Shown piece after piece: positions 1 to 64,000 of a DNA stretch of 64,000 nucleotides. The notes beneath the pieces are model-generated. The model searched no databases and was not told where the DNA came from. It was given only the letters and a program-made list of their open reading frames with translations. The translations under genes were made by a program, and so were the position numbers. Each line of letters begins with the position of its first letter. The stretch's first letter is position 1. Origin of the DNA: Ascidia mentula (taxonomy: Eukaryota > Chordata > Ascidiacea > Phlebobranchia > Ascidiidae); contig OX387198.1 of the NCBI GenBank assembly GCA_947561715.1, positions 13,330,001 through 13,394,000 of the forward strand, written 5' to 3'.

Positions 1-1225
1 AGTGATTTTCTCAATACGTCATATGGAGTTCTTATGTATGGCTCCAGAATCGTCATTCCAGCAAAACTACGTGACAAAGTTTTGCAGCTACTGCACTTGG
101 GCCAAACAGACAGTGGTATACCGGCCAAAATAGATCGAGACATTGTGGACATGTGTCGAAAGTGTGGCACATGTGATGAGCACAGAAACGTAATGCCGAA
201 GGCTCACGTACATCCATGGGTACTACCCGAGTAGTCATGGAGTCGAATTCATGTCGACCATGCCATAAGTTTTATGGGTTACAACTGGTTGGTTGTAATT
301 GATGCTTATACAAAGTATCCATGCATTCACCGTACTCAAGCAATCACCGCTAAAGCAACAACAGATCTTCTCGACCAAGATTTCGCGCATTTCCGATATA
401 CACACTCAATAGTGCCCGACAATGCACCATCGTTTACATCGGAGAAGTTCCGAAACTACCGCAAATAAAGAGGGATTGTTCACCTTAAAGGCGCACCTTA
501 TCATCCTGCGACCAATGGGGCAGCGGAGCGCTTGATGCAAACTTTCAAGAAGTCTTTACGAAAGACTTCTGAGCCGCCCATGAACGCATTGAGAACTATT
601 CTCATGCAATACCGCCGTATACCAAACAGTAGCGGTTACTCCCCAAGCGAACTTTTAAACGGAAGGCAAATACGAACAAAGATTGACACCATTATGCCTT
701 CTCCAGTACATGATGTCCAGAAAAAGCAGTTGCAAGGAGTTAAACACGATGTTTCCACTATAAGCGTTAACCGGACATACAACGTCGGTGATCCTTGCTA
801 TGCACTGTATTACGGACCACGGCGTGACAAAGACCCACGATGGGTTCCCGCACTGGTCGTCAAAGGTTGCGGAAGTCGAAGCGTTCGGGTTAAAGTTATT
901 ACCCGAGGTCCGATATGGAGACGACATATTGACCAACTTCGACCCAGATATGCACCATCACAAGATGACGAACCAGGAGATGAACCAGCGGATCACCAAC
1001 ATCACATGATGTATCCGATGATGAAGAGTCGGGTCGTGCCCATGCGCGTGCCACGGTCACCCCTGAGACTATCGTTATTCCTGACAATATTCATACACCT
1101 GCGGCGCAGGAGTTGTCACACGGGGAGAGTTTACCCCGGCGCTCGAAACGGCGTGCGAAGCCTCCCAAATTTTATGGTTATTAGTGTTTTTTTACGTTGT
1201 TTCATAACCCAATATTGGCGAGGAG
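1..1225 (+). mobile_element. Ty3/Gypsy LTR retrotransposon relic, integrase region
   Basis: This is the 3' part of a pol gene, cut by the left window edge. In order one sees an HHCC zinc-binding region (about 46-210, with CRKCGTC), a DDE-type integrase core (about 274-560, with WLVVIDAYTKYP, VPDNAPSF and HPATNGAAERL), and the C-terminal integrase region ending in the family-typical WRRHIDQLRPR near 905-945. A polypurine-like GAGGAGG stands just before 1226 and could prime plus-strand synthesis at a 3' LTR. The element is a fossil with about two or three breaks. Gypsy-type integrase is a secure family call; the clade is not determined. Confidence 0.85.
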
Positions 1226-1510
1226 GTGATGTGTAATTATATCATCATGTGTCCTAAAGTTGACCTAACAAAACGACGCTTTAGACTCGCCGTGCAATCA
1301 GCGTGTCTGGCAATGCGACTTACGCCTGTGGATTTACTGCGCACCTCAGTGGATAAAAAAATGTCAATAGAATTGTTTTGTGGCGTTGCCGATCTGACCT
1401 AAACTGATGAAAACATGTTGCATGCAGCCTATAGAATTTCCATCCCAGTATAAAGCAATGCTTTGACACTTGCAGCTTACATTCAGCAATCAGATATTGC
1501 AGCTGCGGGG
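1226..1510 (+). repeat. Possible 3' LTR of the Gypsy relic (right end uncertain)
   Basis: The stretch begins with TG directly after the purine tract GAGGAGG, as LTRs do, and holds a TATAAA at 1449-1454 that could be the LTR promoter. No second LTR is in the window, so the right boundary is a guess. Confidence 0.3.
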
Positions 1511-1931
1511 ATTTTTTCAGCAGCCAAACGTGGCTTGACGTATTTGTAATTGTTCGGATTCAGTCTGAGGGAAATCGTGGCAGTTGCGGTGTTGTTACGT
1601 TTAATCTGCAGGGTCTGGCAATGACCAAACTGCCACACACTTCTACCCGTAGTTGCATCGCAACCCTTGCCATATTCCTCGCAATTTGTAACCAATGCAA
1701 CGACGTCGGTTTAACGTTATAAAATGCACTTGTATTGTGATGATAAACGCTTCAGAGCGACTGGCGAAAAAGCAAATCTCTTTGAAATATCGCAGTAATA
1801 TAAAAATTAGTTCATTATTTATTACAGACATTTGCGCACTTGTGCGGCAATATTAGCACACCTTTGCAGGGAAATATAGCAGGTTTTATTTATGTTACGA
1901 AATAACTGCATCTTGTGTAACACATCACCTA
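1511..1931. other. Gene-free stretch
   Basis: AT-rich sequence between the LTR element and the first trefoil-like gene. No coding exon, tRNA or repeat was recognised. It would contain the 3' flank and polyadenylation region of the minus-strand gene at 1932-2501. Confidence 0.4.
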
Positions 1932-2501
1932 CTAGTCGGCAAAAACTATAGACAAGTAGAAGTCGGTGAGTATAACATGTCCTTGATTTGGAACCGCTCC
2001 AAAATACAATCCGCTTTTTGCATGTTGCACCCTGTAGTATGGCGACCTATGTTCGCACTTTATTTCGAAGATGAAGGAATCAGTTACAGGAAGCCTTATT
2101 TTGCTCATCGTCAAAGTGCCTCGCTTTGGATTGGCTTTTACGAACTTTTTGCTGACAGGGTCATGTAGACAACCTCGAATTCCTTCTGTGTCGGTAAAGC
2201 AAAAGGTAAATTCCCTCTGTGAGTTGTAGTGGTCCAAGTACAAACGCCTCTTGCGCGACCGGCAGTTCTTTGCAGTATAAGCTTCACACAGAATTCTTCT
2301 TTCTGATTTGACGTTAGAAATATCAGCCTCGCGTTCACTGCATACGACCATTCGTTTGTACCAAACTACTTGTTTGGCTGAGTATTGGTCAATTCTTCTA
2401 TTATCGCCATCTTCCTCGTCCTTATAACTGTGTTCCCATTCACCTTCTCTATTCTGAAGCATTTCGCTCATTTTCCAACCTTCCCTGTACAATCTCCACA
2501 T
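1932..2501 (-). CDS. Trefoil-like family protein A
   Basis: A single open frame of 189 residues with no recognised named family. Residues about 65-189 align by eye with the four other intact members of this cluster: RRILCEAY, then LYLDHY (C-terminal to a basic RSRKRR), a turn TEGIRGCL, KKFVKANP, TLTMSKI, FIFEIKC, YYRVQHAKSGLYFG and HVILTDF. Alternating hydrophobic strands and Gly turns over about 125 residues suggest a beta-trefoil; this is inference. The N-terminus is acidic and polar, has no signal peptide, and carries VVWYKR, which recurs as VAWYKR in protein B. Translation may start at 2501 or at the second ATG 30 bases later. Upstream lie an AP-1-like TGACTCA and a TGACGTAA at 2590-2597. 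Extra 5' exons cannot be excluded. Confidence 0.8.
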   Translation of the reverse strand: MWRLYREGWKMSEMLQNREGEWEHSYKDEEDGDNRRIDQYSAKQVVWYKRMVVCSEREADISNVKSERRILCEAYTAKNCRSRKRRLYLDHYNSQREFTFCFTDTEGIRGCLHDPVSKKFVKANPKRGTLTMSKIRLPVTDSFIFEIKCEHRSPYYRVQHAKSGLYFGAVPNQGHVILTDFYLSIVFAD

Positions 2502-2589
2502 ATGTTTACAAACAGGAATTGTTGGTTGTGAGAGCGATGTGCAAAACTCGATGTCTAAATACGCTAATTCCTGGAGTGACTCATAGCCA

Positions 2590-2597
2590 TGACGTAA
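2590..2597. promoter_or_regulatory. TGACGTAA (CRE/ATF-like) upstream of trefoil gene A
   Basis: An exact TGACGTAA lies about 90 bases upstream of the gene A start codon, with TGACTCA ten bases further left. The same octamer recurs at 6040, 7047 and 7137 and, on the other strand, near 9152. Binding by a bZIP factor is inference. Confidence 0.35.
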
Positions 2598-2639
2598 ATC
2601 ACACTAAAACTACGCACCGATTTTGGCGAACTGCATCGG

Positions 2640-3160
2640 TGGGAATATAAGGCGGAATTTTGTCAGGGAATATTTTTGCATAAATATAAACTCGCTATTT
2701 GAGGAGACGTTTTATAAAGTTTTAGAAATTCGTGCCAACTCAGTTGCTTTGCACTGTTTTAAAATTATATATCAAGAGACGAATTTTCTCAAAGACTTAT
2801 TTCGTGTTAGAAATAACCGGGTAGATTCCGCGGACCAAAATCGCCGTTTTTCGATCATTATTCAACATAACTTCATCATGTCATCATAAAAGTGCACCTA
2901 CATGCACCCTGGCAAAATACGCAAGAGTGCGCACTTGCACCATCATACAAATGTTGACTCCTGTGTAATTTGACTTAACTGTCAAACGCGGTGTGATTGT
3001 AAGTATATATATTAATAGATATTTAAATAAAGGAATTGCATGTTTTTCGTTTGACGTTGTGTCCGAAAGTTGTATCGACACTCAATGCAACCACACTATC
3101 ACCAAATCGCATATTCACTAACATTCAATTACGGCAATCCCCAACGCCGCCTCTGGGTCA
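2640..3160. other. Gene-free stretch
   Basis: AT-rich spacer between gene A and the degraded copy. Short open frames occur but none resembles a domain or has family-like composition. Nothing further recognised. Confidence 0.4.
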
Positions 3161-3870
3161 CTAATATAGTATCACTTGAGTTTTGTCTAAGTCCTTTCCA
3201 CTTTTCACGTGTTTCACCAGAACTTCGCCCTTTCGTTGATCCACATTTACTGAAAACATAAACGGTTCTTGATTTGTTGATAAAGACTTCATCAACAGAT
3301 TCCTGTTATGATTCCTAGGGTGGCTCTTGTTCGGAAACGCTTTTTGTTGCATTGTCCTGTGGACAATATGGAGTTATGAAATTTTAAAAATATTTTGGTT
3401 CGGTTTTCCGGTTGAATTTTAAAAAAAACAAGCTGACCCGAATTCGCATGTCAATCACGTCAGACAGGAGTCTTGTTACATCACAATTGAAACAAATAAA
3501 TTTCGTTCCGTTGAGTTCGGGCTCGATTACTCAGGGCTTTTTAATCAACTCCTCGCAATCAACAAATGTTGTTTCGCGACCCTTTTTTGCATCCTTAAAG
3601 TGTGGCCGCGGCTTATAGATTGAGAATCCCTACTGTACACAACAATGTATTCCATTCGCATCGGCAAAAAGTGCCGCAAGTACAGACGTAATTTGTGCGA
3701 CCCGCAGTCTTTCGCACTATATACGTCTCATACATGGTTCTTCTCTTTTGGTAGTGGGTCAGAACACACGGTCATTAGTATTGTCTAGGGTATTGGTCAA
3801 GTCTTACATTGTCAAAACTTTCGTTGTGCTCATAAACTTTTTGGCATCATTCTTTACTTACTTACTACGT
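3161..3870 (-). pseudogene. Degraded trefoil-like copy (between A and B)
   Basis: Both ends of a family member are visible on the minus strand but no frame joins them. The 5' part (about 3640-3860) reads DNVRLDQYP and RRTMYETY, matching DNRRIDQYS and RRILCEAY of gene A in order and spacing. The 3' part (about 3170-3290) reads PFMFSVNVDQR and VLVKHVKSGK, matching the FIFEI and VQHAKSG strands. The interval between them is scrambled. Its upstream flank shares GCAAAACTCG with the gene A leader, so promoter and gene were duplicated together. Gene A and this copy look like the closest pair. Confidence 0.7.
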
Positions 3871-5081
3871 TTCTTCACCACCGGTCCGAACATATTATAT
3901 AGAAAGAGCAAATAATTCTTCGTACATATGAGCTGCGAAAACAATTTGCAAAACTCGTCCATAGCGCAATAATCGTCGCATGCTATTGTATTTACCAGGT
4001 AACCACGCTGTGGAGAGTCATGCTCTCAGTGCATGTTGCATTAGTTATTTTGTGATGATGGGATGGATTGTCACACCATGAAGGCCAGTCTGTGAAAATT
4101 TTGCTGGCGTTGAACCGGTTCGTAGTGCAAAAACGTTACGGATGCCTATTCTGGCAAATCATTTTAATGATTGTTTTCCTGTCGTGACTCGCAGCGATGA
4201 ATCAAATCACTTGAAACACAGCTCCGTTTTTATTAAAACTATCGGGTGGTCGGGGATTTACTGCGTTGTTTCAAACCATATAAATATTATAAGCACAAAT
4301 GTCGAATGCTTTCAAAAGAGTTTTATGTAATTCATACAGACACGAATGACTTATACGATACATTCTTACAATAATATAAGGATTACTGTGTTGGTATTTG
4401 GAGAAATCGCAACAGTAAAAGTGGAATGTACATTGAAAAGCCACACACGGATGCTCATTTTTTTACACACTCTTACAAAATGTACTATATTCGTGGTAAA
4501 CCGGGAAACACGTAATAAACTTGAAAATCAATCTTGCGATAAACTCCAGGGCAAACTCAACGTTAAACAAGTTGATTGGCCGAATCGCGACAAATATTGA
4601 ACGCACGATTTAAGAGCCAAACGCAAGCAAAGCAAAACACTGCAGGTCCAAGATACAGAAACGCAAACAGATATACAGAATATGTTAGTGTACAGGAAAG
4701 CATAAATATTGAGAGCTGCAGACAGGGTGCACACACATCAGCGCAGTTGTTAACTGTGACACTGTGCTAGCTTTTACACTTGAAGGCACACAGATTTCCA
4801 CTTTGCGGTACCTTTCGGTTTACGTCGTTCCGCTGGATACCCAACTGGGTATCAAACAAAGGAGACGAATCACCGTGACCTTACAGGTCGAAACAGTGTG
4901 TACGCCCTTTCTACAGATATCAGTGAATATTATGGCTCTTTTTGCACATATAAAAAGTATAAACAACTTGTACAATATCCCGTAAAATATATAAATTAAT
5001 ACCAGAGTTTGGTGTAACCAATGCCCAATCAGATATTTTTGCTTAGGTCTTGAGCACAAACTTTTACATTCTCTTCAATTC
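3871..5081. other. Gene-free stretch
   Basis: About 1.2 kb without a recognisable gene. Several open frames of 60-85 codons on both strands lack domain similarity or conservation within the window. This is spacer between the degraded copy and gene B. Confidence 0.4.
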
Positions 5082-6005
5082 TTACTTTGTTGGAGATACA
5101 CCACGGCAAACTGTGGAGACGGTTTCAGTGAAGTCCACTGCGTCCTGTTCGTCCGTCACCAATATCATTTTGAATTCGTCCTGTTTGCCCCTTATTGGTT
5201 GCTTTCCAAAATAGCAATGGGTCTTAAGATTGTATACATGAAAATATCTAATATTCAAAATATCGTGCTTGATTTCAACCAAAAAGTCCTCGGGATTTTT
5301 CATTTTTGCCAATCGCAACCCGTACCTATTTGTCCCCTTGATATAAAGATCATGAACGGGATGTTTCAAGTAACCCAAAGTAGAGTTATTCTCGAAAAAG
5401 AAATAGTCGTACATCTTTGGTTCTGTGTGGTGTTCAAGATACAGAACTTTTCGATTATAAGGCGGCCAGCAATATTTGCCTGTGCCGTCTTCTTGTAGCG
5501 CTCGAGGTTCGGATTTGGTCACTGGTAACATGGGAACTGTGAGAGTGTAGCAGGGGCAACAACGCTTATACCACGCAACTCTCTTCCTCGAGTTAACGGC
5601 ATAGTCTTCGTCGCAATCGCTTTGGTTTGCTGTAATTTCTACTGTCTGATGTTCTTCTTGAACATTCTGCTGTACATCTTCAACAGTCTGTTGTCTCTCA
5701 CTAACAATCTGCTGTTGTTCTACGGTTTGTTCTTGCTTCGATTCAATTAGTTCTTGCTCTTGTACAGTTTGGCTTTGCAAATCTTCTGGTACATTTTCAA
5801 TTGCTAGAATATTTTCATTGTTCCCAAGCTCTTGGGATACTTCGCCACTTTGCGCTTGTTGATCACTGTTCATTTTGATGATGCGACCTGACAACAGCTT
5901 TTCTACTAAGCAGCTTCTTTTAAATGTCTTGATGCAGTCCGAAACTTTGGATTTTTGCGCTTTCGTGACGCGAGTTTCATTACGTAGTCGCATGAGGCTT
6001 ATCAC
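5082..6005 (-). CDS. Trefoil-like family protein B with Q/E-rich N-terminus
   Basis: An open frame of 307 residues; the start may instead be Met45 (5873), just before a long Gln/Glu-rich segment with imperfect QTVE/QQ repeats (about residues 75-125) that looks disordered or coiled-coil. After VAWYKRCCPCYT comes the family module: RALQEDGTGKYCWPP, VLYLEHH, LGYLKHP, YIKGTN, LRLAKM, FLVEIKHD, RYFHVYN, YFGK and KMILVTD. No signal peptide or membrane segment is seen. A repeated block with TGACGTAA lies directly upstream (6011-6066). The fold call (beta-trefoil) is inference; family membership is visible by direct comparison with A, C, D and E. It is the only member with such a long Q/E tract. Confidence 0.82.
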   Translation of the reverse strand: MISLMRLRNETRVTKAQKSKVSDCIKTFKRSCLVEKLLSGRIIKMNSDQQAQSGEVSQELGNNENILAIENVPEDLQSQTVQEQELIESKQEQTVEQQQIVSERQQTVEDVQQNVQEEHQTVEITANQSDCDEDYAVNSRKRVAWYKRCCPCYTLTVPMLPVTKSEPRALQEDGTGKYCWPPYNRKVLYLEHHTEPKMYDYFFFENNSTLGYLKHPVHDLYIKGTNRYGLRLAKMKNPEDFLVEIKHDILNIRYFHVYNLKTHCYFGKQPIRGKQDEFKMILVTDEQDAVDFTETVSTVCRGVSPTK

Positions 6006-6010
6006 GTTTT

Positions 6011-6066
6011 AGCAATCCTGTCTGCAAGCCAACAGACTGTGACGTAACGACCGGAAGATTACTTTC
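6011..6066. promoter_or_regulatory. Promoter-proximal repeat block with TGACGTAA, copy 1
   Basis: About 55 bases starting GCAATC, with CAACAGACTGTGACGTAACG and then GAAGATTACTTT, sit immediately upstream of the gene B start. A second copy at 7017-7080 has the same elements in the same order and orientation. The position and the CRE-like core suggest a shared regulatory block; a piece of dispersed repeat is the alternative. Confidence 0.4.
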
Positions 6067-7016
6067 ACGTAGTTTTGTTGCAAAGAACGAAAATCCAGAT
6101 CGTTTTAGTGCATCACATATTTTTCCGTGTTCAAAAACATATTCAATTTACCTACTTTTTCGAAAGGCAAATCCAAATAAATACATTAGAAATGTCAGAT
6201 ACAAACTTTGTCAATTTTTGTGTTCAAAGTACATCATCGTGACCTATACATGTGACTAAACATCAGTAACCAAATTAGGCGATTTGGCATGTCGTTTGTT
6301 TGTTAAATGACCTGCAAACCCCGAAGCACGTTCGAAGCTAAAAGTTTTGGAAAAGTTTTATTTGCTTGCATACGTAACGTCTGGTACGCTTGTCACATAG
6401 TTTGGATCATCGAGACCGAAAATAAGTATTCTCAATACTCCCAACGAAACTCTAGATATTAATATCGTTCATTATTTCGATACAGAAGTTCAAACGAAAC
6501 GATTGGTGTCCAAAGTGAGATACGAAAGCAAACGTCAGGTCACGTTTTCCTCGCAGAACAAGCACGTAATTTGGCAAAACACTTCCAGTTTTCCACCAAG
6601 TGTCGACCACGTACTGCTTTGGAAATTTCCCTTTAAATCATGAAAAACTGTTGCAAAATAACGACATTGCCGTCTGCCAACCAATGTTATGCCCTTGGTT
6701 ATTTTAAAATTATTACGCCTGCACATATGCTTTGCCCACTTTTTCAGGGCGCGTTATTTCGCCCTATCGTGACCCTGAAAATGGCTTTACCACCCAAAAA
6801 GCGTTTAAAACGTGACGACGCGGTTCATCACATTCAGTTTGATCAGTTTCGATTGCCACCGCTGCACTTCAATATCCATTGTTGTGTTTCTGCAGTCTTT
6901 AGGACTTGTACGGCACGATTCAATTTTTAACGTCTTCTTGTTGAAGTTTCGCTTTTTTGCATCTACCATCGACGCCTAACTCAGACATATACAGTCCCGA
7001 GAACGGTCACGTTTCT
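6067..7016. other. Gene-free stretch
   Basis: Spacer between divergent family members B and C. One short frame from 6781 begins with the basic PPKKRLKRDD, which looks like a nuclear localisation signal, but it has no supporting splice sites or homologue here. Confidence 0.35.
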
Positions 7017-7080
7017 GCAATCTTTTGTTTCCGGGTCAACAAACTGTGACGTAACAAGGGGTGAAGATTGCTTTGCAGTT
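7017..7080. promoter_or_regulatory. Promoter-proximal repeat block with TGACGTAA, copy 2
   Basis: Second copy of the 6011-6066 block, with TGACGTAA at 7047-7054 and GAAGATTGCTTT after it. Another exact TGACGTAA follows at 7137-7144. It lies in the divergent interval before plus-strand gene C, about 1 kb from its start. Confidence 0.35.
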
Positions 7081-7144
7081 GCTCAGTTTGCAGTTGGTGA
7101 GAATGGAAACCCAATTACACAATCGTTACAGGGCGGTGACGTAA

Positions 7145-8021
7145 GTTCCTTCGGCCACCTCGGACTTAACAAACCTATTTACACACAAATATTTGAAAAA
7201 AGTTTGTCATCAGTGTACTAATAAATTTGACAATGCGACTAACTGTAACTTCCTATGCTTATCAATGATGCAAAAAGAATCTATTCTTTTCCATACAATT
7301 TCAACAATTTATTTGATAAACCGAATTGTTGACTTTAATGTGAAAGTCGCACAACCTAAACTTTCAAAATTTCTTTCGAAAATTTGATCGACACAGGTTT
7401 AATGAATAGTGACGATGCTATTACTTCAAAGACACGCAGGTTCTTAACTAATTTTTGTTGCGCTAAACCAATAATATGCCGGACATTGATTTTAATTTAA
7501 TTGTAAACAATGCACGAAATGGAACGTATGGTTTGGGAACACCGTCAAAAATTGAGACGGAAACATCTTTCCGTTATGTCAACAACAAGTATGACAATCG
7601 TCATAGTTATGTTGGCAGTTGCACAATTTGTTCTATTGCAAGTTTTTGTTACGTAATCATCTGGCATGGGCTCACCGTATTCCTGGACGGGTTTGGGGAA
7701 ATTTCCAGCACTGAAACGTCATGAAACTCCCGACTAAAAAACACCCAGGTTTTTCTTGCCTTGGATTGCTCGACTAAATTTTCCGTCAAATTAATTTGAG
7801 GTCACTCAGCTGGCTCACCATAGAATCTTCTCACACAATTTACGCGCCAACATATCATACGATAAACCGCTGATAGTTTAAACTTGATTGACTGTAGGTG
7901 GTGAAATTGCGGTGACTCAAGCAAGAGCTCTGGCTTCTGCCAACAACATAGTTCCACATTGAATGTATAATTCCGTATTTCGTCATAAGGCCATAACAGC
8001 AGCACAGATTTCATCATCCAT
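7145..8021. other. Upstream region of trefoil gene C
   Basis: No gene recognised. A TGACTCA (AP-1-like) occurs near 7912 and a TATAAA at about 8032, a plausible core promoter for the gene starting at 8079. Confidence 0.4.
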
Positions 8022-8078
8022 TTGCAACTGTATATAAACCATCGTTTCGAATCATTCGGAACAAGATACAAAAAAAAC

Positions 8079-8663
8079 ATGATGGACGACAAATCGGTGC
8101 AATCAGTTCAGCAGGAATGCTACATGAAATCGGAGGACGGTGAATTGGAGGTGGAGGAAATGGAACTAATCTCAGTTTATGAAAACGGTACGAAAGGAGT
8201 ACAACTAACTGCAGCAAGGAGAAGGCTTCTCCCAATTCCTGCCTCATTTCGGTCATTTTCCGAAAACCAGCTTCTCAACTCAGATCGAAGAGCTTTGCGT
8301 GAGGCGAGTACTGGCAGGTATTGTTGGCCACGTAACGACGGCATCTTCTTGTATTTGGACCACTATAACATACCCAAACAATGGAACTTTTTTTCAACCA
8401 ATCCCGAGGGAAATAGAGGCTATTTCAAGTATCGAAACACCTCGAAATATATCGCCGCTACTTCCGAGGACCACGCGCTTCTCATGCTGGAAACAAAAAC
8501 TCCAAATTCAAACCCTTATATTTTTGATATTGTATTCGACAATAGAGCCGACATGATCGTTATAAGACACACAAGCACAGGGATGTATTTTGGTGCAAAG
8601 ATAAGCCAACAAATGGAGCTTGTTGTCGATATTACTAACGCCACACGTTTCATGCGCATATAA
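8079..8663 (+). CDS. Trefoil-like family protein C
   Basis: The frame is open from 8022, but the double ATG at 8079 (MMDDKSVQ) follows a TATAAA at about 8032, so it is the preferred start (194 residues). The N-terminal 70 residues are acidic then basic, with no signal peptide. The family module follows: RRALREASTGRYCWPRND, FLYLDHYN, FFSTNPEGNRGYF, KYIAATSED, LLMLETK, YIFDIVFDN, IVIRHTSTGMYFGA and LVVDIT. It is the cleanest example of the pattern and closest to E in TG-x-YCWP and GNRG. Ligand, partner and location are unknown. A leaderless trefoil with a polar pro-region would resemble IL-1-type cytokines in layout, but no diagnostic residue is recognised. Confidence 0.88.
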   Translation: MMDDKSVQSVQQECYMKSEDGELEVEEMELISVYENGTKGVQLTAARRRLLPIPASFRSFSENQLLNSDRRALREASTGRYCWPRNDGIFLYLDHYNIPKQWNFFSTNPEGNRGYFKYRNTSKYIAATSEDHALLMLETKTPNSNPYIFDIVFDNRADMIVIRHTSTGMYFGAKISQQMELVVDITNATRFMRI

Positions 8664-8944
8664 CTGTACAAATTGCCTCTCTAATCGAATTTCGTTGTTT
8701 GTAAATTTTGGAAGAATTTGTGTAATCGCACACTATTTCGACCTGTCCAGTCTCATCAGTGCAGCTGATGATTGGCGATGATTTTATCGGCTGACTTAGC
8801 AAACACCGGTTGTCACGCTATGACAAAAGCTTTACTTGGTACCTTTCGAGCTCTTGTGCGACACCTGCTGTAGTATTTGTTTGATTTGTTGTTATTGTTT
8901 CTATGAATGTCATTGTATATTAAAAAGTTGATATAAATTGTAAC

Positions 8945-9350
8945 TTTGGGTGTGTTTATACGTTTGCCAGTACGGCACTGCCAAACACAAAACATGTAAA
9001 CTAGTGTGATCAAAGTTTGCATTGTCGTAAAACACCTTATAAAGAAGAAAAATAGGCTGTAGCGTTTGTAATTCTTTCGTCAAGACTAGAGTTCTGCCAT
9101 TATTGAAGGATGCACCGTATTTGTTGTTGTCTACCAACCACCAGCATTGGTATTACGTCATCATCACGGCGTTTCTGTAGCGGTGTATCGTGAGGGTTAC
9201 GTAACGAAGCTGCTAATAGCGTATTCTTGCATTTTTCAAGACCTATATTGTAAACTACGGAATGCGAAGTATTTCGGCTATTACGGGCAAATATGTTCCA
9301 AAGCTACAATACAGGGTTTGGCTATGTCGGTTGCCAACAAAATGTTTTAA
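8945..9350. repeat. Dispersed repeat, copy 1
   Basis: This segment is repeated at 10335-10945. Shared landmarks in order include GGTGTGTTTATA, CACTGCCAAACACAAAACAT, CAAAGTTTGCATTGTCGT, GGATGCACCGTATT, CATCATCACGGCG and CCTATATTGTAAACTACGGA. Copy 1 is shorter; copy 2 holds extra blocks. No coding capacity is evident. Confidence 0.75.
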
Positions 9351-9942
9351 ACCTACATAAACAAAAACATTAAACCTACATGAACAAACTATCGTAAGCC
9401 ACTGAATGCCCAAAACCTGTGGCTGTTTGGAAATCCCCTTCGGCAAAAGTGGAGTTTTCAGGCCCGTTTGAAAAATCGCTGTTGCTCAGACTGCTGATAA
9501 CCAACCGCCACCTTTTGTCACGGTATCAGTTACAGGAAATCTGAGCATTCAAACGTTGGGGCCATTTTTACGTTTAAACCGCTGTGATTATGACATTATA
9601 TCATTGCAGAGTTGTACGTTTTGTTTAATCTCGGCCCTAAACTTGCAACCTGTTTTTACTGCATATACATATTAGCAATAATGCAATTTAAGGCGGAACT
9701 TTGCGAAATTTAAAATATTAGCGAAAGTTTAGTTCCTGGAGGAAAAATGCTCCTTTTGGCCTACAACCTCCCCTTGGGATCACAGCCTCAGTTGCAAAGA
9801 TGAAAACATCAACCAATTTTTGAGCTTTATAAGGACCTTGACAAGCGGCATAGCACATTCGCTAATCCCATGGCTATACCACTTCAAAATCAGCACTGCA
9901 CCAAAATTTAGGTCACTCTCATATTTACAAATAGATTAAAAA
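9351..9942. other. Gene-free stretch with a recurrent short block
   Basis: No gene recognised. The block ACCAACCGCCACCTTT near 9503 recurs near 15575 and, slightly changed, near 15900, each time after a GGAAAATCCC-like segment, so it belongs to a short dispersed repeat. Confidence 0.4.
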
Positions 9943-10014
9943 ACGCACAGCCGGGGATAGAACCCGGGATCTCCTGTTTACTAGACAGGCGCTTTGCCAC
10001 AAACCCACGGCGCC
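9943..10014 (-). tRNA. tRNA-Thr(AGU)-like, possibly a pseudogene
   Basis: On the minus strand the 72-base sequence starts GGCGCCGTGG and has a perfect anticodon arm CCTGTCTAGTAAACAGG (anticodon AGT) and a good T-stem (CCGGG/CCCGG), followed by a run of T that would end Pol III transcription. The 5' half resembles eukaryotic tRNA-Thr(AGU). The acceptor stem has about two mismatches, the D-arm is short, and box B carries T where G is usual, so it is probably degenerate. Confidence 0.6.
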
Positions 10015-10081
10015 ACGTTCAATACCATATGTTTCAGTCTATCTTCTTACAACTTGATATTGAAAGAGTATTAAAACTTAC

Positions 10082-10171
10082 TGCTCCAGGTGAGGCTCGA
10101 ACTCACAACCTCCGCATGTCTCCGTAACTGTCATATAAGTACGGCGCGCTAACCGATTGCGCCACTGGAGC
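10082..10171 (-). tRNA. tRNA-Ile(UAU) with a 16-nt intron
   Basis: A full cloverleaf can be drawn on the minus strand: acceptor GCTCCAG/CTGGAGC, box A GGCGCAATCGGTTAGCGC, anticodon arm CCGTA-CTTATAA-TGCGG, T-arm GTGAG-TTCGAGC-CTCAC and discriminator A. A 16-base intron sits after position 37, the canonical place for nuclear tRNA introns. The mature tRNA is 74 nt, and four T residues follow within ten bases as terminator. Sequence and intron position match the tRNA-Ile(UAU) type known from animals, which decodes AUA. Confidence 0.95.
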
Positions 10172-10334
10172 TGGTTTGCTGCTGTTTTGAATGCATGTTG
10201 TACACGGCGGCGGCACCATTGACAGGCAAATATTTCCAACAGATAAATCCGAAAAAAAATTTCAAGCCACTTGCCTCCAATATTATCGTTGAAGAATGCT
10301 ATAGGCAGGGGTGCTGAAGAGAAAGATTAGATAT

Positions 10335-10945
10335 CGGGTGTGTTTATAATTTTGGCAGTATGGCACTGCCAAACACAAAACATGTAAACTAATGTGATCA
10401 AAGTTTGCATTGTCGTAAAATTCAAGAAATTTTAACACTAATCCTGAAATCGAAAACATAATATTATTGTATGCAACCATATTATGAACAACAAAAAATG
10501 GCTGTAGCGTTTGTAATTCTTTTGGGGAGACTCAAGTTCTGCCATTACTAAAGGATGCACCGTATTGGTTGTTGTCTATACCAGCCACCAGCATAGGGAT
10601 TATGTCATCATCACGGCGCTTCTGTAGCGGTGTATCGTGAGGGTTACGTAACTTATAGCAGATTCGCACAGCGCAGCAGATGAAATATGCACTAGGTGCG
10701 GTGCCAGTTAATGCGTTGTTGTTTGTTGTTAGGCGAGGCTGTTTATAGCGTATTCTTGCATTTTTCCAGACCTATATTGTAAACTACGGAATGCCCAGAG
10801 GTTTCCGCGCCCGCTGGAAACGCTCTGGTAGAGAACCACATGTCTATAGACTTTTAAGTGTTTCGGCTATTAGGGAAAAAAGTAACAAACATGTGCCAAA
10901 GCTACAATACAGGGTTTGGCTATGTCGGTTGCACACAAAATGCAA
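10335..10945. repeat. Dispersed repeat, copy 2 (expanded)
   Basis: Second copy of 8945-9350 in the same orientation, with at least two extra blocks, near 10650-10735 and 10792-10860. The two tRNA loci lie between the copies. Confidence 0.75.
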
Positions 10946-11091
10946 TACGTATACATAAAACGAAAGATACCTTAAATTAGCGAATATTTTGAAACCAATT
11001 CTCATGTTTATTGCTATTGTATTTTAGGAAAATTAAAACCATTGGTCATGAAATTAAAATATCGTTTCATCCAGTTTTGGTGACGGGTCAG

Positions 11092-11727
11092 CGGATGCAC
11101 TGAAGTTGCTGCGAAAGAACGTGATCAACAAAATTCGAAAGAAGCCTAGTTTCGATACCAAGTTGTTGCCACCCACGACTAATGATAACGCCTATCATTC
11201 ATACAGAGTGCATTTGCAGGTATAATGAAAGAATCAACAATTTTGATCCACTTTTCTTGGTGCTAAACCTTCACAATAACAAGTTCGTCTAAGGCTAATG
11301 TTTGATGCTTTGTATTTGAAACATGCGCCTGAAAACCCCCATAGACGTTTCGTGTTTTCAAAGAACATACGTAATACCAAATCTTCCTCAGGTGTGTCAG
11401 TGGAAATATTTGAAGCTTGACGTGCTGATCGCCGAAGAGTGGGGTTGGGCAAGAGAAAGTAATGATGGACGGATTGGATCTCTTATTCCTCAAAGAGCCA
11501 TGGATGGTCTCCCAGCTTGGCTCAAAGAAGAAGCGTTCTGCAACTGTGAAGCAGACAATGCGAAACGGAGCAATGTAACTGCAGAAAATATGACATACTT
11601 TGTGGGAGTGACTGCGACGGTTGCCATGGTGAAACTTGCACTCGAAAAACAGGGTGAATTAAATCGCGAAAATGTATTGTCAGCATGCAAGGACAACTTT
11701 AAATGTGTATTTTTTCGCTTGCGGTGA
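11092..11727 (+). pseudogene. Two-exon fragment of a WGW/CxC repeat-borne ORF family
   Basis: Exon a (about 11092-11219) ends TNDNAYHSYRVHLQ before a GTATAA donor. Exon b (11392-11727) starts in phase 0 after a CAG acceptor with VCQWKYLKLD, then EEWGWA, LIPQRAMDGLPAWL and FCNCEADN, and stops at 11727. The order LPPT, Y-x-V, QW, E-x-WGW, CNC recalls a widespread uncharacterised family found in many copies in invertebrate genomes, normally with a Cys-rich tail. The tail here is instead a Leu/Glu-rich segment, so this is a truncated fragment or a re-used piece. The family match is from memory and uncertain. No mobile-element ends are seen. Confidence 0.4.
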
Positions 11728-13530
11728 TATTTTACAATTTGACGACAATGCTGTACATTTTCCGAAAACCCACTACGCTTTGCAAAATTTATACAATATG
11801 TGCTTTCGTTACAAAGCAAAAAAACAAAAAAACGTGTGTTGAATACATAGTATCCTTCTGTAAGCCATTAAATGTGTCGTGTGACTTTATCACTCTATGA
11901 TGTTTAGTCTGCAAATTTGTCCAGTCAAAGGAAAGTGCTTAGTAATACTTGTACATATATTTTCACCTGACTTCAATAAACAATACAAACACAGTTGCAT
12001 CGTAACTCAAACCAGGGGGTTCCAAATGATGCACTGCGACGCACTACTGTTGGGTCGTTAAAGTTGTTGCGGCGTCCCAAGCTTAGCTGTAGGTCTTGGA
12101 TATTTGTTTATGATAAATTTTGTCACGTTTTAGCTGTTGCACTGATAAAAAGCGAATTATGGCATTGAGCAAGCGGATTCATCCTTAAATAAAGTGATCC
12201 AAGGCGGTTAAAAACCTTTATTGAGTGCGTCATGAAATGAATGCCGGCAAACCGCCACGAGACTCAAAAGAGAGACAAGGAAAAAATGTGTATAAACCCG
12301 CTTCGGCACAGTCTATCGACATAGCACAGATATCACAAAGCCACCCACCAGAAGCGAATATGGGGTAGTATGTCAAATCACAACAGACGACATGACAAAA
12401 TATCAAAAAAATTATTGCCTGTTCTGGGGTTGATCGCGGTGGTACGGTTGGCAACTTGCACAGGTTGCGCCAGGTCAGACTTTATAAACACAACGGGACG
12501 CGTATTCTTGTGGAACGAAAGCTCTGTTGAGACAATGACGTGACATTTAAACCCGAATTGGCGCACCGTATACCATTAACGTTTTCTTGAGGTGCAGTTC
12601 CAATACCGAGCAGTATCCATGGTAACTGAACAAACCCAATTGAGGCGAGCCAACAGGAAGCTTTACAAATGCAGATGAATGCTTTCCATCAGTCCGTTCG
12701 CTTGTGGGTGAAAAGACGTAGTTCAGATTATAATTTCAAAAAAACTTAACAACCACACACAATAATCTTAGAATGTACAAGACGTTCAATATTTAGGAAA
12801 AAATATGTACATTATAGTCCCCTGCAAAAGTAACGATTATTACACTGTTATAAAGCAACGTATGTCATGTTTATTAACTTGTCGCAGTGCCTTGAATAAA
12901 CCGTTTGTGCGTCGGCAGGCATCGGTTTCACTTAAACGCACATTGGTAAACATCAGCAATTGCCTTTTTCGCTCGGTACAGTGCCGTAGATCTCGCGCGT
13001 GATCTATCGTTTGAAACGCTGTGCAAATCATTGAATTGCATTTTTAAATCTTGCTTCTATATCCTACATTATTACTGTTACAAGGCACTGCTATCAGCTG
13101 TTCATCAAATTTAATACGCGGGTCTGCAACCGACACTAAACGCATTTGTGCCATAGGATACTGCTAGTGTTAGTAGCTCTAACGCTTCTGTGCCAATTTT
13201 TTTTATCAAAATACGCAAATTATTACAAAAATATGCGCAGCTAAATTCCAAGGTTCGTAAAACAAATCCTCTAACTTGTTTAGAGTGAATGTGTTTTTAG
13301 CCATCCTCGCTCTCAAGAACTTGAGTATCGAAGGGTAGATGCTAGACTGCGTTGGGTAAACGTGCCGCTGCATTTGGACCCCGCGTTTCTTTTGACAAGC
13401 TTCAAGTTCTGGAAAGCGAGACCGACCACAAAAAATGTATTTTTCACTTCATTGCATTGCATCTTCCTATCATGTTACGCTGCGAGCGGTGTTAACGTTT
13501 TTCTTTTTCTGGCATGATCTCTGTGATTTT
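11728..13530. other. Gene-free stretch
   Basis: About 1.8 kb without recognisable gene, tRNA or long repeat. Short open frames on both strands show no domain pattern. Confidence 0.4.
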
Positions 13531-13533
13531 TGT

Positions 13534-13578
13534 GTCTTGGTTACTCAATAACCCTGATGAAGTCCCGGACGAAAAGGC
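13534..13578 (+). ncRNA. Hammerhead-like ribozyme motif in a retroelement tail (degenerate?)
   Basis: The order of parts is that of a hammerhead: a short outer helix strand GTCU, U at the scissile site (13538), a closed stem GGTTA-CTCAA-TAACC, the core CTGATGA (13554-13560), a short stem GTC-CCG-GAC, then GAAAA and the pairing strand GGC. Two single extra A residues at helix junctions and a 3-bp stem II depart from the consensus. ATAACCCTGAtGAAgTC also resembles ATAACCCTGAGGAAATC in the Penelope-like tail at 62439-62455, and such elements are known to carry hammerheads. This may be an old element tail rather than an active ribozyme. Confidence 0.35.
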
Positions 13579-13579
13579 T

Positions 13580-14156
13580 GGAATACGACCATCATACGTT
13601 TTTTTGCCAGAGTGACAGTTTTCCCTAAATTCACAACTGCGCCACTTTATTCAGGTTGTTGGTGGTTTAGTTATCCAAGTTAGTGTCAACAAGCAGTTCG
13701 CAGCAACAGGTCGCAGTTAATACAAAAATATAATTGGGACAAGTCGAAATGCCTAAATTTTACTGATCGGAGAAGTTCGACAACAGCGGAAAAAATGCAG
13801 TCACGCCATCCCCTAAATAAAATGACCTTGGCTTCTTCCGTTTGTTTGGGTCAACAATAATTGCCAGTACACGCGAGCGACCGTAACGTCAATACCATCG
13901 GTTCGCTATCTGAAGCGAGCTTATCTCCGAGGGAAGAAAATCTATCAAAGGAATGCTGCTATTTGTAAACAATGCGTTACTCAAGTTAAGGCTATGCAGT
14001 GACATTTACTCGTGCTATTTTTACCTTTCCAGCACAACCTACAGCTTTTTAAAGCGGTTATAGCTATATTTACCGAGAATAACCTGTGTAGCAAAGAATC
14101 ACAGAAGTAATAAAGGGGAAAGCGTTTCGCAAACGAAGAACAATCCGACATCAGCA
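13580..14156. other. Upstream region of trefoil gene D
   Basis: No gene recognised. It would contain the promoter of the gene starting at 14157; a TTACTCA-like site is near 13977. Confidence 0.35.
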
Positions 14157-14612
14157 ATGCAAGTACAATATAAGTCACAGAAAACAGCGCACCAACACAA
14201 AGAAGATTGTAATCGACATTATGGTACCATTTTGCAAAAGGAAATGAGAGTCTTCCGTGAACTTAGTTCGGGAAAACTTTTGTATCATGAAGGGAGAAAG
14301 CTCGATTTCTACGATTATAATGTTTTTACGAAGTGGACTTTTGCAACAACCGCTTGGACGGGAAATAAAGGATACATCAGCGATGGAAATAAGTTTATAG
14401 TTGCAGATCCTAAACAGCAATCACTCCGTTTAAAGGATAAAGCGTCGATAAAAAAATGGTTCGATTGCGTCTTCAAAATCGGATTTGATGTCGTCGGAAA
14501 CGCTTCATACGTGAAGCACGTTAGCAGCGGTTTGTATTTTGGTCTCGATCGAAAGTTGCGCGTAATATTGGTGAACGGCATACAACGCAGCATAAAATTT
14601 ACGTTCGAGTAG
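14157..14612 (+). CDS. Trefoil-like family protein D (short form)
   Basis: An open frame of 151 residues, the shortest member: only about 28 residues precede the module, so the protein is nearly the bare domain. The module reads MRVFRELSSGKLL, LDFYDYN, WTFATTAWTGNKGYI, KFIVADPKQQSLRL, WFDCVFKIGFD, YVKHVSSGLYFGLD, RVILVNG and IKFTFE. The CWP motif of B, C and E is absent. Strand spacing and GLYFG agree with A. No signal peptide is seen. A minisatellite starts 49 bases after the stop. A relic at 17850-17915 (YAKHVSSGMYFGLN) is clearly closest to this member. Confidence 0.85.
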   Translation: MQVQYKSQKTAHQHKEDCNRHYGTILQKEMRVFRELSSGKLLYHEGRKLDFYDYNVFTKWTFATTAWTGNKGYISDGNKFIVADPKQQSLRLKDKASIKKWFDCVFKIGFDVVGNASYVKHVSSGLYFGLDRKLRVILVNGIQRSIKFTFE

Positions 14613-14660
14613 GTATTGTCTGTAATTGAATCAACTTTGACGCCCACTTCATTGATGACA

Positions 14661-14883
14661 GTTAACGTTTTCGGAACCCCTGCTTTTATATATTAATGGT
14701 TAACTTTTCGAAACCCCAGCCTTTGTACATAAATAGTTACCTTTTCGAAACCCCTGCTTTTATATATTAATGGTTAACTTTTCGAAACCCCAGCCTTTGT
14801 ACATAAATAGTTACCTTTTTCAAACCCCTGCCTTTGTATATTAATGGTTACCTTTTCGAAACCCCTGCTTTAGTATATTGATA
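14661..14883. repeat. 37-bp minisatellite, six units
   Basis: Six head-to-tail units of 37-38 bases, each starting GTTAAC/GTTACC, followed by TTTTCGAAACCCC, a GCCTTT/GCTTTT segment, and TATATTAATG or TACATAAATA. Units of the two kinds partly alternate, so there is a higher-order period of about 74. It lies just beyond gene D and may be in its 3' UTR. Confidence 0.95.
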
Positions 14884-16144
14884 GTTACAAATAGTATTGA
14901 CACACTCAGCTGCAGTTGAAAGTTGTTGTTCAATGTACTTTCGTTACTTTTTGGCGTTGTATTGTGATTGGCGGTTCCTGATGGCCTCGGACTATTGTTA
15001 ATAAAATGTGATACTTACCGTGCGTTAGAGTTTTTTGGCATCAATGTAGAAAAATGTTCCCAAGTTTGTTAAATCGTGCTTCTAGCGTTCCATAGCCAGC
15101 AAAGATAATTTATTCCATTAGGACTGTATATTTAAAAGCAACATTGGATTTGAATCATTTAAGAAATTTCAGCAGCAGAAAATTGTGTGTTTCTATTCAA
15201 TAACAGCACTGGGCACAGGCATAAACAAAAACTCACGTAAATTTAAAAGAACGACGGTCGCGCGCGGCAGCCCGTCACACTGGTTGTAGAGATTTTTTGT
15301 CTGTATTTGGCAACCAGTTAAGTCTATTTATCAAGTTTTATTACAAATTAGCCGCTAAACACGTGCGTGACACACGATTCAATCTTTACAGTTCATCGCT
15401 GCTATAATATCTTGATGTGGACCAACATAATATTCAGAAGTGTCAAACCGTTCGAAATGTTTTGATGAGGTTGTTATTGTATGTGACTGAATGGATTCTG
15501 CGCATACAATGAAAAGCGTTGACGAGTTTGGAAAATCCCTTCCACGAAAGTCGGGTTCTTACATCTTTTGAATACCAACCGCCACCTTTCGTTACGCGGC
15601 ATCTGTTGCCAAAATAACAACCGACTATTGCGACTAAAGTATACAAAATAATGCTGGTATTTTTTTCAATTACTGGCTACACCTTAACAAATTACCAAAC
15701 TTTTTTAAAAAAAATCGAAACTTGTCACCAGCACTTTATCCAAAAAGATAAGCTTGTGAAATGTTTGGGCAACAAAACAATTTTATTTTTGCCTCATATG
15801 AAGACATTTGTAGAATATTAAAATCCTTGTTGAACGAAATTATATAGTTCCAATTTAATCGTTGAGAGAAAAATGCGCTTCCACCAGCCCATTATTGACT
15901 ACCAACCGCCAACCTTTGTTACCACATCACTCACTCTCGCTGAATCTATTGTTTAAATTCCCTGTTGAAACTTCACACCAACAAAAAAGCGCCTAATTTA
16001 AACCCTGACCAACACTTAGCAACTGTTCATTTCAAACAGGCAGCTTCATATTGATGTTTAGAAAACGAATTATTTTCTTGACAATTGTTTGTAAGACAAA
16101 CAATTTAACTGCACAGATTTAAAGGTATATGGTAACGCAGGGAT
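14884..16144. other. Gene-free stretch with short dispersed repeats
   Basis: No gene recognised. Two copies of the ACCAACCGCC block (near 15575 and 15900) link it to the 9503 region. Otherwise AT-rich spacer before gene E. Confidence 0.4.
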
Positions 16145-16903
16145 ATGATACACACCAGAAGCGCAAGACACTTCTGTCTTTCTAGATTGTATAACACTTA
16201 TTGGCCAACTCCCAACGTTGTGTCAGACAACCTTTCCAAGGTTGGCAAGGAACGCAGAAGATTGCAGTTGAACAATAAACAATTTTACCCGTATTTTGGT
16301 AAAATCTTTCAACGTAACATGGAGAAAAATGTTGGCGACAATCCACAGGAGAACCGAAGTGAGTTCAAATCTGCAAGGGCCTATAATACCCGTCAATCTG
16401 ACAGGGCAACTACTCAAAAAAGGGAAGAGGCGGCTGGAGAAAGTTCAACAACAATAGAACATAAACGAGCGAAACAACAAACGTCAGGGGTCAGCTCGTC
16501 GAGACATGATCTGAAAAAACATCTGTGTGACAGCGTTACAGGTGAATATTGTTGGCCAAAAAGAAAGTGGATATATTTGGAGGCTCAAAATGAAAAAATG
16601 TGGTGGAACTTTTCTGCAACAGACAGGACCGGGAATAGAGGTTTTTTCTACACGCGTGACACAAGGGCAAAGGAAAAATACGTCGTCGCAGACGCAAAGA
16701 CAAATGCTCTTCGCATGACAAAACAAAAACCTGATAAAAAGCCAGAAAGGTTTACCTTCGAGTTAAGGTACAACAACATCAAAGACACATTTCAGGTGAT
16801 CTACAGGGAAAATAGCAAGCTGTACTATTTTGGTGTCGGTAAAGATCGCAAAAAAGTTGTGTTGGTTGAGGAAGAAATCAAATCGTTGCGTTTCGTTCAT
16901 TGA
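16145..16903 (+). CDS. Trefoil-like family protein E
   Basis: An open frame of 252 residues; Met59 (16319, MEKNVGDN) is a plausible alternative start. Residues 59-125 are polar and charged (KRAKQQ, RHDLKK), look disordered, and lack a signal peptide. The module then reads HLCDSVTGEYCWPKRK, WIYLEAQN, WNFSATDRTGNRGFF, KYVVADAKTNALRM, FTFELRYNN, FQVIYRENSKLYYFG, KVVLVEEE and LRFVH. It shares YCWP and TGNRG with C. Intronless organisation matches the other members, so the cluster probably grew by local duplication. Function is not recognised. Confidence 0.87.
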   Translation: MIHTRSARHFCLSRLYNTYWPTPNVVSDNLSKVGKERRRLQLNNKQFYPYFGKIFQRNMEKNVGDNPQENRSEFKSARAYNTRQSDRATTQKREEAAGESSTTIEHKRAKQQTSGVSSSRHDLKKHLCDSVTGEYCWPKRKWIYLEAQNEKMWWNFSATDRTGNRGFFYTRDTRAKEKYVVADAKTNALRMTKQKPDKKPERFTFELRYNNIKDTFQVIYRENSKLYYFGVGKDRKKVVLVEEEIKSLRFVH

Positions 16904-17849
16904 CTTTAGGTCTCGTTTTGTGCAAAATTGTTTGCAGTGGTCATGAGTGTTGTCAGCGTCATTCACGTGTATATCTTTGTACGACCATAAGGTGTGTGCT
17001 CAGCAAAAACGGTCAATACAAATCCTCTCATGGAATTCGCACATCAGCTCATACTAACGTGTACGATAACAATTTACTTTAAAAATAATTATTTTCTGCG
17101 CAAAGTAACCGTTTGCATACATTCCATATTCCGCGTTTTCCTCGTATTATTTCGTTGTATATATCGCCACTGAAACGTCAGTTACGACATTTTGGGGACA
17201 ACTCCTGGTGTCGATCATGCGTGACCAGTTTCAACGAATCACGTTCGTAGGCCTCTCTCAAAAGTGACTGTATCTCTATCTCCAACTATTTCCAGTCTGA
17301 TACGCCATTGAATGCTACTGTTTACTGAAACGAAGTATAACAAATCACAAGATTGTTGCCAACCTTCGGGTTTGTGTGATTACAATACTCAGAGTTATAC
17401 CTGTTGTCCATGACGTTCCGGAAAGCTAAGTAAAGGTTTGGAAAACTCGTTCAGAATAGGCAGTCGCCTGATATACAGCCAGTCAATTTCTACTGGAGAC
17501 TTGTAATGAGACAGCAACCAGGCAGAGGTTTCCTCCAAACTGTGCTGTAGCTGCCTAAGCTGAATGTTACTTTTTTTTTATTAAATTGCTGAATGCAACA
17601 CAAGTAGTCTCCTATGTTATTAACATTTCACCAAAGGTTTTGCACTAATTAATTTTTTTTTTACTATTGCTTTGTAATAACGTAAAACGATTTTTGAAGT
17701 AGGCCTAATTGCCAGAAAAGAAGCCCTACAAACTTTACGAACGACAGATTAACCAACAGTGTACGGCATAAAATGGTAAAAAACTTTGAATCATAAATAT
17801 GAAGGCAAGTGAAATCAGGCTCACATTGTATAAAACGCATAAAAAAGTA
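16904..17849. other. Gene-free stretch
   Basis: No gene recognised between trefoil gene E and the first relic. Contains a TATATATCGCC near 17158 and homopolymer T runs near 17570 and 17654. Confidence 0.35.
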
Positions 17850-17915
17850 GAAAAGGGCAATAAACGTTGCATACGCGAAGCACGTTAGCAGCGGTATGTA
17901 TTTTGGTCTCAACTG
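17850..17915 (+). pseudogene. Trefoil-like relic, D-type C-terminal fragment
   Basis: The plus strand reads INVAYAKHVSSGMYFGLN in one frame, matching ASYVKHVSSGLYFGLD of gene D nearly residue for residue. Nothing convincing continues on either side, so only this strand pair survives. Confidence 0.7.
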
Positions 17916-18479
17916 AATATTTTTATGCATCATGCAACACGTGCTTGCGCACGGATTACAAATAATTCCTTGTGCAAATGGACTGTTAAGCGTCATTCGC
18001 GCTTGAGACGAACTTACAACTTGAGGCAAGCAAACGAAGGCGTTCGATGATATTATTCTATGCTACTTGCGCAGCGCCACACCGGTTACAAAGCCCTATT
18101 GTTACACAGCCCAGCGAGGGTTTGCACGACTAACTATATAGGTCGCAAATAGTTTAGTAACGTTATACAAAATACAAAAGTGTGAAATCACTCACAAACT
18201 GCATCTGCAGAAAAAGTTTCAATAAAATATCTATAAACTAGATAACTGCTAAACATAAAGGGAAAAATTTTAATCAATCGAGGTGAGTGCGAGTGAAGGT
18301 TTAGGAAGCTTTTTTGTAGAAAGCAATTCGGTTGAGCAAGAATCTAACATGTAATTGAAGGTTTGCTGGACGTATACAAGGCTTAAGCAGAAAAAAAACA
18401 TGAACGAACGATACCTAAAGTTTTATTTCCAAATCACTGTGCAAGACCGTAATTATCAATACTTGATTGAGGTTTTAGA
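17916..18479. other. Gene-free stretch
   Basis: Spacer between two family relics. No gene recognised. Confidence 0.35.
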
Positions 18480-18865
18480 ACATCCTTGGCACTCAAGATT
18501 GCGTACTGGCAGGTCGAATTGTCCGCCGAAGCGCAACTGAGAATAGGTTTTGATCACGACTCGTTTCCGCGGGAGGAAAAGTTGGTATTATGCCAACTCG
18601 ATAAAAAAAAGAAAAAAACAGTGGCAACTTTATAGATCCCAGCACATTAAAATACATCTATTCCTTCCCTGTAAGGCAGGTTCTTACCCTGAGGAAGACA
18701 GCCACACCGAATTCCCCACATTATATATTTGATATCCAGCAATGACCATCTGCGCTCTGTTGGTGATCGATGTTGACAGTGGTCAATATGTTGGAATCGG
18801 CTCAAGATAAAAAGTAGTGCTGATTACCAAAGACAGAAACCCATTGCAGTTTCAACAAATGTAGC
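18480..18865 (+). pseudogene. Trefoil-like relic, C/E-type
   Basis: Pieces of the module appear in order but in different frames: RLRTGRSNCPPKRN (compare TGRYCWPRND), PHYIFDIQ (compare PYIFDIVFDN), then LLVIDVDSGQYVGIGSR followed by KVVLITKDRNPLQF (compare the last strands of E). The order and spacing identify a decayed family member; it cannot make the protein. Confidence 0.65.
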
Positions 18866-19917
18866 CCTGGTGAACTTGAACAAGCACAAAAATATTCAAT
18901 AGCAATGTTGTTGGATCAAAACTCAATACTACTTTGAAGCATAAACTGGTATTTACATGGAATGTCGGAAGTTTTATCGCTCAATTGTGTCGTAACATTC
19001 GTAATTGTCTGATAAGTTGCTGAAATAGGGAGTAACAGCCACATTTTATTAGGGACATGCTTATAACCAATACATGTTCATCCCTGTTTCGCACAATAAG
19101 CGTGTCGGTTTTAAAGTTGACTTCAAAACAGTTCAGGACACTTCTGGATTGTTTTCAATAACAACACGTGACACCACGTACATTCTAAAGAACGTCAGTC
19201 GCGCGAGAGAGATTGGGATTATGTTTTGGCTAGGGTCGGATGTTGCGAAATATCCAACTATATAAGCAGAGCGACCAGCACAAACACAATTTCGACTGTA
19301 AACGTATTCATGTTCCCTGTGCGACTTGAGCTCGATTCTTTATAAAACGTTTTTATCAAACCCAACCAAACCTTATCAGATGTGTTTTGGCTTTTGTGGT
19401 TTGGTAAAAGTACAAAGGTCCTCTTTAACAACTGCAAGTAACAACGCAACTTGCGCTTTTGTTGGAAATCATTGCCTTATGTACTTGAGTTGCGCTTAGT
19501 GGTATTTAACAATGCTACAGGGTTTCAGTTCATTTGAATACAGCTATTGTTGGCGTATTAGCATACGCTAGCGGCGCTGAAATACTAAATTTTATAAACA
19601 CGTTGCTAAGCACCCAACAGTAAATCGTGTGCGCCCCCCATTGTGGTGCAACTTAAACGACGTGCTCACATTTGTTGACTCTGCTTTGGAAGCCATGCTG
19701 GTAACGGATTATTGACTCAACTTGACGCAACTTTAATCTGTTACCTGTACAGTTTGCAGTAATTGTTTCAACGTGTTGTTCTTTCTAATTAGAGTGTCGG
19801 TTGGCGCGGGTCATAGTTCGTCATTTTTTTGTGGTGTTTTTGTACTACCTGAACTCAGGAATTGTATCCAAAAAACTCTTTTCTGTGTTGGGGTAGAGTA
19901 TGATCACGCGTTAAATT
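18866..19917. other. Gene-free stretch
   Basis: No gene recognised. From about 19650 (ACGACGTGCTCACATTT) the sequence belongs to a dispersed repeat that recurs at 55740. The frame at 19773-20156 runs across a repeat boundary and is not believed. Confidence 0.4.
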
Positions 19918-22900
19918 GTTGTTACGCGGGCCTGCTAGTCCTACCGTGTAGTTGCTCAAAACTGCAATTATACTGCCTTCAAAATCACATGGTTGTCTGG
20001 TGTTACCTAATTAACAATCTTTTATTTCGTAGGTTAAATGACAACTTTCGAAGGAGAATGCTAACGAAATTTAACGAGTGTCCGGCAATACATAGGAATG
20101 CTTATAGTGTACATATAAACTTGGAATGGCCACATAACATCATGTCTTGTCGGTGAATATTTAAATTGTATTTTTGCAATTTGCACATATGCTCGCTATT
20201 CGCATAAAAATAATTTTGATGTTACATGTATCCAGGAAAATTTTCAATTAAACGCGTGTCATATACATCACATAAAAAAATTTGCGCCACTAATCGTTTG
20301 GTTAAAACACAGATATCTAGCGACCTCAAGCGGACACAAATCGTTTTGTATAATGAACTTCAGCGTAAACGAAAAAGTAATCACACGGCACTATACCACC
20401 CTTTAATCGTATTTTTTCTTGAAACAATTGAAAACAAGTATGTCGCGACCATATTGGTCACGGATGACACTGATGATATATTGGCACCGTAACCGCCACA
20501 TGAAACATTACGAAATCAAGTTGTCTCAACTTCTTAAAACCTCATTTGGGGAATTTCTGTGTTTTGAGTTTATTGTTACATGCTGCAGTACAAATACTCA
20601 ACACAAAAGTGTGATAGTTTCATTATTTTGTAAGTTCGTGCTTTGTGGCTCTCATCTTCATTTGGTGATATTCCGCCATCTATAAAAGTGTCAACCTCTA
20701 CAGCAAAATTGAAACAATGTAAATGTTTGTTGCTATCAGTGTCGAGTGTGATCGAATGTGAATAGATTATTCATTTATTTGAGAATAACAATTGCTCAGA
20801 GTTTGTCTGCGTTTTATATTGTGTTTATCCACAAACCACTTTTTTTAGGTATTTACTTGCTGTTGGGTCGTCAATTGATGGCTGACCAGATCGCCAAAAA
20901 GGATTGTTGATAATATTTTTTCAAAATTTGGAGTACGTCATACCGGTAAGATTGCGTCTTCATATGTAAATACTTGAAACGACCAAAACAACATTCGGTG
21001 TTTGGGTTCAATTTTAAATGTACGTGCTAGTTTTTCCTGTTAACTATTGAGCAAATATTAACTCTCACTCCATTATATTCGATCGTGTGAAACTCAGTGT
21101 ATGTATATGAGTTTCGGTTCCTTGCACGAACTTCTGACTCTCCCAACAAAACCCCTGTGCTCGAGCAGCTACAACATCAAGTACCACCAGTTTTGTACAT
21201 AATTTGTTTGTTTTCCTTTTATTTCATCACTTTTATATCAACCCCTTCTGGATTACAGGCATCCTCATAAAAGCACAGACGATAAGCATGCAAGGAAAGT
21301 GTTCTACTCAAAAATAAGCGGTGATGTAAAAACACATTCTACATTACCAGTTTCAATGCATAATTGTGTGGAGATACAACGCTCATAAGCTCGATTCTGA
21401 TTGCCACAACTTACGTTAAATTCGTTCGCACAAACTGTTAGTTTGATCCTGTAGCTACATATGGTAAAAACAAAAGGAACTAGCGGCTATAAATGCAAAA
21501 CAAGAAACAATGTCAACAAAGTCATAGTTGGTGTTGCACGAATAAACGATGTACCACTGATAACCTGATCTACCAATGGGCGAGGATTGGAATACGTTTT
21601 ACTTCCGTATTTCGTGATCTTTTTGTCACCGTGATTTCCGCCACATTCGTAGGAAATCAGCTCCAGTGAAGTAACGGACACGCATGCTGTACATTGGAAT
21701 ATGTCACCATTGTTCCGTATGACTTGCATGGTTATCTTTGCTTCGGTATACGAAGCGCCACCAGGTAGATCCCAACGAATATTTGGCTACAAACAAGAAA
21801 CCCTTCGTAAATTATCATTTTGGAGTAATATTAAGAATGGAAAAAGAAAAGGCCCAACATATTTGGGGATTGAAGGTCTCTTAGCCTAAATTGTAGCGTC
21901 TATGAATGAATTTCACTACGATTTTCTTACATATTTCCTCAAGAGTATTGAGTTTGTGTTAGCTTTTTTCTTTTAAGATTTTTACCTTTATGTCGTAGGA
22001 TCTCACATGATGCAAAGCAATGTGCAACTTCTCTCTTATTTCAATCTCTTCCAAAACCATTTTCGCAATTACTGTAATATCTCCTATATGAGCATCGTGT
22101 CCAATAGCTGGGCTTACCAACGTTGTCCCAAGTATCGTTATTGCAAGTAATATTTGATAATCCATTGCCTGGTCAGGTATGTTCGTAGCAATCTGCTGCT
22201 AACAGCTTGCTCCCTAAAGCAAATGCAAAGCACCTACGATTGATGTCACCTGAGAGTAGACAAACTAGTTGAGTATTACGTACCTGTAGGCATATATTGC
22301 TACGATACGCCACTTGATAAACCGTAGGGGCCTAAACGATAAGTTGAATTGATACCTAAACAATCCTAACTAAAGTAGGCCAAAGTGATCTTGTTCCGCT
22401 TTCTACGCGACCAGACTGCTATATGGACTTGAATTTTGATTGTCTGAAAATGTTGGCGTGTCGCGGCAAGGCTGCTTGTTTGCTAAAGGCAAATACTTTG
22501 TTTGGTTATGCGGTCACCCAGAGGAACTAAAATTTACACCGTGACATTGTCCTTGGATATGTAATAAGGAACTTTTATAAAACCACAGATAAATAGTTAC
22601 ATTTAATAGGCGCTGAAAATATACATTGTGATTTGATTACAAATGAGAATTATGCAAAATTACAATTGGAAATTAGACCTAGATAGTAGATATGCAAAGT
22701 ATAGTGTGCTTAGTGATTAGATAAAAAAACGTCGTGCAAAGGGAGGCTAAGAAATATGGTTTTGAGCAAGAGAGTCCTAAAATAAAAAAATTGCAAAATT
22801 TTGTTTATTTGGATTTCGCAGCTATTCGTTAAATTTAAGTTTTTTTCTCGATCGGGTCCGCGTAGCAGGATCCGGCGCAGCTAATTACTATGAAACACTA

Positions 22901-24155
22901 AAAAATGCAGAGATTATCTCAATCATTAGAGGGAAACCATATCACGTTTCCGCCAACCAGCTATACGACAAACACCACTTAAATTTTACGACACGTCCTT
23001 ATTTAATTTGACGCAGGGGAACTGAAACTTTCGGACCAACGAGTCCAGGTGCTTGACTTACAAATAGGTATTTACTCGCTGTTGGATCGTCAATTGATAG
23101 CTTAAATGTTGACCAGGCCGACAAATAAAATTGTTGATCTTATTTTTTCAAAATTTGGTGCACGTCATATCGGTAAGATTGCGCCGTCATATGTAAATAC
23201 TTAAAACGCCTACATTAAACAACATTAGGTCTTTGGGTACAACAAACATGTTATGCACAAGTTGCACAGTGTTGGGCACTGCCACGTTGATTCAGCAAAC
23301 ATGGACCACCATAAATTATGTTCCAAGTGAATACGGTCTTGTCTGCTGTTGTGATTTAATTCAATTCTAGCTTTTATAAATAAATTCTGTCAACAAGTTT
23401 TGAATTATGAAAACGCATTTTACCCTATATTGAAAACACTTTAGAGTGCAAATCATACATAAACTTACTTGCAACCCCAAAATGTGAAAACTGAGATTCA
23501 GTAAATTTCACTCAACCTAACTTTGCAGAAAACTATGTTGTGGCGTAACGTTAGCTTGCCAAATACCTTACTTCTCTCTTCTGGTTTTCTTTCGAACCTG
23601 TGGTTTAACCCTACAGGGTGTGCGTTGTTTGCGATAAACAATAAACAAAGCTCAGCAACCTTCATAAATATATGCAAAAGTAAACCTATTTTTCGCCATC
23701 ATTTATCTCCTGTTTGGTAAGATGCACAGTTATCAATTTAAATATCGAATTTTCGTTTCTACTAAGTCAATAAACTATCTACATCTGGGAATGTCCGCAG
23801 TCTTTCTCAATTAACTGAAATTGAATTTACGACTTATGACATATTACATCATTGACAAATTGACATATTTCACTTTTCCCACTTAAACCGACGATAATTA
23901 ACTGCGAGCAAACATTGTCCCTACTCCAATTTTTTTTCCCAGCGGTATATAAACTGGGGTTTCGATTGCATAAACCAACTGTGAACAATTGCAGCATCTT
24001 TGACTTGGGCTATGAATGCAGCAGAAGTATGTGTTCCAACACCCATGAATTACCACGATACCATGCTACCATTCCTCAATGACCACACTGGGGGAAAAGT
24101 TTTAACGGGATTATTTAAAGATTTTAAATGCACATGGGGTAATAGTATCACAGAA
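19918..24155. repeat. Tandem unit 1 (about 4.2 kb) with a secreted-protein gene
   Basis: Head-to-tail duplicate of 24156-28664. Both begin GTTGTTACGCGGGCCTGC and end AATAGTATCACAGAA. By eye the units are nearly identical over the gene and its flanks and more diverged at the ends. A block of about 140 bases starting GGTATTTACT occurs at 20848 and again at 23065, so each unit also has an internal direct repeat flanking the gene. Confidence 0.9.
21487..22165 (-). CDS. Small secreted, GPI-anchor-like protein, copy 1
   Basis: Two exons, 22165-21986 and 21786-21487, joined in phase 0 across a GTAAAA donor and a TTTGTAG acceptor; together 159 residues. The N-terminus is a clear signal peptide (MDYQILLAITILGTTLVSPA). 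The middle has SYDIK/PNIRWDLPGG, then FQCTACVSV, ISYECGGNHGDKK and a hydrophobic C-terminal run (TMTLLTLFLVLHL) after a small-residue stretch, as in GPI-attachment signals; a short membrane anchor is the alternative. The three cysteines could pair only in part. I do not recognise the family. An exact paralogue lies in the next tandem unit. Confidence 0.8.
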
Positions 24156-27100
24156 GTTGTTACGCGGGCCTGCTAGTCCTACCGTGTAGTTGCTCAAAAC
24201 TGCAATTATACTGCCTTCAAAATCACATGGTTGTCTGGTGTTACCTAATTAACCATCTTTTATTTCGTAGGTCAAATGACAACTTTCGAAGGATAATTTC
24301 AACGAAATATATCGAGTGTCCGGCAATACATAGGAATGCCTATAATGTATATATACACTTGGAATGGCCACATAACACCATGTCTTGTCGGTGAATATGT
24401 AAATTGTATTTTTGCAGTTGCACATATGCTCGCTATTCGCATAAAAATAATTTTGAAGTTACATGTATTCAGCAAAATTTTCAATTAAACGCGTGTCATA
24501 TACATCACATAAAAAAATTTGCCCAACTAATCGTTTGGTTAAAACACGGATATCTAGCGACCTCAAGCGGACACAAATCGTTTTGTATAATAAACTTCTG
24601 CGTAAACGAAAAAGAAATCACATGGCCCTACCACGCTTAAATCGTACTTTTTCTAAAATGATTAAATACAAGTATGTCGCGACCATATTGGTCATTTATG
24701 ACACTATATATTGGCACCGTAACCTGCACATGAAACATTACGAAATCAAGTTGTCTCAACTTCTTAAAACCACATTTGGTGAATTTCTGTGTTTTGAGTT
24801 TATTGTTACATGCTGCAGTACAAGTACTCAACACAAACTGTGATAATTTTATTGTTTGCAAGTTCGTGCTTCGTGGCTCTCATCTTCATTTGGTGGTATT
24901 TCGCCATCTGTAAAAGTGTCAACCTCTACAGCAAAATTGAAACAATGTAAATGTTTGTTTCTATCAGTGTCGAGTGTGATCGACTGTATAGAGATTATTC
25001 ATTTATTTGAGAATAACAATTGCTCAGAGTTTATCTGCCTTTTATATTGTGTTTATCCACAAAGCACAATTTTTAGGTATTTACTTGCAGTTGGGTCGTC
25101 AATTGATGGCTTAAATATTGACCAGATCGCCAAATAGGATTGTTGATAATATTTTTTCAAAATTTGGTGTACGTCATACTGGTAAGATTGCGTCTTCCTA
25201 TGTAAAAACTTGAAATGTCTAAAACAACATTCGGTGTTTGGGTTCAATTTTAAATGTACATGCTAGTTTTTCCTGTTAACTACTGAGCAAATATTAACTC
25301 TCACTCCATTATATTCGATAGTGTGAAACTCAGTGTATGTATATGAGTTTCGGTTCCTTGCACGAACTTCTGACTCTCCCAACAAAACCTCTGGGCTCGA
25401 GCAGCTACAACATCAAGTACGACCAGTTTTGTACATAATTTGTTTGTTTTCCTTTTATTTCATCACTTTTATATCAACCCCTTCTGGATTACAGGCATCC
25501 TCATAAAAGCACAGACGATAAGCATGCAACGAAAGTTTTCAACTCAAAAATAAGCGGTGAAGTAAAAAACACATTCTACATTTCCAGTTTCAATGCATAA
25601 TTGTGTGGAGATACAACGCTCATAAGCTCGATTCTGAGTGTCACAACTTACGTTAAATTCGTTCGCACAAACTGTTAGTTTGATCCTGTAGCTACATATG
25701 GTAAAAACAAAAGGAAATAGCGGCTATAAATGTAAAACAAGAAACAATGTCAACAAAGTCATAGTTGGTGTTGCACGAATAAACGATGTACCACTGATAA
25801 CCTGATCTACCAATGGTTGAGGATTGGAATACGTTTTACTTCCGTATTTCGTGATCTTTTTGTCACCGTGATTTCCTCCACATTCGTAGGAAATCAGCTC
25901 CAGTGAAGTAACGGACACGGATGCTGTACATTGGAATATGTCACCATTGTTCCGTATGACTTGCATGGTTATCTTTGCTTCGGTATACGAAGCGCCACCA
26001 GGTAGATCCCAACGAATATTTGGCTACAAACAAGAAACCCTTCGTAAATTATCATTTTGGAGTAATATTAAGAATGGAAAAAGAAAAGGCCCAACATATT
26101 TGGGGATTGAAGGTCTCTTAGCCTAATTTGTAGCGTCTATGAATGAATTTCACTACGATTTTCTTACATATTTCCTCAAGAGTATTGAGTTTGTGTTAGC
26201 TTTTTTCTTTTAAGTTTTTTACCTTTATGTCGTAGGATCTCACATGATGCAAAGCAATGTGCAACTTCTCTCTTATTTCAATCTCTTCCAAAACCATTTT
26301 CGCAATTACTGTAATATCTCCTATATGAGCATCGTGTCCAATAGCTGGGCTTACCAACGTTGTCCCAAGTATCGTTATTGCAAGTAATATTTGATAATCC
26401 ATTGCCTGGTCAGGTATGTTCGTAGCAATCTGCTGCTAACAGCTTGCTACCTAAAGCAAATGCAAAGCACCTACGATTGATGTCACCTGAGAGTAGACAA
26501 ACTAGTTGAGTATTACGTACCTGTAGGCATATATTGCAACGATACGCCACTTGATAAACCGTAGGGGCCTAAACGATTAGTTGAATTGATACCTAAACAA
26601 TCCTAACTAAAGTAGGCCAAAGTGATCTTGTTCCGCTTTCTACGCGACCAGACTGCTATATGGACTTGAATTTTGATTGTCTGAAAATGTTGGCGTGTCG
26701 CGGCAAGGCTGCTTGTTTGCTAAAGGCAAATACTTTGTTTGGTTATGCGGTCACCCAGAGGAACTAAAATTTACACCGTGACATTGTCCTTGGATATGTA
26801 ATAAGGAACTTTTATAAAACCACAGATAAATAGTTACATTTAATAGGCGCTGAAAATATACATTGTGATTTGATTACAAATGAGAATTATGCAAAATTAC
26901 AATTGGAAATTAGACCTAGATAGTAGATATGCAAAGTATAGTGTGCTTAGTGATTAGAAAACGTCGTGCAAAGGGAGGCTAAGAAATATGGTTTAGAGCA
27001 AGAGAGTCCTAAAATAAAAAAATTGCAAAATTTTGTTTATTTGGATTTCGCAGCTATTCGTTAAATTTAAGTTTTTTTCTCGATCGGGTCCGCGTAGTAG

Positions 27101-28664
27101 GATCCGGCGCAGCACATTACTATGAAACACTAAAAAATGCAGAGATTATCTCAATCATTAGAGGGAAACCATATCACGTTTCCGCCAACCAGCTATACGA
27201 CAAACACCACTTAAATTTTACGACACGTCCTTATTTAATTTGACGCAGGCGAACTGAAACTTTCGGACCAACGAGTCCAGGTGCTTGACTTACAAATAGG
27301 TATTTACTCGCTGTTGGGTCGTCAATTGATAGCTTAAATGTTGACCAGGCCGACAAATAAAATTGTTGATCTTATTTTTTCAAAATTTGGTGCACGTCAT
27401 ATCGGTAAGATTGCGCCGTCATATGTAAATACTTAAAACGCCTACATTAAACAACATTAGGTCTTTGGGTACAACAAACATGTTATGCACAAGTTGCACA
27501 GTGTTGGGCACTGCCACGTTGATTCAGCAAACATGGACCACCATAAATTATGTTCCAAGTGAATACGGTCTTGTCTGCTGTTGTGATTTAATTCGATTCT
27601 AGCTTTTATAAATAAATTCTGTCAACAAGTTTTGAATTATGAAAACGCTTTCCATTATATTTTCACATATATCTTCATGATTTTGTAATCACTTTTTTCT
27701 ATTTTGATGTGATGAAATATGACTGTTGATGTTTGTAGTGGGACGCTAAAATGGAGACATTTTATGTGCCTTGTTATGTAAAGGTTGAGTTAAAGTGTTC
27801 CTTGCTGCTTTAGCTAAGTCGCTCATTTTGTTTATTTGTTTGTTCATAAATGGTTAATACTATTTGGTGTGGCAGTTAAAAAGTTAACTCTTGCATTATT
27901 GAATAACTATGCCAAACTGAATTTTTTACATTTTACCCTATATTGAAAACACTTTAGAGTGCAAATCATACTTAAACTTACTTGCAACCCCAAAACGTGA
28001 AAACTGAGATTCAGTAAATTTCACTCAACCTAACTTTGCAGAAAACTATGTTGTGGCGTAACGTTAGCTTGCCAAATACCTTACTTCTCTCTTCTGGTTT
28101 TCTTTCGAACCTGTGGTTCAACCCTACAGGGTGTGCGTTGTTTGCGATAAACAACAAACAAAGCTCAACAACCTTCTTAAATATATGCAAAAGTCAACCT
28201 AGAAATCACAGTTTTCCGCCATTATTTATCTCCTTTTTGGTAAGATGCACAGTCAATGAACTATATACATCTGGGAATGTCCGCAGTCTTGCTCAACCAC
28301 GGCAACACGGTCAACTGAAATTGAATTTACGACTTATGATACATTACATCATTGACAAATTGACAAATTGACATCTTTTACTTTTCCCACTTAAACCGAC
28401 GATAATTAACTGCGAGCAAATATTGCTACTCCAAATTTGATCCCCATCACTACGGAACTCGGCATATAAACTGGAGTTTCGATTGCTTGGATAAACAAAC
28501 TGTGAGCAATTGCAGCATCTTTGACTTGGGTCATGAATGCAGCGGAAGTATGTATTCCAACACCGATGAATAACCACGATATCATGCTACCATTCATCAA
28601 TGAACACACTGGGGGAAAAGTTTTAACGGATTTCCAATGCACATGAGGTAATAGTATCACAGAA
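24156..28664. repeat. Tandem unit 2 (about 4.5 kb) with a secreted-protein gene
   Basis: Second copy of 19918-24155. It differs by about 280 extra bases near 27645-27925 that unit 1 lacks at the same point; no flanking duplication is evident, so it may be a deletion in unit 1. The internal GGTATTTACT blocks are at 25075 and 27298. Confidence 0.9.
25724..26402 (-). CDS. Small secreted, GPI-anchor-like protein, copy 2
   Basis: Exons 26402-26223 and 26023-25724 give a 159-residue protein with the same signal peptide, splice phase and hydrophobic tail as copy 1. Visible differences are few: Ser replaces the second Cys of CTAC (CTAS), and Gln replaces Arg in SNPRPLV. The change leaves two cysteines, QC and EC, which could then pair cleanly. 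The open frame and splice sites in both copies argue that both are or were recently functional. Confidence 0.8.
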
Positions 28665-29203
28665 ATTTACAAGCGACAAGTAGGTTAACTACATGATGTC
28701 AGCGGGTGAACTCGTATGTGGAAATTATAACTGCTGTTTGTCTATCTCTCCTGGTGTAGTTACGCTTACGAAACGTTTTCTTTCAAAGCAAATATGTATG
28801 CGGTTTATAGTGTTGCGAAGGACTGTTCAACTTTATGTAAAGTGCATGGTATATATCTGACTTCTAAGTGCGCTGCGGTTTTAAAACTAATATTTTTCAG
28901 AATCGTAAGTTTCAGGACTTCAATAAGTGTCATCATGAAAGTGATTTTAAACGCTATAATTGTATAACATCCAATAGCCATTAAAGTCTTGTAAAAAAAA
29001 CGAGCACGATTCAAATGAAAAAACAAACAAGTTAGATCAAAAATATCGTATCGTACAAAATATCGTACAAAAACTCATCCAAAAGCAACCATCGCCAGCA
29101 ATGGCGTTTTTGTGTCTGATTCGCGACGAAACAGGGGACTGAAATGTAATTGCCAGGACTTGTATCAATTTTGTCAGCGACCACAAGATGAATAAACGAG
29201 AAG
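28665..29203. other. Gene-free stretch
   Basis: Spacer between the two tandem-duplicated regions. No gene recognised. Confidence 0.35.
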
Positions 29204-29425
29204 ATTCAATTAAATTTAAAATTGCCCTGGAGTAGCATAGCGTTGTTTATTTGATTTCCCTTGAAAGCTGTAGTTAAGTTTTTATTTCCTGTGTGTATTG
29301 AACGATTTTGGATTCGTTCTGGGTGCATTTGCCACATAATAAAACAGATTGTTCAGAAGTTGTTGAAAGGGTTGTAGCAGTTTGTTTGCGATGAAAGTTC
29401 TGTTTCAAATTACATTGTTCACTTC
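29204..29425. repeat. Junction repeat R1 (upstream of vWA copy 1)
   Basis: About 222 bases, starting ATTCAATTAAATTTAAAATT and ending ACATTGTTCACTTC, recurring at 35417-35637 and 41407-41636. It marks the left end of the first vWA unit. Confidence 0.9.
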
Positions 29426-29565
29426 TGAATAAAACGTTTTCTTATCGGCAAAACTGTTGTTAATATTTGACTCTTTCTGACGAAACGCTATTGGCAATAT
29501 ACGGTGACGTGATGTCTTGTTTGCAGCGTTAATTACGGCTGGTGATTCTAAAGCTCTGAAAAATT

Positions 29566-32500
29566 ATGAAAGTTTATGTTGGAATCTCGCTGGTTCTGTT
29601 AGCCGGCATGCTGATCAGCGTTGGAGGTCAAAGCGTAAGTTCATCATATGTTAATATTTAACGGCTGTATGTTCTTTTCTATGAGCAACATGGCTCTGTC
29701 GCCTGAATTGTTACAAACTTACTGTACCTTTTAGCGTTCCCCATGTGCAAAATCGCGACTTTTACCGTTTTGCTTTCATAAGTTTTTGACTCCCAAATAA
29801 GAAATTGCATCAGGTTTGCTTTATTTTGTTAATAAGCCAAAATAAACCGGTTGTCTTTACTTTATGTTATCATTGCATAATCCTAAAACTTGCAGCGCTA
29901 CGTATATTATAGGATATACAGACTTTCTGTGGAGACCAACCAGATGGAACAAGGACACTGAAGCAAGTGTTGCAGCAGTCACTGATCAACGCCATGACTC
30001 GTTACTTCGCAGACCAAGTGGTCGGGGATGATGGTTTCAGACCTATTGACGTCACCCTCTCATATGAGTTGTTTGAACTCTTCACTATTCGATACAACGG
30101 ACCGGCTTCAACAGCTAGGTAGGATCTAAAAAATCTTGTCAAGTCGCCTTTTACGATTACATACAGTTTCCCAAAATCTATGGCCTATCATTAGTCTTGT
30201 GTGTTATTTAGATAGATACTGATAGGAATTCTGGTATATGTTGATGTAACTGCTAAAACTTAGCTACGAATGTGCGGGAAAATTTGACATTGCAACCAAA
30301 TGTCTCTGTGAGCTTCTGCCAGATCTTTTGTTGATAATTAGCAAGTGGTGAAAAAACACTGCCGAATATTCTATCTCTGACAAATTAACTATTCCCTCTG
30401 TGATTTGTTTTGTCTGTTGCAACGCAATCATATTGTAACTAAAAAAACAAGTAAACGCTATGAGTACAAAATACTTGTCCGTGAAGGTTAATGTCTTCCA
30501 CTTTGTAGCGTCCTTAACTCATTCCTTGATGGATTCTATTCACCCTTGATTGGGGCGGATACTGGTGACATCGCCAAGGTGATTGGTCTTATCCGGGTCG
30601 GAGAGTACGATGGGGCGCGCGCTGAAATGTTCTACCTGATACTGCATACCATTAACACCACTCCAGACATCGGATCGACAATTAACTTTGAGGCAATAAC
30701 CAACGAACAGTCAGCAATCATCGAACCACGCATTGCGCAACTCTATGAGACCATCAGTGCCGCTGTTTGTAAGACATTGTTTGGTTTGCGTTAATGTAAA
30801 CAAAATCTGTTGTAGCGGTTTATGAAGAATTGACAATTGCAACAAAAGTTCAACTGTGTTTTAAAATAATTTAAATTTAATCTGTTATTTCTGTCTGTCC
30901 TCAAAAGACTTGCATCTAATCTCTATACAGCAGGCCCTTAAATAACGACTTAAAACTACTTTATTTTTAGCGCAAAGCGAATACGAGCTGTTTCTGAGCG
31001 TAAGGGTTGGCACAACTCTGTCGTTTGCCATCGACACAACTGGAAGCATGGCAGGCGAAATAAACGATGCTAAATTCAGGACTATCGCCATTATTAAGGC
31101 AACGACGGGAACTCTTAATCAACCTCTTCGCTACGTCCTCAGTCCTTTCAACGACCCTGGTAAGTTGAATCTTTGTAGAAATTTACGAAACCGCATTGTC
31201 TAATATGGCGAAAGTTTAGATACATAATTTTATGTGTAAATACCGAGCACGTTTTGATCATTTTCCATATTTTCTCTTGTATCCAGTCATTGCAGTTTGT
31301 TTCACCAAAACTTCTAAAAAAGCCACTCACTTATAACATACACTAAGTTGGACCAAACACTCGCTTACGTCTCACCTGAGGTTACCGCATTGTGTGGAAA
31401 CAAACTTTGGTTTTGGTTTCGATAAATATTGCAGCAATAATGGTAAGCGAGACGACGCAGTAGCGAATTTATTTAAAGTGCATATGACACGGCCATGGCA
31501 ACTTTGCGTAAAACTAAAGGTACATCTACAACAAACATATATCCAAAGTATTTCGGTTCTACGTCAACTAAAAAATGTAGAAAACTGCACGAAAAGTAGC
31601 GGCGACCAAAAATCGTAAACCTTTTGCGCTGTGGCGAAAATGACATTACACAAGGCACTCGCGTCGAAAAATTGCATTGTTTAGATAGGAGAAGGCGCCT
31701 TATATTGCAAATATCGAATAGTTTCAAACATAGGAGAATCCACAGATTACGTTAACTCAAAGGTCAAGGCAAGGTTTTACATCACACAAAAATATGTCAC
31801 TGTGACGTCACAAACCAAAGGATTATTTGTCCCTAATAATCGGAAGACCATAGGGTATAGCAGAAACGACAATACTCTGTACTTCGATAAGACGGGGATG
31901 GTGCGTTTCTTTGCTCAGTGACATTACATGTCGTCATTTTGGGTGTGATGTCATAACTTTAACCTCACCTTTGTGTTGACTTTAATTTGATGATTCCAAC
32001 ATTTCTTGTTACGAACTATATTGCGAAAAATACATTAGTGGTTGATTGTGGCGAATTAAATAAATCATTTCTGACGCGAACTCGTAAACAACGCTACTGC
32101 CAGGAAAAAAGTGGTACTATGACAGAATAACTGAGTTGCATAATCAGCTAATTTGGTCGGCCTTTCTCGGCGGTCAAAATTCAATTAACCTACTTCTATC
32201 TTTCGCTGTGAGTGGACAAAACGACAATGCTAAACTGACGATTTGTCTCTGTCGTGTTTTGAAAAGTTCATGTATCTCGTTAGCGATCACAAATTCTGTA
32301 ACCACAAGAACACTCTGTCCCAGTAACTGTTTTATAATTACACAACTAAATAAGACATGGGTGCAAAATATTTGGAGTTGATAACTTTGAAAATGAAAGC
32401 CAAAGCTAAAATGCTGTTAATCATTAGTAAACGTTTCGAACACTAACTGGGTTCATCATCAGTACTACCTTTATGGTGTTGGATGTAAAGTGTTTCCAGA

Positions 32501-35310
32501 ATTAGTAATTTAGATTTGATATTACAGTTGTGTACAACTTTGGTGTTCGAAACGTTTACTAATGATTAACAGCATTTTAGCTTTGGCTTTCATTTTCAAA
32601 GTAAATAAGACATAATAGCTCGAAACAGCGGCCATCTGTCTGCAGCTCAAATTAACATAAAAATCCGTTTATTGCACTTGTTCACTTGTTGTCCCCTTTT
32701 TAATGCAATACTATACTAAACCAATTTTACAATGTTTTCCATTCCTACGCATAAGGCTTGCTGCAAGCACAAAGCGCCTTATATGACGTCACGCAACAAT
32801 AATCTCGCTTTCGCAGGATTTCGTTTGCAGCGGTAAAGATGCGACTTTGATCAGCTGTATCCCAGAAGCCAGTCGCCATATCAAGCTACTTTTTTCGCAA
32901 AAAATGTTTTAATGTTGTGAACATCTCTTAGTTTAATTATTAACATGTTTTATTTTTCCGAAAGTAGTGAACCAGATTGTCATTACATTTTGTGGTACTT
33001 TCAGATTAGTTTAATTCTGGTTACTCGCTGGACGTATGCTGTCGGGCCTGCTTGGGAGTTCGTATAATTTTCCAAATATTCAAATTGCTCTACGTATATT
33101 CAAGTCCCAAATGTTGGTTGAGGATTTGTAAAGTCGTTTATGTAAAACTTATTTCAATAAAGCCAGAAACCTCCATTTGTGTTAAAAACAGGATTTGGGC
33201 CAATTACTGTTACAAGTGACCCAGCCGTAATTACCGAGGCACTTAACAACCTCGCTGCAGAAGGTGGAGTTGATCTTCCAGAACTTTCGATGAAGTGGAT
33301 AGAACAGGCAATTCTTAAAAGTTCGAAGAGGTTCGTGAGTTCGCAGTTGGGGAAAAAAACAAGTTTTACTGCGCATTTATTGTCACAAAATAAAGAAAAT
33401 AATGTAGGCTTCATACCTGTAAAATTACTTGGAGAACGGAAAAGTGTGCAACGTACTGTTATTGTAGAGTCGTTGAACTAAGAATGACTTTAATTAACAG
33501 GTCAATCGTATTTATGATCACTGATGCTGAAGCTCAAGACGAAGAACTCGAAAGCAGAGTTACTGCTTTGGCAATTATCAAGAAAGTTCGGGTAAATGAC
33601 ACGAACTATTTGAGCAAAATTTTATTGAGCAATAGCAGCAAACCTGTAGACAGATTTGTATACTTAAATATTGAAAATATACGAACTAGACATGTTTGCA
33701 TAGCATAAAAATGTTAAAACAATACAAAATTAAGAATTTTCCATCAAATTTTGACTGAAACTTCCTTCAGGTGCTTTCTCTGTTGACAAACAGACTTCCA
33801 AACCCCAACGGATTTCCTTTATATGACCGAATAGCAAAGGCCAGTTGCGGTTTGGTTACAGTAACAAGCAAATCTGATTTCAATACGGTTACACAACTTT
33901 TCAATGCTTTAACAGCACAAGGACGGGTAACTATTGTTGATGATTATTTCCAGATAATTACAGTTTAAATTTATGAAATGCTGATAAACCTGAATTAAAA
34001 TACGTTTAGTTGTAATTTTAGTTAAATTTTTAGATAAAATAAGTTTAGGATTTACCTCACCACCAATTAACATTCGGCCTCATTGCCACTTTGTTATACT
34101 TCTTGCAACCAAACATAAATGAATATGACAAAGCAACAACGTACTATAAGTGACCACAGTGAAATTTCCTATTTGTTTCTTAGGTCATTCTTCTGAACGC
34201 AGTGGATCGGAACGAAAGTACCATAACATTTGCAGTTGATTCAACACTTGATTACGTGACAATTCTGCTTTCCGGATTGAGTGGGTCTTTTGTCTATGAT
34301 CGCATTGAAAATGAAGCCGGAAGTAAGTCCATTATGTCTGCTTTAAAAATTTCTCTACCTGTAAAAAAATGTTTTTTGAGGTTAGCTATTGTTTAAAGTT
34401 AGTGTATAATTATTGAACTTTGCTGTTGAACTTTGAGTGCTATCAATTTAAAACACCTAATTTATAGCGTAGCCTGAAATATATCCATCTCACTGCAGTT
34501 ACAAATGCATTAATATAGTCATTTGAAATGAGTTCCTGGTTTCTTCCTTTAGATGAGGTTACAAACGTGACCGATCTAGCAAATGCCACGGGACTGCGCC
34601 TTCTTCGTGTGCCGGTCGGCAATCACACAGCGTTCACAGTATATCTGTCCACAGCAATTCTATACAAGTGGGTCCAACGCGTCGCGCGTAATGTACAAAT
34701 ACAGATTTTTTAAGAGACTTTTTAGTTGCAGTAGGAGATGCTGGTGCGTTTTGTAAAGCCAGCAAATTAAATGTTAGTTTAACCTTTATGAACATGTTCC
34801 TTTCAGTGTGGAGGTTTTGGCTCTCAGCATTTTTGGAGCGATTCCAACAATGTTTGAAGAAGTGGATGAAGTTCTCGTGCACAGGGCACAACCAAGAGCA
34901 GGTATTCCAATTTAATCTTCTTCGAAATGTGTTTAAATTCCAAAGCACAATCTCACGCAAAATGTAAAACTTATTATTTTGTTGTTGCCCAATTGTTCCA
35001 ACCTTAAAACTTTTATACACTTTCACGAAATTTGCACAGGTTTACCTGAGAAAGTTCATGACGATTGGGCTTGTGAATGTGCGAGGTCTAAAATTATAAT
35101 TTAACGTTCAACTCATTTTTACCAGGAACTACCGCACACGTTTTTGGGCATTTGTTTGGTGACGTCAGAGGTGCTGAATTAACCAAAATTTCCCTTGTAA
35201 CCTTGAACGGCACCGAAATCTTATCACGCAACATCGATCGTTGTGGATCTAGCAATGAAGAGTTTAGAACAAATACCTCCTTCAAAATTCCAGAACAGCG
35301 ATTTTTCATT
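29566..35310 (+). CDS. Secreted hemicentin-like vWA protein, truncated upstream copy
   Basis: Eleven exons with consistent phases: 29566-29634, 29922-30118, 30509-30768, 30971-31159, 33192-33330, 33501-33591, 33771-33926, 34184-34322, 34553-34667, 34807-34901, 35126-35310 (545 codons). Exon 1 encodes a signal peptide ([20 protein letters not shown]). A helical N-terminal region precedes a vWA domain (about residues 175-370) with a MIDAS-like FAIDTTGSM and [11 protein letters not shown], as in hemicentins and VWA7. Beta-rich linker exons follow. No downstream exons exist before copy 2. If the last intron is retained the frame adds 51 residues and stops at 35466, with AATAAA at 35550. Alternatively exon 11 (phase 0) could splice to copy 2 exon 2. 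It may be a short secreted paralogue. Confidence 0.75.
32359..32602. mobile_element. Inverted-repeat insertion with 11-bp target duplication
   Basis: The insert is flanked by AAATAAGACAT on both sides (32348-32358 and 32603-32613); vWA unit 2 has one AAATAAGACAT and no insert, so this is a real, dated insertion. It has two 60-base arms, 32384-32443 and 32543-32602, that are exact inverted repeats. A 25-base segment lies left of the left arm. The spacer carries CTGATGA and GAAAC on the minus strand. It is non-coding; a MITE-like or inverted retroelement tail is likely. Confidence 0.85.
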
Positions 35311-35416
35311 GTAAGTTGCAATGTTCGTAAATGGTGCATGTATCACCAACAACGTAGGATAAGTTCCTTGTTATTGTATTACATCGTATTTATACACAAG
35401 AGAGCATTTTTCAGTT

Positions 35417-35637
35417 ATTCAATTAAATTTAAAATTGCCCTGGGAAGCGTAGCGTTCTTTATTTGATTTCCCTTGAAAGCTGTAGTTAAGTTTTCTTTTC
35501 CCGTGTGTATTGAACGATTTTGGATTCGTTCTGGGTGCATTTACCACATAATAAAACAGATTGTTCAGAAGTTGTTGAAAGGGTTGTAGCAGTTTGTTTG
35601 CGATGAAAGTTCTGTTTCAAATTACATTGTTCACTTC
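35417..35637. repeat. Junction repeat R2 (between vWA units)
   Basis: Middle copy of the repeat of about 222 bases. It lies both in the terminal intron of copy 1 and upstream of exon 1 of copy 2. It contains AATAAA at 35550-35555. Confidence 0.9.
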
Positions 35638-35777
35638 TGAATAAAACGTTTTCTTATCAGCAAAACTGTTGTTAATATTTGACTCTTTCTGACGAAACGC
35701 TATTGGCAATATAAGGTGACGTGATGTCTTGTTTGCAGCGTTAATTACGGCTGGTGATTCTAAAGCTCTGAAAAATT

Positions 35778-38700
35778 ATGAAAGTTTATGTTGGAATCTC
35801 GCTGGTTCTGTTAGCCGGCATGCTGATCAGCGTTGGAGGTCAAAGCGTAAGTTCATCATATGTTAATATTTAACGGCTGTATGTTCTTTTCTATGAGCAA
35901 CATGGCTCTGTCGCCTGAATTGTTACAAACTTACTGTACCTTTTAGCATTCCCCATGTGCAAAATCGCGACTTTTACCGTTTTGCTTTCATAAGTTTTTG
36001 ACTCCCAAATAAGAAATTGCATCAGGTTTGCTTTATTTTGTTAATAAGCCAAAATAAACCGGTTGTCTTTACTTTATGTTATGATTGCATAATCCTAAAC
36101 CTTGGAGCGCTACCTATATTATAGGATATACAGACTTTCTGTGGAGACCAACCAGATGGAACAAGGACACTGAAGCAAGTGTTGCAGCAGTCACTGATCA
36201 ACGCCATGACTCGTTACTTCGCAGACCAAGTGGTCGGGGATGATGGTTTCAGACCTATTGACGTCACCCTCTCATATGAGTTGTTTGAACTCTTCACTAT
36301 TCGATACAACGGACCGGCTTCAACAGCTAGGTAGATCTAAAAAATCTTGTCAAATCGCCTTTTACGATGACATACAGTTTCCCAACAACCTATGGCCTAT
36401 GATTAGTCTTGTGTGTTATTTAGATAGACAATGACAGGAATTCTTGTGTGTTGATGCAATTGCTAAAACTTAGCTACGAATGTGCGTGAAAAATTGACAT
36501 TGCAACTAAATGTCTCTGTGAGCTGCTGCCAGATCTTTTGTTAATGATTAGCAAGTGGTGAAAAAACACTGCCGAATATTCTATCTCTGACAAATTAACT
36601 ATTTCCTCTGTGATTTGTTTTGTCTGTTGCAACGCAATCATATTGTAACTAAAAAAAAAACAAGTAAACGTTGTGAGTACAAAATACTTGTCCGTGAAGG
36701 TTAATGTCTCCCACTTTGTAGCGTCCTTAACTCATTCCTTGATGGATTCTATTCACCTCTGATTGGGGCGGATACTGGTGACACTGCCAAGGTGATTGGA
36801 CTTATTCAGGTCGGAGAGTACGATGTGGCACGTGCTGAAATGTTCTATCTGATTCTGCATACAATTAACACCACTCCAGGCATCGGATCGACAATTAACT
36901 TTGAGGCAATCACTAACGAACAGTCAGCAATCATCGAACCACGCATTGCCCAACTCTATGAAACCATCAGCGCCGCTGTTTGTAAGACGTTGTTTGGTTT
37001 GCGCTAATGTAAACAAAATCTGTTACAGCGGTTTATGAAGAATTGACAATTGCAACAAAAGCTCAGCTGTGTTTTATAATAATTTTAGTATAATCTGTTA
37101 TTTCTGTCTGTCCTCAAAAGACTTGCATAATCTCTATACAGCAGGCCCTTAAATAACGACTTAAAACTACTTTATTTTTAGCGCAAAGCGAATACGAGGT
37201 GTATCTGAGCGTAAGGGTTGGCACAACTCTGTCATTCGCCATCGACACAACTGGAAGCATGGGTGGCGAAATAAACGATGCTAAATTAAGGACCATCGCC
37301 ATTATTAAGGCAACGACGGGAACTCTTAATCAACCACTTCGCTACGTCCTCAGTCCATTCAACGACCCTGGTAAGTTGAATCTTTGTAGAACTTTACGAA
37401 ACCGCATTGTCTAATATGGAGAAAGTTTAGATACATTATTTTATGTGTAAATACCGAGAACGTTTTGATCATTTTCCATATTTTCTCTTGTATCCAGTCA
37501 TTGCAGTTTGTTTCACCAAAACTTCTAAAAATGCCAATCACTTATAACATACACTAAGTTGGACCAAACACTCGCTTACGTCTCACCTGAGGTTGCCGCA
37601 TTGTGTGGAAACAAACTTTGGTTTTGGTTTTGGTGCAAATATTGCAGCAATAATGGTAAGCGAGACGACACAGTAGCGAATTTATTTAAAGTGCATATGA
37701 CACGGCCATGGCAACTTTGCGTAAAACTAAAGGTACATCTACAACAAACATATATCCAAAGTATTTCGGTTCTACGTCAACTAAAAAATGTAGAAAACTG
37801 CACGAAAAGTAGCGGCGACCAAAAATCGTAAACCTTTTGCGCTGTGGCGAAAATGACATCACACAAGGCGCTCGCGTCGAAAAATTGCATTGTTTAGATA
37901 GGAGAAGGCGCCTTATATTGCAAATATCAAATAGTTTCAAACATAGGAGAATCCACAGATTACGTTAACTCAAAGGTCAAGACAAGGTTTTACATCACAC
38001 AAAAATATGTCACTGTGACGTCACAAACCAAAGGATTATTTGTCCCTAATAATCGGAAGACCATAGGGTGTAGTAGAAACGACAATACTCTGTACTTCGA
38101 TAAGACGGGGATGTTGCGTTTCTTTGCTCAGTGACATTACATGACGTCATTTTGGGTGTGATGTCATAACTTTAACCTCACCTTTGTGTTGACTTTAATT
38201 TGATAATTCCAACATTTCTAGTTACGAGCTATATTGCGAAAAATACATCAGTGGTTGATTGTGGCGAATTAAATAAATCATTTCTGACGCGAACTCGTAG
38301 GCAACGCTACTGCCGGGAAAAAAGTGGTATTATGACAGAATAACTGTGTTGCATAATCAGCTAATTTGGTCGGCCTTTCTCGGCGGTCAAAATTCAATTA
38401 ACCTACTTCTATCTTTTGCTGTGAGTGGACAAAACGACAATGCTAAACTAACGGTTTATCTCTGTCGTGTTTTCAAAAGTTCATGTATCACGTTAGCGAT
38501 CATGAATTCTGTAACCACAAGAACACCCTGTTCCAATAACTGTTTTATTATTACACAACTAAATAAGACATAATAGGTCGAAACAGCGACCATCTGTCTG
38601 CAGCTCAAATTAACATAAAAATCCGTTTGTTGCACTTGTTCACTTGTTGTCCCCTTTTTAATGCAAAACTATACTAAACCAATTTTACAATGTTTTCCAT

Positions 38701-41300
38701 TCCTACGCATAAGGCTTGCTGTCAGCACTCGCACGACCAAAGCGCCTTATATGACGTCACGCAACCATAATCTCGCTTTCGCAGGATTTCGTTGCAAAAA
38801 ATGTTTTAATGTTGATGCGAATTTCTGTATCCCAGAAACCAGCCGCCATATCAAGTTACTTTTTTCGCAAAAAATGTTTTAATGTTGTGAACATCTCTTA
38901 GTTTAATTATTAACATGTTTTATTTTTCCGTGTCACATGCACTTTAAAATGAAAGTAGTGAACCAAATTGTCATTACATTGTGTGCCTATCCAACTCACG
39001 TTCGCATACATTTTGTGGTATTTTCAGATTAGTTTATTGCTGGTTACTCGCTGGACGTATGCTGTCGGGCCTGCTTGGGAGTTCGTATAATTTTCCAAAT
39101 ATTCAAATTGCCCTACGTATATTCAAGTCCCAAATGTTGGTTAAGGATTTGTAAAGTCGTTTATGCAAAACTTATTTCAATAAAGCCAGAAACCTCCCAT
39201 TTGTGTCAAAAACAGGATATGGGCCAATTACTGTCACAAGTGACCCAGCCGTAATTACCCAGGCACTTAACAACCTCGCTGCAAGCGGTGGAGATGATTT
39301 TCCAGAACTTTCGATGAAGGGAATAGAACAGGCAATTCTTAAAAGTTCGAAGAGGTTCGTGAGTTCGCTGTTGGGGAAAGAATAAGTTTTACTGCGCATT
39401 TATTGTCACAAAATAAAGAAAATAATGTAGGCTTCATACCTGTAAAATTACTTGGAAAACGGAAAAGTGTGCAACGTACTGTTATTGTAGAGTCGTTGAA
39501 CTAAGAATGACTTTAATTAACAGGTCAATCGTATTTATGATCACTGATGCTGAAGCTCAAGACGAAGAACTCGAAAGCAGAGTTACTGCTTTGGCAATTA
39601 TCAAGAAAGTTCGGGTAAATGACACGAACTATTTGAGCAAAATTTTATTGAGCAATAGCAGCAAACCTGTAGACAGATTTGTATACTTAAATATTGAAAA
39701 TATACGAACTAGACATGTTTGCATAGCATAAAAATGTTAAAACAATACAAAATTAAGAATTTTCCATCAAATTTTGACTGAAACTTCCTTCAGGTGCTTT
39801 CTCTGTTGACAAACAGACTTCCAAACCCCAACGGATTTCCTTTATATGACCGAATAGCAAAGGCCAGTTGCGGTTTGGTTACAGTAACAAGCAAATCTGA
39901 TTTCAATACGGTTACACAACTTTTCAATGCTTTAACAGCACAAGGACGGGTAACTATTGTTGATGATTATTTCCAGATAATTACAGTTTAAATTTATGAA
40001 ATGCTGATAAACCTGAATTAAAATACGTTTAGTTGTAATTTTAGTTAAATTTTTAGATAAAATAAGTTTAGGATTTACCTCACCACCAATTAACATTCGG
40101 CCTCATTGCCACTTTGTTATACTTCTTGCAACCAAACATAAATGAATATGACAAAGCAACAACGTACTATAAGACCACAGTGAAATTTCTTATTTGTTTC
40201 TTAGGTCATTCTTCTGAACGCAGTGGATCGGAACGAAAGTACCATAACATTTGCAGTTGATTCAACACTTGATTACGTGACAATTCTGCTTTCCGGATTG
40301 AGTGGGTCTTTTGTCTATGATCGCATTGAAAATGAAGCCGGAAGTAAGTCCATTATGTCTGCTTTAAAAATTTCTCTACCTGTAAAAAAATGTTTTTTGA
40401 GGTTAGCTATTGTTTAAAGTTAGTGTCTAATTATTGAACTTTGAGTGCTATCAATTTAAAACACCTAATTTATAGCGTAGCTTGAAATATATCCCTCTCA
40501 CTGCAGTTACAAATGCATTAATATAGTCATTTGAAATGAGTTCCTGGTTTCTTCCTTTAGATGAAGTTACAAACGTGACCGATCTATCAAATGCCACGGG
40601 ACTGCGCCTTCTTCGTGTGCCGGTCAGCAATCACACAGCGTTCACAGTATATCTGTCCACAGCAATTCTATACAAGTGGGTCCAACGCGTCGCGCGTAAT
40701 GTACAAATACACATTGTTTTGAGAGACTTTTTAGTTGCAGTAGGAGATGCTGGTGCGTTTTGTAAAGCCAGCAAATTAAATGTTAGTTTAACCTTTATGA
40801 ACATGTTCCTTTCAGTGTGGAGGTTTCGGCTCTCAGCATTTTTGGAGCGATTCCAACAATGTTTGAAGAAGTGAATGGAGTTCTCGTGCACAGGGCACAA
40901 CCAAGAGCAGGTATTCCAATTTAATCTTCTTCGAAATGTGTTTAAATTCCAAAGCACAATCTCACGCAAAATGTAAAACTTATTTTTTTGTTGTTGCCCA
41001 ATTGTTCCAACCTTAAAACTTTTATACAGGCTTACCTGAGAAAGATCATGGCGACTGGACTTGTGAATGTGCGAGGTCTAAAATTATAATTTAACGTTCA
41101 ACTCATTTTTACCAGGAACTACCGCACACGTTTTTGGGCATTTGTTTGGTGACGTCAGAGGTGCTGAATTAACCAAAATTTCCCTTGTAACCTTGAGTGG
41201 CAACGAAATCTTATCACGCAACATCGATCGTTGTGGATCTAGCAATGAAGAGTTTAGAACAAATACCTCCTTCAAAATTCCAGAACAGCGATTTTTCATT
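35778..41300 (+). other. Block 1 of the large gene: signal peptide and vWA (exons 1-11)
   Basis: Exons: 35778-35846, 36134-36330, 36722-36981, 37182-37370, 39216-39354, 39524-39614, 39794-39949, 40205-40343, 40561-40675, 40816-40910, 41116-41300. The vWA domain carries [17 protein letters not shown] (MIDAS-type D-x-T-G-S), GGDDFPELS and [11 protein letters not shown]. Copy 1 has GGVDLPELS at the middle site, so copy 2 keeps the acidic residue seen in hemicentins (GGGDCPE) and copy 1 does not. Exon 1 has an in-frame TGA nine bases upstream, which fixes the start. Confidence 0.88.
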
Positions 41301-44300
41301 GTAAGTTGCAATGTTCGTAAATGGTGCATGTATCACCAACAACGTAGGATAAGTTCCTTGTTATTGTATTACATCGTATTTATACACAAGAGAGCATTTT
41401 TCAGTTATTCAATTAAATTTAAAATTGCCCTGGGAAGCGTAGCGTTCTTTATTTGATTTCCCTTGAAAGCTGTAGTTAAGTTTTCTTTTCCTGTGTGTAT
41501 TGGACGATTTTAGATTCGTTCTGGGTACATTTGCCATATAATAAAACAAGATTGTGCAGAAGTTGTTGAAAAGGGATCACAACTATAACAGTTTGTTTGC
41601 GATGAAAGTTCTGTTTCAAATTACATTGTTCACTTCATACTTTACTTACATTTAATTTATTCTATTTTTCAGAGATTTCAAGGCACAATAAATGGAAGAG
41701 CTTTTACCCGAATGGATCCTTGCGCTGTGTCGCCCCTATCGGCCAATATAACACTCGACCCTATTGCTGACCAGTTGCTTGACCCCGGTACTACAATTAC
41801 GGTAGGTCAACAATTTACACGAATGTATATTGTTGTATAAACAGCAGTGTTCTGAACTGGGTCTGTGTCTATGTAAAGTAAAAAAAAACGGTATACGCCG
41901 ATCTTCGTAAAAGTACTGTCAAGAAACAAAATTTTTTTTTTACAAATGAGGTTATATGTCATGCCTTTCGGTACGCAATTTGCCGTAATTGTAGACAGAC
42001 TGAGTAGCTTTAACGAACAAAAGATTCACAACAGACAAAAAACTTTCTAAACACCTTTCAGGTCATCACCTACCTTCACACGGACCTAGAAGACTCATTT
42101 ACATTTGATATTTCGGATCCACGCGGATACGCATTTTCCATTATAAGTTCGTAAGTATGAATTTTTTTTTATAAAGTTAAACCTTACGTCAAAGGAGTAT
42201 GAACCGCAGTAGACAAACCAGCATTGAGCTTGGTACAAAGTATATCTGTAAATTTGAAAAGGACTATGGGTTCACGTACTGTAACGATAATTGTGAAAGC
42301 GGTAAGTTTTTCGCAAAATTTTTGTTTTCAGTTCTGTTATCAACGGAACTACTACAAGATTGAACATCAAAATCATTGCACCAGCAGATGCATTGCCAGG
42401 GTCTCTCAGTCCAGTGCTTCTGACTGCAACGCCAGCCGCCAGTTCCGAGTTCGTCTTCCAAAGTTTTAATGTTCTAATTCGCGATGCTGCAATTAAGGTA
42501 TATTTGACTTGTGACAGTTTAAAATTTTAACCATTTTATGAAAGTTTAGTGAATGAATCGTCGCGAGTAACATGCGAACCAGATAGGTATATTTACTGCG
42601 TTGTAAGCATTGCGACTTTGTAGCGTGGTAACGATGATAGAGAGGCAAAAGCAGAGAAAAGCTACGACATTTTTCCATAAATGAAACTGTGAATTATTTT
42701 ACCACACGAACAATGCTTGTAATAGTCTCCAATTAACACAGCCGGTAAGATAACTTTAAAGTTACTTTAACAAATATTCCCACACCATTTTGTCTTGATG
42801 TGCTTCAGTGCCCTGTGGAGCTTTTCAGTGCTGGAGAGGGAACTAGAATTACTTGTACGGACGTCAACAACGATGGTTCCCAGTGTACAGTTGAGTGCGG
42901 CCCAGACTACGTGCTTGATGGAACTGCATCGAGTACATGTGTGAATGGTACCTGGACCGTAGACAATCTAAGATGCAATTTTGTAGGTAAGTGTCAACTG
43001 CACATGGTGAATTCTTGCCTGGTTGTAATTTCAAGGAATGTTTTCTTGGTTTTTGATTTGAGATTTTATTAAAGTTGAAACATTTTTTTCTATTTGTATA
43101 AAATAATATTTACAATTCTAATTCAAAAATTTTCAGAGAGACAAACTTGTTCGGCGGTCGGTGCCTCGCATTACAAAACATTTGATGGGAAATATTACGA
43201 CTTTTATGGTACCTGCATTTACACGTTGGTAGAAACTACTTTTAAGACTGCCACCGGCCAACTACGACCTTTCTCAATCTTGGTAAGGAGTATTTTTCAT
43301 TTTCTTAAAGATTTAAAGAGAACAGGGCTTGTTACGTGAACAGAAAAATAAAGTTAAAGTTGAAAAAAAATTTAAAAATAAATAGATTTTTTATACCGGT
43401 GTTTTGCCTGCAATGCAGCGACTTTCGTCGGAGTGATGTCTATACTGCGTTAATCTGTGCCTGAAGGGCAGTTATAATATACCTGGTAATAGCAGCAACT
43501 CAGTAAAATTGGCGGTCTAAAGTGGGGTGTGTTTGAGCCTCTGTTTTGTAGCAATTCAATATATTGTAATGAATTGTTTGATTTTTTACCTAAAGGTGCG
43601 TTTGAAATTGGGATTCAATTTTTGCTTTCTAGGTTGAAAATCAATTTCTCGGCGGCAACACCAGAGTTTCTTGGTTGAAACGAGCTTCACTGAATACCGG
43701 AAACCACACCATCCAATTTATTGCTGGAAATCAAATAAGGGCAAGTTATAATTTTACACAGAATTGATTCCAAGAAATGTGCTTTTTACAGTATGTTCAC
43801 AAAATGTAACGATAGTAATTAACAGAGTAGACCTCAAGTTCTAAACTAAAACATTTCAATTGACTGTAAATTAATGCATATATTTAGGTTGATGGAATAG
43901 ATATCACACCACCTTACGCGCTGATCAGTGAAGGTGTTACGCTTGTCCGAACTGGTAGAACGTATGAATTGACAACAACTTTCGGGCTTACCATAACTTA
44001 CAACGGTTTCTACAACTTCCGTGTGTCTTTATCTGGTTCTTACGGAAATTTAGTCACCGGTATGTAAACTGTTCTGACATGCGGACCACAAAAATACGTA
44101 TAGATTGGTAGCTGTTTACCGCCTGATCAATGTAGAAGTTAATAGAAAGCATATTACTCAAAAACCTAGATTTATCAAAAGCTAAATAATTTAATTTCGA
44201 CATTTTGTGTCTTGCACCACTGTAGACCAGGTTCACAATATTGCTTTTAGTCATTTTGGAACAAGTTTTAAAAATCTAATCTATTTGCAGGTTTGTGTGG

Positions 44301-47300
44301 CAATCTTAACGGTAACATGAGCGACGACCTTGTCCTTCCCAGCAACACAAGCATCATATTGAATGCAGTTGAGTTTGGAAACAGTCAGAAAGTTGGTGGC
44401 AACGCAAGGCACGTTATTCACACTGCTATAGTGCAAGGAGTGGTATAATGTAATGAGATGGCACCATCTTATTTGAAACGTCGGCAGCTTATTGCGTTGA
44501 AACGTTTGCAAACAATTACTGCTTTCTATACCCATTAGATATGTTAAGTTTCTTCAATTTTCAACCAAATTTTCATAACCGTGATGTCATAACTGTAAAA
44601 TGTTATGCCGTGGTTTGTGTCGACTTTCAACATCCTGCGATTCAACGGCAAACAACGTGACTTACCATAACATTACTTCTTTGGGTTGAATGTTTGGATT
44701 TTGATGTTGAAAAAATATCTTTGCTTTCCATCTGTCAGATGCATAGACGGGGTCGTAACTGAAGGAAAAGACTGTTTAGATGAAGCCGCCTATGAAAAAG
44801 CTTGCAACGTCATAAACAAAGACTGTTTCAGAACCTGCAGAGAAAGATTTCCTGAGCCCGAAGTTGTCAGGGTGAGTGTTTTATTTGGGAATATCTTTTT
44901 TGATTGGTTTCGTCAGTAACTGGTGATATTAGTTGAACTTTTAGTTGAAGATTGGCAACCTAAATGCTAACACGAAATCCCATTGAAATGGCAAAACGTT
45001 TTCTCTTTAGGTAAATTTAGGTTTAGTTCAAGAGCTGGAATTCAAATCACCGAATAATGAAACCAAAATGTAGTAGCGCATGGATGACTAAAGAATTTAA
45101 ACTTATTTGCCCAATTCACCAAAATATCGATTACAATTTTTCTATACTGTTGGTTTGATTTTCGGAAAACAACCTTAATATAAAACTTCTCGCTCCATTT
45201 CAGGCAGAATTATTGTCGTTACAATTTCAATATTGTGTTTATTTATCTTGACAATCCAAAATTCTATTTGCAGAACTGCGTTTTCGATGGGTGCGTTACC
45301 GAAGGCGACCTAAGAACAATCGAACGAGCTATTTCCGACTATGCTGATCAATGCCAAAAGGCAGGCATCGAAGTCTGTAACTGGACAAACGTAACAGGAC
45401 TACGTAAGTATAAAGTTATTGCTTAAAAATACATTTTACTCATCATGAAAATGTTTCCTATCCTAACTGAAAGGTTCTATAATCAAATAATGCGATGCAT
45501 AAAATTGTTTGGCACCATCAGTATCACCGAAACACACCAAATGCAAATATCCAATAATAAATACAAAAACCTATTCTCTGGGAAGAGACCTATGGGTATA
45601 TTTCTTTACGACCTTTGAAATTTCAATCTGACCGAAAATTTTTTATCCTAAAGGGACTAAACTGATATCCCCCGTTTGTTCAAACAACGCATCTAAATAA
45701 CACATCTCAGTAAAATGTTCGTTTTAACACAGCGACTCCGCCCTGTCCCGCCAATTCTCACTATGAACACGAGGGTACAGCTTGTCCAAACACATGTCGT
45801 CGACCAACAGAAGCTGCAAGATGCAAAAAACCTCAAGTGTCAGGTGTACTGATTTTTTTACCGCAAGATTGACCATTTAGTCTTAGTGGGTACAACAACG
45901 AATCCTTTGCAACAAAAAACAAATAAGATATTATATCACACATTGCAACAAAATTATATCACACATTAAATTCTATAAACTTAGTCAGAAAAAATACTAT
46001 TTTTTACCCAGGTTGCGTTTGCAATGATGGCTACGTATTGTCCGGTCTAAAATGCGTTCCACTTACTGATTGCGGGTGCTCAGCAACTGGCGTCTATTAT
46101 GAGGTAAGTTTAGTCTGTTTTCGCAAATCTTTCTTCACAAAAGCCGGTGCACTTTCTGTTTCGCAAAAAAACTTTTTTTACAATAGCCGGTACACTGTAC
46201 GAATAACAAGTTCGACGCAAGAAATAACAAGTTTTGTTGTAATTGCATCAACGTACTAATTCGCACTTAACTTGGCAGAGTAGAACATTTTTTTTTGGTT
46301 TTTCCTGCACATAACTATTTGCAAAATTACCAGTGTATTTCCTGGACCGGCAAATGGCCGAACAAAAGCTTAAGTGTTCCTTAATCTCGGCACCAACACG
46401 CAAATTGAGCGTTTGGTTGTGGCCATATATGGAACACAAGCGCACAGGCGGGAGTAAACAACGTCTGATGTCAAATATATTTACTCATAACATAGTAATT
46501 AGTTTCCTCAAATTTGTTCCAGAGCGGTCACACATTCGTTAGAGCTGGTTGCACAGAAAGATGCACTTGCTCAAGGACTGTCCTCACTTGTACTGCAACA
46601 AGTTGTGGTACAGGTGAAGTTTGTCAAGTGTCACCGACCACCCGGCAGCTGGGCTGCGTAGACACAGGTAAGTGTTTCAGGCCGTTGCTAATATGTATTT
46701 TGGAATATTGAAGCCGCGAGTTTTCATGCTTTACCTCTCCCGTTACTGAAAAGTAATCTTTAGAACAAATTGTTGAAACCTTATCTATTTGATTAATATC
46801 AAAAAAACAGATTTCGGAGATTGCGTGGCTGCTGGATATCCGCATTACGTATCATTTGACGGTTGCCGATTTGACTTCCAAGGGGCGTGCAGATACCTTC
46901 TGTTTGAAGGAACGAATTCCAACACGGGAAATCACCTTTCGGTGGTAACCCAAAATGAATTCCGAAATGGCGTGACGCAGGGTTCATCGCTTAAGTCAGT
47001 CAAAGTCGCTTTTAGTTATGATGGACGTGACGTCACTGTGATGATGAATCGGGACGGAAGCAGAGTTACCGCCACGGTATGAGTATTTTGTTTAAACTGA
47101 ATCGAATGACATTCTTGCGGAGATATATTAGCATACAACATGTATTTCATAATTTACAACAAATAATGTAAACAATTCGATATGAAATATTTGTATGGTA
47201 AATAAATGTAAACGCATGTACTTTGTTCCATAAAACAGCCTACTGCTTTAAACACAATATATATGCAGACAATATAATACACATGATTCGAAATCCTGCA

Positions 47301-50300
47301 GGTTTGGAATTTACTTGTCAATGTGACATTCACCACCATGGATCGAACCATTGGTGGCGTTCAAATCTTCACCAGCGGTAGAAGCCTTGTACTGGAAATT
47401 GAAAACTCTAGAGTGAAATTCAACGGAAATTATCTCAAACTCCGAGTTCCGGGAGCCGTTCGCCGCGTAAGAGAGTTTATAATTAACAATCACATCGTAT
47501 TAAAATAACAAATCACATCGTTAAAAAATCATTGCTAAATTGCACCAAAATAATGCTGTTCACAACACATGGTGCATGAGTCAGTTCACAAACTGTCATT
47601 CTAAAGGAACACCAGAACATTCACTACGGCTTGTTCTGTTGCCAACATTGTTTTCTCTGCTAAGTAACAGAAAGTCAAAGTTTGAAAGCACTTCAGGCAT
47701 CCTTTAAAAAAAATTAAAAGGTGTTAAAAGCAGTAGAAAGGAGTTTTGACGATTGTCAATTTTAACTATTTTAATGATCAAACTAACTACATGCAAAGAG
47801 AGCCCGCTGATTGCTTTTTGCGTAGTAATAAGACATTTCAAACTGTGACAGGTACGCGGACTTTGCGGTGATTTCAACGGTGACCCAACCGATGACTTCC
47901 GAAATGCCAACGGTACTGTGGTCACAAGCGTGAACGATTTCGGCAAAAGCTTTCAAGTTGGAGATTGCGCAACACCAGAACCTCCACCAGAGTTCGTGTG
48001 TTCCGACACTGATAGGGCGCTATAGTAAGAATTGCTTTCATAGTAAGAAATAGAATGTGCCGAAGACGTAATTTTATTATAATTTGTATTTGGAAAAACG
48101 TAGTACATAAAGCGGTAAATTTTTGGGAACTCAGAAAATATTTGCACAATATTTTTGCCTAATTTTCATGATGTTTGATTGTTGATTGTCATTGTCATAT
48201 TTTCAGACAATTAACATCGCATTTACAGAAAACTTTTGTAATAAAGGCTCGTGTTATGATGGTTGTTTATTCTATATATAAGACGGAACATTATTTCCAG
48301 CGCACCAACCTGCAACATTTTCAAAGCAACGTCAGAGGTCTTCGCCGCTTGCTCCTCGGTTGTTAACTTCACCGCCCTCTTCAACGATTGTCTGTATGAT
48401 GTTTGTGCAACTCGCGGAAACATCACTATAGTGAAAGACGTAAGTTAGGTTTCTACGTGTTTGTAGAACTTTGGTAGTTGTAAAAATGAGCAATTATTTC
48501 TTGGTAGTGTTTAACTCACATTTTTTGTAACTAAAAAATTTAGCGGGTGCTTGATAGCGTGTATTTTGTTGAATGTCTGTCGTCTCTTGATTTCGTTCCT
48601 TTTTCAAAAGAGGAGCAGAAAAAAATCAAGACACGCATCCCGCTGCAATAAGCTTAAGGATGGCATCCGCCACAGGTTCATATTTTTAGTTTTCCGTCCA
48701 ATTCGCATATTTCGCACTAATAGCATTTATTGTGTGTTCTTTTTCGCGACACAGATGTTAACTTTTTGTATCGTTTCGGGATTGTAGGTTTTAGACCGAG
48801 CATTGGAGGATTGTCGTGCAGAGGATGTGCCTTTGTGTGATGCGCGGGAACAACTGAATATGACTGAATCAGAATGTCCTTCAAATTCACATTATGAGAC
48901 TTGTTCCACCGGGTGCCCGAATTCTTGCAGCGACCCATCTGCCGAGGACAGGTAAAACCAATAATACAAAATGCTCTTTACCAGTTGCTTAACATTTCAA
49001 AACCTAAAACCACGTGTTTCATATCACCTGATGTTTACTAAGGGTTGTTTACCTGAACGTAACGGAAACCGTTTTGATGCACCCATATTACCACAACAAC
49101 ACATTGCACTAAATATTATAAAGTACCAAACAATAGTCATGTCTCAAACTGTCCTTAAACAACTCGCAAGGTTCGCTTTAAAGTTGTAACTTGTTTTTAG
49201 TTGGCGAAGTTCGAAGGTAACAGAACATTCTCGAATTTCAGTCTAAATCGTTTGAAAGGAAAAATGCAGGAGATTCAAAAATCTGCAAACCATAAACTTT
49301 CTCATATCAGAAAGTTGGTAAATTTTGTATCACGGTATCGCCATTGCAGGTGCGCTTTGCCAACTGTTGACGGATGCGTTTGCAACTTTGGTTATGTTTG
49401 GGAAAATGGAGTTTGTGTTCGACCGGATTCATGTGGATGTTACCCCGACGACAGGGTATATGTTCCTCAAGGTAATGGCTACTCGAAGACTATAATGTGG
49501 GGCAGTTATCATAGTTTTAGTTTCATTTCCGAACTTCTTGATTATTTCCTGTTCCAATTCCAAACTACTCCATGTTCCAGAACGAGTTTGATTTTCTATT
49601 TTTGTAAAACACAAACCCGGCGCTTTATAACTTCTCATATCAGTAGGGTTGCAGGGTGGTCTTCTATAATATTTGCGGGGAATCTGTTTTGATAATTTTC
49701 CAATTATTTCTATCTACAGGTTTTACTGAGACAACTTCCGACTGTTCTCATCGCTGTGCTTGTAACGGACCGAATAAATGGGAGTGCAACGATTTAAGCT
49801 GCTCCGGTGAAGAGGAATGCGTGGCAGTGGGAGGCGACTACAGATGTCTGGTGTCGGTGTGTAACATTTGTTATTAAAATGTATTTATCTATAGCATTTT
49901 TCACGTGATGTTGGTTGACTTAAGTCAGAGTTTATTATGTGACGCCTCGGATTCAAACGTCAAAATAGAAAATTTTAATTTAGGAAGTTGGATTAACTAC
50001 GTATAAACTATTGGGATGATTTGAATCAAAGTTTTAATCTAGATTGAATTCAATAAGGTACAGAAAAAACGGAAATTGTACTTTTACAATTTGTGTTGTA
50101 TACTGTATGCGTTCGACATAATAGTAGATAACCATAGCTGCATTATTTTAATACGAGTGGAAACTTGTTTACAGAATGCAGAGTGCTTGGTCTGGGGCAA
50201 CTCGTTCGTTTCCACCTTTGATGGACGTCAATACAACTTTCATGGAAGTTGCCAATACATCGCCATGGGGTAACAAATTATAATTTTTCCATATGTGGTC

Positions 50301-53300
50301 AGCTAAGAGTTACGACTAATAATCTTTTTTCGTGGAATTGGAAAAAAAACATGTTTCAGTATTCGTTACTCATAGTTAAAGTCTAATGAACTTTAGTTGC
50401 GTTTGGTTTGATGTTACAAGTCACGTCTCGGCTAATAAAAGCATACCCGACTCGAGACAATCATAAAGTTACAAAGCCGAGCAAAATTTTCGATTGATAA
50501 TTATCGTTTTTGGTAACATATTTAACTGGAAACCGTGATAACACATCTGATGCTAAACGAAGACATGTTGAAGTTAAAATAAACTTCGAAGTCGTATCTA
50601 TTTTGCTTCATTTCCAAATCCTGATAGCGTTCCCTATTAATTAAAGAATTCGACGTAGTGGTGCTGTAACGTAATGCAAGCCGAAAAACAAATTTTGGAA
50701 GCACTTCCATATAGTGAAAATATTTGTTTTGCAAAGGAGCGTTTAATTGTAATTGTAATGACATGCGACCACCTGTGTAGGGTTTTGGGAAGTGAGGAAC
50801 TCGGCATTCCGACATTCAGGGTCACTGTACAACGCAACCATAAGTTGGCAAATGGAAAACGTGGCTTGTTTGTAACACTCACAACGATCAGCGAACCTCG
50901 CTTCGAAGTCCTAATGCACTCCCAATGGAATTTCGTAAAGGTTATTATTTTTGTTGAGGCATTTGTCATAATCAACATGCGCTTATCTACATTCAAGTGT
51001 GCTTGTGTGGAAGTAATTTTTGGAACGTGCATTGTTCTTCATGGCTGTTATTTAAACAAACAACCACGTACTTAGTTAAATTCACAAAATGGTTGCCACA
51101 GCATATTCTTCATGTTACGCTAAACTATTTTTTTTACCAAGCTACACTTTTCCATTCAGCAAAACTGACCTAATTTTCCTTGGGCAGGTCGACGATCTGG
51201 ACGTTCTTCCAGGAAGCAATTACCGTGGAGTGCATTTCATCTCACGAGGCAGCTTCATGACCGTTCGTTTCGAGTTTGGTATCACCCTGCGACTCAGCTC
51301 AATGGATGGGTAAATTATACATCCCAAATTTCAGTTCAGTCAATGCAACAATTGTTGGGTAACTTTAAGGCGGAATTTGTTGGTTTAATCGACGCGTTTT
51401 CAAAAGGATTTGTCAACTATCAGATTTAGTTCTATGGACACTGAGAATCCATCTAGGAAATCTTTTCATACAGATTAGTTTAATTATGTGGCCATAAACT
51501 ATTTGATTTAGCGCTCTTACACATAGTAATTTTACGGAATTGTTTGACCAGTATTGCCACCTACAATACATTTAGTGGTGATTTAGTTGTGAAGTATTTT
51601 AAAATCCTATATGACCACGATTTAATGATAGAGAAAACTAATACGTAAGAACTCTAAATAAAAAGATGTAATGAACTAAGGTCTAATTATTTTTTCAGCC
51701 TTGTGATTTCGGTTAGCGGACTGCTTCGTGACCGAACCACAGGTCTCTGCGGCACATTTGACAACAACCCACACAACGACTACATCATGGACGCCGACGG
51801 CACTCTGGCGAGTGGAGTTGCTCAATTTGGAAACGCATGGAAGTGGCCAAATGTTCCCGACAACACGTGAGTACAATTAGCTAACAGAAAATACAAAAAG
51901 GACACGCTGGGCGGACAATGTCTAAAAGTTTTTTTATTGTTTTAATTGAAGGATGTAACATGCCGATTTAGAAGCACACAATACTCAGTCACACTCATAT
52001 TGCCCAAAACCTACTTTAACATTTGTTTTTGCCAAACTAGCGTTCAAGATTAGTTTAGTTCCTCGCGCAACTTTTTTTATTTATTAGGTGTAGTGATGGA
52101 CGCGAAAGCCTCCCTTGTCCGAACTCCCGATTCCTCGACTACTTACAAGGTCCCAGCTCTTGTGGAGTGCTCGACAGCGCCATCTTCGACTCGTGTCGAT
52201 CAGTCGTCGACAAAACCGCTCACCAGTGGGCGCGCGTGAATTCGCTTTGTAACGCAGGACGATGTGATGAAGTTGATTTCCTTCATGCCATCGAAACCAC
52301 CTTGTTTGGATTTATCACCGAGTGTGTTGTACGAGGCGGGACTTTCCCAACCGGTGTTCGCCCGTGGATCGGATTTAGAGCCACGTGTCTGGAAAATTCT
52401 CATTACGAAGAAGGGGCTTCCCCTTGCCAACCAACGTGTTCTGACAAGGATGGTTCGATGTGTCTTGGATGGAGAGAGTTGGTCCGCGCACCTGTGGTTG
52501 AAGGTAAAAAACGATGGAAACAAAATAAATAAAATCGGCCTATTGCGAAATTGCCTTGTTAAAGAAAAATTGAGCTGGAGAAACTCGATGGTCTTCAGTA
52601 CGTAATTCGTATGGTGGCAGCTGAATTATGTCGACCTCAATTTGCTGTTTTGTTTGTCAGGATGTTTGTGCGACGAAGGTTATATCTTCAGCGCAGGGGA
52701 ATGTGTTCCGTTGAACAAGTGCGGTTGTTTATCTGAGGGACTTTTCTATAAGGTAATCTTCTACTCACTTAATTCAATTAACTTAAAAATGTTTTGGTGT
52801 AAATTACCTAGCCATAAACATCCCCAGTTATAATTGTGTGTGGATCGGATATTTCCTACATCTTTGGTAAACCAAACACTGAAGCAACGTTTTGGTGCAT
52901 AACATGCCCCCTACGTTGGTGAAACAAGAAACTATTATTTTCTATTTGGATATTTTCACACAAGGAAATATTTCAAGGTATTTCGTAGCTCAGGCTGCTC
53001 TGTTTCATTTTTACTCCATGTTAAATTCAGCACGGTCATTGCCAAGCAGATGCCAGATGCGAGCAAAAGTGTCAGTGTCGCAACGGGGATTGGGATTGTG
53101 AACGTGATACTTGCCTTACGGATGAAATATGCGGACTTAGAGACGGAGAATGGGGATGCCACTACACTGGTTAATTTTTAATACCTTTTGTGAAAGCTGG
53201 ATTGTGTTTGTTCATACTTTGCAGCAATTTTACCAGCTATTATGCATCTGGCAGCGGAATTAATTCAAGAACCAATCCTATAAAAAATAATTCCTTCAGA

Positions 53301-55051
53301 TTTATGCAAGCACGACAATGGTGGCTGCAGTCAAAACTGTTCTACGTCCAACGGCACGACCATTTGCAGCTGTTACCCTGGTTACGCGCTTGGCGAAGAC
53401 GGAAAAACATGTTTCCGAATCAGTAAGTAATCATGTGTCCTAATTGTTGTTACATGCCTTGTTGCATTTACGCATCTCTCCGGATATAACATGACACATA
53501 CCAGTAAACAAACCTAATGAAGTCTTGCTTAGGGGCAGAGGAAACGTCGGAAAAATGAAATACGTTAATTTATGTCAGAGGAGCAATCCTGTTTAAATTG
53601 TACTTGCAAACTACCATTTTTTGTGACTTACACAGCCAAATAACTTTCTCATTACAGTAAAACAACAGTTTGACGGTGTTTGACCACCAACAAAATGTGT
53701 GGTGCAAACTAAAACAACCATACACCAACAAAAAGTCTCACTGTTAGTGGACTTGATTTCGATGGAAAAAAATTCCTCCTTAATTTTCGGTTGCAGAACG
53801 ACTTTTATTTTTTATAACACAATATGCTCGCTAGTCGAAATGACAAAAAAATGAAAATTTAATGTTCTGTAGCATTCGATTGTCCGTCTGCTATAAAAGA
53901 ATCAGGAGACGATTTCGGCAGTGGATTCATCTACACAAGGACTTTCCTCGCCGAATCTTTTACTCCAGGTATGCTTAGAAATACCTTTCAGGTGGTATAT
54001 TTTCACACAAATTTGTGCATGCAATTTGCCAGGAAACTTAATGTTAGTTCTGTTTGAATTGAGTCAAATCAACCACAATCATATCGTATAAAAAAAATGT
54101 TCAAGTAGTGGTGAAAATTTAAATTATTCCATTAATTATTTCTTATTGAACATAGGCCTATGGTGAAATAACTATTTGTCGTCAAATATTTTAATGAATG
54201 TCCATTTTGCCTTTTTTAGAAATCGTTTATTCGTGATATTCCGGCCATATAAACTTCTTAGTAGATATTGATATTTATGGCATCCACAAAAACTTTTTTT
54301 CTTTATTTAAAAGCTTGCACTCTGACCTGGACTACCTGGTTCGATACTGACAATCCAACAGGATGTGGGGATGATGAGAGCTGGAAGAGGATCAGAAGTC
54401 ACCATCCTGATACTGAATGTGATCACCCGGTTGCGGTTGACAAGAAAATCATTGCTTTGCGTTCACCAGGGTAAATTATTTGGTTCCATTAACCTTGTTA
54501 CATGTCTAAATTTTGTTTGTGTCAAGTGTTGACACACCGCAAAATTATTACATTTATTACATCCTTCCTGCATGGATCGACAAAAGTCTACAAATATGTC
54601 AAAAATTTTAATATCCTCGCGTGATAACCTGTACAACAAAATTATTAATCATTTGTAGCAACGTGTTATAGAATTTACTGTCATTCAGGCACTTTCCTTG
54701 ACGCAACACAAGCCCGAACTTATGGCAAAGTATTAGAGTATGAACTTGTTAATAACATGGGGTGCCATGATGGATTTAAACTCGAGATTGCCGACTTCGT
54801 GTGTTGCAACCACGTTAAACCCCCAATCTGTATATTTTTAATTTTGTATCAATACGTAATGTACTTTAATGTCATACTTAACTTTTGTTGATACTAATGG
54901 CGATATGTGTAACGTGCTTCTTTGCAGAACTGTCTTTAATGTGACACTTCGCTACGATTCACCGGAAGAGGGAGTTATGTGCGACAACACCGACCAAGAA
55001 GATGGCAACCTGTGTCCAGACTACAAGATCAGGTTCCTTTGCGTGTCGTAA
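35778..55051 (+). CDS. Large secreted vWA-sushi-3x(vWD-C8-TIL)-EGF-WxxW protein
   Basis: A 42-exon model, all phases checked, gives 6204 coding bases, about 2067 residues. Order: signal peptide (exon 1), helical region, vWA (about 175-370), beta-rich linker (370-673), sushi (674-732), three vWD-C8-TIL-VWC-like assemblies (733-1117, 1118-1506, 1507-1901), EGF (1902-1942), WxxW (about 1975-2067), stop at 55049-55051. vWD-C8-TIL repeats are typical of zonadhesin, FCGBP, otogelin and gel-forming mucins; the vWA front end is hemicentin/VWA7-like; the WxxW end is shared with mucin-2-type proteins and CILP. All are extracellular and disulphide-rich, so a matrix, egg-coat or mucus role is inferred. 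Introns 17 and 19 appear to begin with GC. The exact fusion is not one I recognise from a named gene. Confidence 0.9.
41407..41636. repeat. Junction repeat R3 (in intron 11 of the large gene)
   Basis: Third copy of the junction repeat; identity to R1 and R2 stops after ACATTGTTCACTTC. It has a few extra bases near 41575. Its position inside intron 11 is what a crossover between an upstream repeat and this one would need. Confidence 0.9.
41673..42986 (+). other. Block 2 of the large gene: beta-rich linker and sushi (exons 12-15)
   Basis: Exons 41673-41801, 42062-42150, 42332-42497 and 42809-42986. Exon 12 continues the hemicentin-like linker ([11 protein letters not shown]). Exons 13 and 14 give [13 protein letters not shown] and [16 protein letters not shown], Ig/cadherin-like strands. 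Exon 15 is a sushi/CCP module: [29 protein letters not shown] and [15 protein letters not shown], with the usual four cysteines and a Trp. Confidence 0.85.
43137..46667 (+). other. Block 3 of the large gene: vWD-C8-TIL-VWC-like assembly 1 (exons 16-24)
   Basis: Exons 43137-43282, 43633-43740, 43888-44059, 44291-44408, 44739-44871, 45274-45403, 45733-45843, 46012-46103, 46523-46667. vWD landmarks are [20 protein letters not shown] and [14 protein letters not shown]8 follows (CIDGVV to VCNWTN), then TIL ([38 protein letters not shown]) and a Cys-rich VWC-like tail. Donors after 43740 (GCAAGT) and 44408 (GCACGT) are GC rather than GT; both keep phase. Confidence 0.85.
46811..49856 (+). other. 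Block 4 of the large gene: vWD-C8-TIL-VWC-like assembly 2 (exons 25-31)
   Basis: Exons 46811-47076, 47302-47466, 47852-48024, 48301-48439, 48788-48951, 49350-49471, 49720-49856 (last donor could be six bases earlier). v[22 protein letters not shown] and [15 protein letters not shown]8: [18 protein letters not shown] and [41 protein letters not shown] and [12 protein letters not shown]-like: [20 protein letters not shown]. Confidence 0.87.
50175..53169 (+). other. Block 5 of the large gene: vWD-C8-TIL-VWC-like assembly 3 (exons 32-38)
   Basis: Exons 50175-50269, 50781-50934, 51188-51309, 51699-51866, 52088-52503, 52661-52752, 53031-53169. v[22 protein letters not shown] and [14 protein letters not shown]. 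Exon 36 (416 bases) holds the whole C8 plus the first half of TIL, unlike assemblies 1 and 2 where two or three exons do this. GC content is higher in this exon. TIL ends [20 protein letters not shown]. The VWC-like tail has [14 protein letters not shown]. Confidence 0.87.
53300..55051 (+). other. Block 6 of the large gene: EGF and WxxW C-terminus (exons 39-42)
   Basis: Exons 53300-53422 ([32 protein letters not shown]), 53873-53968 (linker), 54314-54470 (WxxW first half: [29 protein letters not shown]) and 54928-55051 (second half: [24 protein letters not shown], stop). The last join restores the WxxW domain in phase. AATAAA sites near 55317 and 55371 could end the transcript. Confidence 0.85.
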
Positions 55052-55734
55052 TTGACACGTGATCCGCGCAACTACCAATGATGGTTTCCCAACACATTTT
55101 TCTTTATTGCTTGTATTCGCTATTCGCTCGATATTTGTATTATAGCTTTTCGCAGCATTATTCTTGAAACATGCAAAAATGTCGCTCATGCATTTAATAG
55201 TGCATTTGTTTAACCGAAATTAGCGTTTCCCTAAACCGGCTAACGCCCAGGCTACTCCGCACTGACAACCTATCGCAAAGACCTAGAGTCACACGACCAA
55301 GGTGTCTACTTTTGTAATAAAATAGGAAGACGCTAATAGGTATACAAGAGTAAAACGGTAAAAGTAGGAATAAAACAACGTTTGTTCCAAAACAAAAAGG
55401 ACATTCCACTGCAACTAGCGTTCGACAACAATTACTTCTCGCAACTACCAAAATCAAAAACAGTGTTTTCCACTCGCCACCACCAGAGAACTGACCCGAC
55501 TTATCCATCAATCATTCCGCCGCCAGCACGTTAACCAATTACTGCGTTTGCCACGCATGCATGACCGCTCGGGCGTATAAAATCAAGTAAAAGAATATGG
55601 ATCTACTGTAGATTTTGTCCATTCACGACAAAACTTGCAAAATCGTTATGCGCAACTTTAAAATTTTACTCCGTGGTTCGTGGCGAAATATTTCAACCTC
55701 CTGCGATTCAGCAGAGACTTTCGAGTTAACAGAG
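55052..55734. other. 3' flank of the large gene
   Basis: No further exon recognised. Contains two AATAAA hexamers (about 55317 and 55371) that could serve polyadenylation. Confidence 0.4.
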
Positions 55735-56600
55735 TTTTGATGTTTAAACGACGTGCTCACATTTTTGCGTAGGTTGACTCTGCTTTGAAAGCCATGCTGG
55801 TAACAGCCTATTGACTTAACTTTGAGCAACTTAATTCTGCACCAGCACTGTTACATTTTTCGGTACAGGTTTGATATGAACCCATGTTAAATTTCGCTAT
55901 CCCTCCAGCTCAACCGTTTAGCTGCGCAATGTAACTGCAATGATACAGTCAATAAAATCACATGGTTGTCTGGTGTTTCCGCAAGCTGATCAACAAATCA
56001 TTTATTTTGTTAAAGACAACTTTTGAAGGGAAATTTCAACGAAATGTAACGAGCGTCCAGCAATACATAGGAGTGCCTACAGCCAGAATGGCAACATAAC
56101 ACTTTATGTCTTGTCAGAAAATATATAAAATTTATTATAACGGTTTCATGTTTGCAGGTTATTCACATAAAAAGAATTTTAAAGTTACATGCATCCAGCA
56201 AAATCCAATTAAACGCGTATCATTTACATCACATAAACATTTTTATCCTACTAGCCGTTTGGTCAAAACACGGATATCTAGCGCCCTTAAACGGACACAA
56301 ATAGTTTTGTATACTAGACTTCTGCGCAAACTAAACAGAAATATGAGATATTATCCAGGACACGTGGCTAACCATGCCTAAACCGTACTTTCCTTTAAAG
56401 TAATTAAATACAGGTAGGCCTATGTCGCGACCATTTTGGTCACTGATTACACTATATACTGGGACCATAACCTACACATGACACATAACGAAATCAAGTT
56501 GTCTCAACTCATGTCGGTTTTGCTAGAATAAAATCAAAACCACATTTGGTGAATTTTGTGCTGTGAGTTTATTGTCACATGTTCGCTGTAGTAAATGTAA
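55735..56600. repeat. Dispersed repeat shared with the 19.6-20.6 kb region
   Basis: Diverged copy of sequence at 19650-20600 (and 24156-24840 in tandem unit 2). Landmarks in the same order are ACGACGTGCTCACATTT, AGCCATGCTGGTAACA, ACATGGTTGTCTGGTGTT, CACGGATATCTAGCG and GAAATCAAGTTGTCTCAACT. No coding capacity is evident. Confidence 0.8.
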
Positions 56601-58077
56601 ACGAATGCACTTTGTTCCATAAAACAGCCTACTGCTTTAAACAACAACAAAATCATCAATGGTTATTAAAACATGCAATTAGTGCACAGTTCTTGCAACA
56701 GGGACTTTTACAATACTACACAAAAAATACGAAAGTTCAGGCGCTAAATTAAGAGATACAATGACTTTTAAAGGTACAAAAAGGCGATAATTACGATTGC
56801 AGATCAGAAGGTATTTACTTTGCGTATTCAAATCACGTAGGCGGGAAACCACTTGTAGGTTTTATGCTATGTTTACTCAGTGACAACACAAAACCTAACT
56901 ATAACTCCAAAAAGACTCCGACACTGTGCAATTAGTAATTACTGGGTTGTATTAAAATTATTAAGACATTCGAGTACTCACAATAAAATATGCAATTTCA
57001 ATGATGAAGTTCGAGTAATATCCAATGATAGCGTTGAGACAGTACAAATGTTCAATCGTACGGTTCAGAAACTCACTGGCTTTACAGCCCAAGCAGTCAA
57101 TTATAACGACTAACTTTCAGGCGTGTTGACCGGGTAAAAATGTCATAAAACAAACGTAGATTACATAAAAATCATTAGGCTTTGGTCAGCGGAAAAGTCC
57201 GGTGTTACTAAGCTGACCAAGATATATTTCTCTCACGTGCTAGAACGGGCTTATCAGATTTATAACGCACGAGTATCATGACTTGGCGAATTAAAGAGTG
57301 ACGTGCGTTAATTAACGAATGTTGGTTAAACAAACAAACGCGATAACATACAATTTTCATTATCTTCTGCAGGTTTAACATAAACGGACGCTTCTTTAAT
57401 TTGCCCAATTCTTGTGAATATTATGTGTAGGTCTATGTACTGTATATAAATAAGTACCAGAAGAAATAAACTACATACCACTTACATATGGGAGGGCTGT
57501 CAAATTTGTTTCAATTTGGGACAATTTTCTTTAGGTGAACTAGTCCTGGACACGCTTTTTTTTCTAAATGTTTAACCGCAAAATAATATTTCCAATTACG
57601 TTTAAAAGGTAAACATACCTTTTGTTCAGCTTTTTGGATTTGTGTTAGGTCAGTACCATATGCTTCACTTCCTTCTGGCCAATAAATAAAGCTGCATGGA
57701 TAAACTAGTTTGTGAAGTCGCTTGGCGCTTTAACCCAACATTTTAATCCGAACTTAGACACGCCATGTGCAACACAATTTCAAATCACAGCCACTCGTCA
57801 CGTGAAATGCCGCTGCGGGCCATATTTGGCGGTGTGGTCAAAAAAAAAGAAAAAAAGCAACTAATCAGCTCGCACAAGTTCAAGAAAAAAAAAAGCGCCG
57901 CCATTCTGATTCGACTTGGAATTTGCTTATTTGACAAGGATGCGTTTAAATAAATTGAAGGAAATTTATAGTTGCCTAATGTGTCGTTGTGTATTACAAA
58001 TGTACTACGATCTTAATCGAGAAAACTGGAATGCTTTTGAAATCTATTTTCTTTATATTTTAGGAGCGCAAATAAAA
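56601..58077. other. Gene-free stretch upstream of the EGF gene
   Basis: No gene recognised. A block of about 50 bases from 56597 (CTTTGTTCCATAAAACAGCC) also occurs at about 47220 inside an intron of the large gene, so it is a small dispersed repeat. An acceptor-like TTTTAG ends at 58063, fourteen bases before the EGF gene ATG. Confidence 0.4.
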
Positions 58078-60419
58078 ATGGGATTTCTAGCACTAAATTT
58101 TCAGTTTTTGCTTTCTTTCTTCTTTGCTGGGATTTTGGCTTCTGCCCCAGGTAGTTATTGTATTGGTTCAAATGTTTTCCCACAATTGTGTTGTAACTTC
58201 AAATGTTAGATTTTGTTCATATTTTAATGCTAATTGTTTTGATTCGCCATAGATTTCTGAGAGATATGAAGCGAGTATGAGTTAATTTTTTACATTTTTC
58301 TGTGTTTAAACCGTATAATTCACCTGTGTAACGAAAACCCGAGTTATTTATCCAGTTATTGACTGCAGGCAAAAAGATTGCATCACTGCGTGCGGGACGA
58401 TAAGGTTGCGAGTAAGTAACTCCTGTAAAAAAGGCCGTTAAGTTTTAGTTATGATTATATAGGTGACATAAATTGCACAGCATACATGACAAAACAGTCA
58501 CACAAATCGTTCGAAGCTTCTGTTTCCGAGTATTATCCCATAAACCAGTGAAAAAAAATTCTTAAAAAGCGTCGCGAAAAACTCAGTAAAACTTTACGAA
58601 GAGGAATTTAAGTTTTAATTTCATTTTACTCCAAAAATATTCATGTAAGCACAGACCTCGACAAAAAGTTAATTGTGTGTAGGTGTACAAAAGATTTTGC
58701 TGGTCGGCGATGTGGAAAAATTCGTGGGAGTGCCATGTCAAACAAATCCCTGCAACGGTGGCATCTGCAAGCAAACAAACACAACCCGGGGATATTTTTG
58801 TTACTGCCCAGTTGGATTTAGAGGTTAACCCTCTCAGCTTTAAAACACATTTAGATACAAAATTTAGAAGCAGTCTCAATTGGTTGGATAGAAAAGCAGC
58901 TACTCACTCACTATATAGTATATTTAGAGCTTTTTGCCTAATTACGTTACTTTGTTAATTTACTTTACTTTAACGTTGCATTGTTTTCAGGTTCCAATTG
59001 CCGTGTGGACCTTGACGAATGCGCAATTGGTCTTCACGCGTGCGAGAACGGCGGAATGTGCTTGAACACACATGGTAAGTGGTTTCTGTAGTTATGATGG
59101 CGGCTTTTGCATTAATTTCTCACAAATCAAATGTCTCAAATGTTACAGATCGTTGTTTGTCATAGTCAGGGGCCACCAAACTACGGCCAGCGGACCGGAT
59201 TTGGTAGTTTACCAGACCCGCCAAACAGTTACACTGCTCTGCCCAATAGATATCGATTTATTTTGCACAACTTTTCATCTCTTTTGTTTGTTTAGATCCC
59301 GTTTTTCAGACACTGAAATTAAGAAATATTGCTTATAAATCCCCGGAACATGAAGATCATTTTGGTAAAAATTTTGGGGAAAAGTTTTGTAACCCCAGAT
59401 GATAATCATCAGTCAGTTGCTAAAATCAAAAATGCAGGAATTTTCACAAAATATAAGTATTCATTGACACAAAAGGCACTGCCAAATCAATGAAAGCACG
59501 CAAAAAGTGATTATATGATTCGTGTTTTTTTTGTTTCTCAGGTTCTTACCGCTGTGTTTGTGAGGGAAGTTGGACTGGTGACCATTGTTCCGACAAACTT
59601 GACGTCTGTGAGCAAAACTTATGCTTTGTAGGTGCCACGTGTATCAAGGAGATTGGCTCGTTTCGTTGCATATGCCCACGCGGCAAAACTGGTAAGCATT
59701 TCGAATCGAACCTGCCAATCTTCTCAACCCACTGGATTCGGGAATATATCTAACTAACTTGAAACCCACACTCCTTTTGTGGATCTGTGTTTATTTTCAA
59801 ATGCTTTATTCCTACAAAATCTATACGTGTCTATTGCAAAACAACGAGGCTTACAAACCTCTTTTTTGTCATAGTTTTTCCATTTTGTTCGCGTGATTTC
59901 TACTGTTTTGGATTGCTCGCAAAGTTGTGTAGCTAAAACTCAAACGGGCCCAAGCAGAGTTCTACTTCCTGCTTCGCAACACCCAAGTTGCGAAGCAGGA
60001 CCACTCGAGTATCAATCACGTCACGAATGTTTCCTGTGACGAAACTCATTTCTGTTCTTAACTGAACATTTCAGGACAAATTCTGTTTCAGACGTTGCTT
60101 GTTTCCAGAAAACAAATATAGGCCTAAGTGCCTGCAACGTCAGACAAACGTCGTTCAATAATGTACTTGTCAAGATTAAGAAAACCTGTATTTCTTTAAA
60201 TGCAAACAAAACACACATCTTTAAACATAAAAGTAACTTGTGCATTACCTGAAGTTACAGACCTTATTTCCAGTGCAACAATTACAGATTTGTTCGTTCA
60301 CAGGAATAATATGTCATGTTCATGACCAATGTGTCATGGAAAATCCTTGTGATGCCCTGAGGGAAATATGCCACACTAACCCTATTACTGGGAGAGCTAT
60401 CTGCGTCCCGGTTCGATGA
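58078..60419 (+). CDS. Small secreted EGF-repeat protein
   Basis: Five exons, 58078-58150, 58683-58823, 58991-59074, 59542-59691 and 60304-60419, all joined in phase 1, give 187 residues. Exon 1 is a signal peptide (MGFLALNFQFLLSFFFAGIL). Exon 2 carries an EGF (CQTNPCNGGICKQ, YFCYCPVGFRG), exons 3-4 a calcium-binding-type EGF (VDLDECAIG, CENGGMCLNTHGSYRCVC), exon 4 another (CEQNLCFVGATCIKEIGSF, CICPRGKTG), and exon 5 a Cys-rich end (HDQCVMENPCDALREIC). No membrane segment follows, so it should be secreted. AATAAA lies at about 60593. The start is supported by the signal peptide. Confidence 0.85.
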
Positions 60420-60814
60420 GGATTGTTGCACCGAAGTGAAAACTAACGGTGGACATTATTCTGCTGAAAATTAAGCCAGTTCATTTAACCACTTTGCAGT
60501 TTTCATCGTTGTATTTGTTCACGCATGATTTTATTATTGTAACAGCCTTATTATTTGCCATTTGAAACACGACAATTTGTATTGTAAATTATAAATAAAA
60601 GTATAAATCAGGCAATATTGTACATTTTTACGCTGCAAACAGTATATCTTTTTGTGCTTGGGTGATGGTTTAACTCTGCCAAGAAAAACGGCAAAATCTA
60701 TTTTAAATGCACTTAGGAAAAAGGAACACTATAGGTTCACTACCATCGCAGCCAATCTGTATCACAATTACTTCCCGACAAGTTGAAGTGAGACATAAAA
60801 AAATCAAGTTCCCG
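60420..60814. other. 3' flank of the EGF gene
   Basis: Contains AATAAA near 60593. No other gene recognised. Confidence 0.4.
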
Positions 60815-60870
60815 GTGAGGTTTCAACTCACGAACCTTGGGTTATATCTGATGTTACAAACAAAATAAAC
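60815..60870 (-). other. tRNA-like T-arm remnant
   Basis: The minus strand reads GTGAG-TTGAAAC-CTCAC, a perfect 5-bp T-stem and 7-nt loop, followed by CGGGAAC and a run of T. The 5' half is not recognisable. It may be a tRNA relic or a tRNA-derived SINE tail next to the Penelope-like fragments. Confidence 0.3.
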
Positions 60871-60904
60871 ATCCAAATGGGTATTAGCATCGAAATATAC
60901 TTTA

Positions 60905-61500
60905 ATAATAGAAATTGCTCTTCTGGCACTTAAATTGCAAAAGTGTTTATTGAAACCAACGTTTCGTTCACCATCCGGCGAGACGCACCATCCGGCGAGC
61001 GCATAAAACACTGAAAACGCAAGAAAAACGTAATAAAAGCACAAGGAAAGAAAAAGGGGAACCGATAACAATGGCACCGCTTGAATCGCCACGTGACCAG
61101 GTATGTAACGGAGCGTAACAATAACAACAAGTTGTTGTAAACAGCTGGAAAGTAGACGCATTGCTCCTTGTCATTCACACAATGGTTGTTCTTGTGAATG
61201 TGGAGCGTTTCCAGGAATATACGCTTTGTGTGGCCCTCCTCCATCTCTAAGATTCGGACCTCGTCAAAGTTAACTCGGTGGCAGAGTGTGGCAGCGTGTT
61301 TCGCCACTGCTGTCCCCTGGCCATTCTTCGCTGCAACGTCGCGGCGACGCTCTTTTAACCGAATCTGTAACGCTCTTCCGCTTTCACCGATGTATGCTCA
61401 ACCACAATCCTCACACGGAATATAATGCACAACGCCCTTGGGTTGGGCCGTACCTTTCTCGATAGGGTGCGACACCATCCTGCCCAAGGTTCTACCTTGA
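60905..61500 (-). mobile_element. Penelope-like element fragment, GIY-YIG endonuclease part
   Basis: On the minus strand a GIY-YIG domain is visible: GVVHYIPCEDCG, AYIGESGR, LQIRLKERR and, later, EEGHTKRIFLETLHI. This architecture (RT followed by GIY-YIG) is characteristic of Penelope-like retroelements. The tail to 60905 matches, inverted, the tail of the plus-strand fragment (62330-62526). The copy is 5' truncated and broken. Confidence 0.75.
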
Positions 61501-61504
61501 GCAG

Positions 61505-62526
61505 CGCACGTTGCTATCCTATGAGGATATCGCAGAAGGGATGAAATTATGTTTAAACGCCACATATTTTTCCTTTCGTGGTTTGTTTTTCCAACGGGTG
61601 TTTCGTATGGCGATGCTGGGTTCTCCCATTTCTGTGGTAGTGGCGAATGTAGTAACGGAAAACATTGAGGATAAGGCACTCGCCACTTTTGCGCATCCTC
61701 CCGTTATTGGAAGCGTTATGTCCACGACACCTTCGCCATTGTTGATGCAGCACAGCTCCAGTTGTTCCTTACCCACATTAACCATGTGGAAGATTCTATC
61801 AATTCACTTTAGAAAAGGAAAGTGGTGATACACTATTGTTTTTAGATACAGAGGTTATCCGTGATGAGAATGGTTTGATCAGCACTCGTGTGTATCGCAA
61901 GCCGACGCACACCAATCGGTACCTATCGTTTAAGTGGGCACATCCGATACAGCACAAGACAGCGGTAGTGCTGTCACTAATGGATAGAGCCGAGGCTCTG
62001 GTTTCTAGAGAAGAAGACCGTGACAAAGAGGTGAAGTTCATCAAGAATGCACTACGAAAGAATATGTATCCGTCAAGGATGTTTAGAAGAAAGCGGTCAA
62101 GCCACAAGAAACAGCGCCAACTACCGGTACGATCGTTTTACCATATGTTCCTGTTCTAACAGACACGCTAAGGCGTATGATGTTGAACTATGGTATTGCG
62201 GTCTACACAAAGCCACATAGAACACGAACACCTCGAGAAAGGTACGACCCAACCCAAAGGCGATGTGTATTATATTCCGTGTAAGGACTGCGGTGAAGCA
62301 TACATCGGTGAAACCGGAAGCCCCGTTACATACCTGATCACGTGACGATACAAGCGGTGCCATTGTTATCGATTTCTTTTCTTGTGTTTTTTATTACGTT
62401 TTTAGTTTTAATGCGCTTGATGCATTATCGTTGTGACATAACCCTGAGGAAATCTCGCCGGATGGTGAACGAAACGTCGGTTACAATAAACACTTTCGAA
62501 ACTTAAGTGCCAGAAGAGCAATTCCT
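61505..62526 (+). mobile_element. Penelope-like element fragment, RT and GIY-YIG parts
   Basis: RT motifs in order: TYFSFRGLFFQRVF, MAMLGSPISVVVANVV, then LDTEVIRDENG and VYRKPTHTNRYLSF. The GIY-YIG start VYYIPCKDCGEAYIGETG follows at about 62262-62320. The tail contains CTGAGGA and GAAAC, the core elements of hammerhead motifs known from this group. It is truncated and disrupted. It abuts the minus-strand fragment head to head at about 61500. Confidence 0.8.
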
Positions 62527-63804
62527 ATTAACTACTATGCCTGGCAGCAAGAATAGCACTAGAAATATACTTTCTTTAAACATAAGGGAATGTTAACTCT
62601 GGGTTGAAAAGCTGCGGCGACTTATCTGGGCATGGTCAGTCCATTCAAAATAATCCAAAACAACAACCGCATACCCACACTTCCTGTCTTTAATTTACGT
62701 TAACCAAAGAAAGCCTGGCATTGGCTATCGCTATAGAAATTGAGATTCCAGAATCTATTTAATTTTTTTTGAATCGTGAAGCTAATTAAAGATGGCCTTG
62801 AACATGTATAGATTTAAATAGCGCAGAAACTGAAGATGTCATTGCTAGGCCAAATTAATATTTCTGTTTATCAAAATAAATAATGAAAAGTATCGTATAC
62901 TGGCGCTAATCGGCTGATATTCTTTTTGAGTTGTTTTGGATATTTGACAAGTGAAAACAGACCCGACGGCCACCATTGAACAGAACCGGTCTTGATGACA
63001 TTTTCTCTTCATTTTGTGCAAAGCTTTAAATATTTTGGCAAACACCTAACCAGTAGCAAACACCTAACCTGCTGTGCTGTAACCACGTTCGTACACTTCG
63101 ATAAACGCTTTATTCTGGGGCCAATCAAAACGATCATAAACAATACAAACCTCTTTCTTAAACAGAGCAAATTATTTTTACCTCACAGACAATCAGCAAC
63201 AAAATGGAACAGAAAATCAATGTGACGCGAAATATAACACAGATAAATATGTACAAATGTCCTCAGAGGGATAATGCACTGAATACAGAATCTCATAGCA
63301 AGTGCAAAGCAGCGATGGAGCAACGCGACCAATAAAATCTTTGTCAACATCTATCCTAGGGATCAATGTCCACTCAGAAAACCGGATCGAGACAAAGGAA
63401 ACGGACTTGGAAGTCTCCGCATCGCCTTCCGTCGGGTTGGTGTTTATTAATACATATAAGTCCCTCCTCAGCACTTATCGTTACGTTGTTACCAGACATG
63501 GTCGACGGTCTGCCAAAAAAATTTCTTGTTTAAAATAGGCTGCTCTGTGCAGTGAGTGTAAACACTATTTCAATTAAATCGTCTTCCATTTTTTTCTAAA
63601 ATTGGTTAATGAATGAATTTGTGACATCTAAAATGCCGTGAATTATAAGTCCCAAAACCAACAACTTATACTTCTGTACATCAAGTTGTGTACGACACGT
63701 ATTAAGTTGTAAGTTTATGGATCATGGATCACAATATTCTCAAAAAAATATTCCAGGCAGTGCACCGATTGGATCATGTATATAGTCGAGATTCAACCAC
63801 CAAC
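62527..63804. other. Gene-free stretch
   Basis: No gene recognised. The second half of the WxxW domain that should follow the minus-strand exon at 63805-63952 was looked for here and not found. Confidence 0.35.
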
Positions 63805-63952
63805 CTTCCATCCGCCATCCTCGATTCTATAGCAACTGGATTAGCGCATAGGAGATGTGGATATTCGCGACGAAGTTGGACGAATGTCTCCTCGTCTCCC
63901 AAGCCACCGGGATCGTCTCTGTCCAACCATGGTGTCCATTGTGATCCGCACA
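63805..63952 (-). CDS. WxxW-domain exon of a further gene (partial)
   Basis: On the minus strand, between an acceptor TTTGAAG and a donor GTTGGT, one reads CGSQWTPWLDRDDPGG, LGDEETFVQL and ANPVAIESR. This is the first half of a mucin-2/CILP-type WxxW domain, with the conserved W-x-x-W, D-P-G-G and P-V-A-I-E-x-R. The exon ends at a similar point of the domain to exon 41 of the large gene. The rest of the gene lies upstream, beyond the right window edge. Low-complexity Cys-rich secreted proteins are the usual hosts. Confidence 0.7.
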
Positions 63953-64000
63953 CTTCAAATACAAGTCGACATGTTTTTCAAAGTACAGTCTGTCTTCTGT

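Follow-up and report, generated by a model that had tools for sequence, protein, structure and literature searches.

A clustered family of predicted beta-trefoil proteins without visible leaders in the ascidian Ascidia mentula

IL-1alpha, IL-33 and FGF2 are beta-trefoil proteins that are made without a leader. IL-1-like activities have been described in tunicates, and passages of PMC9020223 state that no invertebrate IL-1-like molecule has been characterised molecularly and that IL-1 orthologues have not been found outside vertebrates. The conservation of strands and the divergence of turns in trefoils are described in the abstract of PMC9062101. Here we report an expanding family of single-frame genes in Ascidia mentula, each encoding a polar tail predicted to be disordered and one predicted beta-trefoil, with no visible leader. 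No description of this family was found in the excerpted text of the open-licence PMC papers searched.

The window, i.e., the whole stretch of DNA that was analysed, is 64,000 nt long (chr2 (C2), 13330001-13394000), and the genome searched comprises 195.8 Mb in 79 contigs. An earlier note on the window had described five open frames, three relics and a divergent layout, all of which were recovered in place, with copies A and B on the minus strand and copies C, D and E on the plus strand (Table 1). Alignment confirmed that copies A to E carry the same C-terminal module, about 125 residues long.

Table 1. Copies, relics and related features in the window (positions in nt within the window)
Feature	Position	Strand	Remarks
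Copy A, open frame, 223 aa	1932-2603	-	Module is the C-terminal ~125 residues, about 1935-2306
WYKRMVVC stretch of copy A	2340-2363	-	Ahead of the module; coordinates from codon counting
A-type relic	3164-3745	-	Pieces 3164-3373 and 3656-3745, the second with an internal stop
Copy B, open frame, 308 aa	5082-6008	-	Long Gln/Glu-rich tail, then predicted trefoil module
WYKRCCPC stretch of copy B	5550-5573	-	Candidate S-acylation site; coordinates from codon counting
Copy C, open frame, 224 aa	7989-8663	+	Likely start ATG 8082; module about 8280-8660
Copy D, open frame, 182 aa	14064-14612	+	
Copy E, open frame, 255 aa	16136-16903	+	
D-type relic fragment	17863-17913	+	17 codons
Relic closest to second-cluster copies	18611-18855	+	Two pieces, with a stop
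Stretch with D and E	13126-18734	+	Inverted repeat at chr2 13576326-13581859

With module C as the query, the genome gave 20 matches at E ≤ 0.001, a count that includes the query and two sequences with a stop. The four other copies in the window matched at E 2.9e-13 to 7.8e-7, and the likeness among A to E is therefore not due to chance. Applied to 144 kb and 110 kb of chr2 and 10 kb of chr7, the five-module profile recognised 18 intact copies (E 4e-56 to 5e-27), the five window modules matching their own profile by construction. Nine of these copies, the window's five among them, form a first cluster at chr2 13309-13347 kb, eight form a second cluster about 200 kb further on (chr2 13552-13581 kb), and a single copy lies on chr7 (C71) at 5017 kb. 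Searches of the whole genome with modules C, B and D found no intact copies elsewhere; the copy counts are lower bounds. Thus, the 17-kb cluster described in the earlier note exists, but the family is not confined to it, since at least 18 intact copies and five related frames are present genome-wide. Residues G114, L134, F171 and F191 are invariant in all 18 copies. A 361-aa frame at chr2 13289721-13290803, for which a search found no second copy, matched the family weakly (tblastn E 0.034, profile E 0.35) and had a designed trefoil as its best match in PDB (E 0.053); it is a possible third subgroup.

The five related frames were reached through a Pfam Fascin search of the genome, which gave a sub-cut-off match adjoining the second cluster. 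This frame (W4, 147 aa) led to W1 and W2 at 13298-13299 kb, W3 at 13547 kb and W5 at 7.88 Mb. They are a divergent sister group collinear with the 18 copies: in one hhalign comparison the alignment of the two groups ran from end to end over 108 columns (E 1.6e-6, probability 90%), and the sister profile picked up second-cluster copies with E-values down to 2.3e-5. The two groups parted with full support in a midpoint-rooted tree, in which only four of 15 inner branches were well supported and long branches meet. The branch of W4 is the shortest of the sister group, and W4 is also the sister frame most easily recognised as a trefoil, matching designed trefoils in PDB at 6e-6 to 0.06. W4 lacks a Met and opens right behind a pyrimidine-rich stretch that ends in AG and resembles a splice acceptor; it is therefore a probable downstream exon of which the upstream exon is unseen. 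Candidate upstream exons with hydrophobic starts lie within 4 kb, with no single choice among them. W5 opens with a stretch resembling a signal peptide. The sister group is therefore mixed, with a leader on one frame and probably more than one exon in another member, and the probable upstream exon of W4 weakens the leaderless picture for the sister group but not for the 18 copies. A retrocopy of an intron-bearing relative may have given rise to the single-frame copies.

The earlier proposal of a beta-trefoil fold held at the level of predicted structure. The AlphaFold model of copy C has a twelve-strand fold that matched solved trefoils in structure comparison, and the model of W4 was also trefoil-like, at lower confidence (mean pLDDT 72). 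The predicted beta-trefoil fold is well supported, as is the family itself. Sequence searches with the 18 copies alone gave nothing meaningful: copy C against PDB reached E 1.2 at best, profile A2 E 0.32 (an antibody chain) and the chr7 copy E 0.27. The profile of both groups returned 26 PDB rows, 25 ryanodine receptors and one Kunitz-type inhibitor, the best being RyR2 (E 0.002). This likeness to the N-terminal trefoils of ryanodine receptors covers about 30 residues of the third repeat only, and those trefoils, unlike the copies, are domains of giant channels. Among internal repeats, 1 versus 3 scored E 0.038, equalled by four of 100 shuffles, whereas 1 versus 2 and 2 versus 3 were equalled by 69 and 31 of 100, so that any three-fold repeat in the sequence would be weak. 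In sequence comparisons it is through the sister group alone that a trefoil is backed.

The matches listed for the structure of copy C include Symfoil, HA33, IL-33 and fascin, and those listed for W4 include IL-18, SeviL, IL-1beta, fascin and Symfoil. Because the matches tie within about 1 Z, these lists do not choose among IL-1, FGF, fascin and lectins. The lectin trefoils HA33, SeviL, MOA and SSA are among the tied matches listed, and W4 matched RicinB_lectin_2 below the cut-off (E 0.005) and the designed protein MITSUBA-1 (6e-6), as would suit lectin-like proteins for recognition, R-type or mytilectin-like, intracellular or released, with a trefoil of similar size (SeviL, HA33). We consider this reading unlikely, since the QxW core motif, which is repeated in ricin-B and R-type lectins, occurs once, in one of 23 sequences, and lectin families are absent from the matches of the 18 copies and of W1, W2, W3 and W5. 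Viral contigs scanned with module C gave no match that would point to a viral origin; the named ones among the best viral structure matches were mostly FGFs and ricin-type lectins, and the top two rows were unnamed.

Comparison of the 18 copies with Pfam at E ≤ 10 returned 17 families, among which IL1, FGF and lectin families were absent. No profile of a known family among those searched passed its cut-off in the 18 copies or W1-W5. For IL-1, no profile match was found at E ≤ 10 in the 18 copies, W1-W5 or the 361-aa protein, and the IL-1 signature was found in none of the 23 sequences; a search of the genome with the IL1 profile also gave no match, but its control matched nowhere either. The copies nevertheless resemble the IL-1 family (IL-1alpha/beta, IL-18, IL-33) in their predicted leaderless precursor layout, an N-terminal extension followed by a C-terminal trefoil, in their tails predicted to be disordered and in their divergent, clustered paralogues, and differ from it in the Cys clusters of some copies. 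A derived FGF subfamily appears very improbable. Designed Symfoils, which are derived from FGF1, head the structure lists for copy C, some FGFs are likewise leaderless trefoils, and W4 matched Pfam FGF at E 0.003 (18.0 bits against a cut-off of 24). However, no FGF profile match passed the cut-off in the 18 copies or W1-W5, the FGF signature occurs in none of the 23 sequences, and the genome's FGF matches lie elsewhere as short, separate pieces, as expected of multi-exon genes. The likeness to cytokines suggested in the earlier note therefore stands for the predicted leaderless layout of tail and trefoil and fails in the sequence tests for IL-1 and FGF, so that calling these proteins cytokines would be a guess.

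All 18 copies have a Met ahead of the module, and a simple hydropathy scan from such Mets detected a leader-like stretch in none of them, consistent with the earlier claim that the proteins are leaderless. The N-termini had also been called unrelated, which is true of some comparisons but not of others, as members of a subgroup can have start regions, a WYKR-Cys stretch or Cys clusters in common. Copy C has the first 26 residues from the Met in common with three second-cluster copies (0/1000 shuffles each) but not with the fourth tested (325/1000). The stretch [VI]xWY[KR]R..xC is common to A, B and the chr7 copy; B and the chr7 copy align through the tail (0/1000), whereas A has just the WYKR stretch in common with them (7 and 23/1000). 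In the sister group, W1 and W2 have a common acidic stretch followed by CC....CPWKP (0/1000), and the tail of W1 did not align with that of the chr7 copy (858/1000). At least three Cys within eight residues were found in seven of the 18 tails and in W1, W2 and the 361-aa protein, with five of nine such tails under 0.05 in a shuffle test. These tails resemble the acylated N-termini of PSD-95 and GAP-43. S-acylated Cys clusters may tether some subgroups to the membrane.

The absence of a leader in all 18 copies and the Cys clusters, which would suit tethering to the inner leaflet, are also compatible with purely intracellular, fascin- or adaptor-like trefoils that bind cytoskeletal or membrane partners and do not signal outside the cell. 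Fascin, a leaderless trefoil protein, is among the tied structure matches, has the highest identity (17-18%) of the natural proteins among the best 50 structure matches of copy C, and is the best Pfam family of W4 (E 5e-4, 20.6 bits against a cut-off of 23.1). However, the E-values of W4 for Fascin, FGF and RicinB lie within a factor of ten, and no fascin profile match passed the cut-off in the 18 copies or W1-W5. Moreover, fascin has several trefoils in one chain, whereas each open frame here has one module; the genome's fascin matches are several separate, multi-exon-like pieces on contig C70, and fast copy turnover would be unusual for a cytoskeletal protein. A purely intracellular role is less likely than not.

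The earlier proposal of birth and death was well founded, given the many relics and the duplicates, both tandem and inverted, that are 85-99% identical. The left cluster consists of tandem blocks that are 87-96% identical, and the stretch with D and E recurs about 235 kb away as an inverted copy split in two, the pieces being 97.4% and 99.5% identical. E differs from its duplicate at one of 765 bases and two second-cluster copies differ at four of 609, and both clusters are strewn with relics, so that this is ordinary birth and death, still active.

Omega over the whole frame was 0.26-0.38 in pairs at 45-53% identity and 0.52-0.60 in pairs near 61-62%. Among recent duplicates, the B trio and the A and 13559/13564 pairs gave 0.98-1.20, whereas it was 0.50-0.52 in the D pair and the 13555 pairs, and 0.08 in 13562/13568. 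Values near 1 in several recent pairs, many relics and neutral simulations in which four of seven pairs stayed stop-free in 15-60% of runs, making their open frames unsurprising, would fit mostly unconstrained debris, i.e., recent tandem duplicates that keep their frames by chance and have little function. This seems highly unlikely in view of the low omega of the pairs at 45-53% identity, a strand omega of 0.15 between B and the 13309 kb copy, the 18 open frames and the four invariant residues. The B-trio frames stayed stop-free in just 0.5, 0.7 and 2% of neutral runs, and the omega of the trio falls inside the range of those simulations.

In the B trio, and also in the A and 13559/13564 pairs, which have few changes, replacements cluster in predicted loops; the contrast is mild in 13555/13562 (strands 10/58, loops 17/69) and does not hold for the D pair (6/58 in strands, 4/67 in loops). 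This loop bias broadly agrees with the strand and turn pattern that the abstract of PMC9062101 gives for trefoils. Positive selection on loops was looked for by omega, neutral simulation and the loop/strand split and was not shown: values near 1 were not above the neutral simulations, and in the B trio omega was 1.12 (0.68-2.02) for loops and 1.54 (0.41-4.89) for strands. The strands of this trio also show little synonymous change, and we therefore make no claim of positive selection.

The reading that we favour, tentatively and by analogy with known leaderless trefoils, is that these proteins may act in recognition or alarm as ligands that lack a leader and are in part tethered to the membrane. 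They would be made in the cytosol, some subgroups would be held at the membrane through acylated Cys clusters of the tail, and the trefoil would display copy-variable turns to a partner. Exposure or release upon cell damage or stimulation would then lead to recognition or alarm, and the copies would turn over through tandem duplication, inverted duplication and decay. Against this reading, 11 of the 18 tails, including those of A, C, D and E, have no three-Cys cluster; the omega near 1 in recent duplicates is not above neutral, and the contrast of strands and loops is absent in the D pair and mild in 13555/13562. Chance open frames are often expected in the four simulated pairs, and two of the five sister frames misfit the leaderless, single-exon picture. 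Members of the IL-1 family bind an Ig-TIR receptor; TIR domains exist, but they are found in Toll receptors as well. Intracellular roles are nearly as likely as an alarm-ligand role.

The family has a predicted fold in common with immune messengers and lectins, yet it matches none of the catalogued families searched. Since passages of PMC9020223 describe an activity in tunicates without a molecule, the genes are worth a direct test for IL-1-like activity, and these clustered, turning-over genes for leaderless trefoils with N-terminal extensions provide a concrete list for it. It would be a long shot that they are the missing molecular basis of the tunicate activities, as leaderless, partly membrane-tethered trefoil ligands that tunicates evolved independently or retained from an ancestor shared with vertebrate IL-1, diversified by turnover like an immune receptor family. 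If the proteins are intracellular, they would still be a trefoil family missing from Pfam as searched, with an unusual tail that needs explanation. They are testable candidates for unknown defence or signalling proteins.

Two frames of the sister group differ in how they begin. W4 lacks a methionine and its frame opens at a splice-acceptor-like site, which together make an unseen upstream exon likely. W5, on the other hand, carries a signal-peptide-like stretch at its start, a feature in which it differs from its relatives.

Coordinates of the frames and other features on chr2 (L016 and L047, stretches outside the window)
Feature	Position	Strand	Remarks
Sister frame W4	L016:601-1041 = chr2 13550601-13551041	+	
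Sister trefoil frame W5	L047:1447-2256, chr2 7.88 Mb	-	
361-aa frame	chr2 13289721-13290803	+	outside window
373-aa acidic frame	chr2 13300507-13301625	+	outside window
Integrase-like retroelement frame	window 469-1236	+	Pfam rve_3, E 1.8e-4, below cut-off
tRNA-Thr (agt) and tRNA-Ile (tat)	window 9943-10171	-	two genes
Tandem duplications	window 19918-27651 and 29204-41636		~96% identical
Frame with TIL-type cysteine-rich stretch	window 49201-49692	+	E 0.0011, below cut-off

No copies of the trefoil family were found in the tandem duplications at 19918-27651 and 29204-41636. The integrase-like frame adjoins the trefoil gene cluster, and the tRNA pair is flanked by trefoil copies C and D. The TIL-type frame is perhaps a single exon of a larger gene.

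The 373-aa frame, which contains repeats rich in Pro, Glu and Asp, has W1 and W2 of the sister group on one side and the first cluster on the other. The 361-aa frame has CQCRC at its start and an acidic tail, and its C-terminal stretch may represent a third, very divergent trefoil subgroup.
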